Origin: Tetraselmis striata
Taxonomy: Eukaryota; Chlorophyta; Chlorodendrophyceae; Chlorodendrales; Chlorodendraceae
DNA: 64,000 bases
NCBI GenBank assembly: GCA_006384855.1
Contig: VCJN01001047.1
Coordinates: 1-64,000 of the forward strand
Direction: 5' to 3'
Made by a program: the position numbers and the translations under genes. Every line of letters starts with the position of its first letter. Within the stretch, counting starts at the first letter, position 1. Below the pieces are notes generated by a model. It saw only the letters and a list, made by a program, of their open reading frames with translations, was not told where the DNA came from and did no database searches. This document shows positions 1 through 64,000 of this stretch, one piece after another.

Positions 1-980
1 GCAAAGTTCAAAGTAGCACCGCTGTCAACCAGTACGGAAGGTGTTATATTAAATTCAGCACATGTTGGGTGTAATAGCAATAAGTCATGATCAGACTTGC
101 TGGTAACAAAACATTTTTCTGTCATCATACGTGACTGGTGGGACTTTGTGGCTTTTGGTTTATATTCCTTACCTTGCTGTTCAGCCAGCATGGTTTTGAG
201 TTCCTCAGTGGTAACGACGTCATTAATTGCTTGGGCTGAACGTTCCTCAACAGTGTAGTCAGCCAGGTAGACATCAACATACCACTCAGTGGGTCCCATA
301 GGTTCAGTATCAGTCGCTGAACTGGGTGTGTGAAACAGATATGTTCCAGGCGGGTAGCTATGAATTTTCTTATATTTTGAAAGCAGTGGTTTCCAGGATT
401 GTCCTAATTGTGAGGACCATCTGGGCATAACAATAATACCTCTTGTGTCAAAAGGTGACTCTTGTCTTTGCATCTCAAAATGCTGCAAGATAGGCAGGGC
501 TGTGTCATCATACACTGGATTGATGAACACAGTTTTACCTTTGATATTTTGTTGCAAAAATGGTTTTTCAGCACTGCAATAATCTGAACAGACAGCATCA
601 TATGCTGAGGCACAGGAATCAAAAGTGACTGGACCATAGGCATAATTCAGTCTCTTGAATTCTGCTTGGTCAAACACAACAGAGTCAGTTGGACATGCAT
701 TTGGTTTTGCATATTTGTCAATTTCAGTGTCATTCTTTTGATTATTGTTTTTGGTACGCATTCTGCGCACTCGAGATCTCTTTTGCATGATAGTCAGCTT
801 GGCATGCAGTTTAGCATGTATCTTTTTGTCTTTGACATTTTTGTCGACATTTTCTCTGCACCCTGTCTCGTCCTCGATGTCGGCAACGAGGTGTGAATGA
901 GCACAGGAACACCCATGAGCTTCATGCTCAGGTTGTGAGTCGGAGGGGTTCAGTGCCGCGGGAGCGCAATGCTCAACCAT
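1..980 (-). CDS. retroelement polyprotein fragment: methylase-like domain followed by retropepsin (partial, runs off left edge)
   Basis: The frame is open without a stop from 1109 down to base 1; the first in-frame ATG is at 980-978, giving about 326 residues before the edge. The N-terminal part is Cys/His- and Lys-rich. Around residues 110-190 lies a block like the adenine-methylase-like domain of some retroelements, with FDSCASA and a degenerate INPVYDD in place of the usual NPPY/NPPW. At the very end VLVDSGATLNF matches the retropepsin active-site motif (DSGA), so this is a pol-type polyprotein read toward the left edge; reverse transcriptase would be expected beyond it. The segment is more AT-rich than the neighbouring genes. 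The order methylase-like domain then protease is seen; assignment to Ty3/gypsy-like elements of green algae is an inference. Confidence 0.7.
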   Translation of the reverse strand, partial: MVEHCAPAALNPSDSQPEHEAHGCSCAHSHLVADIEDETGCRENVDKNVKDKKIHAKLHAKLTIMQKRSRVRRMRTKNNNQKNDTEIDKYAKPNACPTDSVVFDQAEFKRLNYAYGPVTFDSCASAYDAVCSDYCSAEKPFLQQNIKGKTVFINPVYDDTALPILQHFEMQRQESPFDTRGIIVMPRWSSQLGQSWKPLLSKYKKIHSYPPGTYLFHTPSSATDTEPMGPTEWYVDVYLADYTVEERSAQAINDVVTTEELKTMLAEQQGKEYKPKATKSHQSRMMTEKCFVTSKSDHDLLLLHPTCAEFNITPSVLVDSGATLNF

Positions 981-3518
981 ATCGACATCTGTATCCTCGA
1001 TCTCATGCAGGGGCTGAGCAGGCAGTTTACCAGTGCATGCATGTTTGCATGGACTCACATGCAATTTCTTTGCATGGACTCGGCGACATGTCAATGTCGA
1101 TTGTCTCAATTACATTGAGAGGCACAGGTTGGCATTTCGCTCAACACCGTCATTTGTTTTTTGTGTAAGTCGATCTTGTCGACTTGCTTGGCTAGCTTAT
1201 TAGCTGCCACTGCATGTATTTTTGCATGGACTTACTCTGAGCCGAGACAGTCTCGTTGACGTGGCTAGCCATCTTTTCACCTCGGCTCTTTCGTGCTTGG
1301 GAATCGCCTGCAAAATACGTTGCACTTGCAAGTACTCAGGCACAGCGAAAGGTTCATTATGCAACAAGGCACAGTGAAAGGTTCATGCAGCAAAGCAAAA
1401 ACAGCTTATAGCTTGCGCTGCAAGTCGACACAACAAGTAGCTATCTTGGGGTCGCTCGGCATGGCGCCGATGTCACGCGCGTAGTCTCCGACGGGGCCTT
1501 GCTGTGTCGCGCGTATAGTTCTCCGGAAAGGCCTTGAGTGCCGGGAAGTCATGAACGTCGGCGAGCTTGTGAGAGATGTTTTGGGTTGGCGCCACAACGC
1601 GGGCTTCCAGCATCTTCTTCTCGACCATTTGACTCAGACTGCTCGGCGGGTGGACCACCGGGAGGGTAACCGGCTTGACGGGCGCTCCTGTGCGATGCCA
1701 TGGCGACATGCGACTCGGATAAGGGTTGAAGGGTACATCATCGTTACCAAGGGTCGGCAGGACCAGCGAAATCGCGAATGTATCGTCGTGCGTGCGAGAG
1801 CAGGTCGCGGTGGGTCGGCAGGTGGAGATGGATCGTAACAGGAAGCCGAAACCAGTGTAAGTACTCGTGGCAGTACTTAGTGAAACAAGACTCTTACTCG
1901 TAGCGTTTGGCGAATTGAGTTGGTTGCTGAGTGTAATCTCTTACAACATGCTGGTGGCATTGGATATTTATCCTATAGCGGTCCGACTAGGCACCGCGGA
2001 CAGGCAAGTAGTAGCGCTATCCTGATGATTTAGGAGTTCTAGCGCGTACTGTATTTATGTTACAAGAAATATTATATTACTGGCGTCTGGTTGTGGCCGT
2101 ACCAGTAAATAATACGCGTGCTGAAATATCAGCAGTACAACAGTATGATTACTTGGCCATAAAACGTCGCAGGTTTGTGGTGGTATTAGGGTAGTCGCTA
2201 GGCGCAACCCTAACAGAAGCGCAGTTATTTGTCCACATAGGCAGCACATTACTTTCCTCACGACGAGGTTAAGGTGATACTGCCCAAACATGCAGGGAAC
2301 CCGTTGCATGCCACTGCGTCTTGCACGGCTCTTTGCTTGAGCGACTCAACTTCGCTTGGGTATGGGAGATGGCCAATATCGTCCAATAACATGAGCACGC
2401 CCTTCAATACCCCCGCCCCACGGCGGTACGTCTCGTCCCCATCCATATGTTGCCGTCGCCGCACGCCAAAAGTAGAGTGCCAGGCGGCCAAGCAAGAGGG
2501 GCAAGAAGGTAAGAAACATTAATCTATGAAAGTGAGGCTCACTCTACGCAGGGGCGGGAGAGGGTGACCCTCCAGCCGCCACCCGTTTGTGGTAAAATAT
2601 TACATCGTATAGTGCATGACCGCGGCGATTATCGCGACGAAATTCGCGACAGTGGCGGCCATGTACTTTTAGACTGTGTTGAAATAGGTCACTCGGTATT
2701 GCGACCATTTTAGCGCTGTTTTGACCCCCCATCAATTGGGTCTTCCGAGTAACGTATTTGGACCAATTTCACTGGATATTGCGACTTTTCCCGGTCCTGG
2801 CCATTGCAAAGCTTGCCTGCTCGAGTCCGGGACGAGGCCGGTCGGCAGAGCTTTGACCCGCGCGGAGCGCATGTCAGCCAACTTTCGTTGTAGTATTTCA
2901 AAAGAAATAAATGAATTCCGATTCACAGCTAGACGCCATCGCACGGCCGCGCCGCCCACACTCGTCGACATAATCATCACATGACAACGACTTATCATCC
3001 TTGCAAGGTATTAAACGAGCGTTATGGTATGCGCATGGGTGTCATACCTGAGGCAGGGTGCTGACGCCGGCGGATTGCAACTTCATCAACACGTTGGATA
3101 GGTCTCGGTGGACTCGGTGCCGTCGTCCCTATTGATGCGGAATGTGTCGTAATGTCGTTCGCTACAGACTCCACGGCTTCACCAAACTTCATGGCCCTCT
3201 GTTGGCGTAATCTGCCGTAGGCAAGGGCTTGATACGGCCTACGACGGGCGGCCTCACGGCTCTTGATATGGATAGGTTGTCTCATGGTGAATCGGTGGGT
3301 TGGGAATGGTGGCCACGTTGTACTGGCCGATATGCCGATCCGACAAACTTACTGAATCCTATTTTATTTTGGGCCCCCATTACCTCCCCTGATGCCCTGG
3401 TAGTCATCATGCCATTTTTGTCTAGATAGATAGTACAGGTACTGCGCCCCGTTCTGTTTCTGCAGCATATAGCGACTACATCTATATGTAGGTCGCTAAA
3501 AAGTCGCCATATATACAA

Positions 3519-3557
3519 TATATATATATATATATTATATATATATATATATATATT
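3519..3557. repeat. (AT)n microsatellite
   Basis: Nearly uninterrupted alternating A and T over about 39 bases, directly upstream of a 37-bp tandem duplication. Confidence 0.9.
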
Positions 3558-3578
3558 CTTCGACGAGAAATGTTTATC

Positions 3579-3652
3579 CTTATCTGCATGCTGCCATCAG
3601 CTGCTGCTGGAAAGACTTATCTGCATGCTGCCATCAGCTGCTGCTGGAAAGA
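3579..3652. repeat. perfect 37-bp tandem duplication
   Basis: Bases 3579-3615 and 3616-3652 are identical head-to-tail copies (beginning CTTATCTGCATGCTG, ending GGAAAGA). No gene overlaps it. Confidence 0.95.
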
Positions 3653-4396
3653 TTAAATACGGCGGGTACTTCGCATTTTATCGCTGACGCGACTATAGCG
3701 ACTATGTACATATGGATCGCCTCTTGCAGCTAGCTCACGTAGCTATTCGTTGTTAAGTACTTAACTGAGTTTAGTCAGACGACGGACCGAGTTGTGCGGT
3801 CGAACGACTACCACCTGAAAATATATCACAGTAGTAGCCAGTCATCGGCTCTGTCTAGAATCTTCCAGGATGGGACAGTGAGCAGCGGACTCGCGACCGC
3901 ACCAGCTCGCGACCTGTTTCCCTGCCTGCCTGCAGCTACTACTAAGCCAACTGTCTAGACCATAGCGCTCATCCCTTTTGCTGTTGCGCTTCACGTATAC
4001 AGTATTTTACTACATATTCTACTTACTGTATGGGACCTGGGGGTGGGCGGTGCGGTGGGCGGCCCAGCTCCGCCGGCCTCTGCGCGTGTCAGCACGCGCC
4101 ACTGTCTATATGGGGATGCACCCGCCTCGTCAGGAAGCAGGCGGCAGCACGCACGTCGGTCACGCGCGCCGACGTGGCGATCGATCCCCCGGACCGATGG
4201 CCGCGAAACTTGATCGCGCAGCATGGCAGCGCAAGGGGAGCTACGGAGCTTCGCCCCCAACAGCGTCCTTTCCAACCTCAGCCACCAACCCCTTGTGCAA
4301 TATTACCCATATGTCCGGCCTTGACCAGTAAACTTATTTCTGAACACCTGTACGGTCATTTGGACAGCAACTGAGTGGAGGCAGTAGGTAGCAGCG

Positions 4397-6472
4397 ATGG
4401 TACCGCTGAGCGTATGCCCCCGCGGGGCTGCCGCGCCCAGCTTGGCACTGTCGCGCGCGTGCCCCTACTCGCACTGCTCATCGTGGCGGGTCGGCCGTCA
4501 CCCGCCACCACCCCTTCAGCCGTCACCCTTCGGGCGCTCCATCGCACGACGGTGTCTTTCGAGCCAGTTTTGTCACGGCCGGCGCCGCTTGCTTGCGACG
4601 GGCGCTGTGAAGTCTCGTAGCGAATCGGCCGTGTGGACCCTGTCGGCCGACGACCTGGCAGCGGTGGCGGAGCGCGGCCTGCTGGAGCCGGGCGGCGTGT
4701 ACGGCCCGGGAAACCCCTTGAGCGACTTGGAACACCTGGCGGAGGCCCTTAGGACGTCCGTCACCCGGGGGCTGTGCGAGAGCGAGGCGGAGCTCGAGAG
4801 GCGGGCCGATGATTTCGGCAGGAATACGCTGCCTGCCAGCACAAGCCTCAGCTTTCTCGAACTACTGTGGGAGGCACTGCAGGCGAGGCCGACCGCCCCC
4901 ACCCCCCCCCCCCCCCCCCCCCCTCTCTCCGCGCGCACGCCCCTCTGAGTTCCGGTCGCCCTGCGTCCCGCGGGGATGTGGGCACACTGTGCGCACACGG
5001 AGCCTGCCCGTCTCGCCGCTGACAGATGCACCAACCTTTGCCATCGCAGGACGTGACGCTGTATGCCCTCATCGCCTCGGGCATCTTCTCGCTGGTCACC
5101 GGGTACTTTGTTGGGGGCGAGGGCGGCGACAGCGGCAGCCTGGAGGGGGCGGCCATCCTGGCTTCCGTGGCCGTGGTCGTGCTCGTCACCGCTGTGAACG
5201 ACTACCAAAAGGAGTCCCAGTTCCAGGAGCTGAGCGCGGCAAAGGAGGAGGTCCAGGTGGGTGGGCTGTGTCCTTTGTCGTCGTGGCAGCGCTGAGCGCG
5301 GCCATGGCGTTATTATGCCGGAAGTTTAACTGGCCTCAGCCCTCGCTGTGCGCGTGGAGGTGCTTGCAGCCATGGGTCGCGGTCTAAGGTTGGACATGCT
5401 GGTGGTGGTGATACGGAATGCACGTGGCAGGTGCGGGTGATACGCAACGGTACGCAGATCACGTTGAGCAACTTTAATCTTCTGGTCGGCGACCTCATGG
5501 TAGTCGAGGGTGGCGACATCTTGGCTGCTGATTGCGTCCTATCATCGGGCAGCATGCTCAAGGTGACTGCGACCCTCGTCCCTGAGGCGGAGTGCGCTGC
5601 GATGGCTGGATCGCCCTCCTCTGCAGCACAGCTACGGGTGCACTCGGTGACGCCGCGGCATGCCGTGCTCTCTGCAGGTGGACGAGTCGCATTTGACCGG
5701 CGAGTCTGAGGACGTTATTAAGGATGCCGTGCGCACGCCGATCATCCTGTCAGGCTCAAAGGTATGCCTGCGGCGGGCACTTTACATGGCTGTGAATTAG
5801 CCCTACTGTATGGCTGATCAGGCGTGAGGTTAATGCGGCGGTGCGCTGCTGGCTGGTACACAGGTCAGCGAGGGTAGCGCGCAGGCCATCGTCATTGCCG
5901 TGGGCAGCAAGTCTCAGAGCGGCGTCATATCGCTGCTGGCCACGGAGGGCCAATCATCCTCCTCCGATGCCGAGGCGCCCTCCGACGGCATGAGGTCTCC
6001 CCCACCTGCCCGCCTGCTGCCTCTGCTAACTGTGGTTCGGGTCCGGTTTGCTTGGACTGATGACTCTGGGGTTTGTGGCCGCCACGGGGAGCAGGAAGAC
6101 GACTCTCCTGCAGAGCAAGCTGGAGGTCATGGCCTCCAACATCGGACGGTTTGGGCTGGGCGCCGCCCTGCTCACGTGGCTGCTGATGTCCACCGCGTTC
6201 TCCTGGGACACCTTTGTCGTGGGCCACAGCAGCTGGTCGTGGGACTACCTCAGCACGTACCTCGACTTCCTCATCAACGGCATCACCGTGCTCGTCGTGG
6301 CGGTGCCCGAGGGGCTGCCGCTCGCAGTCACCCTTGCGTTGGCCTTCAGCGTGAAGAAGATGCTGCAGGAGAACAACCTGGTGCGCAGCGAGGGCGGGTG
6401 GGGGGGGGGGGGGGGGGGTGCCATCGCCATGCTGCCATGAGCAGCGCGTGCGAGTGCCGCTAGTGATCTGCT

Positions 6473-6507
<35 letters not shown>

Positions 6508-8437
6508 CCAATACCGCGGAATGCCGGTGCTGCTTAGGTGAGGCAGCTGGACGCCTGCGAAACCATGGGCTGCGCCACAACGATACTGACGGACAAGACG
6601 GGTACACTGACCCAGAACCGCATGACGGCCGTGGAGCTGTGGGCGGGAGGTAAGCAGCCCTTGCCAACAAAAGCTCAACTGGCATGCCATCAAGTACTGA
6701 TCGGACCTCACCCATCCGCTGAGGCGGTATGAGGAACCGGTCTACTTGTCGCAGTTAAGAGCGTATCACTCGTGATGAAATTCCAAGTTGTTAATCGGGG
6801 AGGCATTCAGACAAGGACATTGCCGCTAGTGTCAAGGACCAGAGAAATAAGCACTATGTCTGCCATCTGCATGATATTGCACCCTTAGAGCTCACAATTC
6901 GCCAGCTCCAGGCCTACATACGTGAGGTAGACTTGGGACATGTGAGCGGACCTTGCTCCTGAAGGGGCCTGTGCCCTGAGGTTGTGCGTAGCTCCGTCCA
7001 AGGACAACGACCGCCATCCACCCGTTACCCCACCCCAATGCCGAGCCTGATATCGCTCCAGTAGCTGGCTCATGCATGGGGTTGCGACGCGAGGGGTGGC
7101 TCGGCGTGGCGTGAGGCAGGCTCACCCACACTGCCGGCAATGTCTGTGCCGCGCAGGGAGAAGCTGGAATCTGTTGCCGGGAGCGGATGGGGCAGATGGG
7201 GCAGCCGTCCGCGCTGATGGCAATGGGGCGTCCCCGCACTCGGGGCCGCTGGGTGGCGCTGGCGGGGAGCTGCGCACGGCGCTGGTGGAGGCCATCGCGC
7301 TGAACACCACGGCGAGCTACATCCCCGCGTCTGAGGCCGGCGAGGGCGGCTGGGTGGGCAGCCAGACGGAGGGGGCCTTGCTGGAGCTCGCGCTCCTCGC
7401 GGGGTACGACGCGCTGGACGTCCGGAAGGGCTTCACCACCACCTCCGTGCTCCCCTTCTCCAGCCAGCGCAAGTGCATGGGGAGCCTCGCTGTCCGGCGG
7501 TACGCGCCCCCACCCATCGCATGAATCACAGGGATGTACCTGAGCGCCACACAGTGCGCGTCATGCGCTGAGAGGCGGACACTCTGATAGTCATGTCGCC
7601 CTATGTGCACACAAGCCATCACATCGCCCCGGCTGATTCAGGCATCCCTCAACACTCTGATAGTCTGATAAGTGAAATACTCAATACCGTGATCATTATC
7701 TGGTATATGGATTGACAATGATAATGCATTGCTCGTGAATCACTGACTTGAGTTACAAGTGAATGCCGCAATTCTGCGATCATCGAATACATTGATAAAT
7801 TACCATGGCAATTATCATACACGATAAGTTACAGCGGTACTTACCAAATGGGTTCCTACTGCCCTGACATTCTATCGGCCCCCTTCCCAACCCTGTTCCG
7901 CAGAGGTGATTCGCCATCGGGTGGGGAAGGCGGGCGGCTCTACGTGAAAGGCGCTCCCGACGTCCTGCTGCGCAAGTGCACGCGGATGATGCAAGCGGAT
8001 GGGGCGCTGGTCCCGATGCCGGATGCCGAGAGCCTGCAGCTGGGAGACAGCAGCCTGAGGGTGATCGCGCTGGCCTTCAAGGACGGCGGCTCGGTGCGCC
8101 TCCGCGCTGCCCTCACGCAACCGCTTCATCCATACGCATCCCGCGCACAAATGGACTGACCCCGCGCCTGACCCGCTTGCTCCGTCTGCCCTCACCGACA
8201 GGACCATGGCTGGAGCTCAGTAGACATCTGCGGTGAAGATTCCGTGCTGGAGGGTCTGGTCCTGGTGGGGCTCGTTGGGCTGCAGGATCCGGTGCGTCTG
8301 CCGCCCCCCCCCCCCCCCCCCCACACCCCACCCGTCCTCCGGGCGTACTGCTAATGCCATGCCACCGCCTCGCTGCACCGCCTCGCGCCCTTCTGTGCTC
8401 CCCCCCCCCCCCCCCCCCCCCTCTCGGCGCCCAACCC

Positions 8438-8480
<43 letters not shown>

Positions 8481-11478
8481 ATATGGATCAAGCAGGCACA
8501 TCCCGGTGACTGATTTGCTCATGCCTATCATTTGCGAAATGCGGTTCATTTCGGTGCGCAGATCAGGCCAGAGGTGCCCTCCGCCATCCGGCAGTGCCAG
8601 AAGGCCGGGATCACCGTCCGGATGCTCACAGGTATTTGCCATACCACTAAGGATAAGTATTCGCATCTGCCATGTGCCCCCGCTTACTGTTGCCACTGAA
8701 ATGATGGCTCTGGCAGACCAGGATGAGATCCGGAAGGGCTCGTCCCATATGCAGCCCGGCATGTCGCATAACATGTGTTCAGTGCCCTCACTGCCCTCTC
8801 GTCCTCTCGTCCCAGGCGACAACGCCTCCACTGGCGCCAGCATCGCGCGCCAGGTGGGCATCTTGGAGGCAGACGACGGGCCCGATGCAGTCATGGACGC
8901 CCAGCGTTTCAACGATCTAGTAACACGGGCGGACGGGTCGGCGGACGTGGATGCGTTTGCGCGCATGTGGCCGCAAGTCCGGGTGCTGGCGCGATGCACC
9001 CCGACGCACAAGTTTGAGATCGTGAAGAAACTCCAGGCATCGCCTCCTCCCCTTCTGCCCCCCCTCCTCTCCGCCCACGATGTCGTAAAGCAACTCGTTT
9101 TTTTGGGCAATTGGGGTATCTGCCCTCCTGTTTCAGCTGCTGCGTGCTCTAAATCAGACCCAAATTGCGCAAATGCATTAAATCCCATAAAGTTTTATGT
9201 AACATTTCTCTAACAGTTGCGGAATGTCGCACTGCAGGCAACGCAGAGTAAGCCGGGATTGGCAACATCGGGGCGGTGAGTCATTGGCCCTTTCGAACGC
9301 ATTAACCACGCGACAGGCGTATTGGTGCCATGCCGGCCCCCGTCGCTCTGTGCTAAGTTTGAGATGTGCCGCCAGGCGGGAGGTGTTGGCGATGACGGGG
9401 GACGGGACGAACGACGCGCCCGCGCTCCGCGCCGCGGACGTCGGCTTTGGGATGAACGGCGGCACCAGCATCGCCAAGGCCGCCTCGGACATCGTCATCC
9501 TGGACGACTCCTTCTCGAGCATCGTCTCTGCTGTGAGGTGCGCCGCAGGCTGCTTCGTCTGCTTGTAGTGAATCGTGGGCACCCGTTCGGACCTCTCCTG
9601 CCATGCGCCCCTCCCCCTTCTCCCCCTTTTCCCCCTTCTCCCCCCACATGGTGACGAGGGCACGGCCTGGCGCAGGTGGGGGCGGAACGTCTACATCTCC
9701 ATCACCAAGTTTCTGCAGTTTCAGCTGTCCATCAACATCGTGGCAGTGGGCATCACCGTGCTGGGCGCCGCCGTGCTGCACCGCTCCCCGCTCGGCGCGG
9801 TGCAGATGCTGTGGGTCAACCTCATCATGGACTCCCTCGCCAGCCTGGCGCTCGCCACGGAGCTGCCGACGGACGCGCTGCTGGAGCTCCCGCCGTTCTC
9901 CGCGGAGGCGCCGCTGATCACCAACAAAGTGCTCAAGCACATCTGCGGCCAGGCCGCCTACCAGGTGCCCTCCTCCCTCCTCCCCGCACAGCCACGCGGC
10001 GTCGCGGTGTTCCGGGTGTACGAGGCTCTTGCTCCATTGTCTGGGTTCCTGCCGCAAATCGCGGACTCGACGTTCCTACGGGTCGAGTGGCAACGGGTGT
10101 GTATGCAAAACCGAATCCGCTGTCCGCCGCCAACATGACTATTGGTACCAGGACATTGGGCGCCAATAATATCGGATATGGGTCGGACTTTGTAACTCGC
10201 CAACGTGCCTGTCCCGGCATTTACGCTTGGATGCCCTTCAATGCGCCATGACCAAGTGTCTTGTCTGGAGTGTCTCGAGTTGGAAGAGTTCGTAAATGTG
10301 CACTAGAATCGCTGCTCATTGGCCGTCAATCTGCCATCCTGTGGCAGGGCGCGCTGGGCAGGCGGATGTCGCCTCTCACCGCCGCCGCCGCCGCTTGTGT
10401 GTGCCGCAGATGGTGGCACTGGTGGGTCTGCTGGCGACCGGGGGGCCGCTGCTCGGGCTGGACATTGACGACCCGCAGGGCCAGGCGGAGCTCTTCACGG
10501 TGGTGTTCAACTCGCTGGTGCAGATGAGCCTCTTCAACCAGGTGCGGGCGGAACCTCGCCGGCGACTGCAAACTGGCACACTGCGGGTGCCGGCACGGTT
10601 GTGCATGATGATAATAACACCGCAAATGAGTTACTCCTTTGTCAGTTCTCAGATTTATCGCGTCCCATCGCGCAGACAGGTTCCAGCAGCCGCTGCTGCA
10701 GATGAGGGCGCACGCCCCGCAATGTTACGATTGTCGTTATATGACACCCAAGGAGAACTCGCGTCACGATTCGCCGCCAGTGCTTACCCGCAGTGTCACC
10801 CTCCAGAGCAGCAACAACATAACTCGTAAACAACATTTATAACCCATTTACAACATTGATGACACATTAATGACGCAATGTGTTGGCCATATTCAAGAAT
10901 CGAACATATCGCGCCCATATATAAACGCACACTGGGCTCGCACCCAATCATACGCAACAAGTCGGGTGCTGGGACCCGTGCCGGCGTTTGCTCCTCGACC
11001 GCCCCGGTGCTCCCACGCTTCGTATGACCCGGAACGAGCACATCAACAAGTCGCACCGTGCCGCTCCTGTCCTCCTCGGCATTGAACTCGGCCTCGCTAT
11101 CGGTTGTAAGATTCCCTTATCTCTGCGCCCGTAGTTCGGGGTCGCTCTAGGCTCGCCTTTGTCGACCGATGTGCTGCTGCGGCCCAGGCGAGGGCAGCAC
11201 CTGACAGCGTGCGCCGTGTGGCGCAGATCAACTGCCGGAGGGTCGGGGACGAGGTAGACGTGCTTGAGGGCCTCGCCAACAACGAGTTCTTCCTCTACAT
11301 CATCGGCGGCGAGTTCCTCCTGCAGTGGGCAATCGTGCAGTACGGCGGCGAGCTGTTCAAGACGGTTGCGCTCGACTACAAGGAATGGGGGCTGTGCGTG
11401 GCGCTGGGCGCCGGGACGATGCTCGTGCGCCGGCTGCTGGTGGAGCTGGCGGACCCCAAGCTGGTGAAGGAGGCGTGA
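4397..11478 (+). CDS. P-type Ca2+-transporting ATPase, plasma-membrane (type IIB) class
   Basis: Pumps Ca2+ out of the cytosol using ATP. Sixteen exons: 4397-4882, 5050-5256, 5431-5562, 5678-5761, 5864-5994, 6095-6380, 6538-6649, 7157-7499, 7904-8093, 8202-8291, 8562-8631, 8816-9036, 9376-9537, 9676-9964, 10410-10541, 11227-11478; about 1,061 residues. Hallmarks in order: LTGES (actuator), VPEGLPLAV (TM4), DKTGTLT with the phosphorylated Asp, KGAPD (nucleotide site), TGDGTNDAP (hinge), then the TM5-TM10 block. The first ~75 residues are Arg/Ser/Pro-rich and could be a targeting sequence or regulatory tail. The C terminus ends just after TM10, so a long C-terminal calmodulin tail is absent. 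The introns after exons 1 and 12 start with GC. Exon 13 has one G too many near 9378-9380; removing it restores a continuous frame. The overall call is firm; the N-terminal start is less certain. Confidence 0.9.
6474..6507 (+). repeat. (GAT)n microsatellite in an ATPase intron
   Basis: About eleven ATG/GAT trinucleotides in the intron between exons 6 and 7 (6381-6537), after a run of 19 G at 6400-6418. Confidence 0.9.
8400..8483 (+). repeat. (C)22, (CT)n and (CA)n compound simple repeat in an ATPase intron
   Basis: A run of 22 C, then CT and CA dinucleotide tracts, in intron 8292-8561. The same intron also has 19 C at 8304-8322. Confidence 0.9.
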
Positions 11479-14016
11479 ACGGCTGCTTTCAAGCCCTAGC
11501 AAGCCCTATAGTGTACATTGTACCCTATCTAGCCACATGTTGTGACAGTTGTAGGTGTCCCTTGGCGGGACTAAAGTGAAACGAAAAGCGGCATGTCGAT
11601 GTGTGTTTGGTGCGTTTGCACCGGTCGATGCTCCGTCCGGGGCACAGGCCCTCCAGGAGCATGGACTGGCACAAAACCCGACAGCAAAGTTGCATGTATA
11701 CACAGGCCTGTTTTGCAAACTTTTTTTTTTATTGCGAGTGGCACGATGTGTTTCTTGACCTACCACTGCCAGCACTCTGCTATTGCTCTGGTGGGGGGAC
11801 AGCGATGTAGGCAACTGCTGATGGTAACTTGTCGTCTTGTGTGAGTTTGTGACGCGAATCGCTGCTAGTACTTACAGTGTCATCTCTGAGTTCATCATGA
11901 CATAGTACACGCCCCGTATCCCCCTCATCTGCAGCATCTTAAATCGTAACCCTGTGATTTAGTGATATTGTTAGAAGTGGTAGCAGAACGTCACAGCAGC
12001 AGCAGCATTCGGAATGTACATCATCACATGAAATATTGATTGCCTCAATATACGCTAGTCCACAAAGAACGAGCCAACAACCCAAAATTGCCGGGAACAA
12101 CGAAAAGGAACCCATGAGACAACCCGGCCACCAGTCCAGCTCGTCCAGTCATCTCAGCATTAGGTTCATCGGCGAGCAGGGATACCCTGCGCTGCATCCT
12201 CGCCACCGGCACTCGTATTAGTCAGCTTCATTGGCCTTCAGAGGGCTGCATGCTACGGGCTATGGCAGACCCTATGCGAGTTCGCGGTCACGCCCTCACA
12301 GGACATGCGCTCCTGATGAAGAAGATGGACCGGCGATGGCGCAGGTTGCCCTGACTAGTGACATTGGCAGGCCAGTTCGGTCGATATATGCTGCCGTCAA
12401 CCAGCGCTAGTGGTGCGGTGTGTGCCAGCTTTATTGGCCTTCAGAGGGCTGCATGCTACAGGCTATGGCCGACCCCATGCGAGTTTATGCAGCCAGGCCG
12501 TTATAGATGGCCTGCGGAGTTTCAAAATTGGCATCAGGAATAAGAAACTTCGAAGTTTGGGAAAATTTAGTCACCTAGGCGGGTTCCAAATCGCACGCAA
12601 TGTATGCCTCTCCCAACTCAGGTTCTTGACAGCGCTTTTCGGGCGCAAGCTGCGGCCGGCGATGCCAGCAGGTGCCATGACAGCCTTCCCTACCCCCCCC
12701 AATTTTGGTTGAATTGCAGTGCGCTGACTTGCTCCCTACTGCCAAAGCTGAGTCGCTATGCGGGCTTGCCACGGGCTGCGCAGCTGACACCCGGACCAAC
12801 GAAGGGCATCAACGCTTCGTTGCTATCGGTAGTCCCCGTTTGGACCCTCTGCATGTCAAGACCGAAAGCCGCGCGCCCCCGCTCCCGGCTCCAAACGGCG
12901 CGCCGGCGCTTCATGCTGACTTGCACCCACAACCGCTGCTGCGCATCACCGCTGTGACTCGAAACCTTGCCGGGCGTCAGCGTGCCGGGAACGTAGCGGT
13001 GAGTAATTCGACTCGAGTGGGTTCTCGGGTAGGTGGGCGGATGAAACAACATGGGCTGCTGTTCCATCATGCAGGGGGAGGGGGCCATGAGCGGAGCGCC
13101 CACGACGACAGCACCCTGTGATCATGTTGTTGCGCTGATTGGTGAAGGCGTGCCTGGGGGGCCAACAGCGTGCTGCGGTTAATGGAAACGCGCCGCCGGG
13201 GCTGCCGCTAGGAAGGGGGCCGGGCCGGGTGGGGGGAGGCGTTGCGTTCCAAGGGCCACATGCCACGGGCCGTGGTGGGCGACCCCTAGACGGGACCATG
13301 GAGCCGGGCCGCGAGACACCCAGCCCGCGGCGCCGCCCAGGAGGAGGCGGGAGGGGGAGGGGAGCCTCGCATGCAGCTGTAGGTGGTTGGAGGGCATCAC
13401 GGCATCCGAGTTGGGTAAACTGCGGAGCCCTTGTGAAGGTGAGAAAGTGTGGGTCCTGCGGGTAAGGGACGACATGCTGGGGCTAGAAGGTATTTCAAAT
13501 CTGTTTCGGTGTCGCTGCCCGGATCCTTAACTTACAGTCGTAGCACATAATGCAAAAGCAGTGCGGTGTGTGTGTGATGATCTCATGAAAACCTTGCCAA
13601 AGAAGGTAAAAGCCCTGTGTCTCTTAGGAATGTTTTTTTGTCTGTGCTACCATTTTATGTTATCTTTGAAAGTGTTCCGGTGTGCCCTGCGCATATCCTC
13701 CACCCACCTGACCCTGCGTGCGGCCACGGTCCGGGCAGCGGGGCGGAGATCCCGACTAGCGGCACGTGTAAACCACAGCGTTGCAGCCATGCAGTTGACG
13801 GATGTGCCACATGCCCCGTGTCGCTGTGTCCGGTGCATAGCTGGAGCACGACGGGGTAGAGGCGCGGCGGTGGGGGGTCTAAGCTGAGCTTTCGCTGTGA
13901 GCCCCCTGCGGAGCGACTTGCTGCACGGGCCGCTCGCCGCGATGCCGCGCGGGTATACAGTCAGGCTGGATTACCGCAGGCGGGAGGGGGGAGGCGGGAC
14001 ACTCGGGCGAGGCGCG
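11479..14016. other. intergenic stretch without a supported gene
   Basis: This separates the + strand ATPase from the minus-strand small membrane-protein gene (tail to tail). It contains a 60-bp direct repeat at 12.2-12.5 kb. No ORF here has recognisable domains or a consistent exon chain. Confidence 0.5.
12223..12485. repeat. pair of 60-bp direct repeats
   Basis: 12223-12282 and 12426-12485 match at about 55 of 60 positions (both begin CAGCTT, contain GGCCTTCAGAGGGCTGC and end GCGAGTT). About 143 bp separate them. Confidence 0.85.
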
Positions 14017-15691
14017 TCACGAGCGCGTCAACGAGGAGTGGGGCGGGTGCAGGTATCCGCTGCGCACCGCGTGTTGCACCTGGGTCAGCGGAACCCGCCG
14101 GGGCCGTCAGCAGCGCTTGCGTCCCGGCAACTGCGCATTTGTGGGGCGGCGGTGCTCGGCGGTGGGAATGCGGGGTGGGGTCAATGGAGAGGGCGCACCA
14201 TGTAGGTGAAGAGCAGCATGATCTGCCATCATCGCGCGCACAGAGGTAGTCAGAAACCCACCCACACACCCTCACACGCACAGGAACACATGTGCAGGTC
14301 ATCAATGGGGGGCAGTCGCGGCATGTGGAGCAGCCAGGGGGGCGAGTGATGCCATGGGGGCGTGAGCGCCTACCATGAAGCCCACCGCGACGCAGGTGAA
14401 CTCCACCGCCGTGACGCCGGTCGGCGCCGCCTTGCGGTTGGGCGCCTCGTGCTCGTATTCCTTGGAGAACTGCAGGCGCTCCGAGGCCTGCACCGCACCC
14501 GCCGGCCAATCCCTCAGCTGTGGCAACCCCCCGGGCACAGCAGAGCATGCGGCCATACTAGCCCCCCTCCCCCCCTGGTCCCTCAAGGCGCTGCAGCACT
14601 TGCCATGAGGCGCTGCCGGAGGTTTGCTTGGAGCGGGGACGAGGGGGAGGCCTCGCCCTCAATCCTGCAGCACAAAGCACGGGCACATGAGGGCCGGTGG
14701 TCCGCGTACGACCGCGGCATTGATTGCATCTGATTTAGGTGCACAGAGGGGCCGGCCTCACCGTTGGCTCGCGAGGAGCGCAGGGCCCGTGTAGCCACCC
14801 ATGCTGTCACCCGGGGACCTCTGCCGCGCGCGACCGGCACCTAGCCCGGCTCAGTTCCGCCTCGGGAGATGGCGCTCCACCGCAGGCATGGGTGATCACA
14901 TTGAATCCCGCCATGTTGTGAGCGTTTGAGGTGCGTCGGGGACTGCATGGCGTGGCGGATGTTGGGGTTACCGTGGAAGAGGACACAGCGGAGTTGAAGC
15001 ACACCACGCCGATGCCCTGGACTCCAACAAAATAGCGCACAAGGCCTTTCTTTAGCTGGGCTGCGAGGGGGTGAGGGATGCGGGGGGGGGGGGGGGGGGG
15101 GGGGGGAGGGGCTGATGCCTTGCGCCCATCCCCTCACACACCTCGGGGTCGGAGGGGCTGCGCCTCGGAGGCGACAGAGAGAGGGTCCTGTCGGTTCGCG
15201 CGAAGGTGGTAAAGAAAATCAATAATGCCCGCCGCTTCCCTCACTCAGAAAGCTTCTCAAGGAACGTGATTGAACAGAGTTAGCGGCTGCTTCAATGGAC
15301 CGGCTGGATAAGAAGGTCTAGTTGAGTAAACACATATGCATAGAGGGGACCTTGTCACATAAACTTATTCGGCCCATCGTTTTTGACTCATGCGTGACAC
15401 TGACTGACTGGCGTCCCTTCTGTGCCGTATTAACTTTTCGCCAAAGAAACAAGCGCCGAGTGTCCTGGCTGACCGGACGGACCCCGAGAGTCTCGCACAT
15501 CAGGAAGCCGAGCCGGGCTGAGCGCCAAGCCGGGCTTCTTCAGCACGCCAGCACGCCAGCCCAGCGCACCTCCTGCGGCGACTGATTCGAGGCGGTGCCG
15601 CCGCCGGGTCGTCTCGTTCCAAGCCGGGGATGGCGAGGTCGCGCGCGGGGCGCCGCAGGCGGTCGCGGATCGCACTCCGTTTCTGCGACAT
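14017..15691 (-). CDS. small membrane protein of unknown family, six exons
   Basis: A chain of exons with compatible phases: 15691-15570, 15187-15142, 15055-14972, 14487-14374, 14222-14199, 14079-14017. Together they total 453 bases, exactly 150 residues and a stop, and each is bounded by gt/ag. The N terminus (residues 1-57) is very basic, Arg/Pro/Ser-rich. Two hydrophobic stretches follow, about residues 60-84 (RYFVGVQGIGVVCF) and 106-130 (VEFTCVAVGFMIMLLF), separated by a charged loop with KEYEHEAPNRK. The tail is short and polar. I do not recognise the family; small two-TM organelle or ER proteins would look like this. An optional 42-base in-frame exon near 14.8 kb cannot be excluded. The start is the first ATG of the basic exon. 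Confidence 0.5.
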
Positions 15692-16285
15692 GTCGCGGGC
15701 GAGGCTACCGCGCTAGGCTGGCTGGCGAGCGCCGCCCCGTGCTGCTGCGCAAGGCGGAGACCACTCAGGCAGCTTCTCTGCCGGAGTCGCGGATGCTGGT
15801 CGCTGTGCGGCGAGTGAAGCCCTGCTGGTTGCGTGTAGCAAGGACTAGCGACCAGCAGCAAGTTGATGATACGGAAGTCACAGGCGCGACCGACGTTCGA
15901 AGTGGCGCCCCCGACGAGGCCAGCAGATGAGCATGATGTGCTGAATTGCTGATGCAACAGCGGACCTTCCCCAGTACTTTGCGTGCATTCTCTTGACACT
16001 CCCTGTAACCAAAAAGATAACAGCGGACCACGCGGCGCGATGATGCAACACGAAGACACAATTCCATCATTGACCATCAATTAGTCTTGCAGAATGCTTC
16101 GGCAATTTGCTTGATGACTATAAATGAGCGTCGCCTACCCAGGGCTTTCCGTAACTGGATTGCTGCCTAAACGGCCGTCGTAGAGACGCTGCAAGGGTTT
16201 CACTGGTGCCAGTCCTGTCCCGGGGGCGAAAAAACAAAAAGACACGCAGGACCATTTAATAATACTGTAAAATAAAAGGATTTCT
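15692..16285. other. stretch without a supported gene
   Basis: It includes at 16205-16235 the motif GGTGCCAGTCCTGTCCCGG followed by GGGCGA and an A run. The same motif recurs near 40014 and 61761. Nothing else stands out. Confidence 0.5.
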
Positions 16286-16468
16286 TCTGTTGGCCCGTAG
16301 CTGGATTTCCTTCTGGATTTCCATCTGGATTTCTGTGTGGATTTCTTGAATGTTGCGTCTAGCACATGTAATTGTATGTAGCGACTACATGTAGTTACAT
16401 GAGCTAGATGCAAAGGCGATCAGGAAACCACCCGAATAGGGAATAGACGTCCACCACAATATGTGTTA
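16286..16468 (+). repeat. dispersed repeat R1, copy 1
   Basis: About 183 bp, over 90% identical by eye to 36101-36289. It starts TCTGTTGGCCCGTAGCTGG, contains a short GGATTTCCTTCT reiteration, and carries the GAGCTAGATGCAAAGG / GATCAGGAAACCACCCG core also found at 35788 and, inverted, near 57.6 kb. It has no coding capacity. Confidence 0.85.
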
Positions 16469-18717
16469 AAACGTCATAATCATTTACCCGTGACTACGCG
16501 AGGCAGCAGGACGATATATGGTTTCGGAGCAGTTCGGCGGTTTTCGATAATGCACTCATCAGAACTATTGGGTCGCATGCCCCAACCACAGTAAGTGACA
16601 TCACTAGCAACTAGTACTGCTCGCAGAAAGGAATAGCGTGCAAAACTAAAGACAGCGAGCTTTTGCTTGCGTATAGCCGGATGGCAAGCAGGTGTGAGGT
16701 GTCCGCTTGCAGTAAGTGATTTTTGGCAGCATCATTGTTGGAAGGAGCTTCTCGCCTTCCATGGACGCCGCTGGCTCATTCATTGTTGCGCATTTAATTC
16801 ACATTATTTAAATATGTAAACCGGTCATCTGTTTCCTTTCCTCTCATTGCCCCTCATATACGCTGATGCCCAATCTCACCACAAGCGCAGAGCGGCCGTT
16901 GCTCACACGCAAACGGCTCGTCTGCCTCGTCAATGAAGGGTGCATCTAGCAATCCAGCCGGCGGGCGTTGTTGTTACATCAGTTGGTGGCTCAACTGGCT
17001 GGGGCCGGAGGATCCGCCGGCGGAGGGACGCTGCCCCTTGCTGCATGGTACGCCGGTATCTAACCGCACCTCTGCGACCGACAAGACCTCGCTCTTTCGC
17101 TTGACCGTGACCGGGCGGTGCTGGGCGCCTTCACCACTGCACTCCCGCTGCACGGCGGCTCCGAGGCGACGCCGCGGCTGGGCCTGGAAGCGTTTGCGCG
17201 GTCTGAGCCGCGCGTGAGCGCGCAGGAGAGCGACTCGCCACTTGAGGCGCTGGCGACGGTGCGCAAGTACCTTTGATCCAATGATGTGTGTTGCGCACAG
17301 GCGGGTGACGTGGCGGTATTAGCTATACTATAAATAGACTTCCACAACTTGTCATACTTTCGGAGGATCTGGACGGCTGCCAAGAGATGCCACTTGGAGT
17401 AGGGATTAAATACCGCCGAGAAATTCGCAGGCTGGCTCGAGCTTCTAGCCGCCAAGGCCCTACATCACATGCACGTGTTTCGTGAAGGTGCTCCCTGCGC
17501 CTGGGTGCCTAATCTGGGACAGAATTGTGGCAGCAGTTGATCCCAATCACCCCCACAAGCAATGCGAACCGTGTTTGATTTGAAAGCTAGGGGCCGTAAT
17601 TGTACGAAATGACATCAGGATGTTCCCTGATTTAATCCACGTGCAGCTCTCCGGCGTTCAGCGTCCTTCATTTGCAAGCCGGCCTTTGGACGGAATTCCA
17701 GCCGCGAGGCGGAACTACTATCGATCTCGCATTCAACTCCCACCAATGTGCTGACACCTACGTACTTCACGAGACTGCAGACATTTCCAAAACGTTGCTG
17801 ATCGAGCAGCACTTGGGGGTGGAGCACAAGCGGCAAGCTTTGCCACAAGACTGCGCCCTCCTCATGCTCAGCATCTGCCCCGAGATGGCCGAGGCAACTG
17901 TCGCACATGCTCGGTTTTGGTCATTGCCGGTACGATCTTTGGCCTGAAGCTGTGATATGGTGATCTCCGGGGGCAGAGGCAGTTATCTGGAGATGGTTTG
18001 GTGTGTAAGACGTCTGCACCTGGGACACGCTCTTCAATAAACCAATGGCTGCAACAGTACTGTCGCTCAGCGAGGTGAAGTCTGGACATTATCTCAAGGC
18101 AAAGAACGGCAACCAGGTATACATTTGAGGCATGATGATGTATCGCTTCGGTCTGTGATATTCAAGTTGAACCCAGACACAGCACACCACGGTACTGCAA
18201 CATCCACCATCCAAGAAACATCTGCCACCACTCAAGCTGCGGCAGCCCCACAGGAATACAAGATTGTCTCAGAAACGCAAGGCAGCCTTTTTCATGATCT
18301 GGAACAAGGGGGGTAGTTTCTTGCACTCTTCTTCAAGGTGAACATTGCACTGGCAAAGGGGCATCTCAGCGTAACGTCTGTCGGAGTCATACGCCGTAGC
18401 ATCGTAGCTGGACATGACTGCCGTGAGAGGGAACTTATCACAGCGGCAGCCGCGCTGTCAATTGTGGATCGTCGCGACAAGTCAGCGATATCAGTGTACT
18501 CTATGAGCCTCTTTCTGACGCAGCTAACTGCATCTTCTGCAGGTGCCGATCATCCTGCATGCAAGAATAGTGGTGGGACCAGCCTGACACAGCTCCAAGA
18601 GAAACTAAGTGGCTGGTTGGTGATGCAGAACCCTGCCGGTACCATGCGCCTTCCACCGACATCACATAGCCGGGCCATTAGAGTTGGCGTTTTGATTTGC
18701 CTGAACTAATCCTTAAG
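16469..18717. other. stretch without a supported gene
   Basis: No domain is recognisable. The ORF at 17672-17947 (+, 91 residues, with GGTTIDLAFNS) faintly recalls the end of a non-LTR endonuclease but is too short to call. No splice chain was found. Confidence 0.4.
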
Positions 18718-19270
18718 AGGGAAGGCGCTGCCCACCTGCGCCGTGGAAGCCGGCGGAGGCTACCTCGATGTGCTGCTGCAGGCGCGGGGGCACGGCTTCC
18801 CCTTGGGGCCACGCACCTGCTCCTTGGCAGTCCGTGGAAACCATCTGAATGCGCTGCAGTGGGCGAGCAGCGCGCAACGATGCCGCCCGTGGAGCGAATG
18901 GGCGAGGGCAGGACACCTTGATGTGCTGCATTAGGCGTGGGAGGATGGCTGCCCCAGGAGGTGGGCATGTTGGCAGAGTGTGTTTACCGGGAGGTGCTGC
19001 AGTGGGTGTGTCAGCATGGCTGCCCCTGGCAAAGAGGAACCCACGGTAACCAGCGGTTCGTGGCCAGCGAGAGGTGCGACGGTGTTTGAGGCAGCATGGG
19101 TGCCCCTGAGATGACACCACCTGCTTCTCTGCAGAAGAAGAAGTCCAACTGGAGGTGCTGCAATGGGCGAGGGAGCACTGAGTGTGAGTGTGTTTGTGGG
19201 TGTGCGCGCGCGCGTGTGGTTTGCTGTGATGTTGCTGGCCCTTGGTGGGCGTGTAGCAACGCAAACGGGC
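18718..19270 (+). pseudogene. decayed ankyrin-repeat gene fragment
   Basis: In shifting frames the strand repeatedly gives the signature of algal ankyrin arrays: GGGYLDVL, HLNALQWA, AGHLDVL, with CPW/CPR-like ends about 30 residues apart. Stops and frameshifts break it (for example a stop right after AGHLDVLH near 18931). Ankyrin repeats bind proteins; this copy cannot make a full array. It could be a remnant of a multigene family or of a mobile or viral insertion. Confidence 0.5.
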
Positions 19271-19747
19271 GCCCTCCCACTGGCGATCTATTTTCAGCAC
19301 CGTAACTACGGGCGATCCTCAGCCACACCGCTGTGGACGTTGTCGTAGGCTGGGCATCCGCCTGGACGCGTTGTCGACCTGCTTAATTGGCGCCGCCTCG
19401 TGCACGCACCACAGGCCACATGCTGGTGCGCAGTCACGACAGACTGTGGGAGGACGGAGGACATGGCTCCGCGAAATGCACGGGTTGTCGTTACGAAAAG
19501 CGGCGCCAGGCCCAAGTGCATTTACAAATGCAACCAGCTTTGCCAAAGAATCCTCTTTGTTTGCAGTAGAGCAAGCAAACGGGCGGATCATACGCAAGGT
19601 ATTAGCGGCATGCCGCGCCCCTGATGATCCTCCCTGAGGAGTACCTGCATCCGCCATTCCCCACCAATCCTCACCGCTGCCTGCCGCAGCACAGCGCCGC
19701 ACCTGCGTGGTAGACGGTTGGGCATGGATGTATTCCTTGTCGTTGCC
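19271..19747. other. stretch without a supported gene
   Basis: No recognisable coding signal. It is bounded by the ankyrin pseudogene and by the stop codon of a minus-strand membrane-protein exon. Confidence 0.4.
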
Positions 19748-20148
19748 CTAGAAGAGCTTGTTGCCACCCTTGGTGAACTCGGAGCCGGGCAGTATGGGCG
19801 GGGCGATTAGAAACAGCAGCATCGCCACAAAGATGTAGAGCCCCACAAAGTCCCCGCCTATGGTGTCCGGCATGGCGGCGCTGGGCAGCATCACTGTGAA
19901 TAGGGCCAGCGCCCAGGCCGCCGGCCGTGTGACCTGCCCCATTGCCGCAACACATGACATGATGACAGCATCCTGGCATGACCCAGCGTATGCTACATGT
20001 TGTCTGTTGGCTCGCACGCCGTGAAGTCCTAGCGATATCACCTGCAGGATTGGCGACGGGATCGGAAAGGGCTGCGGTAAGCGCCATCATCAATCAGTCA
20101 CACATACTCACGAAACATGGGGACAACATGAACACGGGTATGTAGCCG
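19748..20148 (-). CDS. 3' part of a membrane-protein gene, family not recognised (partial)
   Basis: The last exon, 19933-19748, is clear: 61 residues and a TAG, preceded by a good acceptor (ggggcag). It holds two hydrophobic segments (AAWALALFTVMLP and FVGLYIFVAMLLFLIAPP) joined by a short loop, and ends GGNKLF. Two small upstream exons fit in phase, 20071-20042 (PFPIPSPILQ) and 20148-20112 (GYIPVFMLSPCF). The 5' part was not found. Proline-rich loops between short helices would suit an organelle membrane protein, but no family is assigned. Confidence 0.4.
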
Positions 20149-20714
20149 CTACTGTCCTACATTCCCTACTACGTGCGTGTCAAGCAAGATTTTCCTACCA
20201 TGCGTATCGATGGCAACCGAGTCACTAGGGACACGGGTGGCCGCGGGGTAGCGGATGCTCACAAAATAGGAGCACTGCCAGGCTGCCCGCGCAACATCCG
20301 GTCAGCGGTAGGGTAGGCGGCCAACAGCATGGAATGATACCCCTACCCCCCCTCCCCCGCCCCCCCTCCCGCGCTCTCCTCTATCAAACCCGCAGCAACA
20401 GCATGGCGACAGGGCAAACATCATACTCGTGCATATGACAGAGTACCCATCGCCATTGCCCCACGACCGTGACACAAAGGGAGGCGAGATTATCACCGCA
20501 GTTCTATTACGCAGTCACACATGCTATGGAGAGCATGCCGGGATGCAAACTCATGTTAATGGTGACTCGCGTAGCGCCGCCGCCAGCATGGCACTTGTGT
20601 ACATGTGTACTGCTTTCGCCATGTCGCTTTAACCCGTCGCACAGTGGCTCTCATATTGTCAGACAGTTCGTGGTCCTCTTTGAAAAATCAGCTGCAGCAG
20701 CGTACAGATACGCC
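20149..20714. other. stretch without a supported gene
   Basis: It probably holds the missing 5' exons of the minus-strand membrane protein and the 3' untranslated region of the cyclophilin gene. A C-rich tract lies at 20340-20370. Confidence 0.35.
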
Positions 20715-22822
20715 TCATGCTTTATCCATGGGGATGACGTCTTCGCGGGGTGTGTACACATGCGCGATGTCATGCTTGGCATTGAGTGGCAGGTAGTCTT
20801 TGCGGGGAACTTCGCCAGCCTCCGGATCCTCCTCTTCTTGCGTGTCGCCAGCGCCCTTCTGCGCGCCCGAGCTGGAAGCAGCGCCCACGGCAAGCTCACC
20901 GCCAGTGCTGTGCTCATTGACCTCATCGTCTGAGGGAGACAGTTTGTGAGGACTCGACGCACTCTGTGTATTCGATTCAACCTGCTCCATCCTATCCGCG
21001 GCAGGAGGGGCGGGGCTGCTTGCAGCTTGTTCGGACTCCAGCAGCCTGGTGATGTTCAGCCCAGTCTCAACCAGGTCATCCAACATCCCCTTGGCGCTCA
21101 TTTCTGGCAAGGTCATGTTGAGGTGCGTGGCTCGGTGCCTGCTCATGCCGGGGGGGCGGACATCACGACAGACATGAGCCACCGCAAACAGCATCTCGAG
21201 TCAGGCTGATGCCGCAGGTCATGCAGTGAATGAGCAGGCAGTGCCGGCATTAGGGGGGCACCTTGCGAGATTCTCCGCCTTGCGGATGTCAGCTGCGGAG
21301 GGGGCTCCCGGCTTGAAGGCGTCCACAGTGAAGGGCACGTCGTCTTGCAGAATGCGCATTGGGTTTCCGTAGACTGGGTGGCTGAACTCCTTCCCGGGCT
21401 GACCGGCGATGGCATCCACCACCGCTTGCGATTGGGCATCGATCTGCAGCACATGGGTGCACAGCGAGAGCGCGGGTGAGCGGCCGCGGGGCTCATCATG
21501 TGGCGCGCTCTTCCCACTGGTTGTTACTGGCGCGATTGGCGTTACCTCTCCAAACACAGTGTGCGCGAGTCCAAACTCCGGGTGATCCCGCAGTGCGATG
21601 ATAAACTCCCGCGTGTTGGGCAGCAGCGCCACATGCCCCCGCCTGGACGAGTGTCGGGGCCCGTCTATCAGTACAACGCCAGCGGCCAAGTCGGAGGCAG
21701 CAGCGCACTGCTCAAACGGGTGGGTACGCGCGGCCGCTTTCTTAGATAATGAGACACGCTGGCATACCTCACTGCCAGGTTTCCTTCGAGGCTTGGGGCG
21801 TCATTGAGGCTGGCAAAGGTGCCCTGCAGCAGGCCTTGCCCGTGGTGACCGGAGGCATAGGTCTGTCGGGGTGATGGGCAGAGCAAAGAGCGGCGTTATC
21901 CCGCCGGTGTCAGCACTGGTGCCCAGAGGAAAGTGACCGACACGCCGCGGCAGGCACTGCGGGCATCGGGGAAGGACAGTGCAGCGCGCCACCTCATTGC
22001 CCTCGGCACGGTAGATCTTGCAGCGGGTGCACCCACGGGCGCCGCGCTGGGCAATGTGCAGCAGCTTGTACGTCGTCTTCGGGGCCGCGGTGCGGTAGAT
22101 GTTGATCGCAATCTGCAGGGCACCGCAGTCGATGAGCGCCACCGTGGGTGGAATGAGCAAGGCGTGCCTCCCGGTGGCATGCATGGCGTGCTTCCGCAGG
22201 GGCGTATGGCTCGTACCGTGCCATACGAGGTGTGCAGCCGGATCTGCCTGGAATCCTGCAGAAACAAGTCTTCCTGCAGCATCACAACCCGCTGTCAGCC
22301 CGCACATTTATAAAATGCACCTCACTTTCAATACCGCCATTGCGGGTGCCGTCCGTCTGGAGCATAGATAGGAGGCACAAGTCTACACGATGCATCAGGC
22401 ATGTCGGTGGGGGTGGCGTTTCTTTGAGGCGCCAGGGCTGTGGGATGGGTATCGGGTCGCACATGCTTTGGGATGCACCGCTTGCACGACTTCCGGCACC
22501 CCTGCAGCATGTACCTAGGGTTCCGGTCGCACTCCCCCCGCAGCGCCCACTCCCGGCAGTAGTTGCTGCTGTCGGCGCAGTGGTCTTGCACTGCGCGGCC
22601 ACGCACGCGCCAGCGCTCACAAGAGGGGCTGTGCCGGCACGCAGCTGGGATGGCACCCTCCCACCCCGCGAGTCCCTGAGGAGACGCAGCAGCCACCGCC
22701 CGGCGCGCACCTTCGGGGGGGCCTGTCCCCAATCCCAGTTGCTGCAGCTGCTCCTCCGACAACCCGTACGCCGCAGAAAGCCCAGCAACCACCAGCGCTA
22801 TGACTACGCCGCTTCTGTTCAT
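20715..22822 (-). CDS. secreted or luminal ShKT-domain cyclophilin-type peptidyl-prolyl isomerase-like protein
   Basis: Seven exons: 22822-22463, 22273-22217, 22112-21993, 21862-21768, 21642-21546, 21443-21262, 21138-20715; 444 residues with every phase matching. Residues 1-20 form a signal peptide (MNRSGVVIALVVAGLSAA). Residues ~82-116 are an ShKT domain with all six cysteines (CADSSNYC, WALRGECDRN, CRKSCKRC). From ~135 a divergent cyclophilin fold follows: LHTSYGT, INIYRTAAPKT, CKIYRAE, GLLQGTF, EFIIALRDHPEFG, HTVFGE. The classical catalytic Arg/Phe pair is not evident, so isomerase activity is doubtful. The last ~140 residues are acidic and Ser/Glu-rich. In plants and algae cyclophilin-like proteins with the RAE and HPE(W/F)G motifs occur; the ShKT fusion is what stands out. 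The acceptor of exon 2 could instead give a start at 22255. Confidence 0.75.
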
Positions 22823-24125
22823 CCTGTTCAGCGGCGTGTACCGTAGTGATGGCCTTCCAAAGGCGGACTGACTGCACCGGTTGGACGCCTCACCCAGCTG
22901 CAAGTTGAGGGAGACGCGTTTGGCCTGCATGCAGAGCAGCGGGCGCTCGGTCAGCACTCGGGCGCTTGCCACGCTGCAAACGCTCAAGCGCATGCAAAGT
23001 GAAAAGCGCAAACGCTCATGCAAGCTCAAATACTTCCGCCACGCTGTCACGCTCAAGCGCTTGTCACGCTGTGAACTGACGTGATAACCGAACAGGAGAC
23101 TTCCGGAACTGGTGGCGCTGCGGCGCGAGTCAAAGTAGAGCGAGCGACAGAGCGATAGAGGAAGAGGAAGAGGGGGAGAGGGAAAGGGGGAGGGAGAGAG
23201 AGTAACCTCTAGTGTGGGCAGCCGCGGAGGGCGCATTGAGAACAAAAGGTGGCTGAGGCGCATCAGCCACCCCGATGGACTAATTATTTGTCTGCAAGTT
23301 ATCTGAGGGGAACGGGGCCCCATGTCGGAGCATCCGCGCGGCGCCTACTGAAGGGTGCGGGTAAATCCGCACTCGAAGTACATACAGGACGCAGAAGCGC
23401 GAGCCGAGGGGGGTCAACGCGATTGGCTCCCAGAGGCGGCAGCGGATGCCAAAGACGAAGGCGCCGCCTACACGTATCCCTGCTCACCTGCCCTGCGGAA
23501 AGCGTGAACGCAGTCTTGCAGACTTCTGACACGACTCACCACGCCAGTGGCGGGCCAGGCAGAGTCGGAGCTGGTCGTTCTTTACCTCCTTAAAACGGAG
23601 GCTTACCGTACCTTAATATTCTGATACGACGCACACATAATCGTCAACCGGCGCTCGTCAGCACTCGTGGCGCAGAGAGAGGGGCGTTGAGGGGATGTCC
23701 TCGACCTAGGCCCGGCTCGCTCCGGATTCCGTGGGCGGTCTGCTGGCTTGGTGTGGCGGAACCGGGCCTCGGGAGGAGGGAGCGGGTCCGGCATACAGTC
23801 GCAAAGAGTGGAAGAGCGGGTCGGGGGGTCGCGCTACGGACCGTCGTAGCAGTTACTTCCGGGCCCATCGGTTTGATATCGAGTCATCATCGCATAGCTT
23901 CTCATACTGTTCTCATTCGGTGGTATTTACTATTATACCGCAACAACTGCTACCGCCGTCCACACGACGCGCCGCCGTTGTGCTGATACGGGCCGCGCGT
24001 ACCTGTACCAGCAGTACCTGCTGATGTACCCTCACACGCACGTGCACGTGCACGCGTGGCCCGGACTCAGAGCCCTGAGCGCATCATCCACAATTCCACA
24101 TCACTCATCCACATCCCGCCTCAGC
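22823..24125. other. stretch without a supported gene
   Basis: The minus strand just upstream of 22822 likely carries the cyclophilin promoter and 5' UTR; a GA-rich tract at 23147-23208 lies there. No other gene or motif is supported up to the mobile element. Confidence 0.4.
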
Positions 24126-24312
24126 ATGATCTAAACTAGTTTATGGGGTTTCCATCCTTGACCTAACCGCTTTTCAGCTACAAGTGCTGCGCAGTGGTAC
24201 GGGAACTAGTAACTGTTGTTGCGCCCTTGTTGGGTGCAGCACGAGTAGACATAAAAGCAGCCAGAACAGCTGAGCCTGCCATCTTCCAGTTTTCGCTGCG
24301 TTCCACGCAGCG
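24126..24312 (+). repeat. A1 terminal repeat of the YR element
   Basis: 187 bp, beginning ATGATCTAAACTAGTTTATG and ending CACGCAGCG. Same length and, by eye, same sequence as 27042-27228; closely similar to 61930-62117. Confidence 0.9.
24250..24257 (+). promoter_or_regulatory. TATA-like box within the A repeat
   Basis: CATAAAAG sits about 170 bases upstream of the gag-like ATG and recurs in each A copy (near 27166, 35772 and 62055). A promoter in the left repeat is expected for this kind of element; no transcript start is known. Confidence 0.3.
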
Positions 24313-24425
24313 ATGTAAAAACTGTCTCGTAACCCGTTGCGAGCAAGGTCACCCCAGGTTGTTCAAGACCACACCCGGCTCGCCATCCGAGTGTGATATT
24401 CTCGTCCGTACGTCCGTGCGTTACT

Positions 24426-25301
24426 ATGTCAGATGGAGAAGAACCCGTCGTTGAGCCGACGTTGGAGTCGCTGAACGCAGATATGAGGGCCCAGTCTTCA
24501 TTACTGCGAGAGCTGGCTACAGCTGTGGCGCAATTGACGGCTCGTGATCGCGTTGTTGATGGAGAAGGAGCACATGGCTCCGGCTCAGGGCAGCGTTTCG
24601 CGAGACAGCCGACAGGCAGCGGGGGAGCCGCAGAGCGCCCCGACTTGCTAGAGCTAGCCCAGAGCGGCCGTGTCGGAGCAAAATCCGTGAGTGCCGAGGA
24701 TGATTACCTCGCGGTGCCAGAGCTACTGCAGAGAGCAGAGTCTGGTTACGAGGCCGTTCGACCGGTCAGCCGAGTGCCTGGACTTTTCCCCTTGAGCACC
24801 GACCTAACGAACGAGTACCTCAAGCAGGATGACTGGCGTCTGCCGGCCCAGGAGGAGTACTTGTGGATGTCGTGTTTCGGGGCTCACATGGCCGCCCTTT
24901 TCGTGGCGCTCGACGAGCTACTGCCCTACGTCCCTACCAGCAACCAGGACTTCACCCCCTACCTCGCGAGAGCCCGGAACCACGCCGAGGCCATCGACAA
25001 GGCGTTTCGGTTTCGTTTGGCCTTCCTACGGAAGCTCAATGAGATCAAGCGTGTGCACGGTGACCAAGGTGTTCTGGACGTGCTGCGAGCCCAGCATTTT
25101 CAGCCTGCTTCGGAGCATCTGGGTTCCGCGATTTTTGGGGACCTCATGCGGGACTACGAGCGTCGTGTCTTCGAGGCGACCGTTGCCAGCAGCGCCAAGG
25201 CGACCGCTACTTCTCGAGTGGCGGCTGCAGTGGCAGGTCGCGGGCGTGGGCGAGGACGTGGCGGCGGACGTGGACGTGGCCGCGAAGGTGAGCACGAGTG
25301 A
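24426..25301 (+). CDS. gag-like protein of the YR element
   Basis: 291 residues from the ATG at 24426; an upstream GTG at 24393 is also in frame but the ATG is preferred. The N-terminal third is acidic and low-complexity, with Leu spacing that could form a coiled coil (LLRELATAVAQL). The middle is globular (EEYLWMSCFGAHMAAL, ARARNHAEAIDKAFRF). The C terminus ends in an RG/RGG tract (RGRGRGRGGGRGRG), a common nucleic-acid-binding tail. No zinc knuckle is seen. The ORF stops at TGA 25299-25301, and the following codons are in the same frame as the recombinase. Its role as a nucleocapsid-like protein is inferred from position and the RGG tail; it could instead be an accessory DNA-binding protein. 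Confidence 0.65.
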   Translation: MSDGEEPVVEPTLESLNADMRAQSSLLRELATAVAQLTARDRVVDGEGAHGSGSGQRFARQPTGSGGAAERPDLLELAQSGRVGAKSVSAEDDYLAVPELLQRAESGYEAVRPVSRVPGLFPLSTDLTNEYLKQDDWRLPAQEEYLWMSCFGAHMAALFVALDELLPYVPTSNQDFTPYLARARNHAEAIDKAFRFRLAFLRKLNEIKRVHGDQGVLDVLRAQHFQPASEHLGSAIFGDLMRDYERRVFEATVASSAKATATSRVAAAVAGRGRGRGRGGGRGRGREGEHE

Positions 25302-25304
25302 CGG
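25299..25304 (+). promoter_or_regulatory. candidate UGA-CGG stop-codon readthrough site between gag-like and recombinase ORFs
   Basis: The reading frame is interrupted only by TGA followed directly by CGG; open codons continue for another 553 triplets. UGA-CGG is one of the recognised leaky contexts in plant RNA viruses. The same TGA-CGG is kept in the second copy at 63088-63093. A short hairpin (CACC TTTC GGTG) lies about 40 bases downstream. Function is inferred. Confidence 0.5.
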
Positions 25305-26963
25305 TGTGGGGCGCCGTTCGTCGGAGCTGCAGGAGCCTTGCGAGGCCACCTTTCGGTGACCGCCGCAAGACGCACCCTTGCAGCTCAACGGCGGGATGAG
25401 CGCCCTGTGTCAGGACCTGACCCCCCCACCTTACAGACTTCATTTAGACCTTCCTCGGTGCGGCGCTTCTTACAGCTACAGCCGAGTGCGGCTCAACCAT
25501 CCGCACACCTGCACATGGCGGCTCAACCATCCGCCTTTCGTACAACCCCACCTTTGCGTTCGTCGGTTGTTACACTACGAGTTACAACCGGTTCGCAACG
25601 ACCAAGTTTCGCGCGTGTACGTTACGCACGGGACAGGCGCTACGAGCGCGAAGGGCGCGCGGGGCGGCCCTCCTACCTGAACCTAGCCCCGCAAACCCGT
25701 ACCGAAGCTACTGCAAACCCGTCCAGCAACTACCGGCCAACCGCCGGGAACCTAACCGCTGCTGCCGAGTACTTTGCGAACAGTGGCCGTGCCGGTGGCA
25801 CTCTGTCAGTAAAACGACGCACTTACGTAATCGACGAGCCCGCAGCTATCGCTCCGTGGGCTGCGTCACTGCGATCCCGACTACAGGACGCGTTCGGCTC
25901 AGACGAGCTAGGCCAGCGGACGCTCGACCTGCTCTCCAGCTCCCTCAGCGCTCAGACCCTCAAGAGCTACGCCGGCAGACTGTCTCAGTTCGCTGAGTTC
26001 TGCCACGACTCCGAGAACATCAGCCCGCTAGAGGCGACTACTGCTACTGTTGTTCGGTACGTTGCCTGGATCGGGGAGCGAGGGCACATCGCAGCTAAGT
26101 CGCTGCAGCCCTACCTGTCTGCAATCAACACCTTCTTCGAGCTGCACAACCTCGTCCCGATCGCCAAGGACAGCCTACACCTCACTTCGGCAAGGCGTGG
26201 GTTAATGTTGCGGCAGCGCCGACTGGACGCTGCCCCCTTGCGTGTCCCTCTGCCTGCGGATGTAGCTTACCGCTTCGTCTCAAAGGCCGAGCTAATTGTG
26301 TCTGCTCCTTACCCAGAGTCCCACCTCGACTACCGAGCCCTCTTGGCCTCGGTTGTCAACTTCCTGTTCTTTGCCAGGGGCCTTACTGGCGTCTCCTGTC
26401 GAGCGCAAGATGTGCATGTCGACACCTACAACATCACCTTGCAAATCTACCGCGAGAAGGGTCGCGCTGGCCGTCGGGGACCCGACGACCTGCGCGTACT
26501 TCTCCTTCCAGTGTCCGAGCACCCTCGAGTGGCACGACTCTTGCGCTACTTCATCAACAACGTCCAGTCTGTCCCCCTGGTTACTGTTGGCTTGGCTGCC
26601 TCCAACTTCTGGGCTGTCAATGTGGCTGAGCAGTCAAAACCTTGGACTGCGGCTACGATGTCAGACTGGTTGTCTACAGCGGTCAACCTAGTCAACGCTG
26701 CCCCTCCTGCTGGCACTTCCTGGACTTCCCACAGTCTACGTAAGGGCGCAGCCTCTGCAGCAAACGCCATCGGAGCGCCACTGTCCCACATCCGCTACCA
26801 AGGCGGTTGGGCCACTAACTCCGATGTCGTTCTGGACTACATCGACCCCAACGTTCTTCCTTCTCCTGGCGCGTGGTTCTTCTTTGGACACATCGCCCCC
26901 CTCCGCCACTTCCAAGTCCAACAGGACTCCGCAGCGGTGGCCTTCCCAGTGCCTCCTTCATGA
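25302..26963 (+). CDS. tyrosine recombinase (integrase) of the YR element
   Basis: The frame is open from the codon after the gag-like stop to TGA at 26961-26963 (553 codons); the first internal ATG is at 25515. Residues before ~170 (up to about 25800) are basic linker. A SAM-like core-binding domain follows (LSAQTLKSYAGRLSQFAEFC ... SAINTFFELH). The catalytic domain has the four expected positions: Arg in LFFARGLTG, HSLRKG (H-x-x-R), a Trp in GGWATNSD, and the nucleophile Tyr in VVLDYID. The enzyme would cut and join DNA at a short core through a 3'-phosphotyrosine, integrating a circular or linear copy. With no ATG directly after the stop, it may be made by readthrough as a gag-YR fusion, or from ATG 25515 alone. 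The copy at 63091 differs mostly at silent positions, so the protein appears to be under selection. Confidence 0.85.
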   Translation, partial: RCGAPFVGAAGALRGHLSVTAARRTLAAQRRDERPVSGPDPPTLQTSFRPSSVRRFLQLQPSAAQPSAHLHMAAQPSAFRTTPPLRSSVVTLRVTTGSQRPSFARVRYARDRRYEREGRAGRPSYLNLAPQTRTEATANPSSNYRPTAGNLTAAAEYFANSGRAGGTLSVKRRTYVIDEPAAIAPWAASLRSRLQDAFGSDELGQRTLDLLSSSLSAQTLKSYAGRLSQFAEFCHDSENISPLEATTATVVRYVAWIGERGHIAAKSLQPYLSAINTFFELHNLVPIAKDSLHLTSARRGLMLRQRRLDAAPLRVPLPADVAYRFVSKAELIVSAPYPESHLDYRALLASVVNFLFFARGLTGVSCRAQDVHVDTYNITLQIYREKGRAGRRGPDDLRVLLLPVSEHPRVARLLRYFINNVQSVPLVTVGLAASNFWAVNVAEQSKPWTAATMSDWLSTAVNLVNAAPPAGTSWTSHSLRKGAASAANAIGAPLSHIRYQGGWATNSDVVLDYIDPNVLPSPGAWFFFGHIAPLRHFQVQQDSAAVAFPVPPS

Positions 26964-27016
26964 CTTGGCGCTACCCCTTCTCCGTCAATCAACCGCTCTC
27001 TACGTTCGCTCAAGAC

Positions 27017-27349
27017 TGGCAAAACCAGACTCAACTTTGAAATGATCTAAACTAGTTTATGGGGTTTCCATCCTTGACCTAACCGCTTTTCAGCTACAAG
27101 TGCTGCGCAGTGGTACGGGAACTAGTAACTGTTGTTGCGCCCTTGTTGGGTGCAGCACGAGTAGACATAAAAGCAGCCAGAACAGCTGAGCCTGCCATCT
27201 TCCAGTTTTCGCTGCGTTCCACGCAGCGCCCCCCCTGACTCCGTTTTCCCTCCACGCTTTTCGCTAAACCTTCCTGCCAATTTCGGCTCTTGACCGTGTA
27301 AAACAGCCTGCGCGACCTTTTTGGCAAAACCAGACTCAACTTTGAAATG
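27017..27349 (+). repeat. b1-A2-b2 right-end module of the YR element
   Basis: The 28-bp b unit (starts TGGCAAAACCAG, ends CTTTGAAATG) occurs at 27017-27044 and 27322-27349, flanking A2 (27042-27228). The unrelated 93 bp between A2 and b2 is unique. Confidence 0.85.
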
Positions 27350-27638
27350 CGGGCGGCTTGCTGTGTTGATTTTTAGTACTACTTTTAGCAGTAGATGGTT
27401 TTGTTACTGCCCTTTTTGTAATTCACACCAGTACCTCCTGATGTACCGCTTCGTGCGGGATGATGCGGGCGCCGCTTTTAGGCGGCTTGCTCTGTTGATA
27501 TACATTTCACAAGGAACGTCTGGTCTGCCGAAGAATGCCAGGTCTGGTTACAGGTTGTGAAAATCAGGAATTTGCAGGCATACAAATCCACAGCCACGGC
27601 GGGGGCGGGGGGGGGGGGGGGGGGGGGGGCGGGCTGTG

Positions 27639-27818
27639 GTGCGCTCGATGGAGCGTGCCACAGCAAAGGAGAGTGACCGGTCGGTCCGCCGTGAAGGCAG
27701 GTAATGGCCCTGACCGGCCCCCGCAATCGTGCGCGCGCACACACGCGCAGCGGGCGCTGCCGTGCCAAGGCTATCTCGTACAGGTAGATAGAGAAACCAC
27801 ATATACTAGTTTAGAACA
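27639..27818 (-). repeat. A repeat (3' copy) of the RT-bearing element
   Basis: 180 bp, about 90% identical by eye to 30358-30530. Both contain CGCTCGATGGAGCGTGCC and a GC-rich GTGCGCGCGCACAC stretch. Confidence 0.85.
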
Positions 27819-27849
27819 TTTCACAAGGAACGTCTGGTTTGCCGACTAG

Positions 27850-29804
27850 AAAATGCCGGGCGCAGCAGGCCATGGGCGGGGGTCACGGGTGGGAATGTTG
27901 AAGGCGACGACACGCCAGCGGGGTGCACCCACGGGAGGCGGTCGCTAGTACGGCCAGGAATGAAGAGGTCGTGGCGCGGCTTCCAGGAGCGCAGGTCAGA
28001 GCATATCTCCGAGAGGAGCTGGTCCCAAGCTTTGTCAGGCCAGTAGGGAAGAATGACGATGGCTGGGGCACCGCTGGACTCCAGTTTGGAGACAAGATCG
28101 CCGATAAGGTTCCATGGAGGGTTACACCAGTTACGTTCGCAACGCCATGCAGCGTCGGAGAGGCGCAAGGCGTCAACGGCCTCGCACCGCGGGTCACGCC
28201 AGCGGGCGTTGTGGCGGGGTAGGGGGCGTTTTCAGCCGTCGCGAAGCGGTCGATGGTGCACGCGCCCCATTCAGTAGTGAGCGAGGCGAATCGACGAGGG
28301 TTGAACTGCCAGTCGTCGCAATCAACCTCGCGACTAAGGCGGTCAGCCCAGATATTTGCCGCAGAACGGATGTAGCGCACGGAAAGGGTAATGCCGTATG
28401 TGTCCATGAGGTACCATGTTTTGCGTAGCTAAGCCATGAGGCGCGGAGAGCGAGAAGTGAGGTGGGTGAGGACGCCGACAACCGCTTGGTTATCCTCGTG
28501 CAAGCGGATGTGACGGTTACGGAGCATGGGGAGGAAGGACTCAATAGCCAAGCGGACGGCTTTGAGCTCTTTCAAAGTAATGTGCGCAGTGTGGTCATCG
28601 TCGTACCAAAACCCCCGAGCTTCATGGTGCTCGTTCAGAAAGGCACCCCAACCGTACGACGAAATGTCAACGTGTAGGTATCCGCTTTCGACGGGGCGGT
28701 TAATGGGGCGGCCGTTGTGTTGGGTTGGCACGCCCACCCACCATTGCAGATCGCGTTCGAGCTGGCGGGTGAGCTTGACGCGACCGGACCAAGAGTCGCG
28801 CGTCTTGAGCACATCATGCAGCTCACGGAGGTAGAAATAACGTGCAGGGGCGATGGCCAAGTAGAGAAACTGGCATTTGCCTGCGAGAGCGGCCAACTAG
28901 CGAGCTGGCAGCCACCGACGATTGCGTTTTGCTCGTTGGATTAGGCGTTTGGCCGCGCAACCGATGCCAGCCAGTTTCTCAGCGGGCGCACGAAGAGTAG
29001 GCGACCCCGATGTGTCATTTTCTAACCCCAGGTGCACGAGCTTTTGGGTGGGCTCCCACACGCCCTTGTTGGGGTTGCGCAGCGGATAGACCAAATCCTG
29101 AGAAGTGGCGTTCGATGTAGTCATGCACGTTGCCAGATATGGCCTCAGCCTGAGTCCGAGCTAGTAACATGAAATCGTCCATGTATGTAGGGTAACATGC
29201 GTAGGCCAAATCGGCGCCGGGGAATAGGTGTGCCGTCTGCTTCAGCCGGGTGACGAGGCAATGCCCTAGTGAGGACGTTGGTGAATTGGCAGAAGTAATA
29301 GGTGGACAGAGACCAGCCCATGGGAAGGCCAACCAATCGGTACTGAGTGCCGCGGTAATCGATAGTGAAAAAGTCCATGTCCTCAGGGGCGATTCCAACC
29401 GCGTAACACCCATCCTGCGGGTCCATCTGCAACATGTAGTCCCCAGGGCGCGCCAGATTGCGCAAATGCGAAAGCGTCTCGAACGGAAGATAGCGCGTCT
29501 CGCAATAGCAGTTCATAGGGCGAAGGTCAATGACGAGCCTCCATTTGTTTGTTCATGGCTTAGGAACCAAGAACAACATAGACAACCATTTTGCGCCAAC
29601 GGCCGGGAAGCGAGCCAATTCACCGTCCATAAACTCCAATCGGGAAGGGGTAGCATCCCCCATTGACACCCTCTGATGAAAAGAAGGTGGGGCAAGCCCG
29701 TCCAAGAAAGGAACGCGTACACCTCTGGATATCCGGTTGAGAACATTGCGATTCGCACCAGCGGCTTGCCAGTTGCCGAAATTACGACGGACGCGATGTA
29801 TCAT
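27850..29804 (-). pseudogene. reverse transcriptase - RNase H - adenine-methylase-like polyprotein (DIRS/PAT type), disrupted
   Basis: Domains in order: RT fingers (GVRVPFLDGLAPP, MLFLVPKP), RT palm (YMLQMDPQDGCYAV, then the YMDD box in YPTYMDDFMLL), RNase H (LHVDISSYGWGAF, HITLKELKAV, LHEDNQAVV, ANIWADRLSR) and a methylase-like domain with WCNPPWNL. Relatives copy RNA into DNA and degrade the template. Lesions: in-frame TGA after LFLVPKP (about 29560), TAG near 28898 and 28435, and frameshifts around 29270, 29040 and 28200. The copy is therefore inactive, although its domain order is complete. DIRS/PAT affiliation rests on the RT-RH-methylase order and on the split repeats. Confidence 0.75.
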
Positions 29805-30357
29805 AAAGGGGGAGTCGGGAGTACATGAATTGGCGCGATATATGTCGCGATGCTGGCCCTCGCCGCGTCGGCGTCAGGGCCCACGGTGCGCGGCACAGTA
29901 GGAGTGCCGCGGCGTGGGAGTAGCCATGTGCCACTAGGCGCTGGCTTGGCCACTGGCAGTGTACTGTCACTTTGTACTCGAATATGTACTAGAAGGCGGG
30001 CGTGCGTCGGCATACGCCCAAGTCGGAGCGCATCGCGACACCTACGTCGAGTAGGGGTCAGTACGGATTGAGCCATGCCCACACAGGAAGGGGCAGCCTG
30101 GGGTTACTGTTGGTCGACACTGGTCGAAGGGCTTGGACCTTGTTCCACTGAATGGGGACGAAGCGCTGCGGCTTCGTCCTCTCCTCGCGTTGGGCGAGTA
30201 ATCAGCAGCTCGTTCGCGGGTAGTAGTTAGCACGTCGCAAGCGGCGCGCGTCCATTAACCACACAAACTAACGGGTTTCTCCCCAGGGGGGGCCCGAAAG
30301 GCTACGCTCACCGTACATGGTACGATGGCGGAAGACCGGCACCCTGCGCGGCACAAT

Positions 30358-30530
30358 GTGCGCTCGATGGAGCGTGCCACAGCAAAGGAGAGTGACCGGT
30401 CGGTCCGCCGTGAATGCAGGTAGTGGCCCTGACCGGCCCCCGCAATCGTGCGCGCGCACACGCACGCTACGGGCGCCGTGCCAGGGCTATCTCGTACAAG
30501 TAGAGAAACCACATAAACTAGTTCAGAACA
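30358..30530 (-). repeat. A repeat (5' copy) of the RT-bearing element
   Basis: 173 bp matching 27639-27818; the element's 5' end when read on the minus strand. Just outside it (30556-30625) is sequence similar to 27390-27450, so the insertion may sit within an older duplicated sequence. Confidence 0.85.
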
Positions 30531-30669
30531 AATTCCAGTAAGGAGTACTGCTTCTTGCGGTGGCTTTAATTTGTTACTGGCCTTTATTTGTAACTCATAC
30601 CAGTACCTGATGTACTACCGCGCTTGTTTAGTTTACTTTAGTATCTGCATACACACTCTATGTATATCT

Positions 30670-32209
30670 CCCGGTCCAATTTGGCGGCCTCGGCATCGGC
30701 GATAACGTGGTTATCGCAGAAGCCTCCCACGTCGGAGCTGGCCATGTCTCCGACGTGGTTGGTCAAGGTGTGACTTCCCTCCGTCCTCAACACGCCACCT
30801 TGAGCGACGTCGGCGCGTTCCTATCTGCGCCGCCAGGCGTATCCAGCCCTCATAGCCTCTACCTTGTTGGAAAGTCCTCGATTCACCAGGCTTTGGCCAC
30901 CCTAGCGTTGGCGCCCGATGCCGACGCCAACGTGTCGGCGCCGATAGATGTGGGCTGTTGAGCTTCGCGCTGCTCATACATGTGTCGTTGACGAGTACTG
31001 TGGAGACGGGCGGGTGCGCGAGGATCTAGCTAGCGCGCGGGGCCGTTGGCTTCTGCCCTAAAGTTGCTCCTCTCCAAGCGCTTTCCCGTTATTGCCCGTG
31101 CCGGCTGCTCGGCCGCTAGGGCGTAGCCGGCGTCTGCGATGCGCTCGGCGGTCGACCTCCACGCTATACCGCATTACTCAGACTTCTCCCTCGCACTCCA
31201 TGCGGAAAGTCCAGGAAACCCCGAGCCACCGCCGTATCCACACGGTTCGCTTCGCCAAGCTTGCTTCGCGCATGCCGACAAGCGGCCATGGCAGTATCCG
31301 CTTCCGGGGCTGCCTCTTGCGCGCTGAGACAACGTTTTTGGTGAATGATCCTCCAAGTGAGGGTCGCGCCTTCGTGAAAGTCCGTGAGCGTTCCCCTGAG
31401 TAGTACGATTCAATGGTCCGCACTGCCGCTTGTCGCCCAACATTTGGCCTTCCGGCGGCTCCTGTCCTCTCCCTCGGCGAGCCCGGCCCTTGTGCTTTTT
31501 GCTCCTCGGTACAAGGCATGCTGGCTCGTTTTGAGGATGCTGGCGTGGAATTCACTCCTTCGGCTTGGGCTGTCGCGTACGTTGATCACGTGGCACGTTA
31601 CTATGAGGCTGCGGGAATCCAATCACGCCGCACATGAGTGGGTGGCACATGGTATTTCCGACGTTTGCCACGACGTGAAGTCCGCCGTAGGCGTCGTGGG
31701 TGTCCAGATCCTCACGGACCCGTCGGTGAGACTTGTTTCTCTTCCGAAGGGCAGCGACGACCGGCCGGCCGATGTTGGGCTGTTTTTGGGTATGGTGGTA
31801 TCCGCGGGAACACGGTTGCTGTCGATATCACCATTGCCCCTATCCTCGGCTTGTCAAGCTCGGATCCAACGACGGCATTTCTGCGGGCCGCAGAGCGCCA
31901 CAAGATCCAAACGTATGACGAGGGTGTCCGAAACGCCGCCGGCATGCTTCGCTTTGTTCCTTTCGCCGTCTCCGAGCTCGGCTCGCTGGCCCCGCACGCT
32001 GAGGCATTCTTGGTGGAGCTCGCGAAAGCTAGCCACACGCACACTGGCCAGAAAGTCGGCCAGCTCTTGTTTGCGTGGCGCCGCCGTTCCTCCTTGCTCA
32101 TCAACATGGCACATGCAGACAACGTTCTTGGCGGGTCGCGGCGGCGCGCGCGATACGTGATGGTGCTCTTGCGCTTGCGTCGCGTCGCTTGTCGGCATGT
32201 GTTGCTATG
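30670..32209 (+). pseudogene. 3' fragment of a non-LTR-like retrotransposon pol gene
   Basis: From 30670 the strand reads PVQFGGLGIGDNVV, the motif after the RT thumb in many protist retrotransposons, then GAFLSAPPGVSS. Further on (31830-32130) comes a C-terminal domain seen in algal and protist pol proteins: VDITIAPILG, ERHKIQTYDEGVR, MLRFVPFAVSELG, FLVELAK. Stops at 30959, 31401 and 31635 and frame changes show it is dead. The family assignment relies on motif memory and is tentative. Confidence 0.45.
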
Positions 32210-32683
32210 ACCCGGGTCATCGGCTGCAAGCGGACTCACCGCGGCCGATGGCCTACCCCGGGGTGGTGGTCCCCATTGATTTCATCTTTTCCTTTCGGTC
32301 TTTTTGGTCGTTCCTTCGCTTCAGTGCTTCCCTTGACCCTTTGGTTCCTTGGCAACTTCGCGACTTCCTGGTTCCCTTGGCATTTTCTTGGTTCTTGGCT
32401 CCGTTGCCTCATGCTTGACCCTTGGTTTTAGGCTTGTGTGTCTCTTTCGCAGGCAGCCTTCCTGAATCTGCCCCGGCCCTTCCCCCAATCCGCAGCTGTG
32501 GACCTCAAGGAGTTTAGCCTGAAGAACCTGCTCAACAACCTGGGTAGGCCCTCCCGCATATGTTAAAGCAATGGTGTAAGCAGTATAATACACACTATGT
32601 ATGACGTATCGCTAGCTGCACGATCGTAGTCACGCCCGCGCGCGATCGTACGGGTAGTACCGGTACTAGTGTGGGCCGGTACC

Positions 32684-33478
32684 GGGTATTCGCGGCAAAT
32701 TGGAGAGGATTTTGGCGGAGAGGCACGTCAGCAGATCCGCGCGACACGTAAGCGCGTACACCCTCGCGTACGCCCGAACTGGAGAGGCCGGCCTCTCCAA
32801 TTTGGCACGTACGATATCGGAGAGGTGCGACCAAATTTTAGAGGTGTCATCAACCGGCAATTTCAAACGGAGCTGGCGGATTCCCGTCATGTCACGGCCC
32901 GCGCAATAGATCCTCCTTGCCGCCCACTCCGCCGCACCATCTTCCTTGCAGCGATTACCATGCCCGCACGTCCCCCCGGTGCCGCCTAACTATGGCGGGC
33001 ACATACGATATCCCCGCGACTACATGGGCAAAGGCTACCGCGGTACCCTCGCTAGAATGGAAGCGCATGTGGGAGCGGGACGTGGAGTGGATCTCGGCGC
33101 CGTTGCACGCCGCGAATGCCGCGGATTTCTGCGACTAATAATAGATGGCGGACAGCCAGCCCGGGAAGAAGGGCAAGCTTCAAGACAAGCCGCGGAAGGA
33201 AATGGGGCACATTCGCCATGACTCCGGTACGGCGGTCCTGCCCGAGGGGCAGGTGTTGCTCAAGCACATCGAGTAGATCGTGCGCGCTTGGTCGGTTGGT
33301 GATGCTCAAAAGAGCAAGGACATCCTGAACTATAGCGACTATCATGTGGCAGGCGAGTATGCGAGTCTGCCATGGCTTTGAAGATGTAACAATTACATAC
33401 TGATGTAGGCTGGGCCGCGACATGGCGGTATATATATCCATCCAATCCCATAGCCTCTCCAATTTTCCGCGAATACCC
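32684..33478. mobile_element. candidate non-autonomous element with 25-bp terminal inverted repeats
   Basis: Left arm 32684-32708 (GGGTATTCGCGGCAAATTGG then AGAGG) matches the reverse complement of 33454-33478 at 24 of 25 positions. The 795-bp interior has no recognisable ORF and several more copies of ATTGGAGAGG or its complement. Target-site duplications were not identified. Confidence 0.45.
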
Positions 33479-35219
33479 CCCAGTGTACCCCCGGTATAGG
33501 CAGTAGAAATCCGTGGCCGCAAAGCTGTACTTTACGATCAACACAACAAGCTGCTTCAAAGCGGCCCGCAACCCGCACGAGGCGGGATGGATGAGTGATG
33601 CGTACCCGGCTCAGAGTCCGGGCCGGCACGCTTGCACGTGTTTCCGAGGGCGATCCATGGACACGCTGTGCAGCTTCGGCAACGGGATAATGGGCTATGG
33701 GGGTCTGACACAGAAACTGCGAAAGTCGGTATTCGTGTTTATTGCTTGTCGCGGCGGTGGCTGTGTAATCGAACAAGTGCGAAAACAAACGCGACTCACC
33801 TGCGGCTTCCGAGTGCGGCGTCACCTCGCGGACCTCCTCCAGTCCTCCTCCCCCTTGAACACCACGTTAAAAAAGGGCACATGCCGGCTTGGTAGTACTT
33901 CTCGAGCTCGCTATGCTGCATGGCTTCTGCAAGGTCGCATGCCTTCGCGAGTCGGTCCTTGCTCGGCAATGGTCCCTAATTTCTGCCTTGGGCGTCCTTG
34001 CCCGAGCGAATCCCGGAATAGTAAATTATAGTTCCTCACGTTCCCATGCTTCCTCGATAGCACAAGGTGCACCGTCAAAGTAACCCACAAGGATGGTCGC
34101 AGTGGGGTTGGAAGGAAGGGGGAGGGGGTGTACTCTCAGAACGCGGCAATGACGGTTTCCTTGGCGTTGCGGTGGTTTTCGGTTGTGTAACCGGCACGGA
34201 AGTTTACGGTAGCCATCCGCCGACTCACTGTACCTCTCATCAGCTGAGACATGAGCCCCCGGCTCGTGTTGGGAATATGCCATGGACCGTCGACGGAGGT
34301 GTTCTTAACGCAAGTGCCCATGTCAGATCCCGCCGGGGAGGGGGGGGGGCGTCTTGGGTGTTGGGTTTAAGATATAGACACGCAACGCGTCGGGCTTGGA
34401 CGAGGTAAAATACAGCGAGACGACTTCATCATCGGATACTTGAAAATCCGCAGCACGCATGTTATCTTCCCGGCCTCGTCGTACTGCTTCCGCTCAACGC
34501 CGTTGTCCAATATGTCCCCGACAACAAAGCCGAAAGAGTCGCGGCCATGGGCTTGCGCTAAATGAACGCGGATATCGCATACGGTCGCTTAGTCATCCGG
34601 GAACAATGCTTGCGCCGCACGCGCGCCCGCATGCATGCGGTCTTTGGTGCACAGATCACCGAGTGGTATATATGGTCATGCTTTCATGCATCATAGCTTT
34701 GCCCAGGGGGTGCATGCATGGAAGTAGCTTGGCATGCTTTGCCATAATGGAGGGTGCTGGGGAACGCGCAACTACGGTATTGTCTGGCGGGTGTACGACG
34801 AGTGTGCGTGAGCAGCTTTCCAAAAAATACTTGCAAAACAAACAAAGTCCGGCGACACGCTTGGACGACTCGCGCTCCGTTATTTTATAGCGCATGCTTG
34901 TCGTAGCAGTACGAGTACCCGGCTTGCTGCGTATTCATACCGTAATCTCTGCGTAATTAGTCCTGAGCCATATCCCGTATATATAGCGACCGTAATTCGC
35001 GTGTAAATGAGGACACGTGTCGCCGGATGACGCAGACGTGCTCCATGGTCGTAATTTCCCCGTAACTACTCCTTAACGGGGAAGGGGTCCTGTAATGATC
35101 TTTTAGTTGGACGGTACGTGTTTGCACGATCTCAAATAACATTCATACAAGCAACTGACTACGCCGGGGTTGCGGACGGCTTGTAGTATCGTACATTCGT
35201 ACTGCAAGCAAGGGGCCGG
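33479..35219. other. stretch without a supported gene
   Basis: No domain or consistent splice chain. AT-poor intergenic sequence between the inverted-repeat element and a recombinase remnant. Confidence 0.4.
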
Positions 35220-35572
35220 TTGGCTCACGGTGCAGCAAAATTATCGGCTTCATCGGACTGGCTCCCTACGACCATTCATCTCGTTGGTGCTGCACCTCAT
35301 GCCGGCACAACCTGGACCTCCCACATCCTTTGCAAGGGTAGTACTGCCTCTGTTGCGAACTCCATCGGAGTCCCGCTGTCCTACATCCGCGACCAACAAG
35401 GCGGGTGGGCAACCAACTCCGACGTCGTCCTTGACTACATCGACCCCGACGTCCTCGCGCTCCCTTCACATGGCGCGTGGTTCTTTGTCGGCCACATCGC
35501 CCCTTCGCAACTTCCAAGTTCAACACGATTCCGCCGCGGTGGCCCTTCATGTGCCCCCTCCGTGACGTAGCG
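35220..35572 (+). pseudogene. C-terminal remnant of a YR-element tyrosine recombinase
   Basis: About 115 codons align with the end of the 25302-26963 recombinase: SDWLPTTIHLVGAAP, TTWTSHIL, GGWATNSDVVLDYID, HGAWFFVGHIAP. The catalytic HSLR has become HILC, so the Arg is lost, and one codon is inserted before GGWATNSD. The upstream part of the element is missing. Confidence 0.8.
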
Positions 35573-35617
35573 CTACCCTTGCTTTGTCAATCTGCCGCTC
35601 TACTCTACTTGCTTGCT

Positions 35618-35901
35618 TGTAAAACCATACTCAACTTGAAATGATTTAAACTAGTGTATATATTGTTTCCTCCTTTCCTAACCGCTTTTCCGGCTACATG
35701 TGATGATGCTACGTGGTATGGGTTACCAGTTTGCCCGTCGCTGCGCCCCTTGTAATGTGCATCACGAATAGACATAAAACATATTAGTTACATGAGCTAG
35801 CTGCAAAAGGTAATCAGGAAGCCACCCGCAATAGGCATAGATAACCAACCGCAACAGTTGAGCATGCCATCTTCGAGATTCGCTGTGTTACACCCAACGC
35901 C
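35618..35901 (+). repeat. degenerate b-A junction of a third YR element with a nested insertion
   Basis: The junction TTGAAATGATTTAAACTAGT at 35636-35655 matches the b1-A2 junction at 27038. The A sequence continues to about 35901 but is interrupted at ~35785-35845 by the dispersed core also found in R1. Confidence 0.7.
35786..35845 (+). repeat. short copy of the R1 core inserted in an A repeat
   Basis: GTTACATGAGCTAGCTGCAA, then GGTAATCAGGAAGCCACCC. The flanking A sequence resumes right after, so this is a nested insertion of a ~60-bp unit. Confidence 0.6.
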
Positions 35902-36100
35902 CTGATCCGCCGTGACTCCGTTTTCTGCCAGTCGCCGCAGTTTTTACGTAAAGCGTTATTTGACTACTGCAGTGGCAGTGGGCTAGTGGTCTAGCGACTA
36001 TCTGCTTTTCATTCCCCCGAATAATAGACGACATACCACGAACAAATATTCCCCCGCCGCGGCGCCGTAAACTACAGTAACGCATGTAGCGACTCCCGCC

Positions 36101-36289
36101 TCTGTTGGCCCGTAGCTGGATTTCCTTCTGGATTTCCTTCTGGATTTCGGTGTGGATTTCTTGAATGTTGCGTCTAGCACATGTAATTGTATGTAGCGAC
36201 TCCATGTAGTTACATGAGCTAGATGCAAAGGCGATCAGGAAACCACCCGAATAGGGAATGGAAAACGTCCACGACCACAATATGTGTTA
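36101..36289 (+). repeat. dispersed repeat R1, copy 2
   Basis: Matches 16286-16468 with few mismatches and small indels. It is followed by a GTCCCGGGCGGGGGC motif and an A run like that near 16.2 kb. Confidence 0.85.
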
Positions 36290-36650
36290 CAACCGGAAGG
36301 TCTCTGTCCCGGGCGGGGGCGGGGAAAAAGCAACGCCCGACATCGTCGTGCGCGACGCGCGCGCGACGTTTTGGTCGGGGCGGGGCGCGCTAGCGCGTCG
36401 TGCGTCACATGTGATGATATGGGCGACCGTTTCCGACTTGGATTTTCTGTTAGCAGGCTCGGAAGGAGTTGCAACATCCGCCCTGGAATCGCACGAGCAG
36501 GTTGGCAAGACAGAACAGGCAGCGGCGGCAAGTTGGGTCACATAGGCACCGTCGACTAGCCAACATTGTCGGCAGCGTCATCTGTGTGCTGCCTCTGACC
36601 CACCACCCATCCCGGGTGAGTGCTGGCACCGCGCCCCCGACACGCTTACG

Positions 36651-39420
36651 ATGGTGTCGCCGGCCGTGAAAGAACCGAGATCAGCAAAGAAGAAGAAGAA
36701 CCTCTTCAACAACTTCGTGTTCGAGTCCAAGGAGAACGACATCACCAACCTTGGCACGCTAAATTTGGCGTCCGTCCAGTTTGGAAACAAAGGCAGCAGC
36801 ACGCCGGAGCGACAAGGCAAAGGTGAAGCCATGCTCAGCGCCCGTGCGCCAGTAGTGTGTCAGCAGGGTGGCGGTGGCGGCAGCCAATTGTTCACCATGG
36901 GTACTTTTGCCTGTGTTGCCGGCGGTTGCAAACTCGCAGTGTTCGAGGGCTTTTCCGCCATCAATCCGCTCAGCAGCGCGACAGAGGCGCCGAATCCCAC
37001 TGATCGCCATGGGTCAGCCTCTCCCGCTTCTGGCAAGACGGGGCCTTCGTACGGAGTGACGAGCGACGGAGAAACAGTGCACGTGAAAGTGTTCGCGCCG
37101 GATGTCTCGCAGTAAGTCGCCCCTGCCTCAATGGCAGTTCCTTAGTTAGTGCCCGCCACTCACGGCGCTGTTGGATCCCCACTGACTCTGCACTCCCGGG
37201 CTGTAAAGGGAGGCTATTGATAACGCAGCGGATTCCGACGGCGAGGACGAGTCCGCCAAAGTCGCGGGCTGCACGTCAGCCACCAAGCAATTCAGGTATT
37301 TATCTCGCGGATTCTGTTAGTACTGCTAGAAGTGATGGCGATACACCACTTGCTTTCATGCTCGGGACGCATCGATGCGGCTCCCCGGTCTTCAGCGGCG
37401 CCTACCTCGGCAGAAGTGGGAGCAGTGCAGCGTCCTGACGCTGTGGTGTGCATCCCGCAGCTTGGAGATTCCGCAGGAGCCGTTGCCGGTTGCTGGCCGC
37501 AGAGCATACCTGACCGCCCCCTGCGACGGCTGCCCCACCATCATGACCGTCCACCGCCACCAGGTGAGCATGGCGAAGGTTCTGCAGTGAATTTCACGGT
37601 GGTGAGATCCCCTCCAGCTGCTGGATGCTGGCTAAGCACCCCCCCTCTCCCGCCGCTCTGCCGGCCGCAGGCTGCGGGGCTGCTGGAGCTGTACCTCGAG
37701 ACGCAGCACTCCAGCCTCTTCCTGGGTGCCGCGTACAAGCGCAGGGGCGCGTACACCCTGTTTCAAGACCGCGGGGACAGCAACACCTCCAGCCCCAGCT
37801 ACATGGGGAAGGTGCGTGATCATCCAGCAGCGACGCCTCTCCCCTCTGCTGTATTGTAGTAGCAGGCCCACTCGCGTGTGAGGCCCATTGCGAAGTCTAC
37901 GCAGACCTTGGTTATTGGGCCTGCGGGTCCAGATAGTAGTGATGATTTCTTCGCCATATTGCGCATTACAGAACTCCATTTCTCCAGTGATGCACGTGAC
38001 TATCTGTTTCGACTTCTCTTTGCGGCGGGGCGTGTTGGGGGGGAGGCGGGGGGGGGGGGGGGGGGGGGGGTGGAGGTAAAGACCAATAGACCATAATGGT
38101 GTGAACCCAAAAATGCGTGTCCGCAGTGCGGTTCCTGTGCCAGTAAGGCTGGCAGGCGTAGCATGGCGCCCCATTCCCTCACTTAGCCCTCTCCCGGTGG
38201 TGCATCCCGGCAGGTTCTGATAAGCGCCAATCACACGGAATACGTCCTGGAGGAGTTTGTGGCGGAGAAGGAGTGCAAGCGGACTGCCTGCGTGTTCTTC
38301 AAGAAACGCTTCTCCGCGACTGGTGCGCTGGCGGCCCTCAGTCTCGAATCCATGCGGCATGGCAGGGCGCGGGGGGGGGGGGGGGGGGGGGGGGGGTGTC
38401 GGATGTGGGGGCACGGCGGCAGCTGCGTCGCTGTGCCCGTATCATTGCTCTGTGGCCCCCATGGTCATCAACTTGCCCGTCACAGTGCTGATGGGAATCG
38501 ACTCTGCTCTAAAAGTTCCCAAAATTTCTTCCAAATCGAAAAGCCCCTTGAGTGTACCATACGCTATGGATTGGCCATTTTAAACCGTAGTGACCAACGC
38601 GATAGGGCGGGTCGCCGTGTGGGTGTTTCATACATATCGCAACCCCGGCAGAGAGTTTTCGGCTCTCTAGAATAAAAAAGTTAAATTCTCTCTGGGACGT
38701 GTACAATAAGTTGAATTTGATCCCATATTCACCGGGAATCAATCTCGGCGCCTCATAATAAGAAGAAATCCTCGCCTTGGGACTCTGAGAGGAAAGAATT
38801 AGATTTATCGCCCCCCCCCCCCCCCCCCCCCTCATCCGGCTACGCTACAATTTTATTATTGCCGCCAATAACCCGTGTTATAACCGCACCATTATTTAGT
38901 TCACCCCCTCCCCCCCTCGCCAATGCAAACAATTCTACGCCATGTCAATTCTGGGACTGCTTGATAGTATTTCACCACGCGCTTCGTATAAACTGCCCTC
39001 AAGTCGTAACATTTCGGTGACCCCCCCGGATGCACAGGCGTGCCGCGCAGCTTGACGGCGCTCATCCCGGAGCGTGCGGGGGACGGCCTGCCGGCGAAGG
39101 ACCTCACCCGCGTGGCGCGGAAGGACGCCACCGCCATGACCGGGCTGCGCGCCCTGAAGAACGCCCTGCCGGTCTGGGACCCCGAGGCGAAGGGGTACGT
39201 GCTAGACATGAGCCAGCGCATCCGGCTGCCGTCGGTGAAGAACTTTCAGATGAAGGAGTGCAAGCCCGGCGAGAGCAAGCCGGAGGGGACTGTGCTGATG
39301 GAGTTTGGGAAGTCCACCGCCAGCACCTTCGCGCTGGAGTGCCGCGCGCCGCTGTCCATCCTGCAGGCCTTCACCATCTCTGTGGCGATGATCGACTCCT
39401 CCCTGCTGGTCACCATGTAG
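36651..39420 (+). CDS. tubby-like protein (TULP family)
   Basis: Six exons: 36651-37111, 37209-37295, 37461-37563, 37671-37811, 38214-38322, 39038-39420; 427 residues with all phases fitting. Tubby-domain proteins bind phosphoinositides and, with IFT-A, carry membrane cargo into cilia. The N-terminal ~185 residues are basic then low-complexity (KKKKNLFNN). The tubby domain begins near residue 190 (RRAYLTAPCDGCP, TVHRH), continues through LFLGAAYKRRGAYTLF and SPSYMGKVLIS, and closes with LPSVKNFQMKECK, VLMEFGKSTASTFALECRAP and QAFTISVAMIDSSL at the C terminus, as in the family. No F-box is present, unlike most land-plant tubby-like proteins, so it resembles animal/protist TULPs. It sits head-to-tail with a TTLL gene 1 kb downstream. 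Confidence 0.85.
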
Positions 39421-40408
39421 AGGAGCCCGGTACTCCAAACCAACGACGCGTTGCGGCCACATTGTAATTAACTGTTATTGAATAAAGCATCGAGAGGATG
39501 AGGGGGTGGTGGAGGGGCGCCCTTGCTCTTTTTGTGGCGAACTTTACTTTACCTGCCATCCCCGGTTTCCGCCGCGGTCCGAAAAGGGAAAAAAGGTGGT
39601 TCTGAAAACTGCAACAGACGGTAGCGGGTAGGGCTACGACGAGTATATGTAAGCGGACTCCTTCAGATGCGGGGGGATGGCGAGGTGTGCAGGTCGGGCA
39701 GGGTTGCCGGTTGGGGGAGTACCTGCTTGCCTGCGGCTCCCGCTGCGGTCCGAAAAGGAAATACGGGTGGAGAGTAATCGCTAGTGCCTCGGGCGGGGGC
39801 TCGGCGGCCGCTTGAGGCTCTGTGCTCGTGATGCAGGCGGCTCCAGTAACCCCGCGCTGGGAGGGCGGCGTCCAAGGGGGGGTGGGGGGGTGGGGGGGCG
39901 ATATGTATATAAAGATTAGTCGACACCAGTACGGGTAGCTATTACTCGGCGCCCCGAGCGCGGTATATTACATGTGCTCGTAGCGACCATGTAACAGATG
40001 GGTTTCACTGGATGGTGCCAGTCCTGTCCCGGGGGCGGAAAAAAAAACAGATGGATACCGCGAGTAGTCAGCATCTAATAGTATCGTCCGTATTTATCCG
40101 TAAGTATCTGGACGGGTACCGGTACCGGGGGTACGTTAAGGCCGGTAAAATATCGTCGAAGTAGAAATAAATCGTATATTAAATGAAGTGGTCGTTAGTA
40201 TGAACGGCGCTGGCATCGTCGCCATCTAAAACATGCGTATGATGCCACAGCCTTGACTCTATGGCTCCACGAGCAGCACACAGACACTCGCATCAGCACG
40301 GAACGAGACATAGTGCCAGTAACATACTTAGTCGGCTAGCCAGGTGAGGGTGGTCCAGCGAGGAACGCAACGGGGCTACGAGTGGTCAGCGGCAGCACGA
40401 GCGGCGCC
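39421..40408. other. intergenic region between the tubby-like and TTLL genes
   Basis: It holds the 3' UTR of the tubby-like gene (with TGTAA near 39463 and AATAAA at 39481), a copy of the GGTGCCAGTCCTGTCCCGG motif at 40014, and presumably the TTLL promoter. No ORF is supported. Confidence 0.5.
39481..39486 (+). terminator. polyadenylation signal of the tubby-like gene
   Basis: AATAAA about 60 bases after the stop codon. A TGTAA, the usual chlorophyte poly(A) signal, lies 18 bases before it; which one is used is unknown. Confidence 0.4.
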
Positions 40409-42865
40409 ATGTCCGGGCGGGACGTGAAGAGCGGCAGTCGCCGACGGATACGGTTCAAGACCACGATGCACAACTGCATCGCCCTGCGGGTCATGCAGCA
40501 GCGCGGGTGGCAAGAGGTTGAGGAGGACTACGACTGGGACCTGTTCTGGTGAGCGGCTGGACGGTGTTCACGGCCTCGGACTTTACAGCGGCAGCAGAGC
40601 ACAGCCCCCCCCCCCCCCCCCCCCCCTCCACAGCGTGTGCCGCCGTCCGCTGCCCCCACATGCATGCACCTGAGGCACCAGTCCGTGGCCCGGAATGCGC
40701 GCAGGTCGGACGTGCACAGCATCGGGGCGTTTTCCGACTTTTTGCACTCGAGACTGTGTGACGGTCAGAAGCTGAATCACTTCCCCCGACACGTGGAGCT
40801 CACCAGAAAGTAGCGGCCCGCCCTGCTTTCTGGGCATAGGTGGACGCGGGGGGGGGGGGGGGGGGGGGGGGGGTGCACGGCGGGTCCTGATGTGCACAAC
40901 GTGCCGCAAGCCAGACTATATTCAACACTGATCACATGATGCGCTAGCAGCAAGACAGAAACGTCATGATCGTCTACAGCATGAAACTGCAGTCGTTAAT
41001 TGCGTAGGCTGGTGGCTGATCAGCTGTGGCCTTCCTGGTCAGCTTGCGGGAGCCGCCCTCACCCCGCCCTGCAAGAATGAAAATCCCGAAGGCAGCATGG
41101 AGGAGCTGACTGAGAATGGTTCGCCTCGCCGAGCAGGGACCTGATGGTGAAGAACATGAAGCGCGCGTCCCGGGCTCTGGACAAGGAGGGCCGCGGCGCC
41201 GAGATGGACTTTTTCCCGAAAACGTACATCCTGCCGAGCGACTTTGGGCTGTTTAGGGAGGAGTTCAACCGCACGGGCGGGGTCTGGATCATGAAGCCGT
41301 GCGGGAGGGCGCAGGGTAGGGGCATCTTCATGGTGGACAAGCTGAACCAGGTTGCGGCCGCCCCCAGAGCCGCGTGCGTTGCCGACCCCGCCACCGCCGC
41401 GGCAGCCATCCCGCCGCGATGCTCGCACAATGACGCATGACATCCCTTGCCGTGATGTGCGCGGGGCAGGTGGAGAAATGGCGCCAGGAGAACGCAAGCA
41501 AGGAGCAGGACAAGCAAGAGACGTTTGTGGTGTCGCGGTACCTTGACAACCCTTTGCTCGTGGGCGGCAAAAAGTTCGACCTACGCATCTACGCGCTCGT
41601 CCTCTCGTACATGCCCCTGAAGGTTTACTTCTACAGGTGAGCAATGAAGGCCGACGTCTGCCCACGGATGCTGTGCCGTGCCGGGCCGCAGCGCCTCGCG
41701 TGTCCACCCGCTGGGCGCCATTGATGTCAGTCGCCGCTGCTGTAGGGGCGGATTCTGCCGCTTCACGGCCGCCCGATACACGATGGACCGCGACGACATG
41801 AAGAATCTGTACGTGCATCTGACCAACGTGGCCATCCAGAAGAAGGGCGACAACTACGACAGGTCCGTACCGGCACCCTGGCGCCCAGTGCATCCAGGCG
41901 CATCGCCGCGGCCCGCACGGCATCCCCGCAGGCGCGGTCAGCGGGCGGCACTGACCGCCATCTCGGCATTGGCTGCAGGGGCTCCGGGATGAAGTGGCCG
42001 ATTCGTTCCCTCAAGCTCTACCTGATATCCAAGTACGGGGCGGAGGCGGCCAACCGATGCTTCGAGCTCATCCAGGTGACACACCCCTCTCCATGACCAC
42101 GCTTGGGGTTCGCTTTGGTTCGCTTTATTGTCCCCCCCCCCCCCCCCCCCCCCCGGTCATCATCATGACTGTGTACGGTGAATGCAGCTGGTGGTCGTCC
42201 GCTCCTTGCTAGCTGTGCAGCCAGTGGTGACGCAAGACAAGCATTGCTTCGAGCTGTACGGTGCGAAGCTCTCAGCACGCCGCGACACGCGTGATGGTGC
42301 CCTGCGTCTGACAACTCATTCTGTACTCAGCAGAGGCAAGCCGAGGACATGGCTGACGTAGCTGCGGCGTCGTCGCTGTATCTGCACTGCGAGCGCAGGC
42401 TACGACGTGCTGATTGACAGCGATCTAAAGCCCTGGCTGATTGAGGTCAACGCGTCGCCGAGCTTGTCGGGTGACACGCCTGCAGACAAGAAGATGAAAT
42501 TCAGCATGATTGATGACGCATTAGCGCTGGTAGATGTCGATCAAAAGTTTAGCGGGGCGCCGCCCGCTTCATACGGCGGGTAATGCCCCCCCCCCCCCCC
42601 CCCCCCCCCACCCCCCCTCCACACACACCAAATCCTTTGCCCTCCCGTTTTGCAGCGCCGCACCCCGAACCTGCTCCTCTGGACCCTGGTTGGCTGACGT
42701 CTCGGTGATGTGTCCCGCCCGGCGGGGTGCAGGTTTGACCTCATATACAACCAAGAGGCCTGTTCAGTGCACGAGTCCTTGCCCAGCCTGCTTGGCTGCG
42801 AGATCCCGGTGCCCAAGGACGCCACCCCGTTCCCCGAGGGCTGGAGCGACCCGTCCCCATACTAG
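40409..42865 (+). CDS. tubulin tyrosine ligase-like protein (TTLL9-like polyglutamylase)
   Basis: Nine exons: 40409-40548, 40705-40809, 41137-41350, 41470-41636, 41746-41862, 41979-42075, 42188-42260, 42399-42546, 42733-42865; 397 residues, all phases compatible. TTLL9-type enzymes add glutamates to axonemal tubulin. The ATP-grasp TTL domain spans nearly the whole protein: QRGWQEVEEDYDWDLFW, KLNHFPRHVELTRKDLMVKN, FFPKTYILPSDF, WIMKPCGRAQGRGIF, VVSRYLDNPLLVGGKKFDLR, YVHLTNVAIQKKG, and the metal-binding end KPWLIEVNASPSL. The first ATG lies ahead of a short basic leader. TTLL9 is favoured over other TTLLs by overall length and by the ELTRKDLMVKN block. The donor after exon 8 (gtttag) is weak. 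Introns carry poly-C or poly-G runs of about 20 bases. Confidence 0.85.
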
Positions 42866-43872
42866 CTGGCGCCCATGAAGAAATCAACAAAAGGCGCGGG
42901 GATACTTGCAAAAATCACGTGCATCGCGCGCTCAGGTTGGAGAAAGGGCTTGCCCCGTTGAGTTGCACCATCACCATCCAGGCTTTGATATGGACGAACA
43001 TTGGATGAATAAGGATGAATAAGGATGAACATCTGCCATGGTGCCTGGCTTGATGGAGGGGTGGCCCGCCCCGAAGGAACGACAGTAGTCTCGGCAACAC
43101 TCTTTGCTGCCTCTCCCTCCGTCTGCCTGCTTGCCCTAGCATCCCGACCAGAGAACGGCATGTCAGGGGCAGTGCTGGCGCAATGATCAAAACATCAAAT
43201 ACACCCACAATATACACCCACAATATACACCCACAATATACACCCACACGTGACTGGGTCTAGTCGATTGTGGAATCTGCTTCCGGAATACAGATCATAC
43301 AGGGGAAGGCCCGAGGCCTTGCACAGGTAGTTGTTGTTCATCAAAGCTGTAATTGTAGCCGTATCGCAGCAGTGAGTGCTTTGCATACATGGGATGTATG
43401 CTAATGATAGGGTCAAGCATGCGGTTGTGAAACTGCCCTGGACATGTGCTACTCATTCGAGTAGCTCGAGGAAGGTTTGCCACTCAGTCTGTCAGCCAAG
43501 GAAGCACACCACCATCTGGAAGACATCCCACGTACCCCGACTGGCGCAGCAGCATCTGTCTCCTCTGGGTTCACTACCATGGGCATCTGCTGGGAAGGGG
43601 GGGGGAGGGGGGGAGAGCCCCAGGGCCCAGCACGGGGAAGGCTACCACCAAACCGTAGAAGATATGCTCTCTGATTAATTCCCAGCCCGCCACCACAACT
43701 GCCTGGCCGGGCTGTTTCGATGCGATGTGAACACTCTCTGCGAGCATTTTCCAGCTCTAGAGTACCCAATTCTAATCCCGGCGCTGCGTGGGTTACTATG
43801 GGCCAGAAGAGGCCCGGCTATTCCGTGTTGAGGCTCCGTGCACGGATTACGGGTGAGGAGGGCGTTGCCGCC
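42866..43872. other. intergenic region between convergent genes
   Basis: It contains the 3' ends of the TTLL (+) and channel (-) genes and a 13-bp tandem repeat at 43201-43248. No ORF is supported. Confidence 0.5.
43201..43248. repeat. 13-bp tandem repeat, about 3.7 copies
   Basis: The unit ACACCCACAATAT repeats three times exactly and then partially. A related CCATG/GGATG-rich stretch at 43000-43030 lies nearby. Confidence 0.9.
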
Positions 43873-46800
43873 TCATTGAGCTGCTTGTTCGCCGCCGGCG
43901 CTCCCGTCCAGCATGCTGACGATGCAGCTGACCACGTCCGCCAGCAGCTGCAAGCGCTCCAGGCAATCCTTGCCGACGTCCAGATCCCCGGGGGGCGCGG
44001 CCCTCCCAGCTGGCCCCCGCCCCACCTGGGCCCACCTCCTCCTCAGGCGCCCCCTTGATCAGGCGGTCGATCACAGGCGGGGTGACCAAGGGGACGTTCT
44101 CCAGGGTGGCTGCCCACTGGAGGAAGGTGTCGGCGAGGGCGTGCAGCTTGCTGTGCGTGTCCTCCAGGAAGACCTGGCGGCGCGCGATCTCAGAGATCTT
44201 GGGCCGGGTCACTTGGTTGTTGTTCTTCTGCTCCATCGCGGCGAGCTCCTTCACATTCTCTACCACGGGCTCCACCTCCGCCTTGCAGGCCCGGAGTCGA
44301 CCTCCATCAGCTGCCCCAGGTACCTCTCCATCCTCTCCGCGGTCCGGACCTCCGAGCTGCGCGCCACGAGGTCCGCCACCACCTTCTCCACGCTGCGGTT
44401 CCGCTTCTCGGACGTGACCTGTGCCTGGCGCCTGCGCGCCCCCTCCAGGGCCTCCGGATTGTCGGAGCAGACCCCTCCGTGCTGCCGCAGCAGCATCTCC
44501 ACCACATGGAGGCCGTGGCGGACGGCGTCCTCCAGCGGCGTGCCTCCAGTGTCGTCCACCGGGTTGACCTCCACCTTCTTCGCGAACGGCAGGTTCGTGT
44601 CTTTGTGGCAGTTGAGCAGGAAGTGGATTACCCCCAGCTGCTGCTCACAGGCCGCCAGATGTAGGCAGGTACGCCCGTCGTAGTCCGCTGCACGCAGACA
44701 CCGCCAGCCGTCAGAAACAGCGTGGGGGGAGGGGTCGAGGGGGAAAGGGGGGGGGGTATCAACTTCTTGTCCACCGCGTGGCTCGCACCTTCGTTTGGGT
44801 CGACGCCGTTCTCGATGAGCACCCGGATGGTGTCGATGTCCCCCTTGGCAGCGGCCTCGCACATCCTCACCGCGTGTCCCTGGAGCGTGGCGCCCTTCTC
44901 CCTCAGGGCCTTCTGCGCCCCGCGCTGGCCGTGCCGGATGGCGTCCTCCAGGGCGGTGTTGCCCATCGCGTCCACACAGTTTGTGTCCGTCCCCTCCTGC
45001 GCCACATCAAACCCCGACCACTCACTCAGCTCCTCCTCCTCCTCCCCGCGGGCCTCTCCGGGGTGTTGGGGCGGCAGCCCCTTCTCACCTGCTCCAGGAG
45101 GTAGTTGATGATGTCGAGGTTGCCCTCGCAGGCCGCGAGGTGCAGCGCGGTGCGGCCGTCGTAGTCCGCTGCGTTGGAGGGGATCCCGTTCTCCACGTAG
45201 CGCTTGAGCGTGGCGAGGTCGTTTTCGTAGGCGGCCTGGCACATGATGACGGCCGCCTCGCACTCGTCCATCTTCAGCACGGAGCCCCGCGCCCGCAGGA
45301 TTTCCGTCACTGCGTCCTGTTTGTGGCGGACTGGCCGAGGCAGGCTCCGTCAGAGGATGCCGGAGGTGGGGGTGGTGATTGTGTGTGTGGGGGGGAGGGG
45401 GGGGGGGTTCTCACCGGCGTCGTTCATGGGCCTGTTCCCGTGGTTGTCCATGGCGCTCAAGTCCGCGCCCATGTCCAGGAGGCGCTCCACCACCTCCACC
45501 TGGCCCTCGCACGCGGCCACGTGCAGGCAGGTCCGGCCGTCATGGTTGGCGGCGTTGACGCTGATGCCCTTGTCCAGGATGGCCGCCATGCGCGCCACCT
45601 CCCCGCGGCTGGCGAACTTGATGGCCTTCTCCACGGCGGCCGTGTGCCGCCGCCTCTTGAGGACCGAGATGGTGTGCTTCAGGGTGCCGCCCATCAGCTC
45701 GTCCATCGTCTCCTGGACGGACTTGGCGGACTTGCCGGAGGCGCCGGACTTGGCTGAGCCCGCGCGGTTCCAGGCCTTGTTGTAGGCATTGAGGGCGTTG
45801 TGGGTGATCTTGTCCTCCTCCTCCGGGTACATCTTGAGGATCTGGTTGAAGTCCTCCTTCACCAGCTTGAGGCACTGGGTCGGCGCCACCACCACCGCCG
45901 TGTTGACGTGTCTCATGCCGAAGAAGAAGCTCAGCTCGCCGACGCACTCGCTGGGGCCACAACGGCCGTCCACCACCGGGTCGTCGTCCTCCATCTGTTG
46001 CCCAAACACGGCGTCAGAGCTGGCGGCGGCCTCGGTTTAGGGTTTAGGGGCCGCGCGGCGAGCTCACCTCAATCCGCCGCTCAATGCTGCCGGTCAGGAT
46101 GATCAACATATCCTCAGCCACCTCGTTCTGCCGGAACACAATGTCATCCTTGCTGAAGGCGACCTCCGACAGGAGGACGCTCAGGGAGTCGAGGAACGCG
46201 GGGTTGCAGCCAGAAAAGAACGTCACCTCGTCCAGCCTGAAGGGCCATCACCAGGGGCAAAAGTCAGACCCCCCCCCCCCCCCCCCCCCAGGCATCAGCG
46301 ATTCAAAGAGGCAGCTGGGCCACGCACCTGTCGCGGCAGACGCATGAAGCGACAGCCACCTGGCAGCAGCGGGGCAGCAGCACGAGTCAGGCAGTGTCAT
46401 GCAGCGGAACTTGGCGACCAAACGGGCAGATGCATCACTCCGGGGGCAGCCTCTGCGGGCCCGGACCTTCAGGGAGTGGCTCATGAGTGCGTAGACCTCC
46501 CCAATCTCGATGTCGGAGCCCTGCTGGTTGGAGGCGTTGATGTGCCCGCGGATGTCGATTGCCAGGTCGTCGGTCACGTTCTTCTTGGACTTGATGTAAT
46601 TCTCCACCTTGGCCTGCTTGTTGCGCGACTCCGCGACCTGGTCCACGGCCACGCCCGGGTCAAACGCCAGCATGCTGTGCAGGTGGAGGGACACAGGAAG
46701 GGGGGGGGGGGGGGGGGGGGGCAGCGATCCTGAGACGCTGAAAGGAACAAAGCTCGGGGCCCACCTCGTCGTCCATCTTCATGACGAGCGAGGAGATCTC

Positions 46801-47819
46801 TCCCAGGATATAGACAAACAGCGTCATGTTGATGAGCATCAGCACCATGCAGAAGACCATCTCCAACATGTTCTCCGGCACCAGCTCCCCCACGTTTCCC
46901 TCTGACGACAGCGTGGCGAGCACGTAGAATATGCACAGCAGGTACTGATCCGGAACCGGGGCGGCCCGCGACGCCCCGTAGTCGTACCCGCGGTCCAGCC
47001 AGCCGCCCCTCATGTTCTCGCCCATGTACAGAAAGACGCTCGCCAGCAGATGCGTGACGACCGCTGCAGCACAGGGCACCGCGTGAGCCGCGTGGGGAGG
47101 GGAGGGCGAGCCGGGGCCAGAACGCGGTGCTCCATGCAGTGGCTGGGGACTCACCGAGGAGGCAGATAAGCCGGATGGCACTGTTTTTGAAGTTCTGCCC
47201 CTCCACCGACCTCAGCTTCTCCCGCTGCCAGGTGTAGACCAGGTGGATGCGTAGGATCTGTGGGCGGCCGCACACCCGGGTGGGTCAGCACGCCCCAGAG
47301 CCTTCCTGTGGGGGGGGGGGGGGGGGGGACCTCATGGCGGCGTGGGTGCTTGCCTTGGGGAGCCTGAGCCAAGCCCGGGTCTGCAGGCTGGAGGCCTTGG
47401 CGATCAGCGACAAGGGGATTGCCAGCGAGAAGTCCAGCAGGAGGCGCCCGTGGGCATAGTGCCTGAAGATCCTCACCAGGTCGGTCACCAGCAGCGCCCC
47501 GTCCACATAGGCCCGGAGGAAGCAGACAATGATGTCGGCGATGAAGATGGCGTCCGTTGCCTGGCGGCAGGAGGCACAAACGTGAGTCCCCTGGCCGGCG
47601 GGCCGGCCCTGGGTCCGTTGGGGGGGCGGGCGGTGGGGGTTTGGTAGGGGCCAGCCCACCAGGTTCAGGTAGTAGATGTTGACCGACTGCTGCACCTGGG
47701 GAGAGGCAATCTGGAGGGGCACGATGACGAACTGGTACGTGGCGCAGATTCTCGTGAGGGTGTCCCAGATCTTCAGGGCCCGGTTGCTGGGGGCAATCAC
47801 CAGGCGCCCCAGGAGGGTC
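43873..47819 (-). other. channel module B: 6TM pore, cNMP-binding fold, ankyrin repeats and C-terminal tail
   Basis: S1 is in WDTLTRICATYQFVIVPLQ, S2-S3 in DAIFIADIIVCFLRAYVDG and LLLDFSLAIPLSLIAK. The pore helix and filter read FYVLATLSSEGNVGELVPEN, without GYG. Then LGEISSLVMKMDDE, a C-linker (QAKVENYIKSKKNVTDD), the binding fold (LDEVTFFSGC, VFRQNEVAEDMLI, CVGELSFFFG), ankyrin repeats (LHVAACEGQVEVVERLL, LHLAACEGNLDIINYLL, LHLAACEQQLGVIHFLL), a helical region and the end LQLLADVVSCIVSML. The intron 47353-47258 starts with GC. Confidence 0.75.
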
Positions 47820-50800
47820 CTGCGGGGAATGAAGGCGCCGAGGGTGGGTGGGGGTCGCCGGGTGGGGCGCGGGGGGTATCAGCAATTGCCTGGCTGACTA
47901 TGTCACCCGCTGCGCTTAAAGAAAGGGGAAAGCGGGGGGTGGGGGGGGGGGGGGGCGCACGTTTCTCCACTCTCCTTGCCGCTGGAAGCGCCCTCCTCGT
48001 CCGCATCCAGGGTCTGCGAGGTGATCCACTCCGCGACGTTCTCCCAGCTGACGTTGCTGTCCGGCTGCCCCGCCACTGCCTGCACCCACCCCTGCACGAA
48101 GGCCTCCTTGACGATGGCGTTGGGGAGCACATCCATGAGGAAGCCCCGGACGTTCTGCCGCTTCAGCGGCTTGCGGAGGTCGCCGGCGACGCCTCTGAAG
48201 GCCGCCTCATACCGCACCAGGGCCCGCCGGTCGAGCAGCATCCGGATCATCCTCTTCTTCGGAAGGGGGACCCGCACCGCCCTCACGTAGGCCACGGCGC
48301 TGACCAGGGCTGCGCGGAGGGGATTTTGGAAAGCAAAGACGCCGCGGCTCGCCGCCAGCAGCGGCTCGGCCTCATCCTCCTCGACTATCTCGGCAACGGC
48401 ACCATCGTCGTCGGTCGGGTCGAGGTAATCCACGATGAACAGCATGAAATCGTGCCGCCTGCGATGCACAGCCACAGGGAGGACAGGTGAGCCGAGGGAA
48501 ATCCCTGGGCCGGGTCAGACCTCCGCGCATTCACTTCGAGCGTACTTGATGGACGCCTCCGTCTGGAGGTGGCGCTGCGGGAAGAGCTTCTTGAAGACCG
48601 GCGCCCCAAACTCGCCCACCGACTTGCCTGCCTCCCTCAGGTCGGCAACGTTAATGCTGCCATCGTCCCCAGAGAGGTCCTCGAAGGCCTGGACGGCTGC
48701 CTCCCTGCCCATGATGATGATCACCTGCAAGGCGCCAAGCACACTGAGGTCGGCGGCTGCTCGGCCGGTAGCGAGCCGGGGGGGGGGGCGCGCGGCGTAC
48801 CATTTGCTGGGCGTCGCTGCTGTTGGCGTTGTCCGCGTCGTTGGCCTGAGTTTGGCCGGCCTTGTCCGGGTGAGCGCCGAGCACCAGCCCCCAGAAGGTA
48901 TCCGAGAAGGCCCACAGCCCCTTGGAGCTCACCCCCTCATGCTCCTCAGCGTGCTCCCCAGATCCCTGAGCCAACCGGGGATTCCAACTGAGCGCGCACG
49001 ACAGGCGACCGAGCGAGACGGGGCGCGGCGGTCGCATGCTGCAGCTGTTCTGGTGCGGCGCACCTCCTTGGCCTCCGCCAGGATGTTGTGCAGGTCGGAG
49101 GGGGTGACAGCACAGCCAAAGCCCTCCAGCAGGCGCCGGAGCTCAACCAGCCCCATGACCTCCTCGTTCCGGGACTTGCGGTAGAAGGCGTCCAGGAACT
49201 CGTCGTAGCCGTCCTGCGCATGAGGCACGGCGGGCGTCAGTCACCCGGGCAGGCGCTGCGCCAAACAGGGGCGGCCCCACGGTGAATGGCATGCACCTGC
49301 AGCACGCTCAGCTTGGTGACGATGTCCTTCTGGAAAGCCTTTGCCATGTTGGCCACGACCTCGAGCGCGTCCTCGTTGCCAGGGGCCGTCGCCGTCGATG
49401 TCGGAGCCCTTGAGACTGTCCCCATCTAACAAGCAGCAGTCGGGCAAATGGGGTGTAGCGCGGTCAGCGGCGGGAGCAGGGCACACACGGAACCTGCCAG
49501 AGCTGGCGCACGGGGGGGGGGGGGGGGGGGAGGGGGGGGGGGAGGCTGTGGTCTACCAGAATCGTGCGCCAGCTCGTCAAGCTCGTCATACAGCGCCAGC
49601 AGGTCCTCTGCAATATCCGCCGCCATGGTCCCCCGCCTGCGTCACGCAGTGCCTCAGAGCCGGCGGAAGGGCGGCAACGGCAGGGGGCCCGGCGGCGGTC
49701 AGCACCCACCTGCCCATGCTCATGCCCATGGCGCGCTTAAGCTCGTGGTACTGATCCTCCCATCTGGGGTTCTCCGGGGCGGCGTTCTGGAAGGGAATGA
49801 GTGGGGGCCTCAGTGGACATCCCGGGATGGAGCTGTGGCGACGGCCAGGGCGGGATGGGCGTGAGGGTGCGGGTGTGACCACCTTGCGGTTAGGGTTTGC
49901 CATCTCGGCAGCCAGGACCTTGGTATGCTCCCAGAGCGCATCCGTGAGGGAGCCAATGCGATCGCAGGTCGCCGTCTGCCTCTCCCTGATGTCCGCCCAC
50001 ACACGCCTGGCCGTGGCCATGAGCTGCAGGGCCGTGAAAGTGGTGCGTCGCTGTGCGAGGATGCGGTTGTCGTCGATCTCGTTCGCGGGCTTGCCCTCCC
50101 CCTGCGATGCGCCGCTTGCGTCAGGGTGAGCTCGAGCCTCGGGAATCAGGCGGGAGGAGGGGAGGGGCCCGCCCCCGGGGGTCCGCCCCGCCGCGTACCT
50201 TTTCGATGTTGAGCTTGAGCTGCTCCCGGACTTCTTCCAGGCTGACGGTGCGCAGCATCTCCTGGTACTGCTCCATGAGCTCCGGGGTGGCGCGGGACCC
50301 AGGGGACTCCGCCAAAGGCGGCCAGCAGGCGTGCACTGTGCACATGGCCGTTCTTGAGGGCGTCCTCCACTGGGGTGTTGTCCCAGCGGTCCTTCACGTT
50401 GGGATCGGCGCAGATGGAGATGAGGTAGGAGATCGCCCGGAGGCGGCCCTTGCTTGCCGCCAGGTGGAGCGCGTAGCGGCTGTCGTAGTCCTTCAGGTTG
50501 AGGTCCACCTCTGCGTCCTTCAGCAGCTGCAACATGTGGACGTCGTCCGCCGCGGCGGCGTCGCACAGCTGCGAGCCGCTGGCATTGGAGCTGCCGTCCT
50601 TGCTCAGCTGGCCGCCGTACTTCTTGATGATCATCATGACCATGTGGTGCCCGTTCTTCACAGCATCGTTCAGCGGCAAGCCGCCCCAGCGATCCTCCGC
50701 ATTGGGGTTGCCTCCGTTCGCCAGCAAGTATTCGATCGACTTTTGCGCGCCAGACGCAGCCGCGAGATGCATGGCTGTGCGGAGGTCGTAGTCTCCGGAG

Positions 50801-53800
50801 TTGGGGTCGATGCCATTGTCCACGAGGCGCGCCAGCTGCAAGCAGCCGGAAGCAGCGCCGCGTCACACCCTGTGCGCCTCCCCTCACACCGTGGACGGAA
50901 CGACAGGGTGAGCCGGGGCGCACCTGGACCGTGTCCTCCTTGTCCGCGGCGCTGCACAGGGCCCCGGCCGGGTCTGCCACCTTGAGCGAGGCGCCGTGCT
51001 GGCTGAGCACCGTCAGGGCCTGCACGTTCCCGCTGTCGACGGCCTTGTGGAGCGGCGTCTTCCCCCAGCGGTCAGCAATGTCCTTGTCCGCGCCCTCCTC
51101 CAGCAGCGTCTCCAGCACCTTGACGTTCCCGCTCAGCGCCGCGAGGTGCATCATGCTGCGACAGTACCGGCCGGCAGTCAGGCCATGCGCGGCGAGACGC
51201 TGAAACACCACCCGCGGGGGTGCACAGGCACCGGCGCCACCTGCTGTTGTCGTAGTTTGACGTGTCGACGTCCACACCCTTGCGGATGAGCGTCTTGACG
51301 TTGTCCACCTCGCCCATGTTCACGGCATACGTGAACTGGTTCTGGAGGTCGTCCAGGTGGTTCTGGACGGCTTTTACCACCATGTCTCGGAGCTCGGCGA
51401 ACAGCTCGTCGTCATCCCGCCCGTCCGACGTCCAGCCCGCAAGCGGCTGCCCCTTGGTGTCGAGTCCGAAGGTGGAGAGGATGTTGGTGGCAATCACGTC
51501 CTGCTGCTCCGGGTAGTTTGGCGATCATCTCGTTGTACTTGCTGCGCGAGAGAACCAACACAGTGGCGTCCTTGGTGCTCCGGCACGCCACCTGCGAGTC
51601 GCCATAGCTCCGTCAGCCCCCCCCCCCCCCCCCTGGGCATCTTTCAGGCCTTGCAGATTGTTGCAGCACATTCGCAACGTATAGACATGTGTGGCATTCA
51701 ATGTCTCGTGTGTGTTTGGTGTGTTTATATTGTAGGCATGTACGCATGAGTGCGACACCAGCAAACAATTGAACCCTCCGGGACAGGAAGAAAGCGAAGT
51801 CCGGTGCCTGGAGGGCTCACTGTAGGAATACTCACTTTATTGGAACTACTACAATAGGCAATGTGACTGTTTAAATATGCTCGACAACATACAGTCTGTT
51901 AGGAAGGAAGTTTGGCAACTAGAAATAGAATAGAAATAGGAAATGTGTTGATAGCTTGGAGTACTTTCAAAAAACTGACGGATACATCGCAGTCGTATTG
52001 CAATTCGATGTCGGAAAGCACTAAGGACACTATTTGAGTTTGTATTGCCCATGTATACTGAGGAAAACATTACACGTGCATTGTTTCAAATTGTATAGCG
52101 ATACAAGAATGCGGACCGAAATCATACTGGCCGCAATGCACAGTGTTCTTTCATGCGTCAGGAAATCCTTGTACAACTAAACGTGTATTAAACGCATATA
52201 CATACGGGTAAGAAGTACATAGCGCGTTTGTTAATGATGTTGCAGACATGAAGGATTACGCAATCCTTACCATCAGATCCAACTAGTCTGCAACACATAA
52301 AATAAATGCAAGGTTTCAACAAGTGACAGGGGCAGATAGGTCAGCGCGTGCAACCCACCTTGTAGGGCTGATGGGTGTTAAGGAAGAAGGCGATCTCCCC
52401 CACCATGGTGGGCATGTCCCCCCCACCATCGTGGCCATACACGGACCGCAGGACAGCCTCCCCCTGGATGTTGTCCTTGTAGATGATGTCAAGCACCCCG
52501 GAGGCAACGAACCCGAGCTCCCGGCCAATGTCTCCATCCGCTATGAACTCCTCCCCTGGCATGAGGTACGCCTGCGGGATCGGGACACAAGTCGGTGGAG
52601 AGGAGCCACCGCGGCACAGCGGATGCCCGCGAAACGGTTGGCCCTCTCGTTGGCCTACCAATGAGGGTGACATGCAACATTCAGTGGCAAGGGCCTAGCC
52701 GGCCCGCTATGGTCCATGACTCACCGGGCCGTGATACAGTTAGCATGCGCAGCTTTGAATGTCTGGGCGGGAACAAAGTTTGGGCCTCTCACCTCGTGGA
52801 CGCTGACCAGGAGCGTGTTTATGAACTGCTCGATGCACCCCCGCAGGGGCGCCCCGGGCACCGAGCAGGTCTCAATGACCGCCCTGTACTGGCAGCTGGC
52901 GACGCGCAGCTCCAGGGTTCGGGGGAGGCCGATGTCGTCGCTGTAGGTGTCCTTGGACTTGATGTAGGTGAAGTCTATGTACTGCACCACGCGCTGCTTG
53001 AGGTGGTTGGGCAGGTGCCGGTCGTTCATGAACTGCTGCACCCTGGAGATCCGCCGCCGGTACGCCTCCAGCGCCTCATCCTTGGCCACCAGGTGGTGGA
53101 ACAACGTGCCTGCCCATGCGAATACACATGCCCCCCTTAAGTAGCCAGCCCCCTCGTGCCCCTTTGACCGCCAATCCAGGGCTCCCGTATCACCGGCACG
53201 CACCGAGGACATATGCCGCCAGGAAGACCTGGAAGATGATGGTGAACATGCACCAGACGACCTCTGCGGGGTTGTTTGGGCGCTCTGTGTCGTAGCCAAA
53301 GTTTGTCATGCCGTTGCCGCCCCGGAACAGGATGAGGAGGTACGTGCTGCCAAGGCCCGCGGTCTCGGGGTCGTAGAATGTCAAGAGGGCGTTCGCGAGC
53401 CTGGTCACCTGCGCCCGCACCACCAGGCACTTGTCACGCATGCCGCCTTTCCCCGCAGCCAAAGATGACCGCTACGCAAGATTACGGAGATTTGAAATTT
53501 GAAACTCGGAATTTCTCACTACTATATTCCTGCCCAGCTCTTCGTTGCTGCCCATGCCAGCTTGGTCACAGCCCGGCTTCATGGGCCCGTCACAATAGCC
53601 TGGCTAGGCCGGCTGCATATCACCCTCTGAAGGCCAAGGTCGGAGCGCCCCCCCCTCCCAAGACCGGAGCCCCCCCCTCCCGGCAGTTGTCGCAGCGTGT
53701 TTCCATACACAGTACGCAGTGATGGCCCCGGGAACCCGCATGGCGGTCACTGGAGTTATGCCGGAGGAGGACGGGTGTTCGTAATGGGTGGATGGACATA

Positions 53801-55060
53801 AAACTTAATCTGGCGCGCAGGAGGGCGATGGCATGTGTGCGTGGTCGGCATGCTCACCCAGGTGCCATCATTGAAGTCCTGGACTCTGGCCAGGAGGTAC
53901 CACACACACCCGAACCAGTGAAAGCACAAGAAAATGATGAGCACCAGCTTGGTCATCTGCGGAGCGCGGGCCCTGTTAGTCAGCCGAAAAGGCATGGTCC
54001 AGGCAAGGCCCAGAGGGGGGGGGGCAAGGACCCGCAGTCTCCGCAAACGCACGCACCTGGAGCGCCCATGCGTTGACGTCCAGCTTCATGCCCATCAACT
54101 CAAAGTAGTTCCAGAGGGCATACATGCGCGGCAGACGGAGGCCGCTGGCAACCCACCAGGCCTGCGACAATCGGCCAGGCCGCGCCACCCTCAGCACAGG
54201 CATCTGGCTTCCACAATGCCAGGCCCAGCAGCAGCAGCAGCCGGCCAGCCTGGCGGCGCTCCCCTGTGAATTGTTTGAGGAAACGGCTTTGGACCCGAGG
54301 ACTGGCGGCACTTACCCAGATTGGAGCCCCGCTGAAGTTCATGACGTAGAGCATGGCGGCCGGCATGTAGTACAGGAAAAGCTTCCGCCTGACAAAGGTG
54401 CTCACGATGGTCTTCTTGTCAAAGGCCGTCTCCAAGGCGCTCACCGGCACACCCGTGCACAGCTGGACGCCCATGTCCAGGAGGAACCAGCAGTCGATAG
54501 CCGCATCGAGCAGCGTTTGCCACAGGATGTCTGGACGGCGGCACAGAGAAGAAACTCAGGCGCGCACCGGGCAAGTCAGGCCCACAGCCCTAGGGCTGCT
54601 CGTGAGGCTTGGGTGTGAGAAATGTATCGAGTTTTACCGACCTGGCAAACCCAGAAAGAACACCAGACCCGCCATATAACCCGCTAAGATTCACAATAGA
54701 GTAGCAGCACTAATAACCCAACAACACACAAAAGCAATCCTAACAACCCCAGCAAGGCCATATATTGCTACAGACGCCAACCCCATCTTCTGCTCATGCT
54801 GGCGGGCGGCAACCCCTGGCTGCACCTGGAGATGTGACGGCCCATCTGAAGGGGATCGCCCAAGCCTCGTAGGTCATGGGCAAGACCATGACATGGCTCC
54901 AGCGGGTGTGGAAGACGCTGCCGGGGCGCACGCCCGGAATCTTGATCCCGCAGTAGGAGATGGTCACCCTCTTGACGGTGTCCTTCTTAGGGACCACAAA
55001 CTTCACCAGCCTTGGCCGGACCTGCAGCAGGGCCAAAGTCTCTGTCCAGTAAGCCTCCAT
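43873..55060 (-). CDS. giant cyclic-nucleotide-gated-type channel with two channel modules, ankyrin repeats and EF-hand linker
   Basis: Twenty-nine exons chain in phase with no intervening stop. Module A: 55060-54826, 54530-54316, 54161-54057, 53956-53858, 53408-53204, 53109-52793, 52571-52359, 51591-51241, 51155-50924, 50835-50199. Linker: 50101-49883, 49786-49710, 49636-49557, 49425-49297, 49213-49064, 48965-48801, 48724-48546, 48458-47961. Module B: 47819-47660, 47560-47354, 47257-47155, 47063-46765, 46637-46467, 46359-46328, 46236-46068, 45994-45415, 45309-45089, 44996-44789, 44687-43873. About 2,355 residues. Each module has six TM segments, a pore loop, a C-linker, a cyclic-nucleotide-binding fold and ankyrin repeats. 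Single-base slips lie near 51525, 50310, 49383, 44283 and 43992. Two adjacent genes in one direction remain possible, but the linker exons leave no stop or clear new start. The 5' end is uncertain. Confidence 0.65.
46036..46049 (+). repeat. two telomere-type TTTAGGG units inside a channel intron
   Basis: TTTAGGGTTTAGGG lies between exons 46236-46068 and 45994-45415. It matches the plant/green-algal telomere repeat, but two units can arise by chance. Confidence 0.5.
47961..50101 (-). other. linker between channel modules with EF-hand-like loops
   Basis: The linker joins the ankyrin repeats of module A to S1 of module B. It starts with a helical stretch (AQRRTTFTALQLMATARRVW), then ALYDELDELAHDS running across an intron into the EF-like loop DSDGDSLKGSDI. 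Further Asp-rich loops are DLSGDDGSINVADL, LDPTDDDGAV and LDADEEGASS. EF-hands bind Ca2+, so the linker could make the channel Ca2+-responsive; only the first loop approaches the consensus. Alternatively this is the N terminus of a separate module-B gene. Confidence 0.5.
50199..55060 (-). other. channel module A: 6TM pore, cNMP-binding fold and ankyrin repeats
   Basis: S1 lies in SHVMVLPMTYEAWAIPF, S2-S3 in LWQTLLDAAIDCWFLLDMG, S5 in TKLVLIIFLCFHWFGCVWYLL. The S4 region (AWWVASGLRLPRMYAL) has few basic residues, so strong voltage sensing is unlikely. The pore reads GMTNFGYDTERPNN: GYD where K+ channels have GYG. The C-linker (FMNDRHLPNHLKQRVVQYID) and binding fold (YLMPGEEFIADGDIG, MVGEIAFFL) follow, then about seven ankyrin repeats (MHLAALSGNVKVLETLLEEG, MHLAAASGAQKSIEYLL, LHLAASKGRLRAISYL). 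Confidence 0.75.
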
Positions 55061-55113
55061 TGGTCCCTCGCCGCATGTGCTGTGGGAGAGAGTACAGCGT
55101 CACCGGGCCTCAC

Positions 55114-55222
55114 CGTTTCGTTCGCGGCAAGCTCGGTGAGGTCGCGCGACTGCTTGAGTGCCGTTTTGGCTGGTTTTTTCCTGAAGATGGATGTCAGCCT
55201 TTCCCATGTTGTCTTCTGCCTC
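55114..55222 (-). other. probable additional 5' coding exon of the channel gene
   Basis: Bounded by ag (ctggtcag) and gt (acg|gtgagg) on the minus strand and open in one frame: RQKTTWERLTSIFRKKP and ALKQSRDLTELAANET, a basic then acidic cytosolic-looking segment. Its phase does not join cleanly to the 55060 exon, so another exon boundary is needed. Confidence 0.4.
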
Positions 55223-55254
55223 CTGACCAGCCCAGCGGCTGGAGACGCAGGCGG

Positions 55255-56596
55255 TCAGGACCAACTATATGGGCAGGAAAAAAGGGGTCCATATAGTAGT
55301 TCTTGCAGGCGGAGGACATGTTTACCTGGCTTATTTATGCTCCCTACTCTTTGAAGAGCACCTCGCGTGGACCTTTCCTTCATTGATTTGGAAATAGTCC
55401 ACGCGGGCTTCGGCCGGACGGCCGGGTGGCCCTTGCGAATCGCCGATTTAACCATGTCCCACTTCAGGCCTCCAGTGGGGTCGCCCTGCAGGTCGAGAGG
55501 GCGTATGTCTGAGTAATCGCCGCTCGGACGCGAACATATACGAATGTCGAGCGTGGTGTAATACGGTGGGGCGACACAGGCGGAGTAGTCGGCGGCGTTT
55601 TGGCGGCAGACTAGCTCGAGCGAGGAGGGACAAGACAACGCGAGGAAAAACTTGGCAAGTTTCAGGAGTGGGAAACAGTCATGATCAGGGTCATACGTAG
55701 TCTCTGCCGAGGACTGCCGTGGAAACGAAGTCCCCATCCTCGCGGGCTCCGTCCGCGGCATCGGAGTTGCGTACAGCTCTAAGAAGGCCGGTGCCGCTAA
55801 GGTGTGAGCCCGTGGCAGAGACCGAACGGTCAGAAGAAGCAACAATGTGCCATTCGTCGTTGGGTTGAAAGGAGTCCCCAAAACCTGAGAGCGCACTCGA
55901 CATGCCGTTTGGAATAGGGTGGGGCACGAAGTCGTCGAGAGTGACACATGCATCGTCGCCGGCGCCGCCACCCTTATCCTGGGAGGCTGTGTGCTGCGAC
56001 TGTGCCTGATTATCCATGGCAAGGCGGCTCCTAGGAGTGTAGTTTGCCGGGGTGTCGCTGCGCTCGGTGATGCCACCGGAGAACGGAAGCCGCTTGTCGC
56101 TCGAGCGGCTAGTGTTCTCCACAGCTGCGCACGCGGCATCTTCCAACACCAGGACTTCAGCCGCGGGGAGAACCAGGCTGGGGATCGGCGTGTGTCTGTT
56201 ATCTGCCATTCCTCCAGACGTTCGAGGCCTCGAACCTGGTGTGGACGGAGGGGAGGCGGCTTCCTCAGCGGTCGACGCCTCAGAGATGGCCGAGCCAGGC
56301 CCAAAAGCGAGCACCGGCGTGTGCACGGGGCGCTCGGCGTCGGCGGAGCGGAAGTCCGCGGCCGGGGGCTGGCGGTCTACTCCCCACTGGAGGTCAAGAA
56401 CCGGCTGGGATTGAGGCCGAAACATGTGAGTTCCCTGGCCGTGCTGCGTGTCCGTGGAGTTCGACACGCCCGCCACGACGGCTTGCGATCCAGGCTCGAC
56501 GTCGAAAGCGCCCGGAAGCTGTTCCGTGGCTGCAATGGGGGCGGTGGGCGAAGCCCATGTCGGACCATCTTCGATCACTGGATCCTTGACTGCCAT
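55255..56596 (-). CDS. hypothetical low-complexity protein, possibly 5' part of the channel gene
   Basis: An ORF from ATG 56596 runs 301 codons to 55691 and is Ser/Ala/Pro/Asp-rich. Just before its stop a second frame becomes convincing (SSAETTYDPDHDCFPLLKL, YYTTLDIRICSRPSGDYSDI, GGLKWDMVKSAIRKGHP) and stays open to 55255. A one-base slip near 55700 would join them into about 450 residues. A good donor (CCAG|gtaaac near 55329) suggests splicing into later exons. No family is recognised. It lies 200 bases upstream of channel exons on the same strand, so it may belong to that gene. Confidence 0.35.
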
Positions 56597-57565
56597 CCGA
56601 TACGCTTCTCACACATACATACCAGGGTTTTCCTGGATGAGCAGGGACCGCCTGCTCAGGTGCCGCCGGACTTACAGGAAAGATGCGAGGCTTCGGCCGG
56701 AGACGCCTGGCACTGGAATCCGCTGGGATGAGCAGGGAAGATGGTGTAAGCTGGTGGAAATCGGTGCCTGGGCGTACTAAACCTTATATATCGTCGACTG
56801 GGAGCAAGATGCGGGGCAGGACTGTCAGAGCGGCAAAGGCCACACTCATCAACACCTCGTCGCATGCTGCATGTGGCGTCATGTCTTGCGGTATGACAGG
56901 ATTGGCACGTGGCAACAGCGATGAAACCTTCGCAGCCTCAGGCAGCCTCGCGCGCAACGACAAAAGGTATATTAATATTCGCCATGCAGCCTACTACAGG
57001 GTACTGTCGCTATCGCTACGGAATAAAGCCCTACTTGAAGGACACGGGACTCGGCAATACTCGTACAGGTATTGTGCGGCGAGCACGTGACGGCGGCGGC
57101 AGTCGCCAACCGCCTGTTCGGACGAGCGTCTTCGAACGCGGGGCTCCCCGGCCGGGCCGGCCGGGGTCCTCCGCTCCCGCGCCACCTTCAAGCGATTTGG
57201 ACTACAGTAATCCTTGTACTGCTCGCGAGACGTAACGTACGAGTATTTGCGGTTACAACCGGCGAAACTGAGACGATGCGTGGCCTTTTTCGCCCCCCTA
57301 CTCTCTTCATATGTCGGTCGCCCCCTCGTCATTATTTTCGGGTGGGATGATACATTTGTACCAGTACAGGTACTTTCTACTGCTGTATATTAGTTAGCGA
57401 GTGACGACTCAATTGAGAAATGATATTTTGATTGCACGATGATCTGCGTTAATCGATTATTATACTATTGATATTTGTCTTCTTCGTGATCCCATTTTGC
57501 AGGTAGCGACTAGCTCATGCAATATTAACTATGCTGATACATATAACCATATGGCTGCACCACCG
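56597..57565. other. stretch without a supported gene
   Basis: GC-rich to about 57.3 kb and AT-rich afterwards; only chance-level ORFs. If 56596 is a true start, the channel promoter may lie here on the minus strand. Confidence 0.35.
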
Positions 57566-57760
57566 CGCAATCGCCATAGCGGACGTTTCCTATTGCCTTT
57601 TCGGGTGATTTCCTGATCGACTTCTGCAGCTAGCTCATGTAATCTTAAAACTCTCCATAATCCTACGTGGCGCAATTGCTGTAGTGGACGTTTCCTATTC
57701 TAGCCTTTTCGGGTGGTTTCCTGATCGCCTTTTGCAGCTATATAGCTCATGCAACTATAT
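57566..57760 (-). repeat. two tandem copies of the R1 core, inverted orientation
   Basis: 57566-57648 and 57670-57760 both read GGACGTTTCCTATT, then CTTTTCGGGTG, TTTCCTGATCG, and end near GCTCATG. This is the reverse complement of the core at 16.4 and 36.2 kb. The two copies lie about 103 bp apart. Confidence 0.7.
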
Positions 57761-60252
57761 AAAGTACGCCGACCATCTATATGTGGATATGAGCGCAGCA
57801 GAAAGAATTAAGTTTCGTCTTCATGCATTGACACATGCGACCGGTACCCGGACAAGAAATTCCATTACAGTAACATGTACGCCCGCGCACGCACGTACCG
57901 GTAGTTCCCTCATCAGTATTGTTTATGACCGGGGGAATGGCGGTATCACGTATCATATTATAATACTTATCACCGCCCCGGGGAGATCCTCAGGGGATCT
58001 ACAGCGAGTATAATCCCCTCACCTGGCTGGGCTGGCGGGGATATATTCCCACGGCATAATCCTTAGTCGCTCTGCAGATGCAAGTACAGCGACTTCGCGG
58101 CTTTGAGAAAATGAGGCTGGGCCCTTCAATATCCCTGTTCTAGGGGATAGAGCAAGGGCCTAACGGAAAGCTCCCTGCCGTCCCACTTCACCTCCTCCAC
58201 CGCGGTGTGCCTGGTGGATACCGACATTGTGTCAGCTACCCAAACTGAAGGCTGGCGACGTGAGGTAGGCGTGGTTGTGGACTGATAGGTATATATATAG
58301 GCGCTCGGGGCAACAGCAGCATGCCGACCTAGCGCGGCGGCGGCAGTGCTGGTGAGGGTTGTGCGGTGCGTACGGGGTACGCCGGCGGTTAATTGGAGCC
58401 GGGAAGCAAACGGGGGCAAACGGTTCATCGATTCGCACATATTGTTGTAAACCCGGTAGCGACTACTGGTACCAGGTAAGGATTAGTGGTCGTGTATTTA
58501 GATTTCGTATACACTGGTACGTAAGACGATAAAAATATTACGGTACGCGATTATGCAATTTGAAAAATATAATCCTTAAAGGGCGTTAAGTTAATGCCCA
58601 CTGTAATATCGCCTGCCCATGTCGTGCACGACACTCGGTCAAAGTAGCTGAGACACGCCAACCGCGCCATGTCCCAAAGTCTCTTGAGATATACCTGTAA
58701 TCCTTACTCGTACACCCTATATCTCCCAGAAAATATTGTTATTATGATTTACCATCTGGACTCAATTAATCCAGCTTTTCGGGCATTTCTGCCCCTCCCT
58801 GACCTGAGCCACTGCGCTAGGCGTGGCCATCCCTTTTCTGGCAGCAGGATTACAGCGATGCAATACCGTGGGGCGGCACGACGCGCAGCGGTAGGGGACG
58901 ATGCAGCACGATCCTCCTTTCCTACTACTACGCATACCTTGCCTACTGAAGCGTCAGAAACTATGCAGAGCCCCCGTATGCCGGACTCTATGCGCCCGAA
59001 GCGAAGCAAGGCGAAAACACGATGAGCACACGCTATGCATGCGATTCATGCACATGCAGTCAACGGGTCATCTCACCCGCGACACTCCGACAGAGTGCGG
59101 CTGAGAGAAGTTGCCGATTGCCAGTGAAAATATGCGTTGACGATGTTTCTCTGTACACACAGTATTATTTATTTTTGTCCATACACCCGCACCTTCGTAA
59201 TACCGCCCACTGTCCTAGATGATTTTCGCTTTTTTTTTACATCATATTGAAATGATATGGTACGAGAATTACTACTTTCCTGGAAAATAACATGTACTTT
59301 GCCTGGTGACACCAAAGATGGTGAAAATGAGGCTACGCAGCCCGAATGTGAGTAGTGAGTGAGAGCATGCAGGCACCCCCGCTTTCGATTTTGTGTTCCT
59401 AAGGGCAAGGAGGGCTGGACCGCTGCCGAGGAGACTCTTGTACTAGTGACCAACAAAATCCGCGACCGCTCGTGTGATCGACGCCTGCTTCACAAGGACT
59501 ACTATATATGTTCTCCGACATGCACACTCGCAGAGATGGGCGTGCGCCGAGCCGCTTCCGCCCACCGCCGCGCCTGTCGCAACCGGTGGTGATGGCGCCC
59601 CTCCATCCGGTATACCGTACGGCCGTCACGCCTCTGCTCCGTCCGGACCGGGTCGGGCCGGAACGCGGGGCCAGCCGCCGGGTGCACCGGTACGCCGTCG
59701 CCGCCGCCATCGCCCCGCCCGCTGCCCTCTCCGCCGCTCTCGTCTCCCCGAAACGAATCAGCAAGCCCCGCAACCAGCGGCGGGGAGGGGCGTTCGGTGT
59801 CGTGTGACGGTGGCCATGAAGCAAGCATGGCGGCGCAGGAGACGAGTGCCGAACTACACGTGGGCGCTATCATAACCAAGACGTTCGGGACACGGGGGGG
59901 GGGGGGGGGGGGGGGGGGCTTTCTCGGCCAAGTCTCCCCCTTCCCCCCCCTCCCCCTCCCCGCCACGGTGCCCTCCCTAACGTCCCGTTACACCTATCAG
60001 CATAGGCCCACCGCCGCCAAATGACAGCCACCCGCCGTGTGTATCATCCAGGTCGTCAGATGGGATAACGAGGACGCGGACCCGGCGGATAGGGAGCCGG
60101 TGATGAAGGTGATTTACGACGACGGCGACTCGGAAGACGGATCGGGGATACAACCGCTATATCTAACGACGACATAGCAGCTGAGCGATTTGAATCAATC
60201 GCAGGCTGTCTCAAGCAAGGCGCCAATGACGCCCTACCGGCGGTGCACCCCT
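57761..60252. other. stretch without a supported gene
   Basis: ORFs are short and lack domains or splice chains. A run of about 22 G lies at 59897-59918. Sequence near 59.2-59.3 kb is AT-rich. Confidence 0.35.
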
Positions 60253-60790
60253 TGCGCACCCACGAGTTTGTCGGCGCCAACGAGCCGCCGCTGCATGCTG
60301 TGCCTCGGTTGCTGTCGCAACCTTGGGCACGCACCGGGTCGGCGCCAACGGGCCGCCACTGCACCATGTGCATCGGTTGCTTCCGCGGCATGCGCGCGCA
60401 GCTGGTCAGCGCCAACGGGCCGTCACTGCACCATGTGCCCTGGTCGCTTCCGCGGCCCGGGCACGCAGCTAGTCGGCGCCGTGAGGCCGTCCATGCACCA
60501 TGCGCCCCGGTCGCCTCCGCAGACCGGACACGCAGCTGGTCGGCCCCATCATATTGCCGCCGCCACTGCATCCCGCGCCCCGGCAGCTTGCAAGGTATGC
60601 GCACTACGCAGCTTGCCGGCGCCAACGGGCCACCGATGCACATGCGCCCCGGTCGTCTTCTTAGCCCGTGCACGCAGCTGGTCGGCGCCATCGAGCCGCC
60701 GCCACACATTTTATCCATGTTGCTGTTGCAGCCCCCGGACACTCAGCTGGTCGACGCGCCATCGAGCCGTCGCTTGCGCGGCGCGGAGCT
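60253..60790. repeat. degenerate minisatellite, about eight units of ~70 bp
   Basis: The pattern CACGCAGCTGGTCGGCGCCA, then CGGGCCGCC-CTGCACCATG and CCCCGGT-GCTTCCGCGG recurs every 66-72 bases. Because the unit length is not a multiple of three and stops are rare, several frames stay open on both strands, so the long ORFs here are not evidence of a protein. Confidence 0.75.
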
Positions 60791-60888
60791 GGCTACAGAC
60801 GAACTCAATACAACATATATCACCCGCTGCCCCCCGCCCGCCCTTCGCATAAGCGGTCGCTGCTCTCCCGTCCGGCCGCCACCCTGCG

Positions 60889-61548
60889 GCCGGCGCCCAA
60901 GATATGTTGGCAATGTGCATGCGCCCCCACCATTCTTTGAAATGATTACTACTAGTAGGTGGGTTTCCTTTCCCTTGTCGTCTACTTAGCATGCGCGGTA
61001 CGGCGCAAGTCTGGTGCTTATATGGTGCTAGTATACCGTACCGCCCGAGGAGCTGCATCGACCCCGCAACGCCTCGAGGAACTGCATCTACACTGTACTC
61101 CAGTACAACACCGCCACACCGTACAGCAACACCGACACCACCCGCGTGCGGTTCCCGGCGCAACCATCCCGGTTAGCGCTGCTCCATCCCTCATGTTGCT
61201 TCGCCGTGTGCTTAAATAAAGCCGGCGCCCAAGATATGTTGGCAATGTGCATGCGCTCCCACCATTCTTTGAAATGATTACTACTAGTAGGTGGGTTTCC
61301 TTTCCCTTGTCGTCTACTTAGCATGCGCGGTACGGCGCAAGTCTGGTGCTTATATGGTGCTAGTATACCGTACCGCCCGAGGAGCTGCATCGACCCCGCA
61401 ACGCCTCGAGGAACTGCATCTACACTGTACTCCAGTACAACACCGCCACACCGTACAGCAACACCGACACCACCCGCGTGCGGTTCCCGGCGCAACCATC
61501 CCGGTTAGCGCTGCTCCCTCATGTTGCTTCGCCGTGTGCTTAAATAAA
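60889..61548 (+). repeat. tandem 332-bp duplication of a YR-type b-A junction
   Basis: Unit 1 is 60889-61220 and unit 2 is 61221-61548; they are nearly identical except for a 4-bp deletion in unit 2. Each contains CTTTGAAATGATTACTACTAGT (split here: CTTTGAAATG | ATTACTACTAGT) and GGTGGGTTTCC, matching the junction of the 24-kb element, and ends in AAATAAA. No ORF is convincing. Confidence 0.85.
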
Positions 61549-61929
61549 GCACCAGTGGGCTTGTCTGTCCCCATCTTCCTTTGTCGCGGCGCACCCACGC
61601 ACCATGGGGTTGCGCCGCGACAGCCACGCCCACCCTCTCCTCACTGCGTTCAAATTCCCGGGTCTCCCTTTTAGGCCCTCCGGCCCCTCCAAACTCGTGT
61701 AATAATGCCAAAGCACCTTTTTCGGCAATGTGCTTGCGCCCCACCCTTTCTTTCACACTGTTGCCAGTCCTGTCCCCGCCCGGGGCCGGGAAAAAGGGTA
61801 ACGATTGTATGAGATACATGGTACATGGCGCGGGGTCTGTTGCCCTCTGCGAGTTGCGCGCCTCAGGCGGTGACGATACAGACCGAGAATATACTTTGCG
61901 TGCATTCTCTTGACGCTCTCCCTGCTGTA
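61549..61929. other. stretch without a gene, flanking the second YR element
   Basis: It contains TTGCCAGTCCTGTCCC and a GGGCCGGGAAAAAG motif at 61761-61797, as near 16.2 and 40.0 kb. Confidence 0.4.
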
Positions 61930-62117
61930 ATGATCTAAACTAGTTTATGGGGTTTCCTCCCTTGACCTAACCGCTTTTTAGCTACAAGTGCTGCTCAGTG
62001 GTACGGGAACTAGGCATCTGTTGTTGCGCCCTTTTTGGGTGCAGCACGAGTAGACATAAAAGCAGCCAGAACAGCTGAGCCTGTCATCTTCCAGTTTTCG
62101 CTGCGTTCCACGCAGCG
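61930..62117 (+). repeat. A repeat of the second YR element
   Basis: 188 bp, a few differences from 24126-24312; begins ATGATCTAAACTAGTTTATG, ends CACGCAGCG. Confidence 0.85.
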
Positions 62118-62230
62118 ATGAAAAAACTGTCTCGTAGCCAATTGCGAGCAAGGTCACCCCAGGTTGTTCAAGACCACACCCGGCTCGCCACCCGAGTGTG
62201 ATATTCTCGTCCGTACGTCCGTACGTTACC

Positions 62231-63090
62231 ATGCCAGATGGAGAAGAACCCGTCGCGGAGCCGACGCTGGAGTCGCTGCAAGCAAATATGCGAGCGCTGG
62301 CTACAGCTGTAGCTCAATTGACGGCTCGTGAGCGCGTTGTTGATGGAGAAGGGGCACATGGCTCCGGCTTCGGGCAGCGCGTCGCGGGACATCCGACAGG
62401 CAGCGGGGGAGCCGCAGAGCGCCCCGACTTGCTAGAGCTAGCCCAGAGCGGCCGTGTCGGAGCAAAATCCGTGAGTGCCGAGGATGACTACCTCGCGGTG
62501 CCAGAACTACTGCAGAGAGCAAAGTCTGGTTACGAGGCCGTTCGACCGGTCAACCGAGTGCCTTGACTCTTTCCCCTGAGCACCGACCTAACGAACGAGT
62601 ACCTCAAGCAGGATGACCGGCGTCTGCCGGCCCAGGAGGAGTATTTGTGGATGTCGTGTTTCGGGGCCCACATGGCCGCGCTTTTCGTGGCCCTCGACGA
62701 GCTGCTGCCCTACGTCCCTGCCACCAACCATGACTTCACCCCCTACCTCGCGAGAGCTCGGAACCACGCCGAGGCCATCGACAAGGCGTTTCGGTTTCGT
62801 TTGGCCTTCCTGCGGAGGCTAAATGAGATCAAGCGTGTGCACGGTGACCAAGGTGTTCTGGACGTGTTGCGAGCCCAGCATTTTGCAGCCTGCTTCGGAG
62901 CATCTGGGTTCTGCGATTTTTGGGGACCTCATGAGGGACTACGAGCGCCGTGTCTTCGAAGCGACCGTTGCCAGCAGCGCGAAGGCGACCGCTACTGCTC
63001 GAGTGGCGGCTGCAACTGCAGGTCGTACGTGGGCGTGGGCGAGGACGAGGCGGGGGACGCGGGCGTGGCCGCGAAGGTGAGCACGAGTGA
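62231..63090 (+). pseudogene. gag-like ORF of the second YR element, disrupted
   Basis: From ATG 62231 it follows the 24426 protein with a 30-base deletion near 62293 (LLRE missing). It then hits an in-frame TGA at 62564 where copy 1 has GGA, and shifts frame at about 62885 (an extra G) and near 62930. Downstream parts (EEYLWMSCFGAHMAAL, ARARNHAEAIDKAF) stay recognisable. The RG-rich tail is shorter. Confidence 0.75.
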
Positions 63091-64000
63091 CGGTGTGGGG
63101 CGCCTTTCGTCGGAGCTGCTGGAGCTTTGCGAGGCCACCTTTCGGTGACTGCCGCAAGACGCACCCTTGCAGCTCAACGGCGGGATGAGCGCCCCGTGTT
63201 AGGACCTGACCCCCCCACCTTACAGACTTCCTTTAGACCTTCCTCGGTGCGGCGCTTCTTACAGCTACAGCCGCGTGTGGCTCAACCATCCGCACACCTG
63301 CACATGGCGGCTCAACCAGCCGCTTTCTTTAACCCATCTCTGCGTCCGTTGGTTGTTACACTACGTGTTACAACTAGTTCGCAACGACGAAGTTTCGCGC
63401 GGGTACGTTACGCGCGTGACATGCGCTACGAGCGCGAAGGGCGCGCGGGGCGGCCCTCTTACCTGAACCTAGCCCCGCAAACCCGTACCGATGCTACTGC
63501 AAACCCGTCCAGCAGCTACCGGCCATCCGCCGGGAACCTAACCGCTGCTGCCGAGTACTTTGCGGACAGTGGTCGTACCGGTGGGACTCTGTCGGTAAAA
63601 CGACGCACTTACGTGATTGACGAGCCCGAAGCTGTCGCTCCCTGGGCTGCTTCATTGCGATCCCGGCTGCAGGACGCGTTCGGCTCAGACGAGCTGGGCC
63701 ACCGGACGCTCGACCTACTCTCCAGCTCCCTCAGCGCTCAGACACTCAAGAGCTACGCCGGTCGGCTGTCTCAATTCGCGGAGTTCTGCCACGACTCCGA
63801 GAACATCAGCCCGCTGGAGGCGACTACTGCCACTGTCGTTCGGTATGTTGCTTGGATCGGCGAGCGAGGACACATCGCAGCTAAGTCGTTGCGGCCTTAT
63901 CTGTCTGCAATCAACACCTTATTCGAGCTGCACAACCTCGACCCAATCGCTAAGGACAGCCTACACCTGACTTCAGCAAGGCGTGGGCTGATGCTGCGCC
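63091..64000 (+). CDS. tyrosine recombinase of the second YR element (N-terminal part, partial at window end)
   Basis: The frame after TGA-CGG at 63088-63093 is open for 303 codons to the edge. It follows copy 1 closely: RRTYVIDEPEAVAPWAAS, LSAQTLKSYAGRLSQF, ATVVRYVAWIGERGH, LTSARRGLMLR. Most base differences are silent. The catalytic domain is outside the window. This copy has a broken gag-like ORF but an unbroken recombinase frame. Confidence 0.8.

Follow-up and report, generated by a model that had tools for sequence, protein, structure and literature searches.

The closest described systems are the PAT elements of the DIRS order (Pat1, Toc3, Kangaroo), which have A1-B1-A2-B2 split direct repeats, a reverse transcriptase (RT)-RNaseH-methylase and a tyrosine recombinase (YR). 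In the available text of PMC4157794 and PMC3266345, the RT, methylase and YR of described PAT elements lie within one unit. The gag of Toc and Kangaroo is stated to be without a CCHC zinc finger, and in Crypton the YR is the only protein domain (both in the available text of PMC4157794). In barley, one of the LTR families BARE1 and BARE2 is packaged in the particles of the other (PMC3735527), while in Arabidopsis the pol-less Athila elements are non-autonomous, their ORFs are under purifying selection, and a contribution in trans was proposed for them (PMC2410132). Is there any retrotransposon whose functions are divided between two partners that complement each other? No such reciprocal split was described in the literature searched, most subscription papers lying outside it, which is weak evidence of novelty.

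In the window analysed here, the 64,000-nucleotide stretch at positions 1 to 64,000 of contig VCJN01001047.1 of Tetraselmis striata, two adjoining elements carry complementary gene sets, each between its own A1...b1-A2-b2 split direct repeats. The features are as follows.

24126-27349, plus strand: unit 1, the gag-YR unit, with a gag-like gene and a YR, without RT
24126..24312, plus strand: unit 1 repeat A1, 187/187 identical to A2
24426..25298, plus strand: ORF1, gag-like, 291 aa with an RG-rich C-terminus, called gag by its position and RG-rich tail
25299..25301, plus strand: in-frame UGA stop, then CGG, after which the frame runs on as YR; candidate readthrough site
25302..26960, plus strand: ORF2, tyrosine recombinase; open over 553 codons, with the first Met at codon 72
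25308..25406, plus strand: long RNA stem-loop predicted by RNA folding, starting 6 nt past the UGA codon
27017..27044, plus strand: unit 1 repeat b1, 28/28 identical to b2
27042..27228, plus strand: unit 1 repeat A2, 187/187 identical to A1
27322..27349, plus strand: unit 1 repeat b2, 28/28 identical to b1
30530-27502, minus strand: unit 2, the RT unit, with RT-RNaseH-methylase, without YR
30358..30530, minus strand: RT unit repeat A1, about 90.6% identical to A2
27821..30103, minus strand: RT-RNaseH-methylase region, in pieces in several frames in the window copy; elsewhere it occurs as a single open frame of about 763 aa
27816..27845, minus strand: RT unit repeat b1, 97% over 30 against b2
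27639..27818, minus strand: RT unit repeat A2, about 90.6% identical to A1
27502..27531, minus strand: RT unit repeat b2, 97% over 30 against b1
35289..35925, plus strand: third gag-YR copy, an old relic (3' part of YR and b1/A2 region), about 75% identical
61930..63998, plus strand: second gag-YR copy, truncated where the window ends; 92% identity over 2.1 kb, UGA CGG retained

The first-pass annotation had described this pair as adjacent complementary halves with separate split repeats, and it was right, the repeats being found where it had placed them. Its layout of the RT unit also stands; the coding region of the window copy is broken and the A repeats are diverged. The copy it had noticed at 61930 is indeed present, truncated by the window end and readable over the length listed. 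The left end of unit 1 reads TGAT, then, across the end, CTAAACTAG..., a GC-rich hairpin closes repeat A, and in the copies compared the copy-invariant part stops at GAAA inside b2. Taken together, the two units have the split repeats, RT-RNaseH-methylase and YR of the PAT group, but RT and YR are not in one element: the functions lie in two units with their own repeats. In Kangaroo an inverted YR sits in the RT's own element, whereas here the YR belongs to another element, bounded by repeats of its own, and the convergent neighbours of the window merely resemble the Kangaroo arrangement. In BARE1/BARE2 the parasitism runs one way, by a gag-less element, and RT and integration enzyme are not divided reciprocally. 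Athila is alike in having ORFs of non-autonomous copies under purifying selection, but these are LTR elements, and the available text of PMC2410132 describes no partner family with exactly complementary gene loss. Crypton, like unit 1, has YR without RT; unit 1 adds a gag-like ORF under selection and A/b repeats with concerted variation.

Is this plan a peculiarity of one locus? When copies of both units were counted over the assembly, as the first-pass annotation had proposed, both were multicopy, with 962 exact junctions for the gag-YR family and 263 for the RT-unit family. The split direct repeats A1-B1-A2-B2 are present in 30/30 gag-YR copies retrieved, and none of the 30 has RT between A1 and b2, the RT matches in three of these stretches lying in the flanks. 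Among the 31 RT stretches retrieved, the A pair is closed with both A repeats visible in 27, and none has a YR or gag match. In these 30 and 31 stretches, no element with RT and YR together inside a single A pair was found. The division into two units holds across the genome. The window-type adjacency of both units is not typical. Only 8 YR-RT pairs lie at most 12 kb apart (two sharing one RT match) when 190 YR copies are compared with the best 150 of 1808 RT matches; in 7 of the 8 the strands are opposite. The remaining, same-strand pair (L010) has the RT unit's own A2 ahead of the YR. The genome searches scored the best candidates (RT, 150 of 1808; YR, 78 of 7744 and 150 of 4355), so diverged full-length relatives could have been missed.

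The recombinase ORF matches Pfam Phage_int_SAM_1 at 33.3 bits, above the cut-off, and Phage_integrase at a sub-threshold 18.7 bits; it aligns with Cre so that H-x-x-R, W and Y are matched (E 0.0063). Of the unit 1 matches scored (best 78 of 7744), 74 carry no internal stop in YR. A genome search with Phage_integrase (PF00589) gave 7 matches, none on contigs with methylase matches among the methylase matches listed, and this model detects these YRs poorly. ORF1 has no Pfam or PHROGs match. Its translation holds a single cysteine, hence no CCHC zinc finger, as in the gag of Toc and Kangaroo. Its predicted structure is helical at low confidence (pLDDT 44.5), and that of the C-terminal 389 aa of YR has pLDDT 35.9; a fold search with these two models was set aside because both values are too poor. 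In the window, the RT and RNase H pieces of unit 2 match Pfam weakly, with a clear match in an open copy elsewhere (L020: RVT_1 62 bits, RT_RNaseH 26.2 bits, Dam methylase 16.7 bits, the last below cut-off). A frame of at least 740 aa is intact in just 8 of the 31 retrieved stretches (753-824 aa, elsewhere in the genome), which counts against the explanation preferred below. No relatives of YR or RT were found in viral contigs.

How would the recombinase be expressed behind a stop codon? Type II stop-codon readthrough takes place at UGA followed by CGG or CUA, and in many cases there is a stem-loop some 6-12 nt beyond the stop (PMC11166343, available text). The gag/YR boundary has this context, with UGA CGG and a predicted stem-loop 6 nt downstream; the 130-nt stretch that contains the stem-loop has a predicted folding energy of -64.3 kcal/mol (z -2.82). 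TGA CGGTGT is kept in all 30 retrieved gag-YR copies and the 92% copy at 61930, and the 22-base sequence of the site occurs at 754 exact sites genome-wide. This suggests readthrough giving a gag-YR fusion. A start of YR at its own Met (codon 72) was also weighed: the 28 copies used show no stop in the 71 preceding codons, and the variants of these codons (singletons 7 synonymous/3 nonsynonymous, shared 0/1) are too few to show selection.

Variants present in at least two copies number 28 synonymous and 9 nonsynonymous in YR (about 0.15 of the neutral expectation), 22 and 7 in RT (about 0.13), and 16 and 7 in gag (about 0.21, counted over the stop-to-stop frame and so including about 31 codons before the ATG). 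Judged by these shared variants, all three ORFs are under purifying selection. Reverse transcription predicts that A1 and A2, both regenerated from one template, covary within copies, and they do. The within-copy A1-A2 distance is 0.17 against 0.72 reshuffled in gag-YR units (n=30), and 2.15 against 3.06 in RT units (n=20), or 3.95 against 5.08 (n=22) if the two window-type copies are included; each is below all 10,000 reshufflings. The concerted signal is weaker in the RT units. There, one-sided copy-sites number 96 and shared ones 15, a point against the explanation preferred below; L009 (the window RT copy), its near-duplicate L010 and L016 account for 62 of the one-sided ones. In L009 and L010, A1 and A2 differ at 26 columns.

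Within the window, the DNA similarity found between the two units lies in a b/A junction block of 48 bp, 83% identical, from which the first-pass annotation had proposed that one recombinase could integrate both; comparing the insertion junctions bore this out, giving a common target preference besides the common block. Base -1 is G in 0/30 gag-YR and 0/26 RT sites, T stands at base -2 in 24/30 and 20/26 sites, and base -3 is C in none of either set (five of the 31 RT stretches were left out, their A1 start not being found). The gag-YR site matrix scores 1.93 on RT sites (shifted controls: mean -3.27, sd 0.84, max 0.93), and the RT site matrix scores 0.95 on gag-YR sites (mean -4.10, sd 0.69, max -1.60). 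For unit 1, joining the flanks of L040 gives a sequence that matches L005 along 300/300 bases at 96.3% without gaps, an empty site indicating integration without target duplication; several other joined-flank alignments across unit 1 junctions contain gaps, and this comparison found no empty site for the RT unit. The common block and target preference are good evidence, at the sequence level, that one recombinase integrates both families.

These results are probably best explained by a PAT-like YR retrotransposon with its functions distributed over two elements, each mobile on its own and each complementing the other. Unit 1 would give a gag-like protein and, through UGA readthrough, a gag-YR fusion, while unit 2 would give a single RT-RNaseH-methylase protein. 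The RNAs of both units would be reverse transcribed, presumably by the RT of unit 2, the A/b repeats would restore the ends to form a DNA circle with a b/A junction that is near-identical in both families, and the unit 1 recombinase would insert either circle at the short common target without target duplication. We infer that unit 2's RT copies unit 1 and that the units need each other obligately. For this stronger form we lean slightly towards acceptance: an obligate binary (bipartite) retrotransposon, inserted independently and mutually dependent, where unit 1 would supply particle protein and recombinase by the gag-UGA-YR readthrough, unit 2 the reverse transcriptase, and complementation with the common recombination site would keep both. 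On the whole the observation of two elements is confirmed and their interpretation is largely supported.

Could the missing functions come from elsewhere? The genome also holds conventional RT-MT-YR families with many open, near-identical copies, which could therefore be a source of RT or YR. In one family (e.g. C793), which served as a positive control, the YR relative adjoins the methylase in 29/29 copies, its ORF lying about 0.8 kb downstream of the methylase-match start on the same strand. C793 has the same kind of RNaseH-methylase as the split units, though with RT and YR joined. Diverged YR relatives (28-39%) were also found, some near methylase matches among the matches listed. A Dam-bearing family (L070, frames up to 1534 aa) was considered as full-length parent and rejected, its match to unit 2 being marginal (59 aa, E 0.005). 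It is unlikely that both units are non-autonomous, neither depending on the other, and owe their movement to a conventional full-length PAT-like family acting in trans. At least 29 copies of one such family and the diverged relatives speak for this, yet the one element sampled is 30% identical to unit 2 over 231 aa of RNaseH-methylase and its YR-like piece is unmatched by the gag-YR profile, and a purely parasitic element has no need of ORFs under purifying selection. The case that the first-pass annotation named as refuting its view, many full-length elements from which these units derive by deletion, is half borne out: conventional elements exist, but the sampled one is this distant.

Dependence in one direction, RT units borrowing YR and gag from unit 1 while a conventional PAT or other retroelement supplies the RT that copies unit 1, seems quite improbable. 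The common target and junction argue for a common recombinase alone, and no result links unit 1 RNA specifically to unit 2's RT; nevertheless unit 2 is the only RT family with ends read here, has the common junction core, and is abundant with its ORF under selection. Unit 1 might instead be taken for a Crypton-like DNA transposon, with YR only and no reverse transcription. This would agree with its lack of RT and with one insertion without duplication, but is made very improbable by its split direct repeats, the concerted change of A1 and A2 within copies and a gag-like ORF that shares its frame with YR across the readthrough context. Finally, the rarity of adjacency, with eight pairs at most 12 kb apart among 190 YR copies and the best 150 of 1808 RT matches, would suit unrelated deletion derivatives that are neighbours by chance without functional link. 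This is hardly credible given the common junction block and target preference, the purifying selection, and hundreds of junctions for each family with one fixed plan in the copies read.

Retrotransposons are usually viewed as complete elements or as parasites of complete ones. If the two-element explanation is true, the two units would be among transposons what multipartite viruses are among viruses. One could then test how two selfish elements preserve each other's function, and whether the use of RT and recombinase in trans is common among YR elements. The two junctions offer a defined substrate pair for asking which sequence a PAT recombinase reads.

The two units adjoin tail to tail in the window, which lies on contig C833 of an assembly of 2903 contigs (224 Mb in total). 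When the repeats and ORFs of the window were re-read, the coordinates that the first-pass annotation had given for both units proved correct:

24126-27349, + strand: unit 1, in the order A1, ORF1 (291 codons, gag-like by position), tyrosine recombinase (YR) ORF, b1, A2, b2
30530-27502, - strand: unit 2, in the order A1, RT-RNaseH-methylase region, b1, A2, b2

The RT of the window copy of unit 2 is decayed, and open frames of 753-824 aa were found in 8 of the 31 unit 2 stretches read. The A repeats of both units terminate in GC-rich hairpins of differing sequence, a possible common signal. A long G or C run occupies 27601-27630, between A2 and b2 of the window RT unit, and long G or C runs also occur around 38020-38850. 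A 300 nt direct duplication (60889-61520, 99% identity, starts 332 nt apart) lies immediately 5' of the second unit 1 copy. Two ORFs on the - strand, with ankyrin repeats (49589-51277) and a ShK-like domain (22331-23323), are possibly host genes.

Is this division of functions peculiar to the window? The two-unit plan was checked across the genome by copy counts and by RT and YR searches of the copies read. The b1-A2 junction of unit 1, GAAATGATCTAAACTAGT, has 962 exact matches in the genome and its unit 2 form, GAAATGTTYTAAACTAGT, has 263, which are counts of junctions and not of whole elements; the reversed-pattern controls gave 0 matches each. All 30 unit 1 copies read, the window copy among them, have A1 and A2 at a spacing of about 2.9 kb and lack any RT match from A1 to b2; three of the stretches (L039, L053, L056) do contain RT matches, but in the flanks. 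Both A repeats are present in 27 of the 31 unit 2 stretches, with a spacing of 1.7-2.8 kb, the remaining 4 having only A1 within the letters read. No YR or gag match was obtained in any of the 31. The RT-less and YR-less plans are thus both multicopy. The 78 YR matches scored, the best of 7744 candidates, are 98-100% identical, and 74 of these 78 have no internal stop. A 92% relative of unit 1 has the same order as far as the window shows, and a 75% relic still has the YR end beside b1-A2. The RT-less plan therefore looks unlike one recent deletion, which agrees with the earlier view that a single random deletion was unlikely.

Could the two units be deletion derivatives of full-length elements in which RT and YR are joined? 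A genome search with the methylase family profile PF05869 gave further families, one of which has this conventional plan. Its RNaseH-methylase was read on contig C793 (L071, 11700-12500, 0.8 kb read), and nearby L072 (C793:12900-13400, 0.5 kb read) is read as a YR by a box-I-like stretch and a weak match to a PHROGs integrase (E 0.055), with no Pfam or PDB match. In 29 of 29 copies an L072 relative follows on the strand of the methylase match, about 0.8 kb downstream from where that match starts; these 29 are all the PF05869 matches listed that cover profile positions 6-8 to 108-109. Thus the method detects joined RT-YR elements where they are present, and the genome contains, beside the split pair, a conventional RT-methylase-YR family of at least 29 copies. 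But judging from the sequences it is distant from the pair, since L071 is 30% identical to unit 2 over 231 aa and L072 is not matched by the unit 1 YR profile. The matches listed also include YR relatives of greater divergence (28-39% identical). Another family (L070, C2030:1300-2250) has open frames of up to 1534 aa and a Dam-like methylase domain; it does not resemble unit 2. Phage_integrase matches C1804:118938-119390 at 117.6 bits, a score much higher than that of the element YRs; this locus may be a different mobile element, or the contig a contaminant.

Then how is unit 2 integrated? What the two units were found to have in common at the DNA level in the window is a 48 bp block at the b/A junction (83%), putatively the part that a recombinase would bind. 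The left end is TGAT/CTAAAC in unit 1 and TGTT/CTAAAC or TGTT/TTAAAC in most unit 2 copies; GAAA forms the right end of the unit 1 copies, and also of the three unit 2 copies for which it is seen (L025, L032, L069). The joined flanks of L040, a unit 1 copy, align with L005:5591-5890 over 300 of 300 bases at 96.3% without a gap, so this insertion neither added nor removed other bases; other alignments spanning a unit 1 junction are shorter or gapped, and the unit 2 copies gave no gapless joined-flank alignment. At the target sites of unit 1 (n=30) and unit 2 (n=26; 5 of 31 stretches are omitted as the script did not locate the A1 start, and L009, the window copy, and its near-duplicate L010 are one duplicated site), base -1 is never G, base -3 is never C, and T stands at -2 in 24 (unit 1) and 20 (unit 2) of these sites. 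Scored with the unit 1 site matrix, unit 2 sites (L010 omitted) lie above all 249 shifted controls, and unit 1 sites scored with the unit 2 matrix are also above all controls. In one case, that of L045 and L038, insertions of the two kinds are separated by 3 bp within repeats of 75% similarity. The junction block and the like target preference, tested both ways, back the proposal that one recombinase integrates both, and a common recombinase is very probable. Since a YR is absent from unit 2, a target comparison that covers these two units alone is most simply read as insertion of unit 2 by the unit 1 YR.

ORF1 and the YR ORF are in one frame, separated by a single UGA followed by CGG. All 30 unit 1 copies read, and also the 92% copy, contain TGA CGGTGT, and an exact 22-base pattern around UGA CGG has 754 matches genome-wide. 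A predicted stem-loop (25308-25406) begins 6 nt past the UGA codon. For the 130-nt stretch the predicted folding energy is -64.3 kcal/mol (z -2.82), a value reached by 1 of 200 shuffles. The accessible text of PMC11166343 describes the type II readthrough signal as UGA CGG, in many cases with a stem-loop 6-12 nt downstream. UGA CGG with the predicted stem-loop (25299-25406) is a candidate for stop-codon readthrough in a YR element, by which the YR would be produced as a gag fusion. The pol of some retroviruses is likewise made as a gag fusion.

Single-base codon variants were counted among open-frame copies (YR 28, gag 30, RT 8 copies). Those found in at least 2 copies, most of which must have come through transposition, number 28/9 (YR), 16/7 (gag) and 22/7 (RT) synonymous/nonsynonymous, where the neutral expectation is 2.1-2.4 nonsynonymous per synonymous. 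Constraint is weaker on single-copy variants (60/30, 34/20 and 50/63), above all in RT, as post-insertion decay would predict. Pooled pairwise pN/pS is 0.16 for YR, 0.22 for gag and 0.43 for RT. The variants found in several copies are mainly synonymous and show purifying selection on all three ORFs; both units are maintained.

Is unit 1, which has no RT, copied by reverse transcription? The PAT-type model predicts that both repeats are regenerated from one template. Unit 1 has 8 copy-sites at which A1 and A2 of a single copy both bear a variant (one column accounts for four copies, and four further columns for one copy each); 5 changes are one-sided, all single, and no one-sided variant is common to several unit 1 copies; the last four columns of the alignment, beyond the repeat, were set aside. 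When A2 was reshuffled among copies in 10,000 trials, the mean A1-A2 distance was never as small in either unit. Unit 2 is noisier, with 15 two-sided versus 96 one-sided copy-sites, 62 of the 96 in L009, L010 and L016. Gene conversion could mimic such concerted change; copying of unit 1 by reverse transcription is strongly favoured.

Two YR lists merged to 190 distinct copies, which were compared with the best 150 of 1808 RT matches. Eight pairs of unit 1 and unit 2 within 12 kb were found among those compared (two pairs have one RT match in common), 7 of them on opposite strands; in the sole same-strand pair, on C2695, the RT unit's own A2 precedes the YR. Copies of the two units adjoin at C2868:35122-41616, C833:24126-30530 and C2695:139-5976. 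On C2695, judged by coordinates, the start of the unit 1 copy appears to coincide with the end of the RT unit, which is 99.6% identical to the window RT unit over the 3.0 kb read. L054 (C1691:53465-58123) has a second unit 1 copy about 90 bp away by coordinates, in like orientation.

The split pair has PAT repeats and domains and would work like a PAT element, but the functions do not lie in one unit, and it is therefore classed as a split PAT-like element. TOC1 of Chlamydomonas is a non-autonomous relative. PAT-like elements are reported in Chlamydomonas and relatives and in Ectocarpus, in both cases without such detail in the accessible text (PMC8226300; PMC12477816). As far as the accessible parts of the sources go, BARE2 on BARE1 is a precedent for gag used in trans (PMC3735527) and Athila for selection on incomplete elements (PMC2410132), but neither for a reciprocal split. 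By parsimony, unit 2 is probably the source of the RT that copies unit 1. A conventional family may provide one function to the pair; that the two units are obligately dependent on each other is somewhat likelier than not.
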